A stretch of DNA of 64,000 nucleotides. Source: a virus. The notes beneath the pieces are model-generated. The model saw only the letters and a list, made by a program, of their open reading frames with translations. It was not told the DNA's origin and made no database searches. The DNA lies in the IMG/VR virus record IMGVR_UViG_3300021197_001243, positions 1 to 64,000 of that record, one strand, 5' to 3'. Below are positions 1 through 64,000 of the stretch, one piece after another. Every line of letters starts with the position of its first letter. Positions within the stretch are counted from its first letter, which is position 1. The translations under genes and the position numbers were made by a program.

Positions 1-21
1 AACTAATCATATATTTAAACA

Positions 22-333
22 ATGAAAACAGTAGGAGAATTTTTACAAATGTTACCGGAGCCATATGCTTCGGCTGCAATACTTGCTACTTCTTTAGAGG
101 AAGTGGTAGATAATACGTGTAGTAGTCTTTCTGACGCTATAATCAGCTTCGATTGGAATGAATATGCCATAGATGATGCTGTTAAATCATGGGCAGAGCT
201 ATATTCAATGGCTTTGCTTAGTGAAACTGATACCGACACTATGTGGGATGTACCACAAAAAGATATTATTGAGGCACAATTAGCTGCCTTAGAAGATATG
301 GGATTTGGAATGAATCATATATATCTTAATTGA
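22..333 (+). CDS. Hypothetical acidic protein, 103 aa
   Basis: I do not recognise a family. The product is acidic, without signal peptide or membrane segment. Around residues 36-60 it has the pattern Ala-Ile-x-x-Phe-x-Trp followed by a second Trp (SFDWNEY, then KSWAEL). A similar pattern (RWAFNWEK, then VYWENI) occurs in the 119-residue protein at 1780-2139, so the two could share a small domain; this is inference. The ATG at 22 follows an AT-rich leader without Shine-Dalgarno motif. A 149-base non-coding gap follows, holding a short hairpin (AGGTG/CACCT, 417-432) and a direct repeat. Confidence 0.7.
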   Translation: MKTVGEFLQMLPEPYASAAILATSLEEVVDNTCSSLSDAIISFDWNEYAIDDAVKSWAELYSMALLSETDTDTMWDVPQKDIIEAQLAALEDMGFGMNHIYLN

Positions 334-444
334 ATTAACCAAGAACATCTGGACATCTTTAGAAAAGCCATTGATTTCATAGGCATTCTAAGAACACCCT
401 AAACTGAAAGGTTACTAGGTGTGGTGGCACCTTAAGTCACTAGA

Positions 445-470
445 ATAATCATTTTTTATAATCATTTTTA
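445..470 (+). repeat. Direct repeat ATAATCATTTTT upstream of the 190-aa gene
   Basis: ATAATCATTTTT occurs at 445-456 and again at 458-469, just before the gene starting at 483. The related ATAATCATTTAAA is at 1146-1158, before the gene starting at 1168. It may be an AT-rich leader, an operator or part of a promoter. The sequence does not decide which. Confidence 0.4.
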
Positions 471-482
471 AAACTATTCGTT

Positions 483-1055
483 ATGAATATTGAAGAACAA
501 TTGAGTGCATTACAGACAGGTGAAACATTGCTAGTACAAGCATTGAAAACCAAAAATCCTAATAAAGTTCAGCTTGAATTTGCCGAAAAAGTTAGGAGTA
601 CAACAGGAAATGCTGGATCATTACTAGGTATGTTGAATAAGTCAGATGACAGATTTTCAAGTGGAGCACGTAGAGCGTGGTTAACTGCTGAAATCAATGA
701 TGTAGCTGAATTACTTGACATTAATGTAGGTGATGATGCTGACTGGGGACTAACTTCAACAGGCAAAGATGCTTTACCTATTGGTATTTTGAATCCAATG
801 ATTCACAATATGAGAGCAAGACTGCAAATCAATGAAACTGTTACACCAACTGAATGGCAAGCAGATAACATTGAAACTGCAGCTAAGAGAAAAGGTGCAG
901 AAGGAGAGTTTATTACATTTAAAGGACAACACATCTTTAGTAATACTGATGTAGTTCTTATGAATGCAGATGAGTCTCCAGAGCATACTGTTCTTACTGC
1001 AGACACTGTAACAGTTAAAGCTGCAACTCCAATTACTGATGAAGTAGGTCTGTAG
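483..1055 (+). CDS. Hypothetical protein, 190 aa, single-gene unit before a hairpin
   Basis: Family not recognised. The product is soluble, acidic and without Cys clusters or membrane segments. The N-terminal half (residues 1-100) looks helical and charged. The C-terminal third has Thr/Val-rich strands (TVLTADTVTVKAAT) that suggest a beta domain. The gene stands alone: an AT-rich leader with a direct repeat lies before it and a long hairpin (1101-1140) after it, so it is probably its own transcription unit, perhaps well expressed. It ends in TAG directly followed by another TAG. Reading through would run into the hairpin, so TAG is a stop here. Confidence 0.75.
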   Translation: MNIEEQLSALQTGETLLVQALKTKNPNKVQLEFAEKVRSTTGNAGSLLGMLNKSDDRFSSGARRAWLTAEINDVAELLDINVGDDADWGLTSTGKDALPIGILNPMIHNMRARLQINETVTPTEWQADNIETAAKRKGAEGEFITFKGQHIFSNTDVVLMNADESPEHTVLTADTVTVKAATPITDEVGL

Positions 1056-1100
1056 TAGGAGAGTTATCGTTGTATTTGGTTAAATAATTGTTTTACGCAT

Positions 1101-1140
1101 CTATATATGGAGAGGTTGGCAACGAGCCTCTCCTATATAG
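1101..1140 (+). terminator. Hairpin after the 190-aa gene (terminator or processing site)
   Basis: Left arm 1101-1115 (CTATATATGGAGAGG) pairs with right arm 1127-1140 (CCTCTCCTATATAG) with one bulged T, around an 11-base loop. The stem is long and near perfect. The downstream sequence is AT-rich but lacks a clean T run, so it could also act as an RNA-stabilising or processing hairpin. Confidence 0.6.
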
Positions 1141-1167
1141 TATTTATAATCATTTAAATAGTATAAT

Positions 1168-1365
1168 ATGATAGATCTTAGAAAAAATATTGACACCCCA
1201 TTTTCAGATAAAGAACTCCATGATGCGCATATAGAGACACTGATACGTGAAAATACAGATCCTGATATAATGTATGCACGGCATATTGAAAAGCTCCATA
1301 AAAATTTTGAAGAGTCTCAAATAAAAGAAGCTTTGCTTCAAGATATAACAGATGACTCAGAGTAA
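1168..1365 (+). CDS. Hypothetical small charged protein, 65 aa
   Basis: Family not recognised. It is a short, highly charged, probably helical protein (many Glu, Asp, His and Lys) with no Cys motif or membrane segment. It is the first gene of a tight run: its end overlaps the SET-domain gene by 14 bases. The ATG at 1168 lies 9 bases after an AT-rich leader element (1146-1158) shared with the preceding gene. The overlap and leader support it as real despite its size. Confidence 0.6.
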   Translation: MIDLRKNIDTPFSDKELHDAHIETLIRENTDPDIMYARHIEKLHKNFEESQIKEALLQDITDDSE

Positions 1366-1705
1366 AACAACATATAGGCCATTACCAGAATATTTGACCA
1401 TAGGTCCTTCTAATATAGAGGGCCTTGGTCTTATAGCTATAGACGATATAGTACCTAATGTTCCAATGGGTATTACACATATTCACGACCCAAGATTTGA
1501 AGATAGTTTTGTAAGGACACCTTTAGGTGGGTTTATAAATCATTCCGATGACCCTAATTGTGAAATATTGTATGAAGAAGATAGTAATACTATAGAGAGA
1601 GGTTTACCAGTTATACGAACATTATATAGTATAAAACCTATATCTAAAGGTGAAGAATTAACAGTTAAGTATAAGTTATATGAGTTTAACAAAAAGATGG
1701 GCTGA
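1352..1705 (+). CDS. Minimal SET-domain protein lysine methyltransferase
   Basis: SET enzymes transfer a methyl group from S-adenosylmethionine to lysine side chains of proteins. The core motifs are in order: EGLGLIAIDD (residues 23-32, the GxG motif), GGFINHSDDPNC (59-70, matching FINHSCxPN) and KGEELTVKY (99-107, matching GEELTxDY with the catalytic Tyr at 107). At 117 residues it is a bare SET core without pre-SET or post-SET zinc regions. The fold is clear; the target is unknown and could be a phage or host protein. It lies among small genes upstream of the MazG-like gene and overlaps both neighbours. Confidence 0.85.
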   Translation: MTQSKTTYRPLPEYLTIGPSNIEGLGLIAIDDIVPNVPMGITHIHDPRFEDSFVRTPLGGFINHSDDPNCEILYEEDSNTIERGLPVIRTLYSIKPISKGEELTVKYKLYEFNKKMG

Positions 1706-1868
1706 AAAAATAGGATACTTTGAGAAACAGCAGTATCCTCAAGATGAGGCTGAGTATGAAGAATATTTAAAAAATAAAAATGAAAAAGATAGCACAATTG
1801 ATAGACAAGATTCTAGTGTTCATAATCTTAAAGACAAGGGAAAAGCAGACAGTACAGAGGTCTCTTGA
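1680..1868 (+). CDS. Hypothetical small charged protein, 62 aa (overlapping frame)
   Basis: No recognised family. The product is very polar (Lys, Glu, Asp, Gln and Ser), with the acidic run QDEAEYEEYL in the middle and a tail likely to be disordered. It overlaps the end of the SET gene by 26 bases and the start of the next gene by 89 bases in different frames. Only one of the two overlapping starts may be used; the overlap length is the main reason for doubt. Confidence 0.4.
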   Translation: MSLTKRWAEKIGYFEKQQYPQDEAEYEEYLKNKNEKDSTIDRQDSSVHNLKDKGKADSTEVS

Positions 1869-2139
1869 AAAGTCTTTGATTTATGATGATTATGCAAGAG
1901 CTATGATATATGCAGACAGAGTGACTCTTACACACACTGCGTATTCAAGAGCATCTGCACTTAGATGGGCTTTTAACTGGGAGAAAACTGAAGAAGGTTT
2001 TGTGTACTGGGAGAATATACATGATGCTCTATGTTTACAAGATAGAAGAGACAAGAAACTTGTAAAGCTTCGTAAAACTGTTTTTGTAGTATGTATAACT
2101 CTTTTATGCTTTTCAGTATATAAACTAATTACGTTATGA
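1780..2139 (+). CDS. Hypothetical protein with C-terminal membrane segment, 119 aa
   Basis: Family not recognised. The middle has RWAFNWEKTEEGFVYWENI (about residues 62-80), a Trp/Phe pattern common in small phage proteins of unknown role. The C-terminus is a clear hydrophobic helix (VFVVCITLLCFSVYKLITL, residues 101-119) preceded by a basic stretch (RRDKKLVKLRK), so it probably sits in the inner membrane with its N-terminal part in the cytoplasm. Its last bases overlap the MazG-like gene by 4. The true start could be later than 1780, because the first residues overlap the preceding gene. Confidence 0.6.
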   Translation: MKKIAQLIDKILVFIILKTREKQTVQRSLEKSLIYDDYARAMIYADRVTLTHTAYSRASALRWAFNWEKTEEGFVYWENIHDALCLQDRRDKKLVKLRKTVFVVCITLLCFSVYKLITL

Positions 2140-2444
2140 ACAGAGATTTTTTTGAATTAGAAGTATGTGTACAGCAATGGGCTGAAGAGAAAGGCATATT
2201 TGATAAAGCCACACCTCTTAAACAAGCTCTTAAGACACAAGAAGAGTTAACTGAATTACTCAATGCTATTGTAGATGATGACCAACCAGAAATTGAAGAC
2301 GCTATAGGCGATATATTGGTCACACTAATCATTTTAGCAGAGATGAAGAAAGTAACTCTAGAAGAATGCCTGAATGGTGCTTATGATGTCATAAGAAAAC
2401 GTACAGGTAAAATGATTAATGGACAATTTGTAAAAGATGAATGA
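2136..2444 (+). CDS. MazG-like nucleoside triphosphate pyrophosphohydrolase
   Basis: All-alpha NTP pyrophosphohydrolases of this type cleave (d)NTPs to NMP and pyrophosphate. The signature is visible: QEELTELLNAI (residues 35-45) gives the ExxE metal site and EIEDAIGDILV (52-62) gives the second acidic site ending in Asp59. The length of 102 residues fits the short single-domain MazG-like class common in phages. It may clean nucleotide pools or act on alarmones; that is family knowledge, not visible here. It overlaps both neighbours by 4 to 8 bases and lies two genes before the DNA polymerase. Confidence 0.85.
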   Translation: MNRDFFELEVCVQQWAEEKGIFDKATPLKQALKTQEELTELLNAIVDDDQPEIEDAIGDILVTLIILAEMKKVTLEECLNGAYDVIRKRTGKMINGQFVKDE

Positions 2445-2619
2445 GAAAGAGATAGTGAGTAGGATAAATACAGAGTTTAACAATAAAGTGCGTAAAAGAA
2501 CCATATGGTCACGCATTGAATTGTTTGAATTGCATAGAAATGTGTGTGATATGTATTTAAATCCTATTAAAAGAAAGAATCTTGCTATGGTTAGGGACAA
2601 ATATGATGATGTAAATTAA
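2437..2619 (+). CDS. Hypothetical small basic protein, 60 aa
   Basis: Family not recognised. The product is basic and probably helical (RKRTIWSRIELFELHRNVCD), without membrane segment or Cys cluster. It overlaps the MazG-like gene by 8 bases and shares its last base with the start of the polymerase gene (TAATG), so it is translationally coupled to both. The tight packing is the main support. A role with the polymerase is only a guess from position. Confidence 0.6.
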   Translation: MNEKEIVSRINTEFNNKVRKRTIWSRIELFELHRNVCDMYLNPIKRKNLAMVRDKYDDVN

Positions 2620-4508
2620 TGGATGTACGATTCATAGGACCAGACCGGCAATTCTCTAAGTTTTCTTCTGCCACTATAGAAGAATGTGTAGAGTATTGTG
2701 CAAGTAAACGTATTCTTGGTGTAGATACTGAGACTGAGGGTTTCAGTTTTATTACCAAGAAGATGATCATGTTTCAGATAGGTGATATGGATCGACAGTA
2801 TGTAATTGATACACGCTTTCAATCTATTGAACCACTGAGAGATGTTCTAGAGTCAGAGGGTATAGTTAAGGTGTTTCATAACGCTAAGTTTGACTATAAG
2901 TTTATACGTGCTGTAGGTATATGTACTGAAAATGTATGGGATACTTTTCTTGTAGAGAAAGTACTACACTGTGGTAAAGACAACGTTAGATTTAGTCTTG
3001 CACATGTAGTTAAAAGATATCTTAACAAGACTCTTAGTAAAGAGGTACGTAATCAGTTTGTAGGGTTGACAGGTCAGCCTTTCACTGATAGTCAGGTGTT
3101 ATATGGTGCTAAGGATGTAGTATATCTCCTTGGTATTGTTGAACATCAGAAAGAAAAGCTTAATAAGTATAACCTTAATGAGGTTGCACAGCTTGAGAAT
3201 GATGCTGTTTTAGCATTCTCTGATATAGAGTATGAAGGTCTTAACATCAATCAAAATGAATGGTTAGAGATTAGTGCTGAAGTTGAAATCAGTATGGAGA
3301 AAGTCGAAAAGAATATGGATGAAACCCTCCTTAATGATGATAGATTCCAGGCTTTTGTATCAGACTATGTACAAGGAGAATTGTTTACAACCTTTGACGA
3401 ACTAAGGAAGATAGATGTAAAATGGTCATCCCCTAAACAAGCTTTAGAAGTCTTTCAAGTACTCATACCTGACTTGGAAAAGGTAGATGCTAAGTTCTTG
3501 TATAAACACAGGAAAAAGCATCCTCTTATCCCTGCATATATGAAGTATAAGGAGCAAGCTAAAGTTGTATCATCTTATGGGAAAGCATTCTTAGAGAATG
3601 TACACTCAGACAGTAAGATACATACCAGTTTTAATCAGATTCTTAATACAGGACGGGTAAGTTCTCGTGAACCTAATATGCAGCAAATGCCTGCGTCTAA
3701 CAAGTTCCGTAACTGTATTAAAGCACCTGAAGGATGGGTATTTGTATCGAGTGACTATAGCTCTCAGGAATTGAATGTTATAGCTTATGGTTCACAGGAT
3801 CCTGTATGGCTTGAGGCACTTGAGAAAGGTCAAGACTTACACTCAGTGTGTGCAGCTCTTGTATATGGTGACAAGTGGATTGATGCTGCAGAAGATGAGT
3901 GTGCTTATATGAAAAGTAAGTCTAAGTGTAACTGTTCTGAACACAAGAGTCTTAGGACTAAGGTTAAGACAGTAAACTTTGGTTTAGCTTACGGTATGGG
4001 ACCTAATAAACTTGCAGATACTATAGAGTCATCTCTTGGTGAGGCTAAAGAACTGATAGAACAGTACTTTAAGGTGTTTCCTAACATAGGTAACTTCCTT
4101 ACTAAGCTTGAGAAGTTTGGTGTTAAGTATGGCTATGCTAGAACTTATCCCCCTTACAATAGACGACGATGGTTTTCTGATTGGTTTAAAGGGATTGGTG
4201 CAGAACCATCTCTTAAAGGTATAGCCGGTACTATAGGTAGAGCATCTAAGAATACTCCTATTCAAGGTGCATCAGCTGACATGACTAAGCTTGCTCTTGT
4301 AATTGTAAGAGATTTCATACGTGAGACTAATGTACCTGTTAAAATAGTAATGACAGTGCATGATCAGATTGATACTGTATGCTCTAAAGAATATGCTGAG
4401 GAGTGGAAAGTAAAGATGACTGATCTTATGGAGGAGGCAGCTCTTAAAGTTATACCTAATGGCTTATTAAAAGCAGAAACTAACATCTCAGAATGCTGGG
4501 AGAAATAA
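2619..4508 (+). CDS. polA: Family A DNA polymerase with 3'-5' proofreading domain
   Basis: Replicative DNA polymerase. The exonuclease domain has DTE (D36, E38), HNAKFD (N88, D92) and YGAKD (Y162, D166). The polymerase domain has motif A with DYSSQELN (D379), motif B RTKVKTVNFGLAYG (R446, K450, F454, Y458) and motif C VHDQ (H581, D582, Q583). The 629 residues fit phage PolA without the 5' nuclease domain; a separate 5' nuclease lies at 15589-16440. The oddity is motif C, where HDQ replaces the usual HDE. The metal-binding Asp582 is kept, so the enzyme is expected to be active. Phe454 predicts discrimination against dideoxynucleotides. Confidence 0.97.
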   Translation: MDVRFIGPDRQFSKFSSATIEECVEYCASKRILGVDTETEGFSFITKKMIMFQIGDMDRQYVIDTRFQSIEPLRDVLESEGIVKVFHNAKFDYKFIRAVGICTENVWDTFLVEKVLHCGKDNVRFSLAHVVKRYLNKTLSKEVRNQFVGLTGQPFTDSQVLYGAKDVVYLLGIVEHQKEKLNKYNLNEVAQLENDAVLAFSDIEYEGLNINQNEWLEISAEVEISMEKVEKNMDETLLNDDRFQAFVSDYVQGELFTTFDELRKIDVKWSSPKQALEVFQVLIPDLEKVDAKFLYKHRKKHPLIPAYMKYKEQAKVVSSYGKAFLENVHSDSKIHTSFNQILNTGRVSSREPNMQQMPASNKFRNCIKAPEGWVFVSSDYSSQELNVIAYGSQDPVWLEALEKGQDLHSVCAALVYGDKWIDAAEDECAYMKSKSKCNCSEHKSLRTKVKTVNFGLAYGMGPNKLADTIESSLGEAKELIEQYFKVFPNIGNFLTKLEKFGVKYGYARTYPPYNRRRWFSDWFKGIGAEPSLKGIAGTIGRASKNTPIQGASADMTKLALVIVRDFIRETNVPVKIVMTVHDQIDTVCSKEYAEEWKVKMTDLMEEAALKVIPNGLLKAETNISECWEK

Positions 4509-4518
4509 ACTATTTAAC

Positions 4519-4794
4519 ATGGACTTTGAAACAAAAATAGAAAATGCAAGTGTAAGTATTGATTTTGATTACCAACCTGAAGAAGCTATGGTTATGTACT
4601 ACCCAGATGGTAGTGGTTATCCAGGGTGTCCAGCAAGTGTTGATAACATTAATGTAGTATGGAAAACTCAAAAGTTTAACTCTAAAACACGTAAGCAAGA
4701 AGATGTAGAGGTTGATATTACTGAGCTGCTTAACGAATTAGGACATGACCTTGAAGAACTGTGTTGGGATTATTTAAATAATGGAGACTTTTAA
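4519..4794 (+). CDS. Conserved-looking phage protein, 91 aa, unknown function
   Basis: An acidic small soluble protein of 91 residues. The middle (YYPDGSGYPGCPASVDNINV, about residues 28-47) is Gly/Pro-rich, of a kind I associate with small proteins near phage replication genes, but I know no assigned function. The C-terminal part (ITELLNELGHDLEELCWDYL) is amphipathic and helical. It sits between the polymerase and the SF2 helicase; its stop codon lies one base before the preferred helicase start. Confidence 0.7.
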   Translation: MDFETKIENASVSIDFDYQPEEAMVMYYPDGSGYPGCPASVDNINVVWKTQKFNSKTRKQEDVEVDITELLNELGHDLEELCWDYLNNGDF

Positions 4795-4795
4795 A

Positions 4796-5992
4796 ATGGA
4801 AAAACTGACAGTTAAAGATACTGAGCAGCGTATGGCTTACAGGAACTACATAAATAATAAGTATGTAGGTTCTATTATAGCAGGTACGGGGTTTGGTAAG
4901 ACAAGAGTAGGTTTATTTGCTGTCGTAGAGGCATTGAATAATTCTGATTTAGATGCACTTGTACTTGTACCTTTTGAACACCTTAAAGATAATTTCAAAG
5001 AGGAGATGAGAAAGACAGGGCAAGAGAAGTATATAGATAGAATACAATTCTATTGCTATGCTTCAGTAAAAAAGCTATTAGATTCCCCTGACAAGTATTG
5101 TGTAGTGGTGTGTGATGAGATACATCTTGGTCTCACTGATCCGTGTTTTGAATTTTACAACACAGATAAGTTTGAAAAGATGATGTTTCTTACAGCTACT
5201 CTCCCAGAGGATCCGTTGTACCGGGCAAGACTGCAGAGAGTAGCACCTCCTGTCTATACTATAACTATAGATGAGTGTGTAGCTAAAGGTCTTATAGCTC
5301 CTTACAAAATAAAGTGTGTAGCTTTAGAACTCACAAAGGAAGAGAAAGCACAGTATAAAACTGTTAATGCAAACTTTGGGTATTGGAAAGGTAAGCTAGG
5401 ATTTGATGCTTTTAACATGGCTCAAGCTGTACTTGCAAATAAGAGTAAGTATGGTAATGAAATGATGCAAGCAGCATTAGGATTCTATAGGGCTATTCGT
5501 CAACGTAAAACAATTGTAGATCATGCAAAGAACAAAATTAAACTTGCGCAACTATTTGCTAATAGCACTGATGGGAGGATTCTGGTTTTTGGTGGCGATA
5601 ATGCTTTTACCGATTCTCTTGCTGATTCTCTTGATGGATCTGTTGTCTATCACTCTAAGAAGACAAAGAAGGTCAAAGATGCAGCGTTAAAGGATTTTAA
5701 GAATGGTGATGCTAAGGTGCTATGTAGTACAAAAGCATTGAACCAGGGTCTTGATATCCCTAATGCTCAGATTGGACTTATATGTGGTCTTACAAGTAAG
5801 GCTCTCACTATGATACAGAGGGTGGGTAGACTTGTAAGAATTGACCCTGACAACCCTGAGAAAGTGGGTAGTATAGTTATATTATATGTACAAAATTCAC
5901 AAGAGGAAAAATGGCTGAGAAACTCACTCAAAACAACGGATCCAAGCAATATAGTTTGGACGTCGCAAGAGGAACTACTAGAAAGCGTATAA
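4796..5992 (+). CDS. Superfamily 2 helicase (DEIH type)
   Basis: ATP-dependent DNA or RNA helicase or translocase. Motifs: Walker A AGTGFGKT (residues 29-36), Walker B CDEIH (106-110), motif III TAT (133-135), and motif VI QRVGRLVR (341-348) with its arginine finger. Two RecA-like domains fill the 398 residues, similar to UvsW or RAD25-like phage helicases that act on branched DNA. An in-frame ATG at 4781 would add five residues, but 4796 is preferred because TGGAGA lies 8 bases upstream and the start then follows the previous stop directly. The next gene begins inside its 3' end. Confidence 0.93.
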   Translation: MEKLTVKDTEQRMAYRNYINNKYVGSIIAGTGFGKTRVGLFAVVEALNNSDLDALVLVPFEHLKDNFKEEMRKTGQEKYIDRIQFYCYASVKKLLDSPDKYCVVVCDEIHLGLTDPCFEFYNTDKFEKMMFLTATLPEDPLYRARLQRVAPPVYTITIDECVAKGLIAPYKIKCVALELTKEEKAQYKTVNANFGYWKGKLGFDAFNMAQAVLANKSKYGNEMMQAALGFYRAIRQRKTIVDHAKNKIKLAQLFANSTDGRILVFGGDNAFTDSLADSLDGSVVYHSKKTKKVKDAALKDFKNGDAKVLCSTKALNQGLDIPNAQIGLICGLTSKALTMIQRVGRLVRIDPDNPEKVGSIVILYVQNSQEEKWLRNSLKTTDPSNIVWTSQEELLESV

Positions 5993-6144
5993 GCAACGCT
6001 GAACTCGTACGTATAGGTAAGGATAACTTAACTAAAATTACTCCTATAACTCCAGAGTATAGGTTTGAAGAAGAGAAGAGTGAAGGTGTGGAGATACTAG
6101 AAAAGATTATAATAATGTCAGATAACATATCTGATATTACATAA
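5911..6144 (+). CDS. Hypothetical small protein, 77 aa, overlapping the helicase end
   Basis: No recognised family. It is polar, basic in the first half and acidic in the second. It overlaps the last 82 bases of the helicase gene in another frame. It is kept because its ATG at 5911 has one of the few good Shine-Dalgarno-like sequences in the region (AAGAGGAAAA just before it) and because it continues 152 bases past the helicase stop. A 59-base AT-rich gap follows with no gene. Confidence 0.55.
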   Translation: MAEKLTQNNGSKQYSLDVARGTTRKRISNAELVRIGKDNLTKITPITPEYRFEEEKSEGVEILEKIIIMSDNISDIT

Positions 6145-6203
6145 CAATTTTGTATCTTCATAGCTTCTGACTTCCAAAGTTTAACATTTAAGAATTGTAG
6201 TAT

Positions 6204-6752
6204 ATGAACATTGATATTGAACATATCATAGGGCTAAAGCTGTCCCCTGACGAATATGTTTTCCTTCTACTGCACCACAAAGAAAAGTATAATGACTATG
6301 TGTCTAGAGGTATAAAGTTGCGAATCAATCTTGTAAAACTTCAAGAGATGGATTACATCAAAATACTTGAGGAGAATAAGGTTGCCGTAAGGCAAAAGTT
6401 TATAGACCTTATAGAGACAGATTTTGATAGACAGTTTGCAGAGCTTATAGCTACATATCCTATGAAAGTAGGTAATGCAGGTAAGTATCGCATACTTCAT
6501 GCTTCTAATCCTGATGCTAAAGCTAATTCTAAAGCGAAAGCTAAGTATAGAAGTATACTTAAGAAAGACCCTTTACTTCATAACAAGATTATAAGGTTAC
6601 TTAATGTGCAGCTTACACAGCAACGAGAGAATTTGCAGTATCTAAATGCTCTTGATGTATGGTTAAATCAATCTATGTGGGAAAAGTGGGAAGGTATTGA
6701 CGAAAATACAGAAGACGATAATGACGAAAGAAACACAAGAGTCCTCGATTGA
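6204..6752 (+). CDS. Hypothetical protein, 182 aa, before the replicative helicase
   Basis: Family not recognised. It is a soluble, Lys-rich and probably all-helical protein. Residues about 91-130 (MKVGNAGKYRILHASNPDAK and the basic stretch after it) look like a nucleic-acid or protein contact region, and the C-terminus is strongly acidic (WEKWEGIDENTEDDNDE). It overlaps the DnaB-type helicase gene by 32 bases. Helicase loaders often sit beside phage helicases, so that role is possible, but nothing in the sequence proves it. Confidence 0.7.
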   Translation: MNIDIEHIIGLKLSPDEYVFLLLHHKEKYNDYVSRGIKLRINLVKLQEMDYIKILEENKVAVRQKFIDLIETDFDRQFAELIATYPMKVGNAGKYRILHASNPDAKANSKAKAKYRSILKKDPLLHNKIIRLLNVQLTQQRENLQYLNALDVWLNQSMWEKWEGIDENTEDDNDERNTRVLD

Positions 6753-7686
6753 GGTACTAAAAAAGCTAGGTTTTCAACCTATACGCACAGCTGTAAGGCA
6801 ATCTATAGCTGTCGTAGACAAAGCAAAGAAGGGATTACGAAATATATTTCTTACTAACTGGCCTAGACTGAACAGACACCTATTAGGTGGACTACAGCCA
6901 GGTAAGCTGTACATTATAGCAGGTAGACCAGGTACAGGTAAGTCAGCATTTAGTAATCAGTTAATCTTTGACTTGTTAGACAACGCTGCAAGTTTGAATA
7001 AGAAAATGGTGGTATTCTATTGGTCTTTCGAGATGCCAGGTTATCAGCAGATAATGCGTAGCGCTTCAAAGGATACAGGTAAACAGATGGCAGATCTTTA
7101 CTCAGTTGATTCAAAATTAGCAGAGCAAGACTTTCAGACATTTATAAATAGTGTATCTAAGTATGTGAAGTATCCTGTATACTTTCAGAACAAGCCTAAG
7201 AATGTAGAATTTATAGAGTCAGCTTGTGAGAAGTTTACTATGCTACATCCTGATGTACAAATCCTTAATCTTATTGACCATACCAGACTTGTTCCAGGTA
7301 CGGAGGATATAGAGATGAAGAGACTTAACAGTCTTTCTAAGGCGTGTATGAGGATGCAAGCTAATATGGGTACTATAAACCTGTTATTGTCACAGTTAAA
7401 CAGGAACATAGAGAAAGAGGACAGGGCTAAGAATCAGTTTCAGCCTATGTTATCTGACTTGTTCGGTGGTGACAGTATAGGTCAAGATGCTCATGTAGTT
7501 ATGATGATACAAAGACCTCATGACTTATATGGTATTACATCAAAGTATTGTGGTGAGGATCCTAGAGGATTACTTGCCCTACACCTTGAAAAGAACCGTG
7601 ATGGTATATTGGGTATGATCCCATACGACTTTGACGGTGCAAAGTTTACAATTATAGAACGTAAATCTAAAACTAAATCTAAATAA
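6721..7686 (+). CDS. dnaB: DnaB-type replicative helicase (RecA-fold core)
   Basis: Hexameric 5'-3' helicase that unwinds the fork ahead of the polymerase. Walker A is GRPGTGKS (residues 68-75). Further motifs are FEMPG (about residue 106), LIDHTRL as Walker B, LLLSQLNR with the sensor Gln, and SIGQDAHVVMMIQRP near the C-terminus. With 321 residues it consists of the C-terminal motor domain with a short N-terminal extension and lacks the DnaB N-terminal domain. A TTG at 6697 could add eight residues; the ATG at 6721 is preferred. The primase is encoded separately at 9773. Confidence 0.93.
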   Translation: MTKETQESSIEVLKKLGFQPIRTAVRQSIAVVDKAKKGLRNIFLTNWPRLNRHLLGGLQPGKLYIIAGRPGTGKSAFSNQLIFDLLDNAASLNKKMVVFYWSFEMPGYQQIMRSASKDTGKQMADLYSVDSKLAEQDFQTFINSVSKYVKYPVYFQNKPKNVEFIESACEKFTMLHPDVQILNLIDHTRLVPGTEDIEMKRLNSLSKACMRMQANMGTINLLLSQLNRNIEKEDRAKNQFQPMLSDLFGGDSIGQDAHVVMMIQRPHDLYGITSKYCGEDPRGLLALHLEKNRDGILGMIPYDFDGAKFTIIERKSKTKSK

Positions 7687-7688
7687 TA

Positions 7689-8444
7689 ATGGCAAACACA
7701 AATGCAATAGTATTACCTACTGCACCAGTACCTGGCACTACAAAAAGTCCAGAGAATCTTATAATCTATTCTAAACCTAAGACAGGTAAGACTACAATGC
7801 TTTCTAAACTGAAAGATTGTCTTATCATAGATTTGGAGAAGGGTACAAATAAGATAGATGCAATGAAAGTACAGGCTAATAGCCTAACAGAATTACATCA
7901 TATTATCAAAGCTGTTAAAGCTTCCGACCACAAATACAAATACGTTGCAGTAGATACTGTAACAGAGCTAGAGGCTTGGTGTGAGTGGGATGCTACAGCA
8001 ATGTATATGAAAACCCCTATGGGTAAAAACTTTAATCGTGTCCAAGATCCGAAGACCGGGGAGATGAAAGTACTTCCAAAGAGTCAATGGGACAGTGTAT
8101 TAAGTTTACCCAAGGGCGCAGGATACCTGTATCTGCGTAATAGTTTCAAGAAGTGGATGAATATGCTACTTACTTTAGCTCCTCATGTAATTTTCGTAGC
8201 ACACGTAAAAGATGCTATGGCTGAGAAGAAAGGGAAGGAAGTAGCTGTCAAAGACCTTGATCTTACAGGTAAGTTGAAGATGATAACTGCTCAAAAGGCA
8301 GATGCTATCGGATATGTGTATTGGGAGGGAGAAGAACTAACAATTTCATTTTCTTCTAAAGACGGCATAGAAGCAAACTCTCGCTGCACACATCTAAAAG
8401 ATAGTGTAATTCCATTTGAATGGGATAAGATTTTTATCGATTAA
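7689..8444 (+). CDS. Sak4-like RecA-fold ATPase (AAA_24 type)
   Basis: A P-loop ATPase with Walker A SKPKTGKT (residues 28-35) and Walker B YKYVAVDTVTE (Asp89). The 251-residue RecA-like core without further domains matches the Sak4/AAA_24 family of phage recombination proteins, which work with an SSB in strand annealing. The SSB-like protein is encoded two genes downstream, which supports the call. The region FVAHVKDAMAEKKGKEV near residue 175 could be a DNA-binding loop (inference). It starts two bases after the helicase gene ends. Confidence 0.85.
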   Translation: MANTNAIVLPTAPVPGTTKSPENLIIYSKPKTGKTTMLSKLKDCLIIDLEKGTNKIDAMKVQANSLTELHHIIKAVKASDHKYKYVAVDTVTELEAWCEWDATAMYMKTPMGKNFNRVQDPKTGEMKVLPKSQWDSVLSLPKGAGYLYLRNSFKKWMNMLLTLAPHVIFVAHVKDAMAEKKGKEVAVKDLDLTGKLKMITAQKADAIGYVYWEGEELTISFSSKDGIEANSRCTHLKDSVIPFEWDKIFID

Positions 8445-8471
8445 TAAGTAACCATTTAATTTTTATAAAAC

Positions 8472-8900
8472 ATGAGTATTGAAATGAGGGACTCTCAGAA
8501 CCCTGAAACCACTGAGAACACAGACCTATCTAACTGCACTGTTGTGACAGAAATGACAGTAGATATGATTCTTAATGAACTTGCACAAGGTGTAAATAAG
8601 ACTCAAATGCAAAAGAAGTTCGCTTATCGTGATGAAAATGGAACTGTAAGACCGTTTGAGAAGTGGATGATTGACCAAATGTTCAAAGATCCATCTCTTA
8701 GAGGTAAAAAGCCTGCAAGAAAGAAGGTTCTACCATTTACATTTAAAGGTACAACTACTGCACCTACTACACCTGAGCTTAAGGACGACATTTCTGAAAC
8801 AGAAGGTAGACCTCAGTTTGATCGATCTACTCAGAGTAATGGGTATGTAGAGATTAATGTAGAAGAAAATGATGAAAATAATAACCAATTCAATTACTAA
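8472..8900 (+). CDS. Hypothetical protein between Sak4-like ATPase and SSB, 142 aa
   Basis: No recognised family. Residues 27-75 (VDMILNELAQGVNKTQMQKK and following) look like a small helical, perhaps helix-turn-helix, segment. A basic stretch (RGKKPARKK, about 76-84) follows, then a Thr/Pro-rich linker and an acidic, Asn-rich tail ending in NQFNY. A basic body with an acidic tail ending in an aromatic residue resembles single-strand DNA-binding partners, but this is inference. It is linked to the SSB-like gene by two bases, so the two are probably co-translated. Confidence 0.7.
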   Translation: MSIEMRDSQNPETTENTDLSNCTVVTEMTVDMILNELAQGVNKTQMQKKFAYRDENGTVRPFEKWMIDQMFKDPSLRGKKPARKKVLPFTFKGTTTAPTTPELKDDISETEGRPQFDRSTQSNGYVEINVEENDENNNQFNY

Positions 8901-8902
8901 TA

Positions 8903-9706
8903 ATGGCAATTAAATCAAATAGTTCCGAACAAGAAGTAGCTAGTGGAGGCAAAAAGCTTTACACAGGCATTACTCCTATGAGTGTGGTAGCAGTAAATCC
9001 AACACTGGATGAGCTACACGCTATGGATATCATGTATCAATCAGAACCTAACTACACTGTAGATTTTGGTGATGGTGACGTACAAAAAGTTGTTCTTTGG
9101 CTTAAGAATGAGGATATAACCGTACCTATGGAAATCCTTATCACCCCTGGGCCTTGGAAATCTAAGACAGGTAAGTTTAAGTGGCTTAATAGTCAAGGTC
9201 AAGAGACTTGGGCACAGGAAGATGAGAATGGAGCTATAGATAGCTCTAATCTTATGGACTGGTTCAAGAATCCTGAGAGCTGTTACAAAGTTGCACGAGG
9301 TGCAGATACTCTTACAGATTTTGTAAAAGTATGGGCTAATGTTGCTCCTGGCGATGAAGTTCAACTTGACACTCTTTCTAAGATAGAGAAAGGTGACATG
9401 ACAGAGCTTAAGCAGCTTATCAAAGCACTTGCAAGTAACAAATTACGTGTACTTGTATTTGTACGTGATGGTAAGTATCAAGGAGTTTATACTCGTCACT
9501 TTGGTAGACTTATGCCTCAGAGAAATGATCTGTTCTTGAAAGCTATGAATCAAGATTATGGTCAGGTTAAAGGTGAATACAGTATCGAGTGGGGAGAGCA
9601 CAAACCAGGTGTTCTTACTCCAGATGCAGTGGATACTACGTCTGAGATTTCTGAAGACGCAGATTGGCTTGCTGATCCTGTAGGAGAAGAAGAGTCTCCA
9701 TTTTAA
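8903..9706 (+). CDS. ssb: Single-stranded DNA-binding-like protein
   Basis: Probable phage SSB. The body is a soluble mix of strands and helices with many aromatic and basic residues (GPWKSKTGKFKWLN, VYTRHFGRLMPQR). The C-terminus is a typical SSB tail: an acidic stretch (TSEISEDADWLADPVGEEES) ending in Ser-Pro-Phe, like the DDDIPF tip of bacterial SSB that recruits partners. At 267 residues it is longer than bacterial SSB but normal for phage versions. It is the last gene before a strong terminator, which would suit high expression. The call rests mainly on the tail and on the neighbouring Sak4-like gene. Confidence 0.75.
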   Translation: MAIKSNSSEQEVASGGKKLYTGITPMSVVAVNPTLDELHAMDIMYQSEPNYTVDFGDGDVQKVVLWLKNEDITVPMEILITPGPWKSKTGKFKWLNSQGQETWAQEDENGAIDSSNLMDWFKNPESCYKVARGADTLTDFVKVWANVAPGDEVQLDTLSKIEKGDMTELKQLIKALASNKLRVLVFVRDGKYQGVYTRHFGRLMPQRNDLFLKAMNQDYGQVKGEYSIEWGEHKPGVLTPDAVDTTSEISEDADWLADPVGEEESPF

Positions 9707-9726
9707 GTAGAGTTTAATTTATAATC

Positions 9727-9769
9727 AAGGGGAGGGTACAATAATGTATCTTCCCCTTTTATTATTTTA
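9727..9769 (+). terminator. Rho-independent terminator after ssb
   Basis: Stem arms 9727-9739 (AAGGGGAGGGTAC) and 9746-9758 (GTATCTTCCCCTT) pair over 13 positions with two G-T wobbles around an AATAAT loop, followed by a T-rich tail TTTTATTATTTT. It separates the ssb gene from the primase gene. Confidence 0.85.
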
Positions 9770-9772
9770 CGT

Positions 9773-10789
9773 ATGGGTATAGATGTAAGAAATAGTGATG
9801 TAGTATTATCCGTGGAAACCATTTTAAGTAAAATAACTGATTATGACATATTTAGATTTTACTGTCCACCATTTAAGCAGGTAGGTAAAAAGTTTAGTAG
9901 TGAGCTAAGAGAGGATCCTATACCAAGTGCACATATAACTGTGAAGAACAACAGACTAAGATATATCGATTATGGATATACAGAGCATAGGTTCGACAGC
10001 ATAGGATATGTACAGTACAAGTATAACATACCTTTTAGGAGCGCTTTACTTACAATAGACCGTGATTTTAATTTAGGTCTTGCAGGTAAGAATAATACAG
10101 GTAAAGTAGTAAGTATAGGTAAAACTTATGGGGTGAAAAAGTTCCAAAAGATACCTTGCCTTATACAAATACGTACAAGACAATTTAGTACGTATGATAA
10201 ACTGTATTGGGAAGACTATTGTATTAGTAAAGAGACTCTCCGAGAGTATAATGTAAAACCTATCACTCACTATTGGATAAATGGGATACGCTATCCTGCG
10301 CATAAAGTTGCATATGCTTACTGTGAACATCCTGGAAAGTACAAATTATACTCTCCATTGAAACAGGAAGGTAAATGGTTCGGTAATATGCAAATGAAAC
10401 ATGTACAGGGTGTTACAATGTTACCAATATTTGGTAATTTGTGCCTTTTAGCATCATCATTGAAAGATGTTATGTGTCTTTATGAACTTGGGATTCCAGC
10501 TGTAGCATTACAGAGTGAATCTATGATGCCTCCTAAGAAGCTTATTGCTTTTCTTAAGAGGAAGTTTGATAAAGTAAAGGTGTTGTACGACAATGATTTT
10601 ACAAAAGATAATAACCCAGGACAGACTATGGCTTTATCCATCTGTAAAGAGTATGAACTCGAGAATATCTGTATTCCTACTGAGCTAGGAGCTAAAGATA
10701 TATCAGATGTGATGCAAATTCATGGGCCTGTCAAAGCAATATCCCTAATAAAATGGCATTCAAAAGAAAAGGTAGGAGAAAAGGAGTAA
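9773..10789 (+). CDS. DNA primase, TOPRIM type with altered catalytic Glu
   Basis: A DnaG-related primase. The TOPRIM domain shows LLASSLKDVMCLYELGIPAV (about residues 225-244), followed by the DxD site VLYDND (D273, D275) with downstream Gly. In place of the usual EG at the first TOPRIM motif it has Ser228-Ser229, while Asp232 is kept. The N-terminal 60 residues have the place of a primase zinc domain but lack paired Cys residues. It starts three bases after a terminator, so the site of transcription entry is unclear. The last 37 bases overlap the nuclease gene. Confidence 0.82.
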   Translation: MGIDVRNSDVVLSVETILSKITDYDIFRFYCPPFKQVGKKFSSELREDPIPSAHITVKNNRLRYIDYGYTEHRFDSIGYVQYKYNIPFRSALLTIDRDFNLGLAGKNNTGKVVSIGKTYGVKKFQKIPCLIQIRTRQFSTYDKLYWEDYCISKETLREYNVKPITHYWINGIRYPAHKVAYAYCEHPGKYKLYSPLKQEGKWFGNMQMKHVQGVTMLPIFGNLCLLASSLKDVMCLYELGIPAVALQSESMMPPKKLIAFLKRKFDKVKVLYDNDFTKDNNPGQTMALSICKEYELENICIPTELGAKDISDVMQIHGPVKAISLIKWHSKEKVGEKE

Positions 10790-11196
10790 AGCTGATTAAA
10801 AGTAAACCCTCAGTTGTAGACGGCATTAAGTTTAAAAGTAAACTTGAAGTCTATGCCTATAAGGAACTTCAAAAAGCCAAGATAAAATTCAAGTATGAAG
10901 AGGATAAGTTCAGTCTTATAGACGGATTTCCTCCAATCTCAGAATCTTGGGAGTTCAGGTATAAAAAGTTTGCACCTGTTAAGAATACAATCAGAGGAAT
11001 AACCTACACACCTGACTTTACGTGTCCAGATATGCGGTGGGTAATAGAAACAAAAGGTAGACCTAATGAGTCCTTTCCGTTAAGATGGAAGTTATTTAAG
11101 AGATACATACACTCAACAGGTAAACCTACGCTTTTGTTCCTCCCTACTAATAAATCACAGGTAGATATCTGCATAGAACAAATTTTAAAGTTATGA
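10753..11196 (+). CDS. PD-(D/E)XK endonuclease (DUF1064-like)
   Basis: A small metal-dependent nuclease. The motif chain is Glu32 (KSKLEVYAYKEL), then TPDF (Pro87-Asp88), then ETK (Glu99-Thr-Lys101) followed by KGR. The N-terminus is very basic (KRKGRRKGVKLIKSK), suited to DNA contact. The length of 147 residues and the layout match the DUF1064 group of phage nucleases near replication genes, which may resolve or trim branched DNA; that role is family-level inference. It overlaps the primase by 37 bases and the next gene by 4. Confidence 0.85.
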   Translation: MAFKRKGRRKGVKLIKSKPSVVDGIKFKSKLEVYAYKELQKAKIKFKYEEDKFSLIDGFPPISESWEFRYKKFAPVKNTIRGITYTPDFTCPDMRWVIETKGRPNESFPLRWKLFKRYIHSTGKPTLLFLPTNKSQVDICIEQILKL

Positions 11197-11564
11197 TACA
11201 CAGTGACCAGCACTTAAACTGGTTAAGATCTTTAGAAAAAGGGGACCTTATAGGTCTATCATACTTCAACGGCATACAACCGGGTATAATTCAAAGAGTA
11301 CGTAGGGGGCATTGTAAAGTATGGAGTTGGAAAGAATCTCGTCCAGGCTATCCATATAATCAAGATATAGTGGAAAATCTCCCTTGTGAAGTGGATTGGA
11401 TACCTGTGCAGGAAGGTCAGTATGATTTACCTAGAGAGGATGTTACTATACGATTGAGGTATATAAAAGCTCGTGCGTATGAACGCCTTATGCCTTACCC
11501 TAAAGATTTTATCAGTAAAGAGACAAATAAAATTATTAATCATGTTAAAGAAAGATTGTTTTAA
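11193..11564 (+). CDS. Hypothetical protein, 123 aa
   Basis: Family not recognised. The first half looks like a small beta-barrel (LEKGDLIGLSYFNGIQPGII, then VKVWSW) rich in Trp, Tyr and Gly. The second half is charged and helical. No membrane segment or Cys pair. It overlaps the nuclease gene by 4 bases (ATGA) and its stop directly precedes the ATG of the rIIA-like gene, so it is coupled to both. Confidence 0.7.
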   Translation: MIHSDQHLNWLRSLEKGDLIGLSYFNGIQPGIIQRVRRGHCKVWSWKESRPGYPYNQDIVENLPCEVDWIPVQEGQYDLPREDVTIRLRYIKARAYERLMPYPKDFISKETNKIINHVKERLF

Positions 11565-14291
11565 ATGAGTATAAAAACTATTGAACGTCAAGACACTGGA
11601 ACTAAAGGTGTCGAAAAGAAGATTGATGCAGGAGCTGAAAAGCTTGTGTATGACATCTTGCAACAGACTCAATATTCTACTCCTATTAAGTCTACTGTAC
11701 GAGAGTTAACCACAAATGCGTGGGATTCTCAGAGGGAGAAAGAAGTAGCAATTGAGGTCCTCACAGGCAAAGCCAAAGTTGAGGATTATTATATCGAGAG
11801 ACATGGGGAACAGTATGAAGATAGCAATTTTGATGCTTCATATTATGACCTAAAGTATCTTGATACAGAGAACAACACAGTTGAGATTACCTACATACAA
11901 GAAGAAGGTGCAGGATTCTGTGATACATTTAAAGTACAAGATTATGGTGTAGGCCTTGGAGATAAAAGACTCGAAGGTATCCTAAGTCTTGGCTATTCTA
12001 CTAAGCGTAATACTTCAGAGGGCTTTGGTGCTTTCGGTCTGGGTGCAAAGGTTGCATTCTCTACTGGTGTACCTATGTATATGGTGGAAACCGTGCATAA
12101 TGGAAGAAGGTTTAAATGTGCTTGTTATCCATATCGTACTGAGTTTGTAATCTCTAAGTTTTCTAAAGATGGTACTATGAATGATTTTATAACATTCAGT
12201 GATGGTACTAAAGTATACTATGAGAAGACAGACGAAAAGAATAATACTATTGTAAGCTTTGGAGTTAAGAAGCACAATAGATATTCTTATCGTGATGCTG
12301 TTGACCAGCAACTAATCTATATTGATGGTGTAAATTTTACTATCAAAGAAATAGAGGGTGAAAGAGAGTATGAGTATAGGAATAAGTCTACTAAGGCTGA
12401 AGTAGTATACAACTCTGAGTCTCTTATAATCAGTAATGGTACTGTATTCAACAGACCTCACATAGTTATTGTGAAGGATCCTGCAGATGAGTCAGGTATC
12501 AACTATGGTCATGTAGACTTCCGTGAGTTGGAGTTGCAGGATATGTACGGCTCTATAGGTTTTAAATGCCCTATGCGTCAGACGTATCGTGATGAGTCAG
12601 GTAAGGAGATTGTCATACAAGATGGTGTAAGTGTTACTCCGTCTCGTGAGAAAGTTATCTGGAATGACGCTACTAAGGCTTATATCTTATCTGTTATAGA
12701 GAAGGCTACAGAAGAGGCATCTCAACTTGTAGAGGATAAGCTTCAGAACTCAACTGAAATCTTTGAATGGCTTGAGCAGTGTGCTAAAATCTTTCATAGG
12801 AATGACTCTGATGATATTATTCATAGGATGTCTAACATCATTAATAGTGATGACTTATCTCCTGTGTTCTCCGGTGACTCTATGATAAAGTATCTACCTA
12901 TAAGTAATTTCTTTACAGATAGGATTAAGATAGATAAGGTTACTATAGATTATAGAGGTAAGGTAAAAAGAGACCCAATTACAAATTGGAACACTTTTAA
13001 CTTTGATACTATCTATATTAAGGATACTGTGTATAGCCCTGTAAAGGACATGTATATATGCAAAGGACTTGGTAAAGGTAGTTTTACTTCTGTAGTCATA
13101 AAAGAGTGGAATGATCCAGAGTCTAAAGATGAGTCTGTAAAAGAACTTGCAGATAGTTTATCTGATCTTATAGATGAGCAAAAGCTTAAGTATGAGGCAT
13201 TAGAGGAGTTCATATTGAATGATTCTAGGGTGCAATCCTATAGTGAGTTAGAAGTCCCTGCAGAATTTCTTAAGAAAGCTAAAGAGATTGAGGTCACAGA
13301 GGACGCATTGACTCCTGCAGAGAAACGACTTCTTGAGAACAAAGAGGTAGGTTTTACTCTAAGGTATGATCCTGATGCTCATAGAAGTACTTCTCGTAAG
13401 ACATGGACATGGGATAAGGTTGAGCCAAAAGGTATAGATCTTATAACTACAGATGAGGAAGTGTATTATGGTGGTAAAGAAGATGAGGAATCTCTTGTTC
13501 TTGCTGCCGGTATACTATATCCTTCTGCTCCTGTGATTAACAATTATAACTATTGGGGTCAGAACCCTAGAGCTTTGTTTACACTTAGCCCTTCTGTACG
13601 TTATAATATGTGGGCTAAACAGGGGGAGTCTTATGTAGATGATACTAATTATCCTCAATTAATTAAATTAAGTAGTACTGCGATAAAAAGAGTAGAGAAA
13701 GCTAATTCCTCTTTATCTCATATAGAGAACTTTTTCTTCTTTAGGACAACTTATAATACAATTGAGACTCATCCTATGGTTAGACGTGCTTATACTATTC
13801 GTAAAATAGGTACTACTTTCCCTTTCTTTGATGCTTATTTAAGATCTTTTGATAAGATTGATAATAAAATATCAAGTAAGGCTAGAACGTTACGTGCGTA
13901 TCTATGCGAGTATGACAACTTCTTATGGGCAATTAAAACTGCTTTAGACCACCCTATCTGGGATAGAATGGATGAGTTGTATGAGTTTCAGGTGTTTTGT
14001 GCAAACATTGACTCTGAAGATGAGGATAGAGACAAGAAGATAGCTCAAAAGAGCTTTGAAACCTTTGTCTTTACTGATATCGTAGGAGCTAATGTAGCTG
14101 ATCTTGAGATTCTAAGTCTGCATGAAGAGCTTAATTCTTATGCTAAAACGCTTGATCCTTTATTTAGGGATTTACCTACAACTACGTTTATGCAAGATGA
14201 CTCTGCAGAAGAGATTGCAAAGTACATTAAACTGTACAATCGTGATCAATGGGAGTGGGATAACAAATCTTTCCTATCCTCATTACAATAA
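11565..14291 (+). CDS. rIIA: rIIA-like GHKL ATPase
   Basis: A large phage protein with an N-terminal GHKL (Hsp90/gyrase/MutL-type) ATPase domain. The N box is RELTTNAWDS (Glu47, Asn51, Asp54), the G1 box is DYGVG (Asp126 onward) and the G2 box is GFGAFGLGAK (from residue 153). The remaining about 650 residues are mostly charged and helical. Together with the next gene it forms the rIIA/rIIB pair known from T4, where the pair guards against prophage exclusion. A similar defence-related or membrane-associated role here is inference. The 908 residues are longer than the T4 protein (about 725). Confidence 0.88.
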   Translation: MSIKTIERQDTGTKGVEKKIDAGAEKLVYDILQQTQYSTPIKSTVRELTTNAWDSQREKEVAIEVLTGKAKVEDYYIERHGEQYEDSNFDASYYDLKYLDTENNTVEITYIQEEGAGFCDTFKVQDYGVGLGDKRLEGILSLGYSTKRNTSEGFGAFGLGAKVAFSTGVPMYMVETVHNGRRFKCACYPYRTEFVISKFSKDGTMNDFITFSDGTKVYYEKTDEKNNTIVSFGVKKHNRYSYRDAVDQQLIYIDGVNFTIKEIEGEREYEYRNKSTKAEVVYNSESLIISNGTVFNRPHIVIVKDPADESGINYGHVDFRELELQDMYGSIGFKCPMRQTYRDESGKEIVIQDGVSVTPSREKVIWNDATKAYILSVIEKATEEASQLVEDKLQNSTEIFEWLEQCAKIFHRNDSDDIIHRMSNIINSDDLSPVFSGDSMIKYLPISNFFTDRIKIDKVTIDYRGKVKRDPITNWNTFNFDTIYIKDTVYSPVKDMYICKGLGKGSFTSVVIKEWNDPESKDESVKELADSLSDLIDEQKLKYEALEEFILNDSRVQSYSELEVPAEFLKKAKEIEVTEDALTPAEKRLLENKEVGFTLRYDPDAHRSTSRKTWTWDKVEPKGIDLITTDEEVYYGGKEDEESLVLAAGILYPSAPVINNYNYWGQNPRALFTLSPSVRYNMWAKQGESYVDDTNYPQLIKLSSTAIKRVEKANSSLSHIENFFFFRTTYNTIETHPMVRRAYTIRKIGTTFPFFDAYLRSFDKIDNKISSKARTLRAYLCEYDNFLWAIKTALDHPIWDRMDELYEFQVFCANIDSEDEDRDKKIAQKSFETFVFTDIVGANVADLEILSLHEELNSYAKTLDPLFRDLPTTTFMQDDSAEEIAKYIKLYNRDQWEWDNKSFLSSLQ

Positions 14292-14330
14292 AAGTAATTT
14301 ACGTATCTTTAATTTATAAAACTGTTACAA

Positions 14331-15512
14331 ATGATAACAATAAATGTTATAGATGACCAAATAGTTGGATCATGCGGTGAGACTCCGTTTTCAATGCCTT
14401 TCGATAAAGCTATTTATGACACCTTAGAGTCTTTGGCTCATGCAGCAGAGATTGCTGAGGATATAGATGACTACAATAGTATTATTGCAGAGGGTGAAGC
14501 TCTGGTTCTTAGTGCTAAGGAGTTTATAGGGTCTGTTATAGAGACAGAGTGTGAATACCTTAAAGTGGATCCTATGTCTAGAGAGTTCTTTCTACACTAC
14601 AATGGTCAGACATCTGATATTGCTATGCCACAAGCATTGGTAGATAGAATTGTACATTCTCAAGATGTAGGTGTAGATTTTATGCCTCTTGTACGTATGT
14701 GGGTAAGATTCTTACGCAACCCTAACCTTAATAAGGAGGGTAAAGGCGCTGCTTTCGGTGAGAAGTTCTTCAATTTTGTGAATATGAAGTATGTTCATCC
14801 TAAATTGAAGGAAGAATTTATGAAAGACCACGGTCTTACAGAGGAGGCAGCTGAAGAAAGAGCTACTATGTACCAAATGAAGATCACTAAAGAGGGTCTA
14901 CTCAATGGCTACAAGGTTTCTAAAGAGATCGAGCATAAGTATGAGGCAGATGAAGATGGTGAGGTACGTGAAGTTCCTCGTTATGCACGAACTTTCAATC
15001 CTGATACAGGTGAAATTGACTCTGATGGTAAGCCAGAACACGTAGAAGATAGACTATTTGAACCATCTATGATGGGAAAAGGTGGAGATTCTTTTAGTTG
15101 TGATGGTCCTACTGGCTATGATTCTGATGGGCATTTTATTAAAGTAGGTTGCAGACATGCGTTAAGTAGCTGGGATATGGTGAACATTGATGATGATCGT
15201 TCCTGTGTACCTGGTCTTCATGTAGGCGGATTAAAATACATAGCATGGTATGCAGGTGAGATACACAATGTCTTCATCGATCCTATGCATGTAGGTGCTG
15301 TTCCAGATGATGTGGATGGTGCTATTCGTTGCAAGGAGTACTTTGTACACAGTTCTTTGGTTGGTGTTAATGGCTCCATATACCACAGCTCTACTTATGC
15401 AAAAGCTACTGATGAACAATGGAAAGAGATGCTTGAAGAAGCTGTCGTAGTCCATATTGAAGCAGTAGAAAAACAAACGGCAGACTTAAAAAGGCTTCAG
15501 TCTTTAGTGTAA
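14331..15512 (+). CDS. rIIB: rIIB-like protein
   Basis: Partner of the rIIA-like ATPase. The family region is FFLHYNGQTSDIAMPQALVD followed by VDFMPLVRMWVRFLRNP (about residues 84-132), which I recognise from rIIB-like proteins of many phages. The C-terminal two thirds contain a Gly/Cys-containing section (SCDGPTGYDSDGHFIKVGCR), followed by the segment GLHVGGLKYIAWY. The order rIIA then rIIB, with a 39-base AT-rich gap, is as in other phages. A strong terminator follows. Confidence 0.88.
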   Translation: MITINVIDDQIVGSCGETPFSMPFDKAIYDTLESLAHAAEIAEDIDDYNSIIAEGEALVLSAKEFIGSVIETECEYLKVDPMSREFFLHYNGQTSDIAMPQALVDRIVHSQDVGVDFMPLVRMWVRFLRNPNLNKEGKGAAFGEKFFNFVNMKYVHPKLKEEFMKDHGLTEEAAEERATMYQMKITKEGLLNGYKVSKEIEHKYEADEDGEVREVPRYARTFNPDTGEIDSDGKPEHVEDRLFEPSMMGKGGDSFSCDGPTGYDSDGHFIKVGCRHALSSWDMVNIDDDRSCVPGLHVGGLKYIAWYAGEIHNVFIDPMHVGAVPDDVDGAIRCKEYFVHSSLVGVNGSIYHSSTYAKATDEQWKEMLEEAVVVHIEAVEKQTADLKRLQSLV

Positions 15513-15531
15513 ATCGTTTGGAGATCAGCAG

Positions 15532-15565
15532 GGACCGGGTACTTAATTGTGCTCGGTCCTTTTTT
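15532..15565 (+). terminator. Rho-independent terminator after rIIB
   Basis: Arms 15532-15542 (GGACCGGGTAC) and 15549-15559 (GTGCTCGGTCC) pair with G-T wobbles around TTAATT, followed by six T (15560-15565). This is the clearest plus-strand terminator in the window. Confidence 0.9.
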
Positions 15566-15588
15566 ATTAATCACATTATACAACATGA

Positions 15589-16440
15589 ATGTTAGAAATT
15601 ATAAAACAGGCGGATGGGTTATACGATCCAGAGTCTATAGAAATTAATGAAAATAAGCTATGCTTGATAGATGCAGATAGCCTCTTATATTATTGTATGG
15701 GGGAAGAAACCTTTGAAGCATGTAAAATAAAGCTTGATAGTTTTATACTCGATATACTTGAGAACTGTAAAACCCATAAGTATGTAGCTTTTATGACTCC
15801 TTACGACACTTTTAGAAGAAAAGTAGGTGTTACAAAGCCGTACAAAGGAAATAGAAAGGGTAAAACAGTTCCTCCAGTATTTTATGGGTTAAAAGCTTAT
15901 GCACAGCAAGAGTGGGATTTTACTACTGTTGATGGTATAGAGGCAGATGATTGTGTAGGGTTATACAATTCAATGTTAAAAGATATTGAAGTTGTAATCT
16001 GCAGTCCCGATAAGGATGTAATCTTGCAAGTACCAGGTCTTCATTATAACTATCAAAAGAATGAGTGGGTGGATACTACAGAGGAGAGTGCATGGAAGTT
16101 TCTATGGATGCAAGTCCTAGCTGGTGACAGTGTAGATGGTGTGCCTGGTATTCCTGGTATAGGTATGAAGAAAGCTGAAAAAGCTTTTGAAGACCTTGAT
16201 GTAGATGCATTTCCTTTTCGAGCTTTACATATGTATGTAGAAAAGATTAAATTAGATAATGATTCAAAGTTTAATCAATCTACAGTTAAACAAAAGATTG
16301 ATAAGTTCAAAGAGACTTTAGATCTTGTTTATATGCTAAAGTCCGATAAAGATCTTAGTACATATGGAATAGAATTACCTGAATTACAAATCAATAATGT
16401 ACTAGAAAAATGGGAGGAAGAAACTCAGTCATCACTATAA
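15589..16440 (+). CDS. 5'-3' exonuclease / flap nuclease (FEN/RNase H type)
   Basis: Structure-specific 5' nuclease that removes RNA primers and flaps. Metal-binding motifs: LIDADSLLYY (Asp28, Asp30), DGIEADDCVG (Asp115 to Asp121), CSPDKD (about residue 140) and GDSVDGVPGIPGIG (residues 179-192), which includes the helix-hairpin-helix DNA-binding loop. It supplies in trans the domain missing from the 629-residue polymerase. An ATG at 15585 opens only a 20-codon frame, so 15589 is the start. Its end overlaps the next gene by 31 bases. Confidence 0.93.
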   Translation: MLEIIKQADGLYDPESIEINENKLCLIDADSLLYYCMGEETFEACKIKLDSFILDILENCKTHKYVAFMTPYDTFRRKVGVTKPYKGNRKGKTVPPVFYGLKAYAQQEWDFTTVDGIEADDCVGLYNSMLKDIEVVICSPDKDVILQVPGLHYNYQKNEWVDTTEESAWKFLWMQVLAGDSVDGVPGIPGIGMKKAEKAFEDLDVDAFPFRALHMYVEKIKLDNDSKFNQSTVKQKIDKFKETLDLVYMLKSDKDLSTYGIELPELQINNVLEKWEEETQSSL

Positions 16441-17156
16441 AGGATCCGCTTACAGTGACTGTAGCAAATACTATGGATGTAACCGTAGTAAAAGACGAGG
16501 AGGAAGAGATAGTTTCAATTGATATTCCGGGACTATCTCAAATATCGTTAGGTAATGTTATATCTGTATCTAATCGTAAGTTCAAGTTTAAGATTAATAG
16601 TATCGAGAGTAAGGACATAATGGGTTTACCTGTTTATGATCTTATAATGGCCCCTAGAACTAAAGCATCTCTATTTATTTTACCGATGCTACCAGGTAAT
16701 AGGCAAAGCTACTATTATGATAAACTGTTTCTTAACTGTTTTGTAGGTACAAAGGATGAGCCTAATGTAATTGCCTTATTGTTTAGGTTTTCAGGTATAA
16801 AAAGCTTTATAGCATTAGAAGAGTCTTTGAAGAAGTTAAAAACTTTTGTAAAAGCGGAAGACCCTACTAAAACAACTGTAATGTTTGTATTTAGAGTGCC
16901 TGATAGATACACTAAGAACTATAAAAAGTTTTTAGAGGGTAAGTACTCTGAGATGGACACTGAATACAAATACAGAGTGTTGGACTTTCATAATGCTACT
17001 ATAGATGGAGCTATAGGTCAAATTCTTTTCAAAGACGACGAGCGTAAAGTTCAGTTAGAAGAGATTATAGGCCAAGCTTTACCTGAAAATGCGGAGCTAT
17101 TGAGTACTCCAAATATCCGTCAAGAGACGTATGACCATAAGGTATACGATATCTAA
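16410..17156 (+). CDS. Hypothetical protein, 248 aa
   Basis: Family not recognised. The N-terminal 100 residues are beta-rich (ITIKDPLTVTVANTMDVTVV, VSVSNRKFKFKINS) and may be an OB- or SH3-like fold. The middle has VPDRYTKNYKKFLEGKYSEM and the C-terminus is charged. There are no membrane segments or Cys clusters. It overlaps the 5' nuclease gene by 31 bases, suggesting co-expression with replication genes. The start at 16410 is the first ATG; no Shine-Dalgarno sequence decides it. Confidence 0.7.
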   Translation: MGGRNSVITIKDPLTVTVANTMDVTVVKDEEEEIVSIDIPGLSQISLGNVISVSNRKFKFKINSIESKDIMGLPVYDLIMAPRTKASLFILPMLPGNRQSYYYDKLFLNCFVGTKDEPNVIALLFRFSGIKSFIALEESLKKLKTFVKAEDPTKTTVMFVFRVPDRYTKNYKKFLEGKYSEMDTEYKYRVLDFHNATIDGAIGQILFKDDERKVQLEEIIGQALPENAELLSTPNIRQETYDHKVYDI

Positions 17157-17158
17157 AA

Positions 17159-17170
17159 ATCCTTAAGGAT
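17159..17170. promoter_or_regulatory. 12-base palindrome covering a Shine-Dalgarno site
   Basis: ATCCTTAAGGAT is a perfect palindrome whose right half contains the AAGGA ribosome site for the GTG start at 17176. It could be a repressor-binding site or a chance arrangement. Confidence 0.3.
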
Positions 17171-17175
17171 GTAAA

Positions 17176-17457
17176 GTGAGAGATAAGGATTCTCTTAGTG
17201 ACCTGTTTCCGGTAACAGCTTTACTAAACTTAACTATTATGGTAGTAAAAACACCTATTGCTTTAAAGTATCTATATACTCGACGGCATCAGATTACAGA
17301 TCAAATGTCTAGACTTATAGACATATCTAATGATTCTAGATGGGATGTACGAGCTAAAAAAGAATTTGAAGCTATGCAAGCAGCCTATAAGGCTACTATA
17401 GATGAAATCAATTTATTAGAAAATTTAAATTACGAAGTAGAGAATGAAGATATATAA
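17176..17457 (+). CDS. Hypothetical protein, 93 aa, GTG start
   Basis: Family not recognised. A helical protein with a moderately hydrophobic N-terminal part (LLNLTIMVVKTPIALKYL, about residues 16-33) and an acidic tail. The GTG start at 17176 is supported by AAGGA at 17165-17169, six bases upstream, one of the few good Shine-Dalgarno matches in the window. This sequence lies in the perfect palindrome ATCCTTAAGGAT (17159-17170), which might hide or expose the ribosome site. Confidence 0.65.
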   Translation: MRDKDSLSDLFPVTALLNLTIMVVKTPIALKYLYTRRHQITDQMSRLIDISNDSRWDVRAKKEFEAMQAAYKATIDEINLLENLNYEVENEDI

Positions 17458-17467
17458 TCAATTTATA

Positions 17468-17902
17468 ATGGAAAAAGTTATAGACATAGTATGTAAGACT
17501 ATGAATGTAGACACAAAAGAAGTGTTTAGTTCTAATAGACATAGAGATGTAGTGGATGCCAGAAGGATAGCTATGAACATTCTTATACAAGAAGAAGGTC
17601 TATCCTTAACATCTGTATCAAAGTTTGTAAAGAAGAACCATGCTACAGGAATACATCATAGAAAAGTGCATAATACTTTATATGCAGCTGAAAAAGGCTA
17701 TAAAGCTTCTTATGATCTCTGCGTTTTAAGATATAAAGGTGGAGATCAATCTACTTTTTCTGATGTTTTAGACCTTACTACTAGGTATAAAGAGCTAGGT
17801 GAAAAGCTAGAAGAAAAAGATAAAGAGATAGCTGATCTTAAATATACTATCCTCAAGCTTGAGAACAAGTTTAGAGATCATAATTTTATGATACCTGCTT
17901 AA
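17468..17902 (+). CDS. DnaA domain IV-like DNA-binding protein with coiled coil
   Basis: Residues 1-70 look like DnaA domain IV, the helix-turn-helix part that reads origin boxes. DARRIAMNIL (30-39) matches the R-x-x-A-M-Y-L helix and VSKFVKKNHATGIHHRKV (50-67) matches the DnaA signature FG-x-RDHSTV-x-HA. There is no ATPase domain. Residues about 100-140 form a charged coiled coil (ELGEKLEEKDKEIADLKYTI), likely for dimerisation. It may bind the phage or host origin, or act as a regulator (inference). An ATG at 17444 would add eight residues but overlaps the previous gene; 17468 is preferred. Confidence 0.78.
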   Translation: MEKVIDIVCKTMNVDTKEVFSSNRHRDVVDARRIAMNILIQEEGLSLTSVSKFVKKNHATGIHHRKVHNTLYAAEKGYKASYDLCVLRYKGGDQSTFSDVLDLTTRYKELGEKLEEKDKEIADLKYTILKLENKFRDHNFMIPA

Positions 17903-17920
17903 CCAAAACAAAGAAGATGA
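17902..17920 (+). repeat. 19-base leader repeat, copy 1
   Basis: ACCAAAACAAAGAAGATGA, including the ATG at 17917 of the next gene. Identical copies are at 18154 and 18336. It is probably a translation-start cassette. Confidence 0.8.
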
Positions 17921-18153
17921 GAATAATTAATGTAATTGTACGCACAAATCAAAATCCAGTTGTTTCTATAGATAGCTTTGGCGTTTTTGAAGAACAGCTT
18001 TCTGATGAAGTTGTTAAACAAGCTGAAGAGTTATTTATCCAAAAAGCTGTAAGTGAACTTGGAGTTGATGAAGAAAAAGCAGAAGATAGTTTAGAAAATG
18101 GATATATTGATGACGGACTTGTAATAATATCAATTGTATGGTCAGATATTTAA
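17917..18153 (+). CDS. Hypothetical acidic protein, 78 aa
   Basis: Family not recognised. It is an acidic, soluble alpha/beta protein: an N-terminal strand (MRIINVIVRTNQNPVVSID), two acidic helices and a C-terminal strand (DDGLVIISIVWSDI). It is the first of the small genes that start from the repeated leader; its stop codon TAA (18151-18153) ends just before copy 2 of the leader. The perfect leader and clean spacing support it. Confidence 0.7.
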   Translation: MRIINVIVRTNQNPVVSIDSFGVFEEQLSDEVVKQAEELFIQKAVSELGVDEEKAEDSLENGYIDDGLVIISIVWSDI

Positions 18154-18172
18154 ACCAAAACAAAGAAGATGA
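18154..18172 (+). repeat. 19-base leader repeat, copy 2
   Basis: Identical to copy 1, with the ATG at 18169. It directly follows the stop of the preceding gene. Confidence 0.8.
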
Positions 18173-18354
18173 GTGATATGCTAAAAACAGGGTTAATTCC
18201 TTGGTTTTCTAAAACACCTATTAAAACTATAATTGGTTATGAAGACATTGATGGTTTAGGTACAATAGAGCATTCTGTATTAGGGTGTAGACCTCTAACT
18301 TCAGAAGAGATTGAAGAAGAAAAGAAAAAAATTAAACCAAAACAAAGAAGATGA
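18169..18354 (+). CDS. Hypothetical protein, 61 aa
   Basis: Family not recognised. A short soluble protein with an alternating hydrophobic middle (KTIIGYEDIDGLGTIEHSV) and a very basic tail (KKKIKPKQRR). The last residues, KPKQRR, are encoded by copy 3 of the leader repeat, read here as coding sequence. It ends in the ATGA overlap with the zinc-ribbon gene. Confidence 0.65.
   Translation: MSDMLKTGLIPWFSKTPIKTIIGYEDIDGLGTIEHSVLGCRPLTSEEIEEEKKKIKPKQRR
18336..18354 (+). repeat. 19-base leader repeat, copy 3
   Basis: Identical to copies 1 and 2 but lying inside the end of the preceding gene. Its final ATGA holds both that gene's TGA stop and the ATG (18351) of the next. Confidence 0.8.
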
Positions 18355-18470
18355 TAACATCAGAATGCTGCGGAGCAGAACCTGTACTTGATAGTGATGA
18401 TCTTGGGATATGTCCTGAGTGTAAAGAGCACTGTGAGTATGTTAAAAACGAAGAAGATGAAGACACTTAA
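18351..18470 (+). CDS. Small zinc-ribbon-like protein, 39 aa
   Basis: A 39-residue open frame starting inside leader copy 3. It has Cys6-Cys7 (ECCGAE) and CPECKEHC (Cys21, Cys24, His27, Cys28), a compact set of zinc ligands, and an acidic tail. Proteins with the plan CCGA, then CPEC, then HCE are common in phages of Bacteroidota as far as I recall; their function is unknown, perhaps binding nucleic acid or a protein partner. Start-stop overlap with the preceding gene and leader support it. It overlaps the next gene by 14 bases. Confidence 0.7.
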   Translation: MITSECCGAEPVLDSDDLGICPECKEHCEYVKNEEDEDT

Positions 18471-18627
18471 AGAGATTATCGAAAATAACATTGCAGCCCT
18501 TGAAAAAGGTAAAAAATGGTTGACAGACCGTAGCTATGAAGAAGCTGCTGAGGAAACACAAATCAACATCAATATATTATTAGGGATACTTTCTGAACAT
18601 AAAGACCAAAAAAAAGAAGATGAGTGA
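18457..18627 (+). CDS. Hypothetical acidic helical protein, 56 aa
   Basis: Family not recognised. A short helical protein (KTLKEIIENNIAALEKGKKW, then EEAAEETQININILLGILSE). The frame is open from 18388, but the ATG at 18457 is preferred because a degenerate leader copy (18442-18460) precedes it and the upstream part is the zinc-ribbon gene in another frame. Its tail (DQKKEDE) is encoded by the next leader copy. Confidence 0.65.
   Translation: MKTLKEIIENNIAALEKGKKWLTDRSYEEAAEETQININILLGILSEHKDQKKEDE
18605..18623 (+). repeat. 19-base leader repeat, copy 4 (one mismatch)
   Basis: ACCAAAAAAAAGAAGATGA differs from the other copies by one base (C to A). It carries the ATG at 18620. More distant forms are at 18442-18460, 18795-18808 (shortened), 18883-18902 and 19069-19085. 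Confidence 0.75.
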
Positions 18628-18808
18628 AAGTATAGTAGGAAATAGAGTAAGTCTTAAAGACCAGCCTGAATATGTAGGGGTGGTTAAGGAACTGCATTTA
18701 GAAGCGGATGAAGAAAAGGGCAGAAAGAAAGACCTATTCAAAGTTCTTTGGGATAAAGGAACTGTAGGTATAGTGGAAGTAAAAGACCTAATAAACCAAA
18801 ACAAATGA
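18620..18808 (+). CDS. Hypothetical protein, 62 aa
   Basis: Family not recognised. A compact, probably SH3- or KOW-like small barrel (VGNRVSLKDQPEYVGVV, then LFKVLWDKGTVGIVEVKDL); such barrels bind nucleic acid or proteins, but this is only a fold guess. It starts from leader copy 4. Its tail (NQNK) is encoded by a shortened leader copy that carries the next ATG in a 4-base ATGA overlap. Confidence 0.65.
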   Translation: MSESIVGNRVSLKDQPEYVGVVKELHLEADEEKGRKKDLFKVLWDKGTVGIVEVKDLINQNK

Positions 18809-18906
18809 TTGATCAATTTTTACTAGCAACAGCATTTGCTCTATTAATAACATTTGTGTTTTTAATTATAGACGCAATATGTAAAAACAATAAAAAAGAT
18901 GAATAA
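18805..18906 (+). CDS. Single-span membrane peptide, 33 aa
   Basis: A 33-residue open frame from the ATG at 18805, overlapping the previous stop (ATGA). Residues 4-25 (QFLLATAFALLITFVFLIID) form one clear membrane helix, with a short basic-acidic tail (CKNNKKDE) that fits a cytoplasmic C-terminus. The start-stop overlap, shortened leader and following gene start inside its end support it. Its role is unknown; small membrane peptides in phages can be lysis or exclusion factors, but no evidence favours one. Confidence 0.55.
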   Translation: MIDQFLLATAFALLITFVFLIIDAICKNNKKDE

Positions 18907-19084
18907 TTATGGAATATTAACAACTTATAATCCATACACTAAATTATGGTATGCATTTAATAATGAAGATGTAGCAGATTACTTTTCTAACCCTTCTAAA
19001 ATTACATTCGGGGAAGGAAAAACTGCTCCTAAAGCTATGAAGCATTACCATCAACGTGTAGAGTATTTAAAACAAATAAGATGA
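18899..19084 (+). CDS. Hypothetical aromatic-rich protein, 61 aa
   Basis: Family not recognised. It is rich in Tyr, Phe and Trp (GILTTYNPYTKLWYAFNNED), and residues 1-45 suggest a small beta-sheet with a turn (GEGKTAPKAM) and a final helix. The early part looks like a HicB-like or antitoxin-like strand pair (YNPYTKLWYAF); there is no matching toxin next to it. It starts from a weak leader copy (18883-18902) and overlaps both neighbours by 4-8 bases. Confidence 0.65.
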   Translation: MNNYGILTTYNPYTKLWYAFNNEDVADYFSNPSKITFGEGKTAPKAMKHYHQRVEYLKQIR

Positions 19085-19326
19085 GTAAAGAAAAAACAAT
19101 ACGCCCTGAGCTATTTGAGGTAAAGCATGAATATGGTTGTACTTATGTAATAGCTTATGATATGATTCATGCATTGCAGTCAATGCCAAGTTATACTGAT
19201 ATTAAGTATGAGATTTCTCAATTAACAGGACGCGGTAATATGATTAACTGTTTAGAGGTAGCTAAAGAATGTTTACCTCAAGGACTTGTAAATAAAACTG
19301 TAGATGATAACGAAAGTAAAACGTAA
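19081..19326 (+). CDS. Hypothetical protein, 81 aa
   Basis: Family not recognised. A soluble alpha/beta protein with one Cys in the N-terminal strand (YGCTYVIAYDMIHALQSM) and another in NCLEVAKECLPQ. It starts in an ATGA overlap preceded by a leader-like AAAACAAATAAG (19069-19080), the last recognisable member of the leader family. It overlaps the radical SAM gene by 23 bases. Confidence 0.65.
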   Translation: MSKEKTIRPELFEVKHEYGCTYVIAYDMIHALQSMPSYTDIKYEISQLTGRGNMINCLEVAKECLPQGLVNKTVDDNESKT

Positions 19327-20158
19327 AAGTATGGTCATTAGACCATCAGGACGTTCATCTGACTTTATATCTCCTTCTTTCGGTTACGGGTGTTTATTAG
19401 ATTGTAGCTACTGCTATATGAAGAGACATACACCTAAAGGTCTAAGTGTTGCAGAGAATACTAATGACATACTTACAGAGATTTCAAATCATGCATTTTT
19501 TGCAACGGTAGATAAGCCGAACCAAACAGATCCTGAGTATGTAACATATGATATTGCTTGTAATGAAGACTTTGCCCTACATTCTAAATACCATGAGTGG
19601 GAGAAAATATTTGAGTTCTTCAAAGAACATCCTATAGCTAAAGCAACATTTGCCACTAAGATTATACCTGAAGTATTTCTTAAGTACAACCCTGAAGATA
19701 AAGTCCGGATACGTTTTAGTCTAATGCCTCAAAAGATAAGCTCGATACTAGAGCCTAATACAAGTAAGATAGAGGATAGACTACTAGCAGTAGAAAGATT
19801 TATACATGCAGGGTACGATGTACATCTTAACTTCTCACCCGTAGTATATTACGATGGGTGGGAAAAAGATTATACAGAGTTGTTTCATCTTGTAGATGAT
19901 ATTGTAACATACAAAGACAAGGTTAAAGCAGAGGTTATATTTCTAACTCACAATGCTAAGAAGCACTGGCATAATCTCGAGAACAATGTACCGGGGGAGG
20001 AGTTATTGTGGACCCCAGATGTACAAGAAGTTAAAAAATCTCAGTACGGTGGTGATAATGTACGTTATAAGTTAGGTCTTAAGTCAGATCTTATAGCGCA
20101 GTTTAAGGATATACACGGATCCATAATACCGTGGAATACTATTAGATACATTTTTTAA
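19304..20158 (+). CDS. Radical SAM protein, spore photoproduct lyase type
   Basis: Radical SAM enzymes use a 4Fe-4S cluster to split S-adenosylmethionine. The cluster motif is CLLDCSYC (Cys30, Cys34, Cys37) just after GYGC. The overall plan and CNEDFAL at Cys86 resemble spore photoproduct lyase, where a conserved Cys about 45 residues after the cluster donates a hydrogen atom; this Cys appears to be kept. At 284 residues it is shorter than the bacterial enzyme (about 340). It may repair or modify DNA, but the SPL-like family is broad, so the substrate is uncertain. It is the last sizeable gene of the plus-strand block. Confidence 0.85.
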   Translation: MITKVKRKSMVIRPSGRSSDFISPSFGYGCLLDCSYCYMKRHTPKGLSVAENTNDILTEISNHAFFATVDKPNQTDPEYVTYDIACNEDFALHSKYHEWEKIFEFFKEHPIAKATFATKIIPEVFLKYNPEDKVRIRFSLMPQKISSILEPNTSKIEDRLLAVERFIHAGYDVHLNFSPVVYYDGWEKDYTELFHLVDDIVTYKDKVKAEVIFLTHNAKKHWHNLENNVPGEELLWTPDVQEVKKSQYGGDNVRYKLGLKSDLIAQFKDIHGSIIPWNTIRYIF

Positions 20159-20292
20159 TGAAAAGATTCCAAACTCGTAGAATAACACTTAGAAATACTC
20201 TTATACTAAAAAAGTATGGGTTTCCACTTTTCTTTATGATGAATATACTAAGTACAATACTTGTAGTGACAATGGTAAAGTACTGGTGGTAA
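20158..20292 (+). CDS. Small basic membrane peptide, 44 aa
   Basis: A 44-residue open frame that shares one base with the previous stop (TAATG). The N-terminus is very basic (MKRFQTRRITLRN), followed by a hydrophobic stretch (FPLFFMMNILSTILVVTMV) and the end KYWW. It probably inserts in the inner membrane. It is the last plus-strand gene, ending eight bases before the convergent terminator. The function is unknown. Confidence 0.55.
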   Translation: MKRFQTRRITLRNTLILKKYGFPLFFMMNILSTILVVTMVKYWW

Positions 20293-20299
20293 ACTAAAT

Positions 20300-20327
20300 T
20301 TCAGGGTCTCTTTAAGGGGCCCTGGAA
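20300..20327. terminator. Bidirectional terminator between the convergent halves
   Basis: Arms TTCAGGGTCTC (20300-20310) and GGGGCCCTGGAA (20316-20327) pair with one bulge and wobbles around TTTAA. T-rich sequence lies on both sides (TTATTCTATTT on plus; AAATTTAGTTT on minus). It would stop both the plus-strand early block and the minus-strand late block. Confidence 0.8.
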
Positions 20328-23300
20328 TTATTCTATTTGTCCTACAAATTTTATAAATTGGTTATAGCCTGGTACAAAAGTTTCTGCTACTTCTCTTGGA
20401 AAACCTTTTGTCCTTGCATCTAACTCTTCACCTTTAAATGTTGCAGAGGTACTTCTATATCCTGCTTTTACTAGAGCAAATGCATCATCTACTAGACCTA
20501 AAGTAGGGATTGCAGATTGATTTAATTTTTGCAATTCTAAAGGATTCATTGCAAAAGTAGTTTCAAGTATAACTTTTGCTAGTATGTCAGATAATAATCG
20601 TGTACCATAGTTGGTATTTTTTAAAGGCTCATCATCATCATTAAATCCTCTTGCTCCGAACAGCATTCCTATAAGAGATAGTGTAAGAACTATTCGTGCC
20701 TCTGCAAGAAATGACCTTGTAGATGCCTCTCTCATTTCAATATATGATTCAAGATCTACTTGAAGCATATCAGGATCAGTAGTATTTGCTTTTACAAAAT
20801 CTAATTCTAATTGTATTGCAGCTCTTTGCCTTTTATATCTTTCTTCTTTTGCCTCACTCCATTTATTTTTAGATTCAAGTCTTGCTTTTCTTTCGGCACT
20901 TACAGTATAAGATCGTAAAAAGGCAAGATGTGAAAATGCATTATAAACTCTTTCTAAAGCTGCTGCTGTTGATGCTAAGTATCCGTTAGTTTCATCTGTA
21001 GACTGCTTACCAAGAATAGCTCGCATTCCCCCAATAAATCTACCTTCTACAGGAGCATCTTCGATATAATCATATCGTCTTCCCCCATATCTTTTAAGTA
21101 CAAATGCAGGTGCCCACCATTTGAATGTACCTAGTAATCTAAAAGCTAATTCTGTGTGAGCTGCCACTATATTATCCTCTCCTTGCTCACCTTTTATTCC
21201 TCCTACTACCTTTTTTACTACCTGTCTAAACTGTGTAAATGCTTCATCAGGTAAAGCATCTAAATCTACTACAACCTCTCCGGTTTTCTTATCCACTGTA
21301 GATTTCTCTGAAACTATCTCTAGTATTGATTTTGATCCTTCAGGTAATTGATTTAGCCTTTTTACAAGACCATCTTTACCTAATCCATAGTTTTGCATCA
21401 TAGCTACAGCAACAGTTCTATCTATAGATCTATCTGTCATACCTAAAGGTTCATACATAAATGATGTATCAAGATTTCTTGTTAGCACAGTAGCATGCAT
21501 TCTTCTTCCTCTATGATACTCTCTACCTTGTGTATGCAAGTTAAAATAGTCTGTTATACCATAGTAAAAATCTCTATCCTTAGCAAACATTAGTAGAGAG
21601 TCTGATAGTTCTTTTGTTCCGTAATGAACTCCTCCCATACCTTCTACATATGTAAATAAACTACCTGCTATTTTAGTAGATATTGCAAGTTTTACAGGTA
21701 CAGATATCTTCATATAACTAAAAAGAGCGTTAAGCTTACTTACAAGCTTTTGCATACTTACATTACCTATAATCTTATCCTTACTACTATAAGAATGTCC
21801 GTACATATAGTAGTTAAAGAATTGGTCAAATAATTTAAGAGTATCTGGATCTAGACCTTCTTCATCTAATACAGGTTTACCTGATTCTCGTATTATTTCT
21901 GTTCCTCTTTTTGTAGATTTTGTTTTTAATTGCTGCCCTGCTAAATGTTTAGTATGTAATTGATGTCTTAAGAACAGCATTTCAGATTCTATCTTAGACT
22001 TTTCGATATAATTATAAATGCTTGCTCCCATCATATACATAGACCTAGACAAATCTCTTGATACAAGCTGAGAAGATTTATCTCCTTTTCTATTTTTAAG
22101 TGCATTTATAAAAGGTAACGGTACTTTTTGTATAGGATTACCCCCGCTTGTATCATCTTCATCTACTTTGACAGCAAATCCTCTTGACCACCAATCTTGT
22201 ATAAAATCTTTACTGAATATATCTTTTCCTCTTGTAAAATTTTCAATAAGAGTTTTTCTAACTGTAGGAATAGTATTGCCAGATAGATATACTCCATCCA
22301 TTTCTTCATTATACTCTCTAAGCTGCTCTTTCCAAGCATTAAAGTATGTTAAAAGAGCCTCATTCCCAGGCTGATTAAGTTTTTCAAAACTTTCACTCCA
22401 TACTTCTTTGGCATATTCAGGTTTTACTTCTAAGTACATCCAGTATTTAGGTGATGCCCAAGCAGAAGGGTTTCCTCCAAACACATTATAATTATCCTTA
22501 AAAGATTTTAGATACGCATTATAGGCTTTTCCTTTGTTAGGATATTCTCTTTTTAAGTACTCTATTCTTTTTTTAAGAGCTTTATTATAAGACTCTTTAG
22601 CCCCTTCTTTTATCTGGAATCTTTCTTTCATCCAGGCTACAGATTCTTTTTTTACTTCATCAGGTACACCTACTTTTTCTAGTACCTCTTCCCAAAACTC
22701 TTTTTTAAACATTGGGATAAGTTTTAACTCTTCTCCCGTATCCTCTATAAACATTTCATATACATCTACAAGAGACATATTTTTGCTTTCAGCATACAGT
22801 TGTAAAGACTCATCTAGGTTAAACCACTTTCTTCTAAGCTCTTCAACTCTACGAGCTATGATATCATGAGTAATATTTATTCTTCTTTTGCCTTCTTGGA
22901 ATATAGGATTCTCAATTTGATCCATAACTATAAACTTGTCCAAGAATCCAAGTCCTGCATAAGGTATTGTAGTATCTAATCTAGAGTTTACTAAACTTCT
23001 CCTAAGAAGTTCTTCCTCTATAATTTCAACTGCATCTTCTACAGACCTACTTAATTCTGCTATGTCATCGTAAACAGCAGTTTTTTCTTTTTTAGTTTTT
23101 AAAGATTTAGCCTTACGAACCATCACAGCGTTTATATCAGAAAACATTTGTAACAGATCTAAAGAATGCTGTAATTCATCAAAAGACATATAGTTCTCTG
23201 AATCTTCATCTGAAATAGATGCATAATCAGTAGCTTTATTTATAGTCTCATTTAGAGTTTCAAGCAGCTCTCCAAGATTTGATTCTACTACTAATGATTG

Positions 23301-25247
23301 TACAGCTCTGTACAGTACATCTTTTTCTCTACGGATTTTTGCCGAAGGCTTCATTTTGTTTAGCTCTGTAAGCCTATTGTATATTTCTGACAACTTTGCA
23401 TTTATTCTTTTGTCGTCAGTGTATTCTTTAGCTACAGATATATGCTGTAAGAACTTATTTTTAGATTTACCTATATTAAAGGTGTTTATACCTGTAGGTA
23501 TACCTGCCTTACTCCACGAAAAATCCATATGCCCAGGTATAATTCTAGACATCCTAATTTTACCTATACTATAGTTATCAGATAAAGTAGTAGCATAGAT
23601 TCCTAACTGTGAATCATAAGACTCTCTTTTACCTCCTCTAAAAGGATCAATAACTATTTTTTTTGAAGCTCCTGCACCTTCAGTAAACTTTTGCTTAGGA
23701 GCTATAAACTTAAAGTCATAAATTGCTACGGATCCATCAGAAAACAAAAACAATATATCTATAGTACCTGCAGTATCAGTTGCTTTATCATAAACTTGTA
23801 CCTCTGTAAATACTTCAAAGTCTTTATCTTTTGCTATAGTATCTTGAGTTTTACGTACCTGTGTTAAAAGCCGTTTCATTTCTCCACGAAACTCTTTAAA
23901 CATATTATCAGTAAGATCTGCTTTATACTTTACATCAGATTCAGTTAATTTAACTCTGCTATCTTCTAAATCTACAACAGAAGCTCCTTTCATTTTTGAT
24001 GCCTCATCCTCTACAAGAAATTGTCCTACATTATGAAGATTTGTACCTGCGTCTCTAGCAAAAGCTGATTTAGGATTTTTTTGCATACCTTTTACAGCTT
24101 CAAGACCCCCCATATTTCTCATAAAGCTTATAGTAGAATCGTCTGTAGCTCTTCGAGTAACCATTTTAGTTGTACCATCCTCTTGCTCAAGCATATATCT
24201 CGCTATAACTCCTTGATCGTCTTCAAATAACTCAAAGTTTTTTATTTTACCTTCAGCTAACTCTTTTGTAATATCTGTTTTTATAGAAAGCTTATTATGT
24301 GTACTTATAAGTTCTCCTTTAATAAGTTCTGCTGGTGTAGCTGTACCTAATGACCTGAATAAAGTATTGTTGCTAGTGTTATCTATAGCATCTTGGTATT
24401 TTGTAAGATCGTTATTGAACATTTTGTATGCAGCTTTGACATACGGATCCTCTAAATTGAACATGTTCTTTATAGCTTGCCATGCTCTTTTCCACCAACG
24501 ACTCTCTCTATCATTGATATTTTCATCAGTGGCTCTATTAACCATTACCTTTGCAATAGCTTCATCTATAATATCTTCTTCTGTATACTCTGATATAGCT
24601 GCTCTATATTTTGTAGATACCTCTGCATATTCAGGAGTAGTAAATATTCTAGAACGCATAGAATTATATAATGCACTCCCTGTATCTTTTAAAGCATTGA
24701 CATAAAAATGAGTTATTTCCTCTGTAAGCTCTGACTCATTACCTAAAGTAGCCACTATAGATTTATTTATAAGATCTGCTACAGCTACTCCTGCAATAAG
24801 ATTACCTTCATTGTCAGTTAAAGTCTTTGCAACTTTAAAAGATATTCCAAGCTGATTCATAATAAGCTTAAGACTGGCTTGTATGTTCCTTTCTGCTTCA
24901 GCTATTCTTTCTTGTACTATCTTTTCTTCTTTTTCCGGGGAAATATCTGCAAGCTCTTGAAACCTTTCTATTTGAGCCCCCCTAAATCTTACAAGTGTAT
25001 TTCGTACAGTGGTATCTCTAAAATAAGAGTTTCCTCGTATAGCTTTAACCTGAGAATCTTGTAAGTATACTACAGGCTCGGTCTGCATATCGTACGTAGT
25101 TTCTAATACGTCTTGAACACGGGCAGCTTCTTGATTAAACTTATATGCAGGCGCAGATAGTTGGTATAACCTCCTACTCTCGTTGTACTCCATAAGGCCT
25201 TTTTCGACCATATTATTTATTATGTTGGATTCTATACTACAACTCAT
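20328..25247 (-). CDS. Giant virion-associated protein with PD-(D/E)XK nuclease domain, 1639 aa
   Basis: Probably an internal virion protein, the last gene of the late operon. Residues about 470-550 form a RecB/Cas4-type nuclease core: GTIDIL (Asp497), YDFKF (Asp511, Lys513) and YDSQLGIYA (Gln547). An upstream segment, LTEEITHFYV (residues 174-183), looks like a zincin helix in which the first His is Glu, so that domain may be inactive. Charged helical stretches fill 620-1000. Hydrophobic segments near the C-terminus (VLTLSLIGMLFGARG) could help cross membranes. It shares one base with the RNA polymerase polyprotein gene (TAATG), so the two are made together. Its role in ejection is inferred. 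Confidence 0.85.
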   Translation of the reverse strand: MSCSIESNIINNMVEKGLMEYNESRRLYQLSAPAYKFNQEAARVQDVLETTYDMQTEPVVYLQDSQVKAIRGNSYFRDTTVRNTLVRFRGAQIERFQELADISPEKEEKIVQERIAEAERNIQASLKLIMNQLGISFKVAKTLTDNEGNLIAGVAVADLINKSIVATLGNESELTEEITHFYVNALKDTGSALYNSMRSRIFTTPEYAEVSTKYRAAISEYTEEDIIDEAIAKVMVNRATDENINDRESRWWKRAWQAIKNMFNLEDPYVKAAYKMFNNDLTKYQDAIDNTSNNTLFRSLGTATPAELIKGELISTHNKLSIKTDITKELAEGKIKNFELFEDDQGVIARYMLEQEDGTTKMVTRRATDDSTISFMRNMGGLEAVKGMQKNPKSAFARDAGTNLHNVGQFLVEDEASKMKGASVVDLEDSRVKLTESDVKYKADLTDNMFKEFRGEMKRLLTQVRKTQDTIAKDKDFEVFTEVQVYDKATDTAGTIDILFLFSDGSVAIYDFKFIAPKQKFTEGAGASKKIVIDPFRGGKRESYDSQLGIYATTLSDNYSIGKIRMSRIIPGHMDFSWSKAGIPTGINTFNIGKSKNKFLQHISVAKEYTDDKRINAKLSEIYNRLTELNKMKPSAKIRREKDVLYRAVQSLVVESNLGELLETLNETINKATDYASISDEDSENYMSFDELQHSLDLLQMFSDINAVMVRKAKSLKTKKEKTAVYDDIAELSRSVEDAVEIIEEELLRRSLVNSRLDTTIPYAGLGFLDKFIVMDQIENPIFQEGKRRINITHDIIARRVEELRRKWFNLDESLQLYAESKNMSLVDVYEMFIEDTGEELKLIPMFKKEFWEEVLEKVGVPDEVKKESVAWMKERFQIKEGAKESYNKALKKRIEYLKREYPNKGKAYNAYLKSFKDNYNVFGGNPSAWASPKYWMYLEVKPEYAKEVWSESFEKLNQPGNEALLTYFNAWKEQLREYNEEMDGVYLSGNTIPTVRKTLIENFTRGKDIFSKDFIQDWWSRGFAVKVDEDDTSGGNPIQKVPLPFINALKNRKGDKSSQLVSRDLSRSMYMMGASIYNYIEKSKIESEMLFLRHQLHTKHLAGQQLKTKSTKRGTEIIRESGKPVLDEEGLDPDTLKLFDQFFNYYMYGHSYSSKDKIIGNVSMQKLVSKLNALFSYMKISVPVKLAISTKIAGSLFTYVEGMGGVHYGTKELSDSLLMFAKDRDFYYGITDYFNLHTQGREYHRGRRMHATVLTRNLDTSFMYEPLGMTDRSIDRTVAVAMMQNYGLGKDGLVKRLNQLPEGSKSILEIVSEKSTVDKKTGEVVVDLDALPDEAFTQFRQVVKKVVGGIKGEQGEDNIVAAHTELAFRLLGTFKWWAPAFVLKRYGGRRYDYIEDAPVEGRFIGGMRAILGKQSTDETNGYLASTAAALERVYNAFSHLAFLRSYTVSAERKARLESKNKWSEAKEERYKRQRAAIQLELDFVKANTTDPDMLQVDLESYIEMREASTRSFLAEARIVLTLSLIGMLFGARGFNDDDEPLKNTNYGTRLLSDILAKVILETTFAMNPLELQKLNQSAIPTLGLVDDAFALVKAGYRSTSATFKGEELDARTKGFPREVAETFVPGYNQFIKFVGQIE

Positions 25248-28200
25248 TATTTTTTACAAGTTAAAGGGTCTTTTTTACCTTTTTTAGGTTTACTCTGGGC
25301 TTTATTTTTATTTGCAATAGTGTAATTAGAATCTAAAAATATGGTATTTGTCATATTTACAAGATTGGTGCTTCCTCTTACATCTATTGGTACAGAAACT
25401 CCTTCTTCGCCCTCTACAGGATTTCTAAAGTAAACTACTTCAGCTTTAGGTCTAGCTGCACCCTGTGCTATAGCTTGTTTAAAAGCTTTTTTAGACTTAG
25501 AAGTTAACTGATATGTAATAGGGTGAGTCTTTTTACTATACGTATTATTTTTAACTGCAATAGTCCTATCATTACGGTTATTCTCTAAAAAGTATTCAAA
25601 GTAATCTTCTATCCTACCGTTAAATACCATACCTGCATTTCCAGTTGCATACCTATCTAAAGGATCTTCCATTAATCTCATAATTGAGTCTCCAGGTATT
25701 GTATTTAAGAATGAATTTCTTGCAGTTTCAATTCCGGTTTGAAGTAATGCTGTTTTAATAATATTTCTTGCTATATCAGGATATGTAGCTTCAACTTCTC
25801 TAAATCCATCATAGATACTATTCATTTCAAATGGAGTCATAGTTCTATTCAAAGGCTGAAGATAATCATTTGTCATGTCTTTACCCTCTCTAACAGGAGA
25901 TATAACAGGTATGAGGTTCTGTATGAATGGATTATCTTTTAAAGGATGCTTTACTTTAGGATTTTGAATCGTTTCTATCTGCATTGCCATAGAGTCTTCT
26001 CCAAGCATAAGAGATTCTATATTATCTCCTAAATCTATTTCTTGATTTGAATCTTCTCTATATACAGGAATATTCTGCATTATAAATGATATAAATCCAT
26101 TTTCATACTTATTCAAAATTTTTGCTCTTTCATCTACAGAAAGACCTCTAATATTAGGATTTGTATATATTTTTTGTATCCGTTTAAAGTCCACCATAAA
26201 TGCAGCCTGCTGATCTTCTGTCAAAAATAGATCATTAAAAATAGTCTGCATGTCATAGTTGTACATAGACAATGATCTCATAAATGTATCAGGTGTTCCT
26301 TTTTTAGCTATAAAATCTTCAAATCCTATTATATCTTGTTTAGAACCTAGTATATGTATTTGATCTGGCTCAAATGCTATAATTTCACCTAAGCCTTCTG
26401 TATCTATTATACCATCGTTACCTAAGTCTGAAAATCTTTTAGTATCACCAGGTTTATTTATGGTCTCACTTAATCCAGGAGCATCGGTAATAGGATTTTT
26501 TAAATTTAAAACAACAGCCATTTTCACTTCCCCTACATGTGCATAGGCTGCCTTATCGGAAGTGAAATAAAAACCATCACTTATTAATTTAGTTTTATCA
26601 AATTCTTCAAATTTTTCTTTTGTGTTATGATAAACAATATCTTTTACTTTACTCTCAGGGAATATAGTGTTTAGATAAGCATTGTACTGTTCTTCTGTAC
26701 CTATCTCTGCTAGCTCAGGATTGGATTCAAATACTTCAGAGACACCTTCAGTAACCTCAGTTGCAGGTTGAGTAGTATTTATACTTGTTATTTTCTCAGC
26801 ATTTTTAAACAGCCCTGTACTTAATGCACTTTTATACATATCTAAGATAACTCTAAGATGATTTCTGCTCTTAGGTATCTTAGTATCAAATGCTTGAGCC
26901 GTAACTATATTACCAAGAGTTTCACCTAGTTTGCTGTACATAAACATATCAGATAGTACTTGAAGCTGTACATACTTTTCTTCTTCAGTCATATCCTCTA
27001 CATCTTTTGCCACCATAGGTTTAAGCATATCTGCACTTAAAAGGTACGTATCAGATTCTGTAGGAGAAGTTTTAAAGTTTGTAGCATATAGCGTTCTAAG
27101 ATCTTTAGATATTTCTTCATCATATATACTTTCTTCCATTACCTTACTTGTTCTACTCCTACCTATTTCAAGCATTTGTAGGTAGTCTTTAACAATAGGC
27201 TGGTTAGCAAACATTGCTTGTGTACGTATATCTACTCCTACTCGAGTAAGGAACATCCACATATTTGCATTGTCCGGAGTAATATTCAAAATGTGAAGTA
27301 TAGGATTGTTCACAACATCTACAGAAGCGTTTGTAAACTGACTTATAGCATCAGATATACGCATAGTCCCTTCAACATTAGTCACTCTCCCTAAAGAATG
27401 TTCCATAGCTAATGGATCAAACCCTGTAAAGTTTATAGCTATCTCTTTAATAGCTCCTGTAGGAAGTTTAAGCTCATTATCAGTATCTAAAGTAAGTCCT
27501 GCTATTTGCCCTTTAATATGGTGCGTAGAACCAAGTGCTGCTATACCTACAAGTACTTTACCTTTATTAAATGCTTCAGCTACCTCTATAAGATTAGGTA
27601 TGCTAGTATCTGTATGGTAATCTGTAATAGTTGCTAAATCAGGTAGTCTTTTATCACCTTTATAAATACCTTCTACAAGTTCATTAGTATTAGGATCTAC
27701 ACCTCCATTTAGCTCTAAAGCAATTGCCTCTAAGTCATTTGTATGCACAGGTTGTAGCCAGGTATCATATCTTTCCTCATTATTTATTTGCAATAACGTA
27801 ATCATATCTTCCATTACAGCATTCTGCATAGCCCCCTTACTCTGTGAGTTGTACTTAGTGGCTTTTGGATTTTCAGCTTGCCATTCTTCAAAAGATTTAG
27901 AGAATACTTCTTGTTTAGCTATAATTTTTTTAATTCTAGCATATGATTTACGTATCTCTTTAGGATTAGAGTCAAAATACTGTGCTAGCTTATCCGCCTG
28001 TTCATTAGATATATCTTCTGCAGATTCTTTAAATAGCTCATCTGCTGTTTTTTCTCCAAAAATCTTACTTACAAAAGAGTCTGTAAGCATTTTTACAAGC
28101 TGATCTCTTTCTGCTACAGAATCCATTATGTCTTCCATCTCTTCAAGAGCCTTCATATTTCTATTCAGGATACGTTGCTCTGCATTATACCACTCTTCTA

Positions 28201-31200
28201 AAGAATCATAAAACTTTTCTTTTACAAGTTTACCTCCACGCATTCTATATGCTGGGAAATACAATACAAGTTTATCTATATCAAAGTCAGATCCTGACTT
28301 AGTAACCATTTCAGATGGAATTACCACTGTAGGACCTGCAGTTCTAGGTAAAAATCCTTTCACTTTAATAGCTTCAATAGAGTGAATACCGTCTGTAGGT
28401 ATACGTATACCTATAAGTTCAAGTAGGTCAAGTTCTCCTACTTTAGTGTCTCCATCATATATACCATCTTTTTTAATTATCATATCCTTACCCACCATCT
28501 CTTTAAAGTGATGTGGTAGATATACTTGCATATATTTATCTCCTTCAGTGTAAGCTTCAAGCTCATCAAGTCTCACTCCAGGTATACCATCTATTTTTGA
28601 TGTTTCAAATCCTAGCGAAGACTGTTGTACATACATGTCCCCTTTAAATCTTTGACGGATAACTCTCTTACCCGCAAGACTCCATAGTACTCCTTCAAGC
28701 CTTCCTTTATTAGACACTGCATCAAAGTACACAGGTTTTTTCTCTTCATTACGCTCTTCAAGATAATCTAAAGACGCAAGGAGTTGTTTAGGCATTTGAC
28801 GTCTTAAACTCTCATTTTTAATAGCAGCTATAAACTTGCTGAAGTCATTGTTTATCACTTCATAGTTCATAGTATTATCCTCATTCCTACCTTTTTCTTT
28901 TATACCAAACTCATCTAAAAGTTTAGTGTAAGCTTGCTCTGTAAGGCTGTTAAGAACAGAATTATATCGTTCAATAGTAGGACTAAGAGCTTCAAATTCT
29001 GGACGAATAGCTCCGTTTTGAAATAAATCAGATAGTACTTGTACTCTTGCTTGTGTAGCAATCGGAGATGTACCTTTAAATTTAGAAGGCACTTCTAACT
29101 GTGTCCCCATAAATCTGTAGTCTATATTAACCACGTTAGAAGAATCTAAATTATTCTTTAACATGTCAGAGTTAAGTATAACTCCATCCTCCATAAGTTC
29201 TAACTGACTATCTTCTCCAGGTACACCAATCTTAAATGCAGATGGAAGTATAAGTCCCCCTAAAGTTTCTGAAGTAAGAAATTTGTACATATTTTCTATA
29301 CCTGTAAATGTCTTATTCCCCATTTTTCCTAAACCAGGATATATAGGTGCAGCAGACATTTTAAAGAAACCTGGTACTTGAGTATTTATATTGTCATTAG
29401 CGAGATATCCAAAATACTGGAATTTAAGAGGTGGGAATTTACCCATAACTTCATCAGTTATAGTATCTCCTCTATACATTACATTTTCATAGACTTTTTC
29501 TTGTGCAGGGCTCCAAGTATTTCCTCTTATAGCCATTTCTCTGTATGCAGGAAGAGTAAGTAAAAGTGTACCATCCGCTTTTTCAGCTGCTTTAGCATAA
29601 GCTGCAGCTACTTTTGGAGATAAAGAATCTATATACTCCTGTAAAAATGGAGTTATACGTGAAGGTTCTTTTACTACAACTAATTGTTCAAATCCATCTG
29701 CTACTTTTCCGTCAAATAGTGTAAATTCTGCATCTGTTTTATTGTTTTTTACTCTAGAGTTTTCAGAAGCGTTAAGCCATTCATTTAAGCCTTCATCTAC
29801 ATTAAATATGTCTTTTACACCTACAGCACCTTTTACTCTTTTAAATAAAGCTTTATAAAATGCTGGATCTCCAAAAAACATTTTGAACATCTCATTTTTA
29901 TAAATAGTCTGACGTACAACAACTGTTTCTACAAACTCTTGAAGTTTTTCTTTTGATACATTATCAGGGAGTGTTTCTCCAAATCTAGCTCTATTTAGCC
30001 CATATAATTGATAGCTGTCATCTTCATTCTTAGAAACCACTTTAAGTTTATCCATAAACTCTATAAGTTCTTCTACATCTTCTTTTAAAACTTTTTCAAT
30101 AGACTCAAAAAATGCATTGCTGTTAAGAGTTATAAATTCTTGTATATCATCTCTAGTGGCCTCTGCATTATTCATCATATTATTGAGGTGAGATGTCATG
30201 TCAGGATTAAGTTTTGACATAAGCTTTTTAAACATCCTCAACTTATTGATACGATCAGTGTAATCTTTTACATTAATTTGCTCTTCAGTCGCAGTGTTAG
30301 TAGCCACTATTTCATCTACTAAATATCCAAGTAGTGCATCTTTTGCTGACCGGATATCCTTAAATTCCTTTATAGGGAATCTTATAGAGAAATCTGTAGC
30401 TATATCTGCCGCTTTAAGTACAGGCATTACACCTTCCATTATAGACTCTATATAGCTTGTAAGATTATCTGTAGGGCGCAGCTTAGAAGTTTTTACTCCT
30501 ACTTGACCTGCACCCTCTATTGCAAGACCCTCACGTATCATTACATCCATTTTAACATTTGGATCGTCTCTAAGTGCTTTTAGAGTGAGGGAATTAAATG
30601 CATAAGGGTTTTTGTTAGGATTCTCTTTTGTAGGGAAATAATCTTTAAGCTCATCTATAGGGGTATTTGCTATAGTGCTCATTTCATTGTTCATAGAAAT
30701 GCTATAAACAAGTTTTCCTTCAGGATTTTGATGCTGGAACTCATACTCTATATTAGTAGTATCAAGTTCAAGCTTTGCAAGATGATTCATCCTTGTAACA
30801 CTAAGAGATTCACTCCTGTCAAATAGTGCTGTAAGAGATGTAGTACCTGCTATTATATCTCCAAATACAAAGTCAATACCATTATCTATAGCATTTCTAT
30901 ATGTAGTGTCCGTACCAGGTAACATCATTTCATTTCTAGAATCTATCTGTAAGATTCCTTCTAACTTTTCTCTATTAGAGAATACTATTCCTAAATGTTC
31001 AAGGGCATCAAGTTTGTACCCATAATCTCTTGAGTTTTCTACAGCATTAAGTACTCCTTTTATAGTAAGTTTTCTATTTCCAAATTTGGATTTTACATCT
31101 TTATCAAATACAATATTGCCTCTCTCATCAAATTGCACATGTTTAGATGTCCGTGTCTTACCTCGTAGCGATGCATTCCATCTTGCACGTATACCTCTAA

Positions 31201-34200
31201 GATTTCTTTCTAGGTTAGGGTCTATGTTATAAATTTTACCTGTCTCTTGCAGTATAGTATACTGTGTGTCATACATTGTTTTTGCAAACTGATTTCTAAA
31301 CGCTGTTTGCAATAATGCTTCTTGAAAAGACGTAGGCATTACATAAGGATCCTCCCCTAATCTCTCTAGTACATCTTTAGCCCAAGGATACTCTTCTTCA
31401 AGGTCTATTAATGTATCTAACTGGTCTTGAAAATTTAGTTTACCCTGCAGTTTTGTTTGTAGAGTTTTTAGTACAGATTTAAGCTCGTATGCACCTCTTA
31501 GTCCTGTTGAATTACGTTCTCCGGTTCTGTTAGGAATTGTTCCAAGTATAATTTTAATAACTCCTTTTGCAGTGTCTGTAGGAGACATTTCTAATTGATC
31601 TGCAATATCTTGGAACATTTTACTGCTTACTTCATCTTCATCTCTAGTATCTTCTAACTCTAAGTCAAGTCCTAGCTGTTTCATAAACTGCTGATGAATC
31701 ATAGTAGCATCATATCTGTTTTCTGTTCCCAGATCCCAAATTCTACCTTGTATTTCTTTTGAACCTAAAGCACTACTATAAAGAGCTTGATTAGCCTTAA
31801 GTACTTGATTATATGCAGCAGTACCTTCTTTCAACTCACTAAGTCTCTCTGCGTAATCGTCATACATTAATGCCCATGCATCTCTGTATGCTTGTGCTAA
31901 TGCTGAACTTTTTACAGGTGTCATATCTAGAAAATCTGCAAATTCTAAATTTACCTCTCTACCTTCTTCTACTTCGTAAGTTACATTTTGTATAGCCTCT
32001 GCTAAATATGAGGTAAGAGTGGAGTTAAGATCTGCAGTAAATACAGCACTTTGACCATTTAAAATCTGTGTAGCTGCCATCATAGGGCTACCTACATTCT
32101 TATTTTCAAGGTTTCTTTGTGCATTTTTAAACCCTCCTTCTTCAATCTTAGCAAAAAGCCCCTCTATACCTTTTATAGTGGGATCTATTTCAAAAGCTTT
32201 ATCAAGTTTAAATACAGTTCTAAACGTATCTCTGATAAAATCAAATAGTTTTTGGAAAATAGTTCTTTGCTCTGGAGTTACAGTGTCTTGTCCTATTACA
32301 TATTTACCTTTTGACAATACATATCTCCTGAACTCTTCTGCTAACCATTCTTCTGCCTCTTTATCTGTAAACTCTGAAAGGAGTTTTGATACAGGCTTAT
32401 AAGAACGATCTTGTTCTCCTTTAGCTAGCTCTTGGTATGGTACTGCTTTACCTTTTGTACGTCGTACAATATTGTAAAGTTTTTGTCTATCTCTTGGAGA
32501 CAACATGTGCAGAGATACATTATGAAATCCTTCATGGTATAGTGCTCCTCCTGGTGCAAGATCCGATACAAGTATTTTACCAAAATCTTTAAGTTGAGCA
32601 TATCCTTCTCCACTCATACCAGAAATCATTCCTAATACAGGAATAACCTCTGTAATAAGCATACCCTGTAATCTTGCAAGTTCTTCCCCAAATGTTTCCT
32701 GTATATACTTATCAGATGGTAATGTGTAAGAGCTTGCTAAGAATGGTAAATCTTCTTGATCAGTAGATGGACGCTTTGTAGTAGTTGGTGTTGTTGTAGT
32801 ATCTGGCTCAGTATCATCTTCTTTGTATTTCTCTTCAAAAACTTGCGATTGCTCTTTAGAAAGATCCCCATCCATATATCTATCTTGGATTCTTTCTTTT
32901 AAAGCTTGCGGTTCATCTGGATCTTCAAGTATCTCTATAAGCTCTTCTCCAGACATCCGGTTTATAGCCATATCTACATACTTTAAATCAGCTGGGGGCT
33001 CGTATGTAGGCTTTTCTTCAGGCTTTTTATTAGGATCAAGATCAGTTAGTTCAGTGATAGGTGCTCCAGTAGGAGAAAGTTCAGGAGACTCATTAGGATT
33101 TGTAGAAGGACGCGTTACTCCTGCTTTTTCTAAAGTTTCATTTACAGTATCTCTAATAACTCTACCTGTTCTTGTAGCTCTTTGTACAGCTTTACCTCTA
33201 AAACTCCTTACATATTTAAGAGATTTTCTTTGCTTTTTACTATTGTTGAACATTGCATACCCACCATGCCATCTTGGAGCATCGAGTATTTCAGAATCAG
33301 AATTTGAAGATATTGGAGTTGCTCTTGTTAATAATGGAGATTGTCCTTCATCTCTATCTTTTAAAAGATATTCATTATAATTCTTCCATGTTTTACTGTT
33401 ATCTTCATCTAGAGTAAGGTCATCGTTTAGAATTACCTGTAGGTATCCTTCCTTTTTACCATTTGTAATACTACTCTTACTTATATTGTGGTATTTAGTA
33501 GTTAAAAACTTTTTGAAAGAATTATATACTTCATCTTCTACACCGGCTTCAAAGTTTTCTAACCCAATTTCTTGACTTTGATCTCCGAATATAAATGTTC
33601 CTTTACGGTGAATTAATTGAAATCTAGGGTCATCTTTTTTAGACTTTTTACCCCGCATATAGATTATATCATCTAAAGCTTTTTTAAGAGATATCTTTTC
33701 ACCTTCAAATTCAAATTCAAATTCTTTTGCAGCTTCATATGCTTTTTCCCAACTTTTAGTCCCTTCTTGAGCATCATAACTTTCCTTACGTACAGTTATA
33801 AGTTTTTGAAGTAATCGGAGTACATTTTCTACTTCATTAGCTTCAAACTCTCTCCCTATCATAGGTATAGCTAGTTGACGTTTCTTGTCAAACGCCCATA
33901 CAAGACCTGATCTTGTACGCACAGGCATAGGTATATCTTTAAGAGTTATAGTTTCATCTATAGTTTTAGAGGTACCTATATATAACCCTACGTCAGAGTA
34001 TTGATTTTTACTATGTAGTTTCCCAGAATTTTGTGTGGCCTCATCTTCAAGGACTATTTTCCCATTAGATTTACCTGTAATATTATATAAGTATACTTCG
34101 TCAGATTCTAAAGTTTCTTTTCTCCAGGTTTCATGAGCTTCACTAATGTCATCTTTTTCAGACTGTTTTAAATCTTTATCACTTCTAAACCTTTCGTCTC

Positions 34201-37200
34201 CGTTAGCCCTCTTTAATTTAGAGGTCATAGCAGATGTAAATACAGGGTTATTTTCGTCGTCTGTTACAAATTTATGGACATTCTCATATCTTTTTTTCTT
34301 AGCGTTCCAGGCTTGGATTTTAACTGCTACAAGTTTTATATCATTCTCGTCAAAGAACATATCTTTTGTAAGCCCCAACTTTTGCAGGTCTTCAGGGATA
34401 TTATCTCTAGTTACTGCTGCAAGTGAATAGTTATAATAAGTTTTTCCTTTGCTTAGAGTAGGACCTACATCAGTAGTATGCAGCCAATTAAACCATCTTA
34501 ACTGAGATTCTGCTATAAGGAACTTTTCTTGCTCTTCGTCTGTTCTATCATCTTCATCTATAACTACAAGATTTCTATAAGTTTGAAGTGCACCGTCGTA
34601 CACATCTTTATTTTCATCAGTTACATGGCGACCAGTAGTTCTATTAAATCCTGGATACGATATATCCGACTTAGCTAATGGTGCAGTATCAAGCTCAAGA
34701 TTATAGGCATCTTCTACAGGGAATGTATAGTTTGCAGAAGGCCTGTTAGGATCCGCATCTGTACCTTTTTTGATTTTAGTATTCTGAATTAAGGTAAATG
34801 CAACTAAGTTTGTAGATGCATCCTGAAATTGTTTTAAAGTCTCTACAAAGGGTGCTATTCCATCTAAGGAATTTATATCTACAGGTAGTAATTCTTTTAA
34901 TCTATTTATACTCTGCTCTGTAAGAATAATTTCTGATGCAAGAAACTCTACATTATCTTGTTCTTCAAGAGTAAGTTTATTTTTCTTTTTAAAATTAGCT
35001 CTATGCTGATTTAAAAGATCTTCAAGTATACTTTTGTAGTCATTTAATTGTACAAGTTCATCTGTAATTTCTTGTATACTCTTTTCAATAATGCCTACTT
35101 GAGATTGCTTTTCTTCTTTTAGCTTAACCATATCTCTTAAAAATCTTAGAGTAAGATCGTTTGAAATGGATTTTTTAGAATCTATTTCTTTTAAGAGTCC
35201 TTCTGTTTTACCGTACATTTCAAGACTGTACGTATTAAGGTTAGGTTGATTTACTTCAAACTCATCTATAACAGATAAGATATTGTATAGATTATCTCTA
35301 TCTACATTAAGATCTTTTAAAAGGCTTTCTCCTATACGGATAGTTTCCTCTATGTCTGCTATCTTTTTATTTGCATCTTTTACTGTTAGGAATCTGCCAT
35401 TTTTTCCTCTGATACGCTTACCAGCTTCAAGTTTCTCTACATCTTGTACAAGATCTGCAAGAAGATCCTTTATTTCTTGTTTAAGATCAAGTATTCTTTT
35501 TTCAAGATTTACAACTTCACGTTCAGATGTTTTACGTGCTTCTTGAAGTTTATCTTTAAACTCTTGTACTTTTCTAGCGTCCTCTTCATCTTTTCTTTTA
35601 CGAGCTTTCTTTTCTTCCTCTGTAACCTCTGTATCAAGAGCATTTATTTTATCGATAATATTCTGCGTTACTTGTGGATTGTAATAAGGATCCATAAGCT
35701 TTTTATACATCTCCCCGGCAGACTGTCTCCTTGCTCTTAATTTTCTAAGATCTGCAAGTAATCCATATACCTCTTTTTCATTCTTCGCAAAACCTTCAGG
35801 ATCAGACTTTTTCCAAGGCTCTATAATTTTTTCATACTCCTCTTGTGATAGTATATTTTCATCACCTACCTCTTTAATTATAGCGTTTAGCTCTACTTTA
35901 GCATCGTATAAAGTACGAAGAGTTGCGGCTTGTGCTGGAGATCTATCTGTTATTTTTTCTAGTGCGTCAATAGTATTTAAAACAGTTACAAGTTGACCTC
36001 TAACGTCTGCCTCCCCTGTAAAAGCCGCTATATCTATTTGACGAATATTACCTTCTGCATCTTGGTACTCTATTACAGGCATTGTTTCAATATCAGTAAG
36101 ATCTTCAGTTGTAGTCTTACCTTCTTTGTCACTTATCCTGTATCCTGGAGCTTTTGCTAGTGTACCTCCTATAAGTGGAGCTAATTTTTCTATTATACTT
36201 CCCTCTCGCTCTTCTGTGTTATTCATTGTAGATAAAGCATGAATAAGCATTTTTCTATTAAAAGCTTTTGTACCAGGCCTATCGTATCCTACATATTTTT
36301 CTTGCTCTGTATATCTAAGATTAGAATCTACTTTATTTACATTTTCATAAACTTGTTTAGCTCTTTCTTTTACAGCATTTACTACATGAGATTTTCTTTT
36401 AGTAACTTCTTCACTTGTAAGATTTTCAGCTGTGTATCCTCCCCACTCTATAAACTCTTCTTCAGACATATTGAGAATCTCATCGGTTTGATTTTCAATA
36501 TCTTGATACTGACCTGTATGTATTTTAGCCATTACATAGTCAAAGAAGTTATCATACTCTAGATCTTTAGCTAAAGCCATGTCTCCAGCCTCCATAGCTT
36601 GATCCATAAGTTTACTTCTCTTGGCTACATTCATAAAAAATGCAGCATTAGTAGAAAGAGTTTTTAGAAGTCCTGGGTTCTCCTCTATAGCTTTGTCTAA
36701 ATAGTCAAGAGCCTCTCTTCTAACCTTTGTATTTTTATAAGCTTGTATTGCAGTAGTATTTACACCTGGAAGTCCTAAACTTCCCATTATAGCTCCAAGA
36801 ACTACCTCTGTAAGACCTTCATCTGTAAAATAAGACTCTGCTCCTGCCTCTTTAAATGAGCTTACACTAGCACCTACAAGCTCTCTAAGACTGTTATCAT
36901 CTCTTATCCCAGAAAGAAGTGCATAATCTGCAGCAGCTCTTTGCATTACACCCTGTCCACCTTCTTCTATTACACCTTCATAAAAACCTCTTCCTGCTAC
37001 ATATCCCACTCCTTTAGCAACATCTGTTGCTGTTTTACCTATTTTTCCCTCTACAAGTTTTCTTGCTCTAGTACCTACTCTTGCAATTCCATTATCTAAA
37101 GATTGTACTCCAGGTATATTACGAATAAGGTTGTGTTTACCTAGACCATAAAGTTTAGGGACCATAAGTATGTTACTCATACCTACTAAAGCTACGTTAC

Positions 37201-38221
37201 CTGCAAAGACACCATTAGATAAAGAAGTGGCTTCGTCTTCAATATCTTGCCTTTCTTTTACACTAAGAGCTTCAAATTTTTGCTCTTTAGTCATATTATA
37301 AGGGTCAAGACCTTTTTCTTGTAAAGCAGCAATTATAAGATTATCTTTTATTCTATCATATGCATGTCTAGATTCTACACCGGCTTCATACATAGCACCC
37401 GTACCAAGCTGTCTTACAAGTTTACCAGTATCTAAAAGTTGCTGTCTTGAAACAAACTGTGATGCTGCTTTTGCTACATCTGTGGTTTTCCTCCCTAATG
37501 TTGTAGCTTTAAATAACCTTGTACCTCTTGCTAAAAGAGATGCAGTTCCTGCTGCTTGTACTCCTGCAGCACCTCCAAGTGTAGCAGCTGTTAAAGCTGA
37601 TAATCCTAATTCTGTAATTACAGCTCCAGCTAAGAAACTCATACCGTTTAAGAATTTGTCAGACCAAAAGTTTGCTGTACCCATTTGATCCCACAAACCT
37701 TTTTCTCTTTCAAATTGAGTATAATGGTTAGGTAGGGTTTCATCCATAGCAGAGTTTAGATCATCTAAACCTCTTGCAAATTCATTATTGTAAAATGAGC
37801 TCCATTTTTCATCTCTAACACCTGAATATAGACCATATCCCAATCCAATAATACTACCTATAACATTAACTCCTGTTTTACCTGCAAATTTTACAGAGCC
37901 ATTAGCGTATTTATCAATATCAGTTTGAGTGGCACCTCTATAATCTGAAAGATCATCTAACTGCCCAGGTAAAGTAATGTTGTAATCTTGCTTATACTTT
38001 GCAAAATCTTCTGGTACATACTGCCCTACATTTTGTACTGGAGCAGGTGTAAACATACCTATAGCATCTGCCTCTTGTACAAGCATAGAGTTAAATGCTG
38101 TATCTTCAGGTAAATTAGAAGGATCATCTTCGTCTCCTAACTCTGCCGGTGCAGTTTCAAGAGGAGATGCTGCAAGTGCTGTGTCTTCAGGGAGGTTTAA
38201 TAGCTCGTCTTCTTCTTCCAT
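25247..38221 (-). CDS. Giant virion RNA polymerase polyprotein (crAss-like), 4324 aa
   Basis: Likely packaged in the virion and injected to transcribe early genes, as shown for phage phi14:2 gp66. The catalytic DFDID is at residues 3312-3316, preceded by RIPTDGIH (about 3276), the counterpart of the beta-prime region ahead of the metal site; QRFKGDMYVQQSS is near 3190. Other parts in order: hydrophobic N-terminal segments (about 115-135 and 192-230), coiled coil (about 860-1110), Pro/Thr linkers (about 1704-1744 and 1797-1824), zincin-like HEGFH (1896-1900), and an ART-like segment (about 3850-3985). The tail is Lys-rich. It is about twice the length of gp66 and probably cleaved, though no processing site is proven. 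Confidence 0.92.
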   Translation of the reverse strand: MEEEDELLNLPEDTALAASPLETAPAELGDEDDPSNLPEDTAFNSMLVQEADAIGMFTPAPVQNVGQYVPEDFAKYKQDYNITLPGQLDDLSDYRGATQTDIDKYANGSVKFAGKTGVNVIGSIIGLGYGLYSGVRDEKWSSFYNNEFARGLDDLNSAMDETLPNHYTQFEREKGLWDQMGTANFWSDKFLNGMSFLAGAVITELGLSALTAATLGGAAGVQAAGTASLLARGTRLFKATTLGRKTTDVAKAASQFVSRQQLLDTGKLVRQLGTGAMYEAGVESRHAYDRIKDNLIIAALQEKGLDPYNMTKEQKFEALSVKERQDIEDEATSLSNGVFAGNVALVGMSNILMVPKLYGLGKHNLIRNIPGVQSLDNGIARVGTRARKLVEGKIGKTATDVAKGVGYVAGRGFYEGVIEEGGQGVMQRAAADYALLSGIRDDNSLRELVGASVSSFKEAGAESYFTDEGLTEVVLGAIMGSLGLPGVNTTAIQAYKNTKVRREALDYLDKAIEENPGLLKTLSTNAAFFMNVAKRSKLMDQAMEAGDMALAKDLEYDNFFDYVMAKIHTGQYQDIENQTDEILNMSEEEFIEWGGYTAENLTSEEVTKRKSHVVNAVKERAKQVYENVNKVDSNLRYTEQEKYVGYDRPGTKAFNRKMLIHALSTMNNTEEREGSIIEKLAPLIGGTLAKAPGYRISDKEGKTTTEDLTDIETMPVIEYQDAEGNIRQIDIAAFTGEADVRGQLVTVLNTIDALEKITDRSPAQAATLRTLYDAKVELNAIIKEVGDENILSQEEYEKIIEPWKKSDPEGFAKNEKEVYGLLADLRKLRARRQSAGEMYKKLMDPYYNPQVTQNIIDKINALDTEVTEEEKKARKRKDEEDARKVQEFKDKLQEARKTSEREVVNLEKRILDLKQEIKDLLADLVQDVEKLEAGKRIRGKNGRFLTVKDANKKIADIEETIRIGESLLKDLNVDRDNLYNILSVIDEFEVNQPNLNTYSLEMYGKTEGLLKEIDSKKSISNDLTLRFLRDMVKLKEEKQSQVGIIEKSIQEITDELVQLNDYKSILEDLLNQHRANFKKKNKLTLEEQDNVEFLASEIILTEQSINRLKELLPVDINSLDGIAPFVETLKQFQDASTNLVAFTLIQNTKIKKGTDADPNRPSANYTFPVEDAYNLELDTAPLAKSDISYPGFNRTTGRHVTDENKDVYDGALQTYRNLVVIDEDDRTDEEQEKFLIAESQLRWFNWLHTTDVGPTLSKGKTYYNYSLAAVTRDNIPEDLQKLGLTKDMFFDENDIKLVAVKIQAWNAKKKRYENVHKFVTDDENNPVFTSAMTSKLKRANGDERFRSDKDLKQSEKDDISEAHETWRKETLESDEVYLYNITGKSNGKIVLEDEATQNSGKLHSKNQYSDVGLYIGTSKTIDETITLKDIPMPVRTRSGLVWAFDKKRQLAIPMIGREFEANEVENVLRLLQKLITVRKESYDAQEGTKSWEKAYEAAKEFEFEFEGEKISLKKALDDIIYMRGKKSKKDDPRFQLIHRKGTFIFGDQSQEIGLENFEAGVEDEVYNSFKKFLTTKYHNISKSSITNGKKEGYLQVILNDDLTLDEDNSKTWKNYNEYLLKDRDEGQSPLLTRATPISSNSDSEILDAPRWHGGYAMFNNSKKQRKSLKYVRSFRGKAVQRATRTGRVIRDTVNETLEKAGVTRPSTNPNESPELSPTGAPITELTDLDPNKKPEEKPTYEPPADLKYVDMAINRMSGEELIEILEDPDEPQALKERIQDRYMDGDLSKEQSQVFEEKYKEDDTEPDTTTTPTTTKRPSTDQEDLPFLASSYTLPSDKYIQETFGEELARLQGMLITEVIPVLGMISGMSGEGYAQLKDFGKILVSDLAPGGALYHEGFHNVSLHMLSPRDRQKLYNIVRRTKGKAVPYQELAKGEQDRSYKPVSKLLSEFTDKEAEEWLAEEFRRYVLSKGKYVIGQDTVTPEQRTIFQKLFDFIRDTFRTVFKLDKAFEIDPTIKGIEGLFAKIEEGGFKNAQRNLENKNVGSPMMAATQILNGQSAVFTADLNSTLTSYLAEAIQNVTYEVEEGREVNLEFADFLDMTPVKSSALAQAYRDAWALMYDDYAERLSELKEGTAAYNQVLKANQALYSSALGSKEIQGRIWDLGTENRYDATMIHQQFMKQLGLDLELEDTRDEDEVSSKMFQDIADQLEMSPTDTAKGVIKIILGTIPNRTGERNSTGLRGAYELKSVLKTLQTKLQGKLNFQDQLDTLIDLEEEYPWAKDVLERLGEDPYVMPTSFQEALLQTAFRNQFAKTMYDTQYTILQETGKIYNIDPNLERNLRGIRARWNASLRGKTRTSKHVQFDERGNIVFDKDVKSKFGNRKLTIKGVLNAVENSRDYGYKLDALEHLGIVFSNREKLEGILQIDSRNEMMLPGTDTTYRNAIDNGIDFVFGDIIAGTTSLTALFDRSESLSVTRMNHLAKLELDTTNIEYEFQHQNPEGKLVYSISMNNEMSTIANTPIDELKDYFPTKENPNKNPYAFNSLTLKALRDDPNVKMDVMIREGLAIEGAGQVGVKTSKLRPTDNLTSYIESIMEGVMPVLKAADIATDFSIRFPIKEFKDIRSAKDALLGYLVDEIVATNTATEEQINVKDYTDRINKLRMFKKLMSKLNPDMTSHLNNMMNNAEATRDDIQEFITLNSNAFFESIEKVLKEDVEELIEFMDKLKVVSKNEDDSYQLYGLNRARFGETLPDNVSKEKLQEFVETVVVRQTIYKNEMFKMFFGDPAFYKALFKRVKGAVGVKDIFNVDEGLNEWLNASENSRVKNNKTDAEFTLFDGKVADGFEQLVVVKEPSRITPFLQEYIDSLSPKVAAAYAKAAEKADGTLLLTLPAYREMAIRGNTWSPAQEKVYENVMYRGDTITDEVMGKFPPLKFQYFGYLANDNINTQVPGFFKMSAAPIYPGLGKMGNKTFTGIENMYKFLTSETLGGLILPSAFKIGVPGEDSQLELMEDGVILNSDMLKNNLDSSNVVNIDYRFMGTQLEVPSKFKGTSPIATQARVQVLSDLFQNGAIRPEFEALSPTIERYNSVLNSLTEQAYTKLLDEFGIKEKGRNEDNTMNYEVINNDFSKFIAAIKNESLRRQMPKQLLASLDYLEERNEEKKPVYFDAVSNKGRLEGVLWSLAGKRVIRQRFKGDMYVQQSSLGFETSKIDGIPGVRLDELEAYTEGDKYMQVYLPHHFKEMVGKDMIIKKDGIYDGDTKVGELDLLELIGIRIPTDGIHSIEAIKVKGFLPRTAGPTVVIPSEMVTKSGSDFDIDKLVLYFPAYRMRGGKLVKEKFYDSLEEWYNAEQRILNRNMKALEEMEDIMDSVAERDQLVKMLTDSFVSKIFGEKTADELFKESAEDISNEQADKLAQYFDSNPKEIRKSYARIKKIIAKQEVFSKSFEEWQAENPKATKYNSQSKGAMQNAVMEDMITLLQINNEERYDTWLQPVHTNDLEAIALELNGGVDPNTNELVEGIYKGDKRLPDLATITDYHTDTSIPNLIEVAEAFNKGKVLVGIAALGSTHHIKGQIAGLTLDTDNELKLPTGAIKEIAINFTGFDPLAMEHSLGRVTNVEGTMRISDAISQFTNASVDVVNNPILHILNITPDNANMWMFLTRVGVDIRTQAMFANQPIVKDYLQMLEIGRSRTSKVMEESIYDEEISKDLRTLYATNFKTSPTESDTYLLSADMLKPMVAKDVEDMTEEEKYVQLQVLSDMFMYSKLGETLGNIVTAQAFDTKIPKSRNHLRVILDMYKSALSTGLFKNAEKITSINTTQPATEVTEGVSEVFESNPELAEIGTEEQYNAYLNTIFPESKVKDIVYHNTKEKFEEFDKTKLISDGFYFTSDKAAYAHVGEVKMAVVLNLKNPITDAPGLSETINKPGDTKRFSDLGNDGIIDTEGLGEIIAFEPDQIHILGSKQDIIGFEDFIAKKGTPDTFMRSLSMYNYDMQTIFNDLFLTEDQQAAFMVDFKRIQKIYTNPNIRGLSVDERAKILNKYENGFISFIMQNIPVYREDSNQEIDLGDNIESLMLGEDSMAMQIETIQNPKVKHPLKDNPFIQNLIPVISPVREGKDMTNDYLQPLNRTMTPFEMNSIYDGFREVEATYPDIARNIIKTALLQTGIETARNSFLNTIPGDSIMRLMEDPLDRYATGNAGMVFNGRIEDYFEYFLENNRNDRTIAVKNNTYSKKTHPITYQLTSKSKKAFKQAIAQGAARPKAEVVYFRNPVEGEEGVSVPIDVRGSTNLVNMTNTIFLDSNYTIANKNKAQSKPKKGKKDPLTCKK

Positions 38222-38242
38222 CTATGTACTTAATTATCTTTA

Positions 38243-40270
38243 TTAAAAGGTCGTGGTTCCTTTCGGTTTTGTACCACCAAATAAAAGTCCTAATTCTTCT
38301 CCTCTGGCTGCAGAGTTATCTAAAATACCTTGAACTACTGCTCCAAGAGTTTCAGGTCGCTGTACAGCCTTATATACTTGGTTTGTCCTAGAATTTTTAT
38401 ACTCTATACGAACATAAGATTCAATATTTCCATGAGAAGGATTTCTTCTTACTTTATATGTGTAATCTATATGTGTAACACCATTAGGCATTTTTCCATC
38501 AGTAATAGGATCTCCTGTTTTTGTAGGTTTAGGATAATTTATAGTTTTTGAAGCATTAGGTTTACCTTGTGCAATAAGATCGGATACAGCCCCTAGTCTT
38601 TTAAACTCTGCTAGAGGTTTAGATTTGTCTCCTACAATAAGATTAAATACGTCCCCATCACCAGACGTATATGTAATCTCCATTCCTCCTGCTAAAGGAC
38701 CTCTTGCAGTTAATCCATTTATTTGAACTGTAGCCTCTGTATCTCCTCCTTGAAGGGCGGTTATAATTTCCTTCTGCCAATCCTCATCTAAATCCCAAAA
38801 TTTACCATTAAATGGATTCCAAGTATCGTTTCTTTCGTCAGCAATTTGATCTCCCCATTCATTTAATGTTAATGGAGTATTAGTGGGATTATCTATATCT
38901 ATAACTTGTAAACTAGGAGAGTTACCTAATACTTTTTTCATAGACTCTATTCCTTCTATTCTAGGAGCATATACAGTACCTATTTGTACTGCAGGATTTT
39001 GTACAATTCCTTCCCAAAGTTCTTCAGAGTACTCTCTATCTGTTTGACCAGGTAGTCTAGGTACTACATTTGCATACTCCTCTCTAAGATATTGAAGTTT
39101 ACCTTCTGTATTTCCTCTAATATTTAAAAGGTCCTTTCCTTCTGCAATTTGCTTTCTTACTCGTTTTGTAGATTCTTCAAGAGTAGATGGTCGAGTCTTA
39201 CCTCCCCAAGGATCTTTTTGTTGGCCTGGTATAATAGAAATTTTACTGCCATCAGGATTAAAATGCTCATCAAAATCAAGATTTTCTGTCTCTGGATCTA
39301 TATCAACAGTTTGTCTAGATTCTACTGGAGTACTTGTTGGAGTTTCTTGATCTGCTAAAGCTTTCATATAAGGGCTTTGCATATATTGAAGCTTAGATCC
39401 TCTTTGAGGTGCAGCTGCTGAGATTAAATCTTGAAATAGTACTTGCTGTGCTTCTTGTGCATCATACAAGGTTCCTGTAGCATCATTAACTGAAAGTTGT
39501 TGTAATGCTCTCATTTTTTGTAGACCTTCTGCACTATCCATATACAAAGGTAATACAGCCTCTGCAACTTTTCTTATTTTATTTCCTGATACTGCAGATC
39601 CACTTTGCAACATGAACATTGCTTGTTCTACAGGTAAGTTAAGATTAGCTGCTACTTGCTGTAAAAGAATAGGATCATCTGCAATACCTTGCATTAGTTG
39701 CCGGGCTTTTTCTTCTGCAGGGAGTTTATTTTCAGATAAAGGTTGATATACACCTTGAGTTTCAGTGACATGTGTATCAGTTACATGCTCAGTTATAACT
39801 TCTCCTGTTTTAGGATCTCTCATAGCAAGTCCTGTTACTGGATCTATAACAGGTTTTTCTCCAAAATCGTAAGATTGTAGCCCATTAGCTCTACGCTGCG
39901 ATATAACTTCTAATTCTTTTTGTCGATTTTGCCAAGACTCTACAGCGTTAAGTACCTTTTTATCTGTCATAAAATCTGTTACAGAATCAGATACAGCCAT
40001 AGATCCAAACTCGTATGCTCCAGAATCTACAACATTTGACATAGTATTTCCTACTCTCCCTCCAAGATCTTGTACAGTATAGCCATCTTTTTTTAAAGTT
40101 TGGACAGACCCCATAGCTCTTTGTAGATTATCATACTCTGCTTTATTAGTAGTATATCTATTTGCTAAGGTTTCAGCAGTTTCTTTACGACCAAGATCTA
40201 CAAACATAGATTCATACTCAGGAAATTGTATTCCTCCGTATTGATATTTCAGCTTCTCTTTGTAATCCAT
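38243..40270 (-). CDS. Putative internal virion (cargo) protein, 675 aa
   Basis: No recognised enzyme motif. The N-terminus has KYQYGG (residues 8-13), related to the KYQ-containing tag in neighbouring proteins. Residues 30-260 are helical and Gln/Ala-rich (LLQQVAANLNLPVEQAMFML). The middle is polar and Pro-rich (QQKDPWGGKTRPS). The C-terminal 150 residues are beta-rich with Gly turns. It lies between the LysM protein and the RNA polymerase polyprotein with very short gaps, in the place where crAss-like phages encode capsid cargo proteins; that is the basis of the call. Confidence 0.7.
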   Translation of the reverse strand: MDYKEKLKYQYGGIQFPEYESMFVDLGRKETAETLANRYTTNKAEYDNLQRAMGSVQTLKKDGYTVQDLGGRVGNTMSNVVDSGAYEFGSMAVSDSVTDFMTDKKVLNAVESWQNRQKELEVISQRRANGLQSYDFGEKPVIDPVTGLAMRDPKTGEVITEHVTDTHVTETQGVYQPLSENKLPAEEKARQLMQGIADDPILLQQVAANLNLPVEQAMFMLQSGSAVSGNKIRKVAEAVLPLYMDSAEGLQKMRALQQLSVNDATGTLYDAQEAQQVLFQDLISAAAPQRGSKLQYMQSPYMKALADQETPTSTPVESRQTVDIDPETENLDFDEHFNPDGSKISIIPGQQKDPWGGKTRPSTLEESTKRVRKQIAEGKDLLNIRGNTEGKLQYLREEYANVVPRLPGQTDREYSEELWEGIVQNPAVQIGTVYAPRIEGIESMKKVLGNSPSLQVIDIDNPTNTPLTLNEWGDQIADERNDTWNPFNGKFWDLDEDWQKEIITALQGGDTEATVQINGLTARGPLAGGMEITYTSGDGDVFNLIVGDKSKPLAEFKRLGAVSDLIAQGKPNASKTINYPKPTKTGDPITDGKMPNGVTHIDYTYKVRRNPSHGNIESYVRIEYKNSRTNQVYKAVQRPETLGAVVQGILDNSAARGEELGLLFGGTKPKGTTTF

Positions 40271-40274
40271 TATG

Positions 40275-42623
40275 TTATACTTGTGATGTGAATGCTACAT
40301 ACGTGTCGTGCGCAGATGCTCCTGGATTTTCTTTTTGATACTTTTTTGCAAATTTTTCATAATTGTTAGCATAGAATCTATTCATTACTCCTGTATCTCC
40401 CGCAGCAGCTTTTGCTTGTTCTTCCATTGCATAGTATTCTAAAGTATCTTTTGCCATACCCCTAGCTACATCTCCGTAAGCTTTTAATTTATTGTTTTTA
40501 GATTCAAGAAGTCTAAGAGCTTCATTTCTTGCAGATACTGCATTTTTATACTCTATCTCTGCGTTTTTATATGCTGTTGTATCTTTTCTTTCGGCATTCT
40601 TAAATGCTTCTGCTTGTCTTATATCAGCATTCAATTTATTAATTCCAAGTGCCATTTTTTCTTCTTCTCTCATAAGACCTATTCTAGCTTGCTGATATTT
40701 TCCTGCTTTTCCTGGCCCTGTACCTGTATTTATATCTCTTAACATTGCTCTACGCTCTGACTCTCTTCCTCCTTTAGTTGGATCTTTTACTGAAGGTAAA
40801 TATATCTGATCTGGAGGCGGAATAGAAGCTACATTTAAAGGATCTACTCCTTCTTTAGCATTCATAGCAGATATAGTAGCAATTTGCCCTGCTGCACCAA
40901 GTGCTGCTATTCCATATGGAGCATATTTATTAAACTCTCCTGTAGATTTGTCTTTAACAGGAGGTTTAGCAGGTCTTTTTCCTGAACCTGTAAGTGTGCC
41001 AGCTCCAAATCCAGGATACCCTGAAAGAGGTGATGCACCAAGTGGCCCAGTTCCTGCCGTGTAAGACATAGGAGCTGACGACCATGCTGAAGTTGCTGCA
41101 GGTGTAGATGTAGAGGCTGCTCCAGGCATTGTAAGTACTTGTCCTGGCTGTATTCTACCAGGGTCAGCACCTATAAGAGCTTTATTAAGATTATATATCT
41201 CATTATAATCTGCTATTCCCTGCGCTTGAGCTATACCAGATAATGTATCTCCTGATTGTACAGTATATGATCCGGATTGATACTTAGGAAGACCTCCATT
41301 TCCAAATCTTTCAGGTTTATTTGTATCCTCTGCTTGACGGTTCATTAGGTCTCTGATAACCTTCTTTTTCATGTCTCTAGGGAGATTCATTTTTTCAACT
41401 TTATCTCTAGCATCAGCATAGCTTGGAGATTTTTTATTTTTTCCCTTTTTACCATCTATCCCTCTATGCTCAGAGAACATATAAGTACCTGATTTTACTC
41501 CACCCTCTCTTAGAATCTCTTGAGTAATATCAGTTTGATCGATCATTTCTCTGTTTTCCACTTCTCCTTCTGCCATCCCTGACTCTTCTGGTACAATTTG
41601 AGGTCCTCCATCTTGAGGATCACTGTTAAAAGCTACTGGAATACCACCTTGTTCATGTGTAGGTCCATGTACTCTACTAAGTCCTCCTACTCCATACTTT
41701 TCCATGTACATAGGACCTCCAGACTTCATTTTAGGTAAGCCTCCATCTCTAGATAGTCCAGATCCTGCACCATAATAATTCATATTAGAATATCTATCTA
41801 AGTTTTGTTGCCTTTTATCTGCCTGACGTTGTTTATAAGCCATTCGATCAGCCACTCTTTCGTCATATGATTTACCTAAATTTCCTTGTTTAGCTTGATA
41901 AGAAGCTTTAGCTCCTTCAGAAGCAGCCATTGTAATAGCTCCCGCTGCAGCAGGAATCCAAGCAAGTGGACCCCATGCAGCTGAAGTTGCCATTAATCCA
42001 GATCCTACAGATGATGCTGCAGATGAAGCCTTTATTTTTTTATTATACCTTTCAAGTTCTCCTCTAGTCTTTTTATCATAATAATTAGAGGGATCATCAA
42101 TTTTACTACTTGACGCAAGATTTGCTATTGCTCCAACTGTTCCTGGTACTGCGCCTAAAGCTGTACTTGTTATTTCCCCTTTTGTCATTTGTTTAGGCTT
42201 GGGCTTTAATGCATCAAGGGTAGATGCGTCTGAGTCTTTTCTTTGTCCAAAATTTGTGTCTTCAGAAAAATCTTGAAGAGTCCTTGTATTCAAAGTGGTG
42301 TCCAACCCAGAGTCGTACCCCCCGTATAAATTATTAAAAGTTGTAGATCCTGGAGTATAATTCCCAGAAAGGTACCCAGAAGATGAAGGGGCTCCTCCAG
42401 TCACACTTCCAGTGTCAAATCCATAAGTATTATTACCTGTAGAAAATCCAGATGTACCTAAAGTGCCTGTACCAAATGATCCCGTAGGAGAAAAGCTAGA
42501 GCTTCCAAGTGCTGGTGTAGGAGTTACTACTGGACCAGCACCCGCTGTTTGGTATTTTTTAAGAGGATTTTTTTTAGATTTCTTCTTAGATTTTGCCGGG
42601 GATTTCTTTTTAGAGTTTCTCAT
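40275..42623 (-). CDS. LysM-containing internal virion protein with GGLPKYQ tags, 782 aa
   Basis: Residues 453-499 are a LysM domain (YTVQSGDTLSGIAQAQGI to LTMPG) that binds peptidoglycan. The N-terminus is extremely basic (KKKSPAKSKKKSKKNPLKK), then KYQTAG (23-28), then a Gly/Ser/Thr-rich low-complexity part. A hydrophobic segment (WGPLAWIPAAAGAITMAA, about 216-233) precedes GGLPKMKSGG (294-303). GPTHEQGGIPVAF and GMAEGEVENREMI follow, a His-Gly and Glu-rich module I associate with virion proteins of Bacteroidota phages. GGLPKYQ (443-449) lies directly before LysM. It could anchor or guide the ejection channel in the wall (inference). It overlaps the muzzle gene by 4 bases. Confidence 0.82.
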   Translation of the reverse strand: MRNSKKKSPAKSKKKSKKNPLKKYQTAGAGPVVTPTPALGSSSFSPTGSFGTGTLGTSGFSTGNNTYGFDTGSVTGGAPSSSGYLSGNYTPGSTTFNNLYGGYDSGLDTTLNTRTLQDFSEDTNFGQRKDSDASTLDALKPKPKQMTKGEITSTALGAVPGTVGAIANLASSSKIDDPSNYYDKKTRGELERYNKKIKASSAASSVGSGLMATSAAWGPLAWIPAAAGAITMAASEGAKASYQAKQGNLGKSYDERVADRMAYKQRQADKRQQNLDRYSNMNYYGAGSGLSRDGGLPKMKSGGPMYMEKYGVGGLSRVHGPTHEQGGIPVAFNSDPQDGGPQIVPEESGMAEGEVENREMIDQTDITQEILREGGVKSGTYMFSEHRGIDGKKGKNKKSPSYADARDKVEKMNLPRDMKKKVIRDLMNRQAEDTNKPERFGNGGLPKYQSGSYTVQSGDTLSGIAQAQGIADYNEIYNLNKALIGADPGRIQPGQVLTMPGAASTSTPAATSAWSSAPMSYTAGTGPLGASPLSGYPGFGAGTLTGSGKRPAKPPVKDKSTGEFNKYAPYGIAALGAAGQIATISAMNAKEGVDPLNVASIPPPDQIYLPSVKDPTKGGRESERRAMLRDINTGTGPGKAGKYQQARIGLMREEEKMALGINKLNADIRQAEAFKNAERKDTTAYKNAEIEYKNAVSARNEALRLLESKNNKLKAYGDVARGMAKDTLEYYAMEEQAKAAAGDTGVMNRFYANNYEKFAKKYQKENPGASAHDTYVAFTSQV

Positions 42624-45600
42624 CGCGCTTGGATTCTATACAGAGCTTCTGTGTTATACAAATTTATCAAATTATTATCAAGGTTATTGCATATAAGTCT
42701 AAATGCTAAGAACCTATCTATAAACTTACCTCGTTCATTCCAAGGTTTTGTTGTGTCTATGTACGCAGTATTTAATACTTCATTCATTCCTTCTACATTA
42801 AACATAGCTAAAGATACCGATGTAGGTACGGGTGCAGGAGATGTACCTGCTACTGTAGTATTTACAATACCGTAGTTACTGCCTGCAAAAGGACCAGTAT
42901 AATAAATAGAAGCATCATCTACTTCTTCAGACATGTCTCTAAACTGATTTATTTTCCAGGATCCTCCTGTTTTTCTTGTGTTTATAAGGTACTCTAAAGG
43001 AGAGTCTCCAGAGTTTGCACTAGAGTTATAAAGTATAAATGAGGTAAATCCTGCATTAAGGTCTTTAATATCTCTTCTACCAGATGCTTGAGGTTCAAAT
43101 ACATCTGCTAGCCAGTTAAGACTGTAGAATAGTTTATTCTGTCCAGACTGTAAGTTATGTACAATCTCTACTTCAAAGCTATAGGTTGTTCCATAGAACC
43201 TACCTAAAGGTGATGCATTAGCATGTCTATAGATTCCTCTGTCTACAGCCACTGACTCTCCTCTTATGAAAGAGTAAATGTCTATACCAGAGGTACTATA
43301 CATGTACGGAACATAATCATGGAAAGAAGTCCAGTTCCCTCCTTTTCCTTGTGTACCATCCATAGTGAAAGATGCTGTCCATCCACCTTGCGTAAAATAT
43401 TGAGAGTTATCTGGAGTTATTTTAAGTTCACTCCAAGGACCCATTACTTCAGCTTCAGTTCTTCCAGCTATATAATAAGAGCCATTTACCCATATTATTC
43501 CAGAGGTATTTGCAGTGGTAGCAGCTAAAGTGCTTTCAAACACTCCTGAATAGCTAGTTATAAACTCTTCTGTAGGTATAATATCTCGTTTTGTAAGTAG
43601 AACTCTAGAGTATCTTTCATCCCATACTGCATGGAATCCCATACCCTCTATAGGACTATCTATCATACCGTCAAACCCATAAGCTTCTAAAGCAAAAGGT
43701 ATGTTTTCTTGTAACCATCGTTGTAACCCGAAAGCAAGAGCTGATAAGTCTACAGGAGTCGCTCCTGCTGTTAAAAATATTTTCCTTGTTTTAACATCTA
43801 CAGAAAAGTATCCAAATGGAGTTACAATAGATGCTCTTTGAGCTCTTGTACCCATGTACCCTGTGTCAGCCATTTTAATCTCATCAGGATCTTGAGCAAA
43901 TAAGTCTCCACTACCTACATAAGCACTTGTACCGTCGTCAAGCTTCATTTTCTGCTTACCCTTTGTTCTATATAGAGTATCCTCCATATGGAAATAAAGG
44001 AGGTTGTCAGCACTTATAAGTTTCCAAAGTTCTCCTTTATGTGTAGGGAGTTCTCTGTACTGGTCCACTCTAAAAATTCTAAATGTATCAATGATACTAT
44101 CTCTCTGGAGTTTATCTGATCTTATAACTCTTGCAGGGTGCTCTTCAACTATATCTTCAGTTATAGGCTTAGGTACAACTGCTTTTACATTATTTACTAA
44201 AGAGTAGGCCTCATTATACTTCATGTTACCCGTCTCATCATCAGGGTTATAGCTAAGATCTACATCTGCTTTAATCTCTAATATATCTGCAGCAGACCCT
44301 CCTGGGAAGTACATACTATTAGGACTTTCAATATGTCTGAAATTAATGTTATCTGTAGACTCTACAATTGTAAATACTACAGACTTTAAATCTCTACTGC
44401 TAGGAAAGTAATTATGACCTCTTCTTTGTTCTCTAGAAGTCATTCTATACCCGTACCTACAGATATAAGTATCTCCTCCAAATATTCCTTCTTTTGTAAT
44501 AGTTGAAGTTTGAAAATCTGCAGGGTTATCCCTGTAAGTTTCTCCCACTACAAAATTATTAAAGGCCTCTCCTACTACCTCATATCCGGTCCATACAAGA
44601 TCTTGCACATCGAACCTATCATAGATATCAGTTTTAAATGCTTTAAGATTTGCCATATGCAACTGTAATCCTGTATCATCTCTGTCTTCTGAAGGAGCGT
44701 AACCGTGACTTGTGGAAGGGTCATTTGTAGTATACCCATAATAACTTATTTCATCTCCATTTACAGGTTCAGAGTTAAAATCGTCATACTGCCATCCTGG
44801 AGCATCATTTCCAAATCGCTGTGTATGAGATATTAATGAGAATGGAAATTGAGGTCCTGTAAGTTTTAATGCAAGTAGACTTTCTCCTCCCATATTATAA
44901 ATATCTCTTTCAAATCCAAAAGGTTTTGCTTTTAACCACTCTCCACCATTTACAAATCTTTTTGCTTTGTTTGATATAACGCAGTTTAGAATTACATTTT
45001 TAGGTATACTTTGATTTCCACTACAGAAAAATGCTGTGTAGTTTTGGGGTTCTAGACATGAACTATCTCCAGTTGAAATATCCTCATCTGCTTCTACTTC
45101 ATCATTATAAAAAGTTACATTCCCTTTAAATTGGAACATATCTAAAACATACTGCAGTTTTATATGTGTAGCAGAACTTATATTCTTTCTACCGTTTAAT
45201 AAGTAAAAGTCATGGAAAGAGTAAGTGGTAGGTATAAAATTATTATAGTCATGGTATAAATGTCCAGGTATGCCTGAAGGATACCAATATTCCGACTTAT
45301 CTACTACTGCATTTTCACTACTTTCTCCTTTACACCCTGCAGTATCACTATCAAATTGTGGTGACATATAATGTAATGGAGATTGTCCAAGTACAGTTCT
45401 ATTAGGATGTGTTCTATCTGCATGATATATTCTAAATCCTTGGGCTTGATCTGCAATAGATTTAGGAACTTTAAGATTACCTAATTCAAATCCTAAAGCC
45501 TGTACTTCGTGCTCAAGATTAAGTCCAGCATCACTTTCATCTAGTATAGGAGTACACACTGCCCATGCTACCCATCCTGGACGTTTATCATTATTCTTTC

Positions 45601-48094
45601 TTGGAAAACCATTGTCATCACTTGGTCCTGGAGGATCAAAAGTAGTCTCTACTACGGATTGGTTTTCACTTCCCGCAGTAGTTGTTCTTCCATATCCAAT
45701 ATTTCCACAGCTTTCTGCAGTCTGTCCAAATCCAGACAGTTGCCTTCTCCATCCCACCATAACATCTTGGTTTTCCGGTGGAGCATACCCATTGTATTTA
45801 AAGTCTACTTCTTGAACATTTAAACATGGAGGTCCTGGATAATATCCAGTTTGATTTGTTTCTACAAAGTTACCTGGGAGATCATAAGGATAACACCATT
45901 CAGTGTCAGGGTTTATAGCCCCATCATACCATTTAATCTCTTTACAGTCAGAGCACCAAGACCAGCAAGGTCCATCATTTCCACAGTATCCTGCTCCGTA
46001 GTACTCTGCAGAAAGAGGATTAGCCATAGGATTGCCTGGAACAAAGCATGTATCTACATCATTTTCCCAAGGAGTTTGTGTGAATTGCATTCTTCTATTA
46101 TGAGGATCCCAATCATTAAGGTCTGAAGCTGAAGAGGTTTCATTGAGGCTAGTTTCAGAAAAATTCCAAATTTTTACAAAATCTGAAGGTTCATCTGGAA
46201 CACCTGCTCCACCACTACCGTCTGAATCGCAATCTCTCATATAAGCAAACCAAGACCAGTATATTGTAACTTTTATACCTGTATTGGTCCCATCAGCAAT
46301 ATCTGTAGCATTACTACCTGTTACAGTTGTTCGAGTATCATTATTATTACTTGGGAATCTATGGTGTCTTACATTAAGTTTACGAAGAGAGTCATAAGCT
46401 ACATTAGGATTTTCAGCATCTACTACATCAAAATCTTCAGAGTCTGGATAGAACTCATTAAGGTTATTCCAGAAGTTCATATTATTACTAAGTCCTGTAG
46501 TAGAAAGGTTTCCTACAAATGCAGAAAAATCATACCATTGAAAAAAGTGAGATATAGGATTTTCTGCTGATCCTGTAATATTCATTATAGACCAGTTAGT
46601 AGATCCGCTACCATATAAAGTAGCATCCTCATCTATTTGATCATTAACAGGGTAGTTACCTGTCCATTCCCCCACTACATCTCGTTGAAGCTCATTTACT
46701 TGAGAAACAGGTACATTCTTTAAAGGTGCTCTACCTGGAATATGATAAGCATAACTCATACTCCCATCTTTTAAGATAAAAGCTATGTAAAATGCATATA
46801 CTTCTTCTCTTGTATACCCCTTGTATTTAAATATGTTATTTGCATCTCTATATCCTTGAGACCTATCATGAATAAAGATTGAATCTTTCTTTTGAAGATT
46901 TGCAGTACTTAGTTGAAAAGGATCAAAAGGACTTAAAGATTTTACTACAGATGTAAGGCTTATAAAGTTTGCATATTTCTGATACCCTAAATCTACTTTA
47001 GACTTTAAATTTCCTAAGTAAAGAGTACCGTCAAGCTGTGTAATAGTTTTAGCGTGTGTGTACGATACAGTATCAATTGTTACTTCTTCTACAGAAAATG
47101 CCTCTGAACCTCTATCTCCAGAAAATACCACCTCTATTTCATAGTCCTCTGTAAGAGTGTTATAGTGATGATCAAGTATTTCTATTTCTGGTAACTTTCT
47201 TGCCTGTCTACCTCCTCCTATATCAAATACCACTGCAGCATTTAGATATCTATAATCAGGGTTAATGTTAGTTACTTTCCACCGTATAGTTTTACCTGAA
47301 GGTATTCCTGCAGGAGCTCCATCATAAGAATCAATAGGACTTATACCTTCTGGTGCAGGCACTATAGACACAGGATTTACCACTGTTACAAAGTTTGTAC
47401 TTGTAAAATCGTCGTCTTTATATCCAAGTGCGAGGTAGTAAACTCCTGTTTTACAATCCCCTCCCATATGTATTTTTACTTCTTCTACGTGAGGTACGGG
47501 ACCTGTATTAGGGAATAAGTCTAAAACACATATAGGATCTGGGTTTTCAGTCGTATTAGGATTTACTCCGTATATATAAGTAGTAGGGCTTTCTTTTTGA
47601 CGTGTAATATTTAATGTACGTGGAGGATTAAGATCATCTGTCCAGTACATTACAAGGTCATTATCTCCCTGCTCTATAAACTCACCTTCAATAGGATTTG
47701 AAATTTGAAAGTTAAGAGTTCTTCCTATCGGGGACCATGTAGGGTCAGCATTCTCTTCATCAAGTCTTAAAAGAGGATTATAGTCAGAGTTATAGTATAT
47801 ACCTATTTCACATCTTTTATCAAGAATAGTTGTAGGATTATCTACAATTAGAAACAGTACAATTTCATTATCTGTAAGAGGAATTGTTCCAATTACAGTA
47901 CTGTACTCAGGTAAAGAAGCCATTAAGGTATTTCCCTCTTCATTAGAAATTGCCCCCAGGCTTCTATTTAAGATTGCATTTTTTGCATATCTAATAGTTC
48001 CTGCAGGCTGATCTATATGAGAAGTATCTTTAAAGAGACCTTTAATATATCTTATAGATGAAGCTGATTGCTTTCCCTGTTCCTGTTCAGCCAT
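42620..48094 (-). CDS. Muzzle / tail stabilisation-like protein, 1824 aa
   Basis: The start, SIRYIKGLFKDTSHIDQPAG followed by TIRYAKNAIL (about residues 13-42), is the signature of the large crAss-like protein named stabilisation protein in annotations and muzzle in the virion structure, the distal part of the short tail. The rest is a long beta-rich structural protein with many Tyr, Asn and Gly. Residues about 675-760 form a Cys-rich section (YCGNDGPCWSWCSDCKE), perhaps disulphide-linked or metal-binding; I do not recall it as standard. It lies in the neck and tail group. Gating of DNA and cargo release is family-level knowledge. Confidence 0.85.
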   Translation of the reverse strand: MAEQEQGKQSASSIRYIKGLFKDTSHIDQPAGTIRYAKNAILNRSLGAISNEEGNTLMASLPEYSTVIGTIPLTDNEIVLFLIVDNPTTILDKRCEIGIYYNSDYNPLLRLDEENADPTWSPIGRTLNFQISNPIEGEFIEQGDNDLVMYWTDDLNPPRTLNITRQKESPTTYIYGVNPNTTENPDPICVLDLFPNTGPVPHVEEVKIHMGGDCKTGVYYLALGYKDDDFTSTNFVTVVNPVSIVPAPEGISPIDSYDGAPAGIPSGKTIRWKVTNINPDYRYLNAAVVFDIGGGRQARKLPEIEILDHHYNTLTEDYEIEVVFSGDRGSEAFSVEEVTIDTVSYTHAKTITQLDGTLYLGNLKSKVDLGYQKYANFISLTSVVKSLSPFDPFQLSTANLQKKDSIFIHDRSQGYRDANNIFKYKGYTREEVYAFYIAFILKDGSMSYAYHIPGRAPLKNVPVSQVNELQRDVVGEWTGNYPVNDQIDEDATLYGSGSTNWSIMNITGSAENPISHFFQWYDFSAFVGNLSTTGLSNNMNFWNNLNEFYPDSEDFDVVDAENPNVAYDSLRKLNVRHHRFPSNNNDTRTTVTGSNATDIADGTNTGIKVTIYWSWFAYMRDCDSDGSGGAGVPDEPSDFVKIWNFSETSLNETSSASDLNDWDPHNRRMQFTQTPWENDVDTCFVPGNPMANPLSAEYYGAGYCGNDGPCWSWCSDCKEIKWYDGAINPDTEWCYPYDLPGNFVETNQTGYYPGPPCLNVQEVDFKYNGYAPPENQDVMVGWRRQLSGFGQTAESCGNIGYGRTTTAGSENQSVVETTFDPPGPSDDNGFPRKNNDKRPGWVAWAVCTPILDESDAGLNLEHEVQALGFELGNLKVPKSIADQAQGFRIYHADRTHPNRTVLGQSPLHYMSPQFDSDTAGCKGESSENAVVDKSEYWYPSGIPGHLYHDYNNFIPTTYSFHDFYLLNGRKNISSATHIKLQYVLDMFQFKGNVTFYNDEVEADEDISTGDSSCLEPQNYTAFFCSGNQSIPKNVILNCVISNKAKRFVNGGEWLKAKPFGFERDIYNMGGESLLALKLTGPQFPFSLISHTQRFGNDAPGWQYDDFNSEPVNGDEISYYGYTTNDPSTSHGYAPSEDRDDTGLQLHMANLKAFKTDIYDRFDVQDLVWTGYEVVGEAFNNFVVGETYRDNPADFQTSTITKEGIFGGDTYICRYGYRMTSREQRRGHNYFPSSRDLKSVVFTIVESTDNINFRHIESPNSMYFPGGSAADILEIKADVDLSYNPDDETGNMKYNEAYSLVNNVKAVVPKPITEDIVEEHPARVIRSDKLQRDSIIDTFRIFRVDQYRELPTHKGELWKLISADNLLYFHMEDTLYRTKGKQKMKLDDGTSAYVGSGDLFAQDPDEIKMADTGYMGTRAQRASIVTPFGYFSVDVKTRKIFLTAGATPVDLSALAFGLQRWLQENIPFALEAYGFDGMIDSPIEGMGFHAVWDERYSRVLLTKRDIIPTEEFITSYSGVFESTLAATTANTSGIIWVNGSYYIAGRTEAEVMGPWSELKITPDNSQYFTQGGWTASFTMDGTQGKGGNWTSFHDYVPYMYSTSGIDIYSFIRGESVAVDRGIYRHANASPLGRFYGTTYSFEVEIVHNLQSGQNKLFYSLNWLADVFEPQASGRRDIKDLNAGFTSFILYNSSANSGDSPLEYLINTRKTGGSWKINQFRDMSEEVDDASIYYTGPFAGSNYGIVNTTVAGTSPAPVPTSVSLAMFNVEGMNEVLNTAYIDTTKPWNERGKFIDRFLAFRLICNNLDNNLINLYNTEALYRIQAR

Positions 48095-48096
48095 TT

Positions 48097-49062
48097 CTAG
48101 AAATTATCTGATGTAAATTGTTCTCTATCGTTTAAACTTTCAAAGAATGTAGAGTGAGCATTCACGTCTGGAACTAGCCTCACCCACTGATTCATAAAAG
48201 ACTCGTACTTATCAATATCTGGATAATTTGCAGAGTTACGTGCTTGTGTGCAGTAGTTTTGCCACATAGCTTCTGCGTACTCGTATCCAAGTTTTGGATT
48301 ACGTCCAGGTATACCTTGTAGTAATAATTTCTTATAGATGTACCAAAACATTGCCTCTCTAAAAGAAATGTCATCCGGTACAAGAGGATAGCACTCTTCA
48401 TCTGTAGGGAATGCCATATAGCTTATGCAAAGTTTACCTGTTGCAAAAGAAGTTTTAACATATCCACAATCTATAATATAGGTATCCTTATACTTTACAG
48501 TTGCATTTACACATCCGTCACAATGGATACTATCATGAAATGTAGAGGCACCATACTGTAAAGGAGATAGACAGGATCCTCCAGTGAAGTATACATTACT
48601 TAATACAGCTATTCGAGAGTTTATTTCTCTTAACTGCTCAGTATTTGTTTTATAGCGTGTATCAAATGTATCCATATCTTCCGTCGTAAGTGAGGATACA
48701 TATCTCCCACTCTCCGTTCTTGATACTAATTGGTTTACACTGTCATAGTATGTACCTATATCTGCATTAAGTGCATCTATTTGTTTGTTTAAAACATCTA
48801 ACTCATTATTTACAGTTGGAGATACACAAGTATTTACTGCTACCTGATTAATGTAGTATAGGTCTCCTGGTAAGCATCCTTTATGGTCAGCAATATCTAT
48901 AACCACTTGTTTTTGACATAGCTGAGGAGCAGCGCCTATATGTTCTAAAGCCTCTCCAATCCATTCTACAGCATCATGTACAAAGTCAGCAGTATTAGGT
49001 TTGATGTCCCTGAATACTTTCCTAATAATTTCTTTACTGGATACGTTCTTATAGATTGCCAT
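48097..49062 (-). CDS. crAss-like neck/tail ring protein, 321 aa
   Basis: Residues 1-70 (KEIIRKVFRDIKPNTADF, VEWIGEALEHIGAAPQL, DHKGCLPGDLYYINQV) match a conserved virion protein of crAss-like phages that forms part of the head-to-tail ring stack. Several Cys residues follow (CLSPLQYG, HCDGCVNATV), then FREAMFWYIYKKLLLQG and a C-terminal helical part. It ends in TAG two bases before the muzzle gene starts and overlaps the upstream gene by 14 bases. Which ring it forms cannot be read from the sequence. Confidence 0.78.
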   Translation of the reverse strand: MAIYKNVSSKEIIRKVFRDIKPNTADFVHDAVEWIGEALEHIGAAPQLCQKQVVIDIADHKGCLPGDLYYINQVAVNTCVSPTVNNELDVLNKQIDALNADIGTYYDSVNQLVSRTESGRYVSSLTTEDMDTFDTRYKTNTEQLREINSRIAVLSNVYFTGGSCLSPLQYGASTFHDSIHCDGCVNATVKYKDTYIIDCGYVKTSFATGKLCISYMAFPTDEECYPLVPDDISFREAMFWYIYKKLLLQGIPGRNPKLGYEYAEAMWQNYCTQARNSANYPDIDKYESFMNQWVRLVPDVNAHSTFFESLNDREQFTSDNF

Positions 49063-49540
49063 TTTTATATTCTTTGAATCTTAGATAAGCAAGGTCATCC
49101 TCTTTTATCAGTTTTGTCAACTTCTCTTTATTTCCTTTAACTCCTCTTGTAGGTACAAATGCATATGCAGTTTTATTCTTGATTATACATCTATCCTTAC
49201 ACCATCTAAATCTGAAGTATTGAGAATCTGTAAAGTATACTAACCATTTCTCTCCTTCACCGGTTTCTTTATTATACAAAGAAATTCCCTTATCTAAAAG
49301 AGTTTGTTTATATTTTAAAGACTCTTGCCAATTAATCTTTGGGGTTCTAGGGTCTCTTTTTCTTCTCCAGATACTTAAGGTTGAGAGTCTATTTTTCATA
49401 TCGAACTCTTTACCTTCAAGCATATAGTCTACAATCCCTTCATTAAACTGTAGTAAAATCTTTTTAAATAATTTATAATCTACAGGTGAACTCGAGGTGG
49501 TTTCATAGGTATCATATATGTCTTTAATTCCCTTTGCCAC
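49049..49540 (-). CDS. HU/IHF-like small protein in the neck cluster, 163 aa
   Basis: Residues 20-70 resemble an HU/IHF half: a helix (YKLFKKILLQFNEGIVDYML), then EGKEFDMKNRLSTLSIWRRK, which fits the strand-turn-strand with basic arm of HU proteins. The C-terminal half (YFRFRWCKDRCIIKNKTAYA, then FVPTRGVKG) is a pattern I have seen in small conserved phage proteins. IHF-like genes have been reported near crAss tail genes, so either DNA-binding or a structural role at the portal is possible. It overlaps both neighbours by 14-17 bases. Confidence 0.6.
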   Translation of the reverse strand: MAKGIKDIYDTYETTSSSPVDYKLFKKILLQFNEGIVDYMLEGKEFDMKNRLSTLSIWRRKRDPRTPKINWQESLKYKQTLLDKGISLYNKETGEGEKWLVYFTDSQYFRFRWCKDRCIIKNKTAYAFVPTRGVKGNKEKLTKLIKEDDLAYLRFKEYKNGNL

Positions 49541-50222
49541 GAGCTGCTTGTTTAGGTGGTGTAGTCATTGGTAAAGTATCGTTCTCAGTATCTGTTAAAG
49601 TCTGTGCTATCATCATAAAAGTTCCCTTAGCTAAACCGTCAGTTATAGCTTGCACCATATCCATAGGTAAAGGGAAGTTAGCGCTATCGTCGTAGCAATC
49701 AGATCCGTCGCATTCAAATTTAGCTACTTCTTCAGGATCCTCAAATACTCCTCTAATGTTAATAGTATCCATTCCTCCAGGATTATAAATATACAACCTG
49801 TCTTCTATCATATAAGCCTTCCTTGTATTCTTTGTAAATCTATCGTAAGGTAAAAACTGCACAGTTAAAGGATCTACTACAGGTATAGTAATTATTCCTG
49901 ATGGGTCTGAAACGTGTGTTACAGCATCTTGAAAGTTATACCTTATAGTTCGAGGTATATCTACTACAGTTCTTACTACGTCGCAATCTAAAGGGAGGCT
50001 ACAGCATTGAGAGGCGTTTACCTTTTCAAGTTCTATACACCCTAAACTTTGTTCAGAATGTCTAGATATAAGTCCATTTTTTACAAAGTCTCTACGGAGC
50101 AGCATTGCCCGGTAATACTTTATATTAAACTCAATCTGGCTTAGAGAAATGTATTCGTTATTGGAAGATCTTCCACCTCGATACAGATTTAATATGTTAT
50201 ATGCAATCTCTTTAAGTGTCAT
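49524..50222 (-). CDS. crAss-like connector/ring protein, 232 aa
   Basis: The N-terminus (LKEIAYNILNLYRGGRSSNN, then EFNIKYYRAMLLRRDFVKNG) is the pattern of a conserved crAss-like virion protein of the neck, of gp4-like adaptor type. Residues 70-200 are beta-rich (CSLPLDCDVVRTVVDIPRTI), and the end is helical with a basic tail. The equivalent protein in other crAss-like phages lies in the ring stack below the portal. The length fits. It overlaps both neighbours by 11-17 bases. Confidence 0.78.
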   Translation of the reverse strand: MTLKEIAYNILNLYRGGRSSNNEYISLSQIEFNIKYYRAMLLRRDFVKNGLISRHSEQSLGCIELEKVNASQCCSLPLDCDVVRTVVDIPRTIRYNFQDAVTHVSDPSGIITIPVVDPLTVQFLPYDRFTKNTRKAYMIEDRLYIYNPGGMDTINIRGVFEDPEEVAKFECDGSDCYDDSANFPLPMDMVQAITDGLAKGTFMMIAQTLTDTENDTLPMTTPPKQAARGKGN

Positions 50223-50976
50223 CTGTACCTATGTATTTAAGTTTACCTGCTACGTGTGCTATTATATCTCCGCCACTATTTAGATTAGATACCTGCATTG
50301 TAAACATTTTTCCACCTCTAAAAAGTAAAGGGTATTTAAATTCTGTCTCTACATGTCTAGCATCTCTGTACATTGCATTATGTCTTAAGACTCTTTTTTG
50401 CTGTACAGGAGTTCTTGTATAGAAAGGTGCATTTGTTTGCTCTTCTATTCCCCAGGTAAAAGATGTTGTAGCTACAGTTTTAGGTATAATAGTAACATGC
50501 TCTACTTCAAATTCATAAGATGCAGGAACTGTAAAAGAAAGTGTTTCTGCTGATCCTGTAGATGCTCTCATTGCACAATAAGGAGTTGCAGGTACACCTG
50601 TAGTTACTGTTCCTGAACCTACATATATTACACCATCATTTGAGCCTAAACTGCCCGTCTCTATAACTTCTATACTTAAAATATTTGTGTAAGCATTAAC
50701 TGTAGTAACTCCTGTTCTACCATTCATATCTACAATCTCTGCAAACAATCTTCCTCCAGAGATCCCTGTAATATTTACTATTCTTGCTCCTGTACCGGCT
50801 ATAGTATCATTAGTACTACCGCTTGATACAGTCATAAGTCGTAAAGACTCAGGTATATTTATACGTGCAGTAGTTGCAGATATAGGCCATATATCTCTAA
50901 CGTTAGAAGTATGCCCAGTTACATACCCACTTAAAAGAACTGAGCTTTCAGTGCTATTTAAGGGGGTAATTATCAT
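50212..50976 (-). CDS. Virion structural protein, NDTxAGTGAR type, 254 aa
   Basis: A beta-rich virion protein. VSSGSTNDTIAGTGARIVNI (about residues 50-69) and AEIVDMNGRTGVTTVNAYTN are a repeat-like module that recurs in tail and capsid proteins of many marine phages. The second half contains the beta stretch VEHVTIIPKTVATTSFTWGI and the end RGGKMFTMQVSNLNSGGDI. The exact place in the virion is not visible; position points to tail or capsid surface. It overlaps both neighbours by 4-11 bases. Confidence 0.7.
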   Translation of the reverse strand: MIITPLNSTESSVLLSGYVTGHTSNVRDIWPISATTARINIPESLRLMTVSSGSTNDTIAGTGARIVNITGISGGRLFAEIVDMNGRTGVTTVNAYTNILSIEVIETGSLGSNDGVIYVGSGTVTTGVPATPYCAMRASTGSAETLSFTVPASYEFEVEHVTIIPKTVATTSFTWGIEEQTNAPFYTRTPVQQKRVLRHNAMYRDARHVETEFKYPLLFRGGKMFTMQVSNLNSGGDIIAHVAGKLKYIGTDDT

Positions 50977-51332
50977 GCTACTGCCCAGTGACCGTATTCA
51001 CATATACAAACTCCTGTATCAGCTCTTAGTTCTAGTCCTGCAGATGCTGCTATAGGAAACAATGCAAATTCTCCAGCTCTAATTATAGCTAAAGTGTTAT
51101 CTGCATTATTCTTTATAGTTACAAAGTTTGTAGCATCTGTATTACGTATGTATACGTAAGACTGTACATTACCTGTTCCAAGTATTACAGTGTCTGCACC
51201 TGTAGCTACAGAAACCTTTGCCATATTAAGGAAAGGTTCTGTTATAGATACAGATTTCTCAACAGTAAAGTCCAGACGATCTGGACCTACTGTAGAGCTT
51301 GTTGTATTGAGTCTAAATTTTACTGTTGCCAT
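50973..51332 (-). CDS. Small beta-rich virion protein, 119 aa
   Basis: Family not recognised by name. The sequence is a regular beta protein (KVSVATGADTVILGTG, VQSYVYIRNTDATNFVTIK, then GEFALFPIAASAGLELRA), like small surface or tail-decoration proteins of phages. There are two Cys near the end (VCICEYG). It sits between the coiled-coil protein and the NDTxAGTGAR protein, overlapping the latter by 4 bases. Confidence 0.65.
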   Translation of the reverse strand: MATVKFRLNTTSSTVGPDRLDFTVEKSVSITEPFLNMAKVSVATGADTVILGTGNVQSYVYIRNTDATNFVTIKNNADNTLAIIRAGEFALFPIAASAGLELRADTGVCICEYGHWAVA

Positions 51333-51335
51333 CTT

Positions 51336-51746
51336 TTATGAGATTAATCGTTGTAGTCCTTTTAACTGTTTTGCATTAAGAGTTTTAGGTAAGATATCTT
51401 CTTCTATGTAAGTTAAATCGATAGTTATTTCTTCTTTTAACATGTCTTCAACTGACTCTATCTGCTTTTTACGCTCCTCTACAAGAGCTGCATTTTTTTC
51501 TTCAAGCTCTTTTATTACGGTTTCATCACCTTGAGCTTCGTTTACAAGTTTTGCAAGCTCTTCAAATTCTCTTGAAGGTCTCATTGTATCGTCTAAAGGC
51601 TTCAATACCTTTTCAATACTTGTAGTAGTTGCTGTGACCCTTTTAGCAAACTCTAAATCTCCAACTTCTTGGACACTATAAAGAGCTTGTAGCATATCTA
51701 CTGCATCTTGTACTTTTACCGATTCTGTTATTTTTTCTACTTTCAT
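51336..51746 (-). CDS. Coiled-coil protein, 136 aa (DUF1617-like layout)
   Basis: An all-helical, acidic protein. Residues 55-105 form a charged coiled coil (ELEEKNAALVEERKKQIESV), followed by the conserved-looking end ITIDLTYIEEDILPKTLNAK and LKGLQRLIS. The layout recalls small phage proteins such as DUF1617 that lie among tail genes, but I cannot confirm membership. It may be an assembly chaperone rather than a virion part. It lies three bases from its downstream neighbour. Confidence 0.6.
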   Translation of the reverse strand: MKVEKITESVKVQDAVDMLQALYSVQEVGDLEFAKRVTATTTSIEKVLKPLDDTMRPSREFEELAKLVNEAQGDETVIKELEEKNAALVEERKKQIESVEDMLKEEITIDLTYIEEDILPKTLNAKQLKGLQRLIS

Positions 51747-51777
51747 TTTTATATATATAATTGATTAAACTTCCCTA

Positions 51778-53166
51778 CTAAGCAATTGTGGCTCCTGATA
51801 TTCCGATAACATGCCAGTCACCATTTGTAAATAATAAATGTACATTTTCTCCTACAGCATTGAAGGTTATGTTCGTACCTCCTGCTAGGCTTGTTGGAGT
51901 AAGAGTACCTGCGCCCCCAGCTGTAGCTATTTGACAGATAAATTTTGTTTGACCTTCAGCACCATCTGCAAGTGAAAGTGCATTTGTACCTGTATCTGTA
52001 AAATGAGTTATTTGACTTGTTATGTCTACTGCTCCAGCTCCTACTAAATTTTGCGGTCCCTGTGTAAATTGTAGATATCCATTAGGTAACTGTACATTTT
52101 GTGCATTTGAAATAGATAGTCCTTTTAAACCTGAACCTGATCCAGACCCAGAGTATGTTGAAAGATTAAGATGCCCTCCTACTCCTGAAGCACCGCCTGC
52201 ACCTGCAGTTATATACATATGCCCTCCAGTACCAGATCCAGAACCTGTTCCTGAGCCTATATTCATATTTCCGCCTGCAGTATTACCTGAACCTCCATTA
52301 GCACCATTTAGAGTAAGTTCGGCACCAGCTATACTAGATGCTGCATTTTTAACCTTTATTTCATAGTTTTTATAAGTATTAGTATTACCTATTTCTAAAA
52401 CTCTTGCTGTAGTACCTACTAAAGACAGCTGTGCTGCTAGAGAAGGTACTGTTGGAGTGGTATCTCCTATTCCTACATATCCTGAAGCATCTACTGTGAT
52501 ACCTTCATCTGTACCGTCGCCACTTATAAAGCTGTTTCCAGCTGCAGCATCCATATTAATATTATAAGTATTAAGATCAATATCTGCTCCTGCAGAACTC
52601 ATACTTGCGGCAAGAGTAATACTTCCTGCTCCATTAGTAATAGTCATTCCTGTACCGGCAGTAAGTGTAGCTACAGAAGGATATCCATTAGCAGTGTGCC
52701 CTATAAGTAACTGTCCATTGGTAGCCATAGGACTTGATGCAGCTAAAGTACTTGCAGCTGATGCATAAAGTATAGATCCTTTAGTAACACTACTTAGACC
52801 TGTACCTCCATTTACAACAGATAAAATTCCAGATACATCTGAAGCTAAAGCTACAGTAGTTATAAAGTTAGAGGTGCTATTATCACATTTACTTAAGTCT
52901 ATACCTGCTTCTAAAGCTGTAAGAACAATATTATCTGCTACTGTAGCAACAGTAAGAAGGCCTGTATCTCCAGACTTAATACCTTTAAAGTTTAGCTGAT
53001 TTTTATTACTAATACTTGAAAACAAACTTTCTGACCCTGCACCTGCAGTAGCTAGTGAAGGAAATAAAGATTGTAATTGAAATTTTAATCTGCTTGTTAC
53101 AGGTATGTAATGGGAAGAGGTTACACTCGTTTTAGCTAACGTTCCCCAATTAATTACTTCTGACAT
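51778..53166 (-). CDS. Glycine-rich head or tail fibre protein, 462 aa
   Basis: An appendage protein. VNGGTGLSSVTKGSILYAS (about residues 118-136) and TAGTGMTITNGAGSITLAAS are typical of phage fibre proteins. Residues about 285-350 contain Gly-rich repeats of the form GGxMxIxxGxGxxSGxGG (GGNMNIGSGTGSGSGTGGHM). The C-terminal 80 residues (HFTDTGTNALSLADGAEGQ to FTNGDWHVIG) are a tip domain also seen in other phage and large-virus fibres. It may contact the host. The spacing suggests head fibre or tail fibre; the sequence cannot decide. Confidence 0.8.
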   Translation of the reverse strand: MSEVINWGTLAKTSVTSSHYIPVTSRLKFQLQSLFPSLATAGAGSESLFSSISNKNQLNFKGIKSGDTGLLTVATVADNIVLTALEAGIDLSKCDNSTSNFITTVALASDVSGILSVVNGGTGLSSVTKGSILYASAASTLAASSPMATNGQLLIGHTANGYPSVATLTAGTGMTITNGAGSITLAASMSSAGADIDLNTYNINMDAAAGNSFISGDGTDEGITVDASGYVGIGDTTPTVPSLAAQLSLVGTTARVLEIGNTNTYKNYEIKVKNAASSIAGAELTLNGANGGSGNTAGGNMNIGSGTGSGSGTGGHMYITAGAGGASGVGGHLNLSTYSGSGSGSGLKGLSISNAQNVQLPNGYLQFTQGPQNLVGAGAVDITSQITHFTDTGTNALSLADGAEGQTKFICQIATAGGAGTLTPTSLAGGTNITFNAVGENVHLLFTNGDWHVIGISGATIA

Positions 53167-53184
53167 TTTTCTCTATTTAAGATT

Positions 53185-56100
53185 TTATAATTCTATGTTG
53201 TCTCCATCGATAGTCATCCTTGCTCCTCCTTCTGTGGTAGGATCAGATATATCAGGATCTGTTTGAATATGTGGAGGTATTGGAGTAGAACCTGGAATAC
53301 CACAATCTTTACACTCATCTTTAACAAATGCAAGATACGAATCTAACCTGTTTGTTGTATCAATGAACTGTAAAGGCTCTCTACAATATTCCCAAAATGG
53401 CTCTCCTGCTTCAGTTTCCGGATCAGATCCTATAGCATATATACCCAGAATCATTGTGTAAATATCATTACTCACTGGATGTTTTACTACGTCTCCCCAT
53501 TGATAAGCTGCTGTAGCTGACCATATAAGAGATTCTCCTGCAGGCCCTCCTTCTGACCATTTTGTACTACAGCTTTCACCTTGTACAGTTTCACTGTAAG
53601 TAGGGGATAAAGAATCTGCACAGTTAAATACACAATCTAATCCTTTTCTCCCTAGTAAGTATTTAAGTAATACTAAGACCTCAGCTACTTTTGTTTTACA
53701 AAGGCTAAGTCTTCCTGCCTTCATAAGATTAAAGTAAGTATTAAGTTTATCACTCAAACATGCATCAAGTCCCGTAAGAACTCCATCTATTTCAGGAGGA
53801 TTACATGGGGAGGGTACAAAGCTATATTCACAATCTCCATCAGATGCATTAGCTGCAGGACTATAATTGTCTGCATTAGTATCCATACATCCGTATACTA
53901 TAGTAGTATTAACTCCTAATATATCTACTTCTGTACATCCGTTACCATTAGTTACAGTTACCGTATATACCCCATCTGCAAGAGTAGGGCCTATAGCAGT
54001 ATCCTCTGTAGTTATAGATGCTCCTGTTTCATTATTTACCCATGTTACAGTGTAAGATGTAGTTATGTTTATAAAAGTTATCGTAGGAACATTACTTGCA
54101 ACAGCTATACTTCCTATAATAGGTTCTGTACAAGCATATACACACCCTGTAGGTATAGTTGCATTAGGATCATAGTTTGTAGCCTCTGGCTCCATACATC
54201 CTGATATACCGTATACACAAGATCCGTCATCTATAGACGCAGTAGGATCAAAGTTAGATGCACTAGGATCTGTACACCCTAAAGTTTCATAAGAACATGA
54301 ACCATCATCAACAGTAGCAATAGGATTATAATTAATTGATAGAGGATCCGTACACCCTTCAATAACTGGAGGTGGAGGGGTGTTTTCACAATTAAAATAG
54401 CTAGGACCAAAAGTTTCAGTTTCAATCCATGTAGAACATCCTGATTCTGCTGTAAATACTATATTAACTGTCATTGAATCACCTTGTGACACAGTTATAG
54501 GGGAGTTTTCAGGATATTCAGTTCCACTACTATCGTAAATTAAAACTGTTTCTATATTTTCAGTAGGACCATAACGAAATGAAAACGCCCCTGTACAAGG
54601 ATCTACACGCCAATCTATATTTACGTCACATGTAATTTCACTTTCTTCATATCCTATATATCTCCAAATAACAGCTTGACACGAGGAGTTTCCAGTATGT
54701 TCTACTACTATAGCATACCATCCAGTTGGAAGATTTGAAAATGTAGTGGTGGGTGAGGATAGATTATTTGCACCTTGTACAGGCATACCATAATATCCTT
54801 GTCCATTTCCTACTGAGTTATAGATATTTATAGTATATGTAGAAGGAGTAAGTAAAGGTTCTACTGCAGAATTTACAGATCCTACATACTGTAGAGTTCC
54901 ATCTGCTGTACTTTCAGAGCTTGCATTTGTAACAATTGTATTAGATCCATCTATAAAATCTCCTTGATTCTGACCATTAATTATAAGTCCTGTACCTCCG
55001 GCACCTTTACCACAGTATATACAGCTACCATCATCAATAACTGCAGCAGGATCATAGTTTAATGCATATGATTGAGTACATCCTTCGATAGGAGTTACGG
55101 GTCCACTTCCTACTCCTGCAGGCATTCTAACTTTAAATTCTCTAAAGCATCCTGTAGAGTCGGTAACCTTTACAGTATATATTCCAAATTCAGTTGTATA
55201 TGGAACATCTGTAAAAGTGTGTGTAGTCGAAGATGTAGGTAATGGATTTGCAGTACCTAAGTATGTTATACCTGAAGGCACTATAAGTTCATAGGTGTAA
55301 TTTGCTGTACCGCCTACTGCAGTTATAGCAAAAGACCCCGTAGTATACATCGTAGTTGCAGGGGTTATAGTAAGTTGCGCATCTACCTCTGTACAGTTTA
55401 CTGCACATGCACAACAGTCTACAAATATTGCAGGATTAAATCCATTTAAAAAATTAGAGGGAATTGCATTTCCATCACAGTCTTGTTCCGTTACTTCAAA
55501 GTATGATGGAGATCCAGGATCAGTACACACGTCATATGTGTATTGAGAAGGAACTCTACAACTTTGAAGATTTACAGCCCAGTCAAATACTGCTACAGCT
55601 GCATAAGAACTTGTACCATATAAAGCATCTACAAATAATGATAAAGATTCAGCTTCTTCAGCAAAATCATTTACAGACATATTAAGTGCAGCTATAAACC
55701 TTACATGTTGTAATCCAGAGTTTTCAGGATCTGCTGTTCCTCCTGCGTATCCATTTGCACTCCAAACTTGAGTTATATAGTCAGATTCTACTGAAAATAA
55801 GTCTGTAGTAGTAGCTCTCTCCCATAAATTGGAATATCCAAATACTCCTGCAGGATCTGCAGTAGGATAAGCTGCATAAACATTTGTTTGATTAAATGCA
55901 GTTCTTCCACTAGCAGTTTGTAAGTACCCAATGTTTTCAGAGCAATCTTTAGCGTATCCTAAATGAGAATCTCCTAAAGATGGAACTTCTCTGTTTACAC
56001 CGAAAATATCTACATCTATAGCTGTAGTATACCCGGATCCAAAAGTTATTTGATACTTTTTAAAACCTCCAGATGCTTCAGTATAGTTTGCATACTCTAT

Positions 56101-56274
56101 CTGTACTTTTTCAAAACTATAAACTATAGATGTAGGGTCTGCACCATTTGCAGTAATATCATCTACGTTTCCTAAGACGTCGTACCCAAAAGCTGTACAA
56201 TAATTTATTATTACATACAGCTTCCCTTGGTATACAGCTGAAAATCCACTTATATGTTTAGGTGCTCCTATCAT
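53185..56274 (-). CDS. Large appendage protein with SprB-like and GCTDP repeats, 1029 aa
   Basis: An adhesin-like virion protein. Residues about 311-378 (AITAVGGTANYTYELIVPSG to YTVKVTDSTGC) and about 720-780 (LADGVYTVTVTNGNGC) resemble SprB repeats of flavobacterial gliding adhesins. Five Cys repeats of the form GC-T-D-x-x-A-x-N-Y-x-P-x-A-x-x-D-D-G-S-C occur: one near residue 395, three in tandem at about 639-712, and one near 791. The C-terminal part has more Cys pairs (CVFNCADS, CKDCGIPG). Such modules are typical of secreted Bacteroidota proteins, so a host origin is likely. It shares one base with the upstream gene. Confidence 0.82.
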   Translation of the reverse strand: MIGAPKHISGFSAVYQGKLYVIINYCTAFGYDVLGNVDDITANGADPTSIVYSFEKVQIEYANYTEASGGFKKYQITFGSGYTTAIDVDIFGVNREVPSLGDSHLGYAKDCSENIGYLQTASGRTAFNQTNVYAAYPTADPAGVFGYSNLWERATTTDLFSVESDYITQVWSANGYAGGTADPENSGLQHVRFIAALNMSVNDFAEEAESLSLFVDALYGTSSYAAVAVFDWAVNLQSCRVPSQYTYDVCTDPGSPSYFEVTEQDCDGNAIPSNFLNGFNPAIFVDCCACAVNCTEVDAQLTITPATTMYTTGSFAITAVGGTANYTYELIVPSGITYLGTANPLPTSSTTHTFTDVPYTTEFGIYTVKVTDSTGCFREFKVRMPAGVGSGPVTPIEGCTQSYALNYDPAAVIDDGSCIYCGKGAGGTGLIINGQNQGDFIDGSNTIVTNASSESTADGTLQYVGSVNSAVEPLLTPSTYTINIYNSVGNGQGYYGMPVQGANNLSSPTTTFSNLPTGWYAIVVEHTGNSSCQAVIWRYIGYEESEITCDVNIDWRVDPCTGAFSFRYGPTENIETVLIYDSSGTEYPENSPITVSQGDSMTVNIVFTAESGCSTWIETETFGPSYFNCENTPPPPVIEGCTDPLSINYNPIATVDDGSCSYETLGCTDPSASNFDPTASIDDGSCVYGISGCMEPEATNYDPNATIPTGCVYACTEPIIGSIAVASNVPTITFINITTSYTVTWVNNETGASITTEDTAIGPTLADGVYTVTVTNGNGCTEVDILGVNTTIVYGCMDTNADNYSPAANASDGDCEYSFVPSPCNPPEIDGVLTGLDACLSDKLNTYFNLMKAGRLSLCKTKVAEVLVLLKYLLGRKGLDCVFNCADSLSPTYSETVQGESCSTKWSEGGPAGESLIWSATAAYQWGDVVKHPVSNDIYTMILGIYAIGSDPETEAGEPFWEYCREPLQFIDTTNRLDSYLAFVKDECKDCGIPGSTPIPPHIQTDPDISDPTTEGGARMTIDGDNIEL
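54136..54357 (-). repeat. Three tandem GCTDP-type Cys repeats (coding)
   Basis: Three units of about 25 codons in tandem, each with Gly-Cys at the start and Asn-Tyr/Phe-x-Pro in the middle. The first two end in DDGSC; the third ends in PTGC. Single diverged units lie near 55010-55090 and 53826-53900. Confidence 0.8.
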
Positions 56275-56768
56275 TAGCAGCTACATCCACAGCTATCAGA
56301 ACAAAGTTCGAGAGCTTTATTATACTTAGCGTTAGCATTAGTGTAGATAGCAGTATTATTAGCTACATCTCCACTTATTTGAGAGAGGTCTGTTTCTATT
56401 GCATGAATAAGAAGCATAACTCTATTTGCAGTTTCCAGTGTTCCACTGCATCTTGTGCATTCACAGTCACAACCTAAAAGAGAGTCTACTTTCTTAGCTA
56501 TACAGCAGTCTAGTTCACATTTTCCTAGTTCTCCAGAGTATACGGAAGCTCCCGTAACATTATCTGTAATTGTAACTTGGAAAATTCCTGCTTGTGTACC
56601 TACGGTAGATGCTAAAAGTCTTGCAGTACTGTAAGTTCCACTTGCTGTAGCTGTTGCAGAAAAACTATCATCATTTACACTTATAGTAAGAGGTCCTTGT
56701 GCTGTAGCACCTGAAACACCTATACTTATAAACCTGCAATCACCTGTAATACTGGTTGTAATGTTCAT
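56274..56768 (-). CDS. Cys-rich small virion protein, 164 aa
   Basis: The N-terminal 80 residues are a beta sandwich (ISIGVSGATAQGPLTISVND to QVTITDNVTGASVYSGEL). The C-terminal half is Cys-rich: CELDCCIAKKVDSLLGCDCE, then CTRCSG, then a helix and the end CSDSCGCSC. The Cys groups may bind metal or form disulphides outside the cell. It could be an adaptor for the 1029-residue appendage protein encoded next. The gene follows a strong terminator, so its expression depends on readthrough or a promoter I cannot identify. Confidence 0.7.
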   Translation of the reverse strand: MNITTSITGDCRFISIGVSGATAQGPLTISVNDDSFSATATASGTYSTARLLASTVGTQAGIFQVTITDNVTGASVYSGELGKCELDCCIAKKVDSLLGCDCECTRCSGTLETANRVMLLIHAIETDLSQISGDVANNTAIYTNANAKYNKALELCSDSCGCSC

Positions 56769-56770
56769 TG

Positions 56771-56827
56771 CGAATATTTTAAAAAAATAAAAACCGAGAA
56801 AGAGGTCAATTCCTCCCTCCCGGTTTT
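56771..56827 (-). terminator. Terminator upstream of the appendage genes
   Basis: On the minus strand a 16-position stem with several G-T wobbles (plus-strand arms 56790-56805 and 56812-56827) encloses AATTGA and is followed by a run of T interrupted by single A (plus-strand A run 56771-56789). It lies right after the 128-residue protein gene. Confidence 0.9.
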
Positions 56828-56848
56828 AAAAAATCTCCAAACCTAAAT

Positions 56849-57235
56849 TTAGGCTGGGATATAGTCTATATAGATATCAAACTTACCTGCAGTCAATGCT
56901 GCTGTAGCAACGGTAATACCGATTGCTGCACTTGAGGTAGCTTGAGCTCCAAGATCACTATTCAACAATCCAGTATGATCAGTTACTTGAGTAGCTGTGT
57001 CATAAGCATTGTTTGAAAATGCAGTTGCTGGAGAAAGAGTTACTCCTCCTGCAGTGATTGCGATAGTTGCAGATCCGCCTGATGTACATGCTGTTTTACA
57101 GTGAGTATAGCATGCAACAATAACAGCGTCATTAGGAACAACTTCGCTGATAGCGAGTGTTCGTGCTCCTGCTCCACCTGCATCTGTACTGAAGTCGTAC
57201 GTAGCTTTTGCGGTTACTTTTTTAGCTTGTGGCAT
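56849..57235 (-). CDS. Small decoration-like virion protein, 128 aa
   Basis: An Ala/Thr/Gly-rich beta protein (KATYDFSTDAGGAGARTLAI, then VVPNDAVIVACYTHCKTACT and GGSATIAITAGGVTLSPATA) ending in KFDIYIDYIPA. Similar small proteins are abundant surface or decoration proteins in other marine phages, as I recall. Three Cys are present near residues 42-50. It is followed directly by a strong terminator and preceded by another structural gene, fitting high expression. Assignment to capsid or tail is uncertain. Confidence 0.7.
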   Translation of the reverse strand: MPQAKKVTAKATYDFSTDAGGAGARTLAISEVVPNDAVIVACYTHCKTACTSGGSATIAITAGGVTLSPATAFSNNAYDTATQVTDHTGLLNSDLGAQATSSAAIGITVATAALTAGKFDIYIDYIPA

Positions 57236-57262
57236 AATTTCTAAAAATTATAAGGTTAATAA

Positions 57263-58180
57263 TTAAAGGTTAACAGGTGCAAATGCTCCTGGGCAAGATG
57301 CCAACCAAGGGTTAATTTTACTTTCAAAGTCCGCTTGACCTGCTCCTGCAGCTGCATAAGCAATAACGATGTCTCTGTAGTTATCTACACCTCGGATAGA
57401 TCCTGGTGCAGCATTGCCAAATCCCAACTTATACAAATCATAAGTAGTAGCAGCAACTGCGTAAGCAGGAGGTGCAACTGGAAGTTGAACTCTATCATAG
57501 TATCCTCGACCCATACCTTGTAGGCTAGCTTCAAGTTCTACAATCAAGTTTCCATCACCACCGTTTCCTAAATCAGGAGTGTTTCCTGCAGCAATAGTAG
57601 CAGTAGTAGTAAAAGTACCATCAATGTCTTCTTGAGTTTCAAAAGAAGAAAGTACTCTGTAAGGATCACTATCAAAAGTTTGTCCTGTAAGAGTAATAAC
57701 GTTTCCAACTACAGCTGAACTAGCTAAGAAAGCAGGAAGATTAGCATTGATTGCAGTATTAATAGCTGCAGCAATAGTGTTTTGAACATCTCCTAATGCA
57801 ACGGCTACAGTAAAACTTCTACGCTCAAATTGTGCTTGACCGATTGCTCGACTTGTAACTTTTACAGTTGCATTAAATGCGGCACTTGCAGTACCAGCAA
57901 TAGTGATAGTACTTGTTTGCGCCTGCTGTGCATCGTAAGATTGTCCTGTCCATCGTGATACACTTGAACCGTCGATCCAAGGGGATACAACGTTAGCACG
58001 ACCAGCGGCAGTACCTTGAATTAATCGAATTGCAGAATAGTCTGCGATTGTTTCACCTCCTACAAGAGGGGTGTGTCCATCTGCGGAAAGTCCTACTACA
58101 TCGACTGCTCCTGGGCCTAATAGCCCTGCAGTATATGCACCTGCAGCAGTAGTTCCGTCTGAAATTAATAGCTGTCTCAT
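57263..58180 (-). CDS. Ala/Gly-rich virion structural protein, 305 aa
   Basis: No named family recognised. It is a beta-rich, Ala/Gly/Thr-rich protein with low charge (AAGAYTAGLLGPGAVDVVGL, ATVKVTSRAIGQAQFERRSF), like abundant structural proteins. The C-terminal part contains TYDLYKLGFGNAAPGSIRGV and ends with WLASCPGAFAPVNL. It lies between a connector-like gene and the decoration-like gene, both on the same strand with gaps under 30 bases. Capsid auxiliary or tail component are both possible. Confidence 0.7.
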   Translation of the reverse strand: MRQLLISDGTTAAGAYTAGLLGPGAVDVVGLSADGHTPLVGGETIADYSAIRLIQGTAAGRANVVSPWIDGSSVSRWTGQSYDAQQAQTSTITIAGTASAAFNATVKVTSRAIGQAQFERRSFTVAVALGDVQNTIAAAINTAINANLPAFLASSAVVGNVITLTGQTFDSDPYRVLSSFETQEDIDGTFTTTATIAAGNTPDLGNGGDGNLIVELEASLQGMGRGYYDRVQLPVAPPAYAVAATTYDLYKLGFGNAAPGSIRGVDNYRDIVIAYAAAGAGQADFESKINPWLASCPGAFAPVNL

Positions 58181-58209
58181 AGCTTATTATTTTAAAATTT
58201 ATAAAAAAA

Positions 58210-59355
58210 TTATTCTCTGTTTATCGCTTCTCCCATCTGTGTCTTATATCTTGGATCAGAGGATTCTTCTAAAATTGAAGAAGCTGCCATTGCTATTACC
58301 TCTTCATGTGTATGATCAGGTAGTTCACAATTATAGCCCAAAGATAAGTTTATAGGTTGAGGTTTCCTTAGATATGTGATTTTTACACTTGACGTTATAA
58401 ATATAGCATTAGTATAGATATCTATGAAGCCTCCTCGTATAGTTGTAAGTGGAGAAGTGTGGGTGGTACTATTAAAAGGATCATCTAAAAGTCTGAATAT
58501 ATCGTCCTGTTGAGAAAATTTATTCAAAACTGTATCCTCAGTAAAATTATCTCTAGGTACTCTTACAAGATTGTTACTTCTATCCTCAAACCTAGGAGGT
58601 ACAGAAGTTACAGGATTGTTTAGAGTATCTATAGATACAAGAGGAGTTACATTACCATTTGATGCGTCCCAGTTAAAAACCCCACCGGTACCATCAATGT
58701 CGACAATTACAATAAAAGTATTAGGTATGCTTAATGGACCATAAGATTCCCAATATATTTCAAATCCAGGCTGAGGATTATTAAGTAAGTCAGCTCTGAC
58801 CTCATTTATATATTGCGGATATGCACTTGGAGAATAACCAGAATCTATAAGCTCTGGACTTGCAAACCAAACTGGAATAATAGAAGGTGTGACAGTACCG
58901 TCTTCCATTCCTATAGAATCTACAAATTCATTACCATTCACCATAAAATCATCAAAAGTGAAGGTAAAATAATTTATATCTTGATTAGCTATAAGATTGT
59001 AATCTATTGTTCTACAGTTATCTACAAATATCTTAGACCTTTGGTTTACCAGGTACATATAATTTGCGGGTAATTGAAATTGATCGACAAAGATGCTATC
59101 CGGCTTTAGGATTTCTTTAAAGGTTACACCACTTTCATACTCTACAAGTAAAGTACGAAGTTCGTCTATACGCTTTTGTGATTCCTCAAAACCTTCCTGA
59201 TATACATTATTCTTCCCGTACCTTTGGTTTATAAACCTTTGCATTGCACGGTTTAATTCAAGATCTATCTCTTCAGAGAGCAATTGATCTGCTCTTTGAG
59301 AGTTTATCCTGTCTACCGTTTGGCGCAGGGAGATATGCATTTCAGTTACGTTCAC
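58210..59355 (-). CDS. Connector/neck-like virion protein, 381 aa
   Basis: The N-terminus (MHISLRQTVDRINSQRADQL, then EEIDLELNRAMQRFINQRYG) is a helical pattern that recurs in neck or ring proteins of crAss-like and other marine phages. Beta-rich segments follow (QFQLPANYMYLVNQRSKIFV, WFASPELIDSGYSPSAYPQY). The end is a helix (HEEVIAMAASSILEESSDPR) like that of connector subunits, which must oligomerise. Its place two genes after the capsid gene supports the call. The ring it forms is not known. Confidence 0.72.
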   Translation of the reverse strand: MNVTEMHISLRQTVDRINSQRADQLLSEEIDLELNRAMQRFINQRYGKNNVYQEGFEESQKRIDELRTLLVEYESGVTFKEILKPDSIFVDQFQLPANYMYLVNQRSKIFVDNCRTIDYNLIANQDINYFTFTFDDFMVNGNEFVDSIGMEDGTVTPSIIPVWFASPELIDSGYSPSAYPQYINEVRADLLNNPQPGFEIYWESYGPLSIPNTFIVIVDIDGTGGVFNWDASNGNVTPLVSIDTLNNPVTSVPPRFEDRSNNLVRVPRDNFTEDTVLNKFSQQDDIFRLLDDPFNSTTHTSPLTTIRGGFIDIYTNAIFITSSVKITYLRKPQPINLSLGYNCELPDHTHEEVIAMAASSILEESSDPRYKTQMGEAINRE

Positions 59356-59361
59356 GCTTTC

Positions 59362-60282
59362 TTAGTTTGAAAGTTCTTTATGTCGAAGTCTAAGAGTATT
59401 CAATACCCCCGATCTTTTTGGACTCTTAAGCACTCTAATAGCATCGTCCATGTCCTCCCCTAAAGTCTCATCTACATTTACAATAGCGTTACCTACTTTA
59501 TGAAGTACGCCTGATTCTATAAACGAGCTTATCTCGGCTCTTATGTCCAGATTTTCATCTGTGGCAAATTTAAGGAATTTTGCTGGACTTTTTTGCTTAA
59601 GATCAAAAAGCATATTCTCTACTTGCTCAGAATCTAAAGTATCCACTTTAACATTACTTAAAACTCGTAGAATGTTTTTCATTCTAACTACATCGTCCGA
59701 TGCTTTTATAAATTCTCTATCTGCACGTTTTGCAACTTGTACAGAATTGTTTTTCTTCTTATCATCCTTGTTAGGATCTTGGATATAAAATCTCATAAGA
59801 GAACTTTTTTGCATTTCCTCAAGGCTATCTGCTACAAGAGGATGTCTTTTTGCAAAATTATATTTTATAAAATCCATTAGATTAAGAGGTTCTCCATCTT
59901 GATCTTTTCCCACTTCAAGCTCCATACCTGCAAATCCTACAGGGATTCTAAGTTCAGCCCAAAACCTTCTTACATATCTAGACCATTCTCTGTCTTCTGG
60001 ACCTACATCCAAAAGAGTTGCAAGATATTTAGTCTCAATTTCTGTATCCGTGAAACCTCTTAAAGGTTGACGGTTTACAAATACACTTGAAAGTTTAACT
60101 ACAGCTTCTGCTCTGATCTCTTTAGGGAGATGACTAGCCACTTCTTTTCTTCGGACATATATTTTTTTAGTCCCAAAGTCTACAGATGCTTTTATAGTGG
60201 TGGATTTTTTTGAAGTTGTTGTTTCGACGTCCTTCTCAGCCGCTGCTTTAGGCGCAGTTTCCTTTTTTGTTTTTGTTGTCAT
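59362..60282 (-). CDS. Hypothetical capsid-linked protein, 306 aa
   Basis: No recognised enzyme. The N-terminus is basic and Ala-rich (KTKKETAPKAAAEKDVE), then a helical protein (VRRKEVASHLPKEIRAEAVV, YVRRFWAELRIPVGFAGMEL). It sits directly after the capsid gene in transcription, separated by a terminator-like hairpin. The frame is open to 60327, but that would place the first codons just beyond the hairpin; the ATG at 60282, with AGAAAG upstream, is preferred. It may be an auxiliary capsid or assembly protein; position is the only support. Confidence 0.7.
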   Translation of the reverse strand: MTTKTKKETAPKAAAEKDVETTTSKKSTTIKASVDFGTKKIYVRRKEVASHLPKEIRAEAVVKLSSVFVNRQPLRGFTDTEIETKYLATLLDVGPEDREWSRYVRRFWAELRIPVGFAGMELEVGKDQDGEPLNLMDFIKYNFAKRHPLVADSLEEMQKSSLMRFYIQDPNKDDKKKNNSVQVAKRADREFIKASDDVVRMKNILRVLSNVKVDTLDSEQVENMLFDLKQKSPAKFLKFATDENLDIRAEISSFIESGVLHKVGNAIVNVDETLGEDMDDAIRVLKSPKRSGVLNTLRLRHKELSN

Positions 60283-60335
60283 AATTCTTTCTAGTTTAGG
60301 TTTTCTGAGGTGTAAAGAATAACTCACTCAGAATG

Positions 60336-60370
60336 TAAATAAAGGGGAGAAGAAATATACTCTCCTCCCC
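60336..60370 (-). terminator. Terminator-like hairpin after the capsid gene
   Basis: On the minus strand GGGGAGGAG pairs with CTTCTCCCC (plus-strand 60362-60370 and 60344-60352) and is followed by TTTATTTA. It may attenuate transcription so that the capsid gene is expressed more than the genes after it. Confidence 0.7.
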
Positions 60371-60387
60371 CAATATCTACAGTTTAC

Positions 60388-61842
60388 TTACGATGCTACG
60401 CACTCGATGTCAAGGCTAGTATCAAATCTGCTCAAGCAGACAGCACCAGTCTTCAACATGTGTACAGAAGCACCATCTACGTCAGATGCACGAGAAGTGT
60501 TTGCATCGAATCCTCGAGGCACAACAGATCCAGGTACACACCATCGTAGGTGTTCGCGTCCTTTCTTAGAGATCATCTTAAGGTTTGCTTTTCCGTCATA
60601 ATTAGACTGGTCAACAAATACCATACGATAAGACTCTAAAGAATATCCAGTTACTGGATGAAGAGCTCGAGCACGAGCAACAGGACCGTGATCAAACAAC
60701 GGCATTTTCACAACATTAACAGCATGACCGTCAATGTGCTCATAACGCTTGAAGTATCCTGTAAGTCCAAGATTTCTTCCTGATCCGTTGATGAACTCAG
60801 TAGTTGCACTTGCTTGCCACTGATTTGCATTGAAGTAAGCCTTCATTGCAGCATCAAATTCTCTCATACCACCAGTACCAGTGTAAAGAGTAACCTGCTT
60901 TTGGTTAGCATCAGTCATTCCGTAGAATAGGTCACCAATGATGTTCAAAAGTTGGTTTTCAGTCAAAGTAGCATAAGTCTCACGGTTGATGATTTGCTCA
61001 AGAAGACCTGGGCCAACAACAACTGGCTGTCCATTCTCATCTCGCATATTTACAACACCGTCATCGCCATACGTACGCTGACCGTACCAGTACATCATCT
61101 CGCATTCTTCTTTGAACTCAAGCATGTGCTGGTATTCTTCGTAATCCATCCAAAGTTTTGTAGTACCTCCGCCTTTCTTAGGAAGTGCGAACTCAGCTAC
61201 AAAATCTTTAGCGTTACCTGACATATGGTAAGACTTACGTACTGTGGTAAGCTTGTTACGTACAAGCCCTGGAGCTTGCCAGTTAGAAGCATTTCCACGA
61301 GAGAAGTCTACTCCAACAGGTGCAAACAACTGAGCCCATAGGTCTCCCGCTGTAAATCCTGTAGTTAGAACTGTAGCTGCTGCTGGGTTTACAAGTTGAA
61401 GAGTATATACCCATCCTTGTCCAGTGCTTGAAGCTACAGGCTCTCTCATAATACGAGCTTGCTCTCCTGCTCCGTTCACAAGAACGTAAGGAAATACAAA
61501 CCACTTATCAGGGAATGTTAGTTCAAAAGTAGATCCTCCCTGTCCTAGGTTAGTTCCACCGTTAGTGACTGCCACAGGGCGAGTCATAAGTTTTCGAGTT
61601 GCTACACGATATTCATACTCCAATCGGTCAATAGATTCAACATTACCTACACCTTCTGACATAAAAGAAAGTGGGAAACGCATATCATCTCGTCCTGCGA
61701 GGTGTGTGATTATCGGAGACAATTCAGTCGGCTTTGACAACATTGCGTTAGCCAGACTGTTCATGTCTGTCATCTGCGCATCGTTGAAAGTCGTGCGTAC
61801 GACGGAAATATTCTCTCCGCCATTTCTTGGTCCATTAATCAT
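60388..61842 (-). CDS. Major capsid protein (crAss-like)
   Basis: The 484-residue length and sequence match the crAss-like HK97-fold capsid protein: an N-terminal region with LSPIITHLAGRDDMRFPLSF, then PVAVTNGGTNLGQGGSTFEL, WMDYEEYQHMLEFKEECEMM with WYGQRTYGDDG (about 232-264), and the C-terminal GYFKRYEHIDGHAVNVVKMP. It forms the icosahedral shell. Its base composition is less AT-rich than neighbouring genes, as often for highly expressed genes. It follows the scaffold-like gene and is followed by a terminator-like hairpin, as expected for a high-dose structural gene. Confidence 0.92.
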   Translation of the reverse strand: MINGPRNGGENISVVRTTFNDAQMTDMNSLANAMLSKPTELSPIITHLAGRDDMRFPLSFMSEGVGNVESIDRLEYEYRVATRKLMTRPVAVTNGGTNLGQGGSTFELTFPDKWFVFPYVLVNGAGEQARIMREPVASSTGQGWVYTLQLVNPAAATVLTTGFTAGDLWAQLFAPVGVDFSRGNASNWQAPGLVRNKLTTVRKSYHMSGNAKDFVAEFALPKKGGGTTKLWMDYEEYQHMLEFKEECEMMYWYGQRTYGDDGVVNMRDENGQPVVVGPGLLEQIINRETYATLTENQLLNIIGDLFYGMTDANQKQVTLYTGTGGMREFDAAMKAYFNANQWQASATTEFINGSGRNLGLTGYFKRYEHIDGHAVNVVKMPLFDHGPVARARALHPVTGYSLESYRMVFVDQSNYDGKANLKMISKKGREHLRWCVPGSVVPRGFDANTSRASDVDGASVHMLKTGAVCLSRFDTSLDIECVAS

Positions 61843-61867
61843 TTGTTTTCAATTTAAAATTCGGAGA

Positions 61868-62971
61868 TCAGCCTCCTAGGTTGTTAATATCAAAGTCTAA
61901 AGACTCAAATCCACTGTTAGAGCTATTTGATTTAGATCTAACACTCTTAGCCTTTTTACTATGACTTTCCAACTTTGTCTTTAGGGATTTAGCAGCTTTA
62001 GTAGTTGCTCTCTTCCCAATATATTTATCAATATCAAATCCTTTAAACATCAAGAAGTCTACAGCCAATTTCTGGTCCATACCTGCTTGATGAAAATCTA
62101 TATCTCTTTGAGTTGCCCCAGTAGAGTCTATAGGTTTTGATATATAGTCGAAGAATTTACCCTTATCTCTTTGTGAGATAGGAATCCCCGATAAGTTATC
62201 TGCTTCTGAGATTGTGGTACTTACATTCTCCCACATCTGCGCAGTTTGAGCATGTCTTTCTGCATTTACTCTTCTTTGATCTTCCAAAGTAGCTTCTCTT
62301 TGAAGAGCTTGTGCATCAGAAAGTGCTTTTTTAGCAGCCTCAGCTTTATCTTTTAGAGTTCCTTTATCTTCGTATGATTCTAACATATCTCCAATAAAAT
62401 CCTTCTCTGTACCTCTTGCTATAAAGTAATCCGTAAGAACTCTTTTTTGCGAATTGGTATCATCTTCTTTAATTTCTATTCTAGAGTAATCTGTTTCAGG
62501 AGTAAAGGCCCTCATAAACTCATTAGGGTCTCCACCTTGTTGCACATACTCTAAATGCTTTTGCACTGTAGGAAATCTTTCAAAAAGACTATCTAAAGTT
62601 TCGACAGCAAGTTTTTCAGAAATAGTTTGAGTGAGCTTAGTAAGCCCTTCAGTCGTGTCTTCAAATTCATCATCAATTTCATATCCAAATTTTTCTAAAA
62701 TTTCACCAACCACTGTAGATTCTTCTTCAGTGTCTGTATCTTCATCTTTAGGTTCGACTCTTAAAGGAGATTCTTCAACCTCATCTATAGTCTCATCTAC
62801 ATCCTCTGTTTCAGTCTCTGCTACAGGTTCTTCAATATCTGCAGGTTTTATTTCTGCAGCGGGTTCTACTTCTTTTGTAGGCTCTTCCTTAGCAGGTTCT
62901 TCCCTTACCGGCTGAGGAGTCAGTATATCATCAAATTCGATATCTAACGGCTCTATTTGATTATCTTTCAT
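61868..62971 (-). CDS. Putative scaffolding protein, 367 aa
   Basis: It lies directly upstream of the capsid gene. The first about 90 residues are acidic and disordered (EEPVAETETEDVDETIDEVE). The centre is helical and charged (EAAKKALSDAQALQREATLE), and the tail is basic and Ser-rich (HSKKAKSVRSKSNSSNSGFE) before a short acidic end. An acidic start, coiled-coil middle and basic tail are typical of capsid scaffolds, whose basic tail binds the capsid protein. Position and layout are the basis; there is no signature motif. A 79-base AT-rich gap precedes it. Confidence 0.72.
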   Translation of the reverse strand: MKDNQIEPLDIEFDDILTPQPVREEPAKEEPTKEVEPAAEIKPADIEEPVAETETEDVDETIDEVEESPLRVEPKDEDTDTEEESTVVGEILEKFGYEIDDEFEDTTEGLTKLTQTISEKLAVETLDSLFERFPTVQKHLEYVQQGGDPNEFMRAFTPETDYSRIEIKEDDTNSQKRVLTDYFIARGTEKDFIGDMLESYEDKGTLKDKAEAAKKALSDAQALQREATLEDQRRVNAERHAQTAQMWENVSTTISEADNLSGIPISQRDKGKFFDYISKPIDSTGATQRDIDFHQAGMDQKLAVDFLMFKGFDIDKYIGKRATTKAAKSLKTKLESHSKKAKSVRSKSNSSNSGFESLDFDINNLGG

Positions 62972-63050
62972 TATTACAAAATTAAATGGAATGTTTTATT
63001 ACACCCAATAATATTCTTTTTTATAAGTGTAGTTATAATATAGCATTTTA

Positions 63051-64000
63051 CTATTGATATCTATGTAAACCTCCATCTCTAAATTCTTTTCTACCAGTAT
63101 TATCCCCATAATTTACATATCCTTCAGGAATAGTTTCCCATTTTTTAGTTTTTCTATTATATCTAGGAAGTCCTTTAGCATCATAAGTTTCTGCTGTACC
63201 AAAGGTTATAGCATTAGTAGGTGCTACAGTTGGCTCAATTATATCTTCATTGCCTACTTCTGTAGGTAATAAATTCGGGTGTTTAACTGGCATCTGTTTA
63301 ATTGGATCAATCTTATTCCACCAATTTCCTGGTGGAGGAAATCGTGTTGAAGTAGTAGGAGTAGGAGATGTTTGATTTTTAATGTAGCTGTCTGGAACTC
63401 CTTTTGAGCCATATTTCTCTACCCGCATCTTTTTTTGCTCTGGAGTAAGCATATCAAAAGGTGTAATAGCCAAATCATCATATGTATATATATGCACTTT
63501 TCTTGAATTTACTTCATGAGAGCCGTCTCTTGGAAGAGCAGTTAATTCAGCTTCTCCTTGCGGATCGATAAACCTATGTCTATACGTTGTAGGAAAGTCA
63601 TCATCATCTCCACCACCCTGCCACCAATCTTTAGCTCCAACAAGATTTCCTTTTCTAGTTGGGGGAGATGAATTTGGGTCTAAATTCTTTTTTTCATAGT
63701 TTAAAGCGTCTACCAGTCCTTGAGAATCTTCAGACCATCCCTCTCTGGTCAGGAGTTGTGAATTATACATATCATCTGCTTGAGATGAGCTGCTTGTTTC
63801 TAAAAATTTAACATCTTTAGTTCCTTTGGCTATTAAGTCCGCAAGTATTTTATTGTTCTGCAATAAATTTATAGAGTCCAACCTTGTTGGAACTCCAGCA
63901 TTTTGATATTTAGGTAAACCTCCGTTTTGATAATTTGTTACAACTTTACGTTCTCCAGTATTATCTCCAGGGTTATAGGTTCTTGTTGCTTTCCCTTCCT
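63051..64000 (-). CDS. Partial virion protein with GGLPKYQ-type repeats (5' end outside window)
   Basis: The frame runs off the right edge; the visible 316 codons end in TAG at 63051. Two similar blocks are visible: near 63894-63980 NPGDNTGERKVV, then YQNGGLPKYQNAG; and at the C-terminus NYGDNTGRKEFRDGGLHRYQ. The blocks look like diverged copies of the same unit about 290 residues apart. Between them the protein is polar and Pro/Gly/Trp-containing. No enzyme motif is seen. The shared tag links it to the LysM protein and other putative internal proteins. A TTG at 63881 could also start translation, but the frame is open upstream. Confidence 0.7.
   Translation of the reverse strand, partial: EGKATRTYNPGDNTGERKVVTNYQNGGLPKYQNAGVPTRLDSINLLQNNKILADLIAKGTKDVKFLETSSSSQADDMYNSQLLTREGWSEDSQGLVDALNYEKKNLDPNSSPPTRKGNLVGAKDWWQGGGDDDDFPTTYRHRFIDPQGEAELTALPRDGSHEVNSRKVHIYTYDDLAITPFDMLTPEQKKMRVEKYGSKGVPDSYIKNQTSPTPTTSTRFPPPGNWWNKIDPIKQMPVKHPNLLPTEVGNEDIIEPTVAPTNAITFGTAETYDAKGLPRYNRKTKKWETIPEGYVNYGDNTGRKEFRDGGLHRYQ

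Follow-up and report, generated by a model that had tools for sequence, protein, structure and literature searches.

SET proteins of viruses and bacteria and the protein of the window

vSET, the A612L protein of chlorovirus PBCV-1, is a very small, virus-encoded H3K27 methyltransferase that consists of the SET core alone, and an excerpt of PMC7019647 describes it as trimethylating H3K27 and as packaged. Bacterial SET proteins occur in Bacteroidota (present in 76 of 148 genomes), with chlamydial NUE and Legionella RomA/LegAS4 as further named examples. The text of a review of bacterial SET proteins (PMC3980110) contains neither ‘phage’ nor ‘virus’, the excerpt of PMC9025141 on phage Ps15 merely names one SET ORF, and we found no study of the compact SET family described below in the open-licence literature. 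Our literature matches also included ‘C2-set domain’ and ‘I-set’ domain (an excerpt of PMC3220722), and the ‘C2-set’ match was discarded as unrelated to the SET domain.

The window, a stretch of 64,000 nucleotides that forms part of an 83,756-base IMG/VR record, encodes a compact SET-domain protein of the phrog_28741 family on its plus strand. The ORF occupies exactly positions 1352–1705, from an ATG start to a TGA stop, and its 117 residues resemble vSET in small size, viral origin and restriction to the SET core, and the bacterial proteins in fold and motifs. Pfam-A returned a single match, SET (PF00856; 34.3 bits against a cut-off of 22.4, E 3.4e-8), confined to residues 60–108; the shortened SET-I/motif II segment leaves the N-terminal half unmatched. 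The PHROGs match to phrog_28741 is longer (residues 7–111, E 3.6e-21). This family, annotated as of unknown function in PHROGs, holds proteins of P-SSM7, P-RSM6 and Kolga that are annotated as hypothetical and align with the window protein, and we read it as SET. NCBIfam profiles gave weak matches only, all far under their cut-offs.

What the SET motifs and SET-I do is established background, and the motifs can be placed on the window protein as follows. The SAM-binding GxG of motif I is G24-L-G26 (1421–1429, plus strand); motif III is N63-H-S-D-D-P-N69 (1538–1558, plus strand), aligned with the MLL SET domains; and Tyr107 (1670–1672, plus strand), taken to be the catalytic tyrosine of motif IV (GEELTVKY), stands opposite the tyrosine of MLL ELTYDY in a profile alignment. 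Directly before NHS lies a subfamily signature identified by alignment, R55-T-P-L-G-G-F61 (1514–1534, plus strand), which doubled as a search pattern and occupies the position at which the SET-I segment of cellular SETs ends. The original prediction of a phage-encoded minimal SET domain is thus borne out by the Pfam score, the motifs and the predicted fold. Its statement that all core motifs are intact in 117 residues needs amending, in that GxG, NHSxxPN and the catalytic tyrosine are present whereas motif II/SET-I is shortened.

An AlphaFold2 model built from 48 sequences reached a mean pLDDT of 85.6 and a pTM of 0.75, and by this prediction the window protein has the SET fold. The best PDB matches in Foldseek were SET domains, namely 4rz0 (E 1.3e-5) and vSET (3kma, E 1.5e-5). 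VIA-align placed MLL3 (Z 11.8, rmsd 3.5, 96 residues) and vSET (Z 11.6, rmsd 2.4, 90 residues) level with each other. In BFVD, 18 matches were found at E ≤0.001, and most of the named ones are SET proteins of giant viruses or uncultured Caudovirales; SET in phages has therefore been annotated before. Together, sequence and model confirm that the ORF encodes an intact SET domain, real and beyond chance. The protein nevertheless differs from vSET, with 23% identity over the aligned part. The virus of vSET infects a eukaryote with histones, whereas the host here is bacterial, and to our knowledge bacteria have no H3.

Extent and conservation of the compact family

A tblastn search of 50,697 phage records gave 14 matching records, of which six cover at least 80% of the query and represent four distinct phages: Pelagibacter phage Kolga, marine virus AG-345-P14, P-SSM7 and P-RSM6. 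Their SET homologues are 40–47% identical to the window protein and have RTPLGGF(I/V)NHSxxPNC and GEELxxKYxxY in common with it. A single-protein search of viral contigs yielded no confirmed relative, and a later profile scan of IMG/VR, with RTPLGGF and NHSxxPNC as patterns, succeeded: at least 600 stretches were found and at least 594 relatives confirmed. The claim that SET proteins are rare in phages therefore does not hold.

Eighty IMG/VR loci were kept and aligned with the window protein and the four named phage proteins (85 rows; the 84 homologues measure 95–115 aa). Y8, G24, G26, G40, H43, N63, N69, E102 and Y107 are kept in all 85 rows, H64 in 84, S65 in 83 and P68 in 72. The catalytic tyrosine and the SAM-binding residues, whose loss had been named as what would overturn the assignment, are accordingly all in place. 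Conservation within R55–C70 is partly selected, as the search patterns pre-selected this stretch; G24, G26, H43, E102 and Y107 lie outside it and are independent evidence. The median dN/dS is 0.17 over 205 pairs, which are not independent of one another, and shows purifying selection on the family.

The distance from GxG to NHS sets the family apart. It is 39 residues in the window protein and 36–41 in 112 of 116 phage-type rows, compared with 56–63 in 31 of 32 cellular SET rows from a Bacteroidota sample (the remaining row was not scored). At some 20 residues shorter than in cellular SETs, this span indicates that the SET-I/motif II segment is largely missing. The four phage-type exceptions are three podovirus proteins (32) and one protein of a 636-kb phage (65). 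In a tree of 109 rows, for which the 84 phage rows had been thinned at 80% identity to 45, a branch with an SH-aLRT of 90 separates the 32 cellular rows from the window protein, and the compact family (73 rows) is supported by an SH-aLRT of 87, although many forks are unresolved with only 112 columns. The tree was built without vSET and without the partial rows L114, L118 and L120; rows from metagenome-assembled genomes (MAGs), some of them chromosomal, carry the label other_phage in it, and L143 is counted as phage-type. On these alignments and profiles, compact SET is a large family, spread over many aquatic phages and present in a few bacterial chromosomes.

The bacterial copies emerged when 84,980 species genomes were scanned for RTPLGGF[IV]N: 28 related loci turned up, each of them in a MAG or a single-cell genome. 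Some are phage contigs, since L099 groups with Kolga in the tree and L109 encodes a portal. Others are chromosomal: seven Porticoccaceae loci (L101–L104, L106, L111 and L118, the last with a SET cut short) have SET downstream of the genes for FabA and a FabB-type ketoacyl synthase, with redoxin, SSB, MFS and UvrA genes beside it, and in L105, L113, L115, L117 and L100 SET adjoins metabolic or transport genes. We had considered a phage-exclusive family and rejected this, as the neighbours on long MAG contigs proved chromosomal. Five of 80 Porticoccaceae genomes match the profile, two of them above 100 bits. Among Bacteroidota, 95 of 296 genomes match it, but 100 bits is exceeded by a single one, the genome taken as centre, and the next reaches 38.7; the matches below 100 bits are consistent with ordinary SET.

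The SET gene in crAss-like and other phages

The TerL and portal of the window's own record match crAss-type families (phrog_6681, E 1.2e-128, and phrog_6547, E 1e-107), and the TerL is up to 41% identical to those of gut crAss-like phages; by these markers the window phage is crAss-like. The two genes are adjacent (L090:7395–9371 and 5106–7319), with no SET between them. The best 40 of the 157 phage records that match this TerL include none of the 14 SET-matching records (tblastn), and megablast of window positions 1–25000 matched no named phage. An HU/IHF-like protein (PF00216, E 2.8e-7) is encoded upstream of TerL in the same genome (L090:9833–10078; record 73833–74078). Elsewhere in the window, RIIA-like and RIIB-like genes stand in tandem (11565–15512), and two giant ORFs of 1639 and 4324 aa occupy 20328–38221 on the minus strand; the larger matches phrog_32390, annotated as of unknown function, in its N-terminal part only, and the smaller has no PHROG match.

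The window SET gene lies among replication-side genes; the coordinates given here are all on the plus strand. A 65-aa ORF (1168–1365) overlaps the start of SET by 14 bases, and the two are likely to be translationally coupled; a homologue in the relative L174 holds the same place with a 4-base overlap. A 62-aa ORF (1680–1868) overlaps the end of SET by 26 bases, and its start resembles, by eye, a 109-aa ORF that L174 has in this position. Small ORFs are followed by a MazG-type pyrophosphohydrolase (2136–2444; Pfam and PHROGs) and a family A DNA polymerase (2619–4508; Pfam and PHROGs). In two further loci, L093 and L035, SET has the same type of MazG as its immediate neighbour, with proteins 63–67% identical to the window MazG; the link, seen in three loci with such similar MazG proteins, could reflect one co-moving cassette.

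A SET-like gene is nearby in two of 80 relatives of the polymerase, L174 and L235. The gene near the polymerase in L235 (4647–5051) is divergent, with NND instead of NHS, and may encode an inactive or altered product. Window positions 4794–10074 and L174 share 98.5% identity, yet the SET protein that L174 carries at the corresponding position is only 51% identical to that of the window, with flanks at about 70–74% in DNA and a gene order much alike. When window positions 1–1900 are compared with L174, identity falls sharply, from 98.5% to about 70%, at that end of the window in which SET lies. This drop looks like recombination or a hypervariable module and, since both alleles are intact and divergent in near-identical phages, it suggests that a region that keeps a SET has been exchanged by recombination.

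In other phages the gene is often found elsewhere. TerL, TerS or portal lies within four genes of SET in 42 of 83 loci, a count that leaves out L018 and L044 from the full 85. Among marine crAss-like relatives, the gene begins 1–2 bases after the TerL stop, ahead of portal, in all 11 checked. SET also lies closer to a PF03237 terminase, encoded on 11 of the 36 records searched, than under random placement (Fisher p 0.002 over 11 contigs; p 0.018 with one contig per arrangement). A wider count drew on 74 of 80 TerL loci, of which 69 extend far enough past TerL: SET follows TerL in 26 of these and is absent there in 43, which rules out a SET fixed between TerL and portal. A TerL tree of 68 rows, among them that of the window phage, requires four changes for this trait; all SET carriers fall in one fork, where they make up 26 of 31 rows, and the clade to which the window phage belongs (11 rows) has no SET after TerL. 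The crAss TerL-SET-portal order is probably one insertion with later losses, and SET is an accessory gene in crAss-like phages.

Among the named phages, P-RSM6 has SET next to gp25-like and baseplate wedge genes, AG-345-P14 has the same two ORF clusters after SET, and in P-SSM7 the gene is close to nrdB. In podoviruses, a SET-like domain (phrog_34170-like) has a short GxG-NHS segment and a similar RT..G stretch before NHS, but differs from the window protein in forming the C-terminal part of longer proteins of 253–291 aa in the head module, in the portal/terminase region. These proteins (L006:3527–4288, L007:3422–4297 and L009:2437–3267) have the shortest GxG-NHS segment, that of 32 residues given above. 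Their N-terminal part reads like a candidate cupin. One of them is annotated as similar to a putative tail fiber protein.

Candidate substrates of the window protein

The original prediction named host chromatin-like proteins, the ribosome or a phage protein as possible substrates. The motifs, the predicted fold and the selection acting on the family support an active SAM-dependent methyltransferase. SET enzymes usually act on protein lysine, and judged on sequence and model the window protein is very probably an active protein-lysine methyltransferase. Our best explanation, put forward tentatively and at rather less than even probability, is an accessory protein-lysine methyltransferase of the compact SET subfamily that targets a host protein. 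We postulate that the gene, grouped with replication genes, would be expressed early, and that its SAM-dependent product, a catalytic core lacking most of the SET-I insert, would place methyl groups on a lysine of a host protein during takeover. A cellular target is favoured by the replication-side position, the MazG neighbours, the accessory distribution and the chromosomal copies. The distribution (26 of 69 TerL loci and two of 80 polymerase loci) is as expected of host-directed genes, the exchange suggested by the comparison with L174 speaks in the same direction, and the chromosomal copies count for a non-virion target because no virion is involved there. Against a host protein, SET-I normally forms part of the peptide groove, part of which is removed by its shortening, and the TerL, TerS and portal neighbourhood in relatives points to a virion or packaging target. 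Given an active enzyme, we put the chance of a host target a little under one half, and lean slightly towards a host protein rather than a virion protein as the substrate.

That SET methylates a particle or packaging protein, such as portal, terminase, capsid or baseplate, and so tunes assembly or protects the virion, is possible and only a little less likely than a host target. It would account for the tight TerL-SET-portal spacing, the frequent packaging-gene neighbours, the proximity to terminase, the baseplate setting in P-RSM6 with its counterpart in AG-345-P14, and the podovirus proteins that end in SET. The related phages with no SET after TerL, among them the window's whole clade, speak against it, as do the place of the window gene among replication genes, the nrdB neighbour in P-SSM7 and the virion-free chromosomal copies; the crAss arrangement, too, probably goes back to one insertion with later losses. 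The packaging neighbourhood and the shortened SET-I could also suit a non-enzymatic protein, a SAM-binding or beta-clip adaptor or a structural piece, all the more as SET and the phage head-decoration protein gpD are placed in a common beta-clip fold class (an excerpt of PMC5344890). We consider this improbable, since a structural role would not need Tyr107, GxG, Asn63, Asn69 and Glu102, which are kept throughout the alignment. Equally improbable is the methylation of HU/IHF-like DNA-binding proteins of phage or host, in the way that NUE and the packaged vSET act on histones. An HU-like protein is encoded by the window's own genome and by the relative L033, and the L033 HU-like cluster lies within six genes of SET in 14 loci, but in the gene clusters compared, only crAss-like loci have HU-like genes near SET, with no such link in other lineages.

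A host protein thus remains our preferred target for the window enzyme. For the subfamily as a whole, we would suggest, again with some reserve and at less than an even chance, that the compact, SET-I-poor proteins form a distinct subfamily that serves aquatic phages and a few marine bacteria as a common tool, methylating a prokaryote protein that may be a host regulator, an HU-like protein or a virion protein. If the window protein is active, it would be among the smallest natural SET enzymes and would show what the SET core does without SET-I, and lysine methylation by tailed phages would be directly testable in the existing isolates P-SSM7, P-RSM6 and Kolga. Should the reading of the compact subfamily be true, protein-lysine methylation would be a recurrent and so far undescribed layer of phage-host biology.
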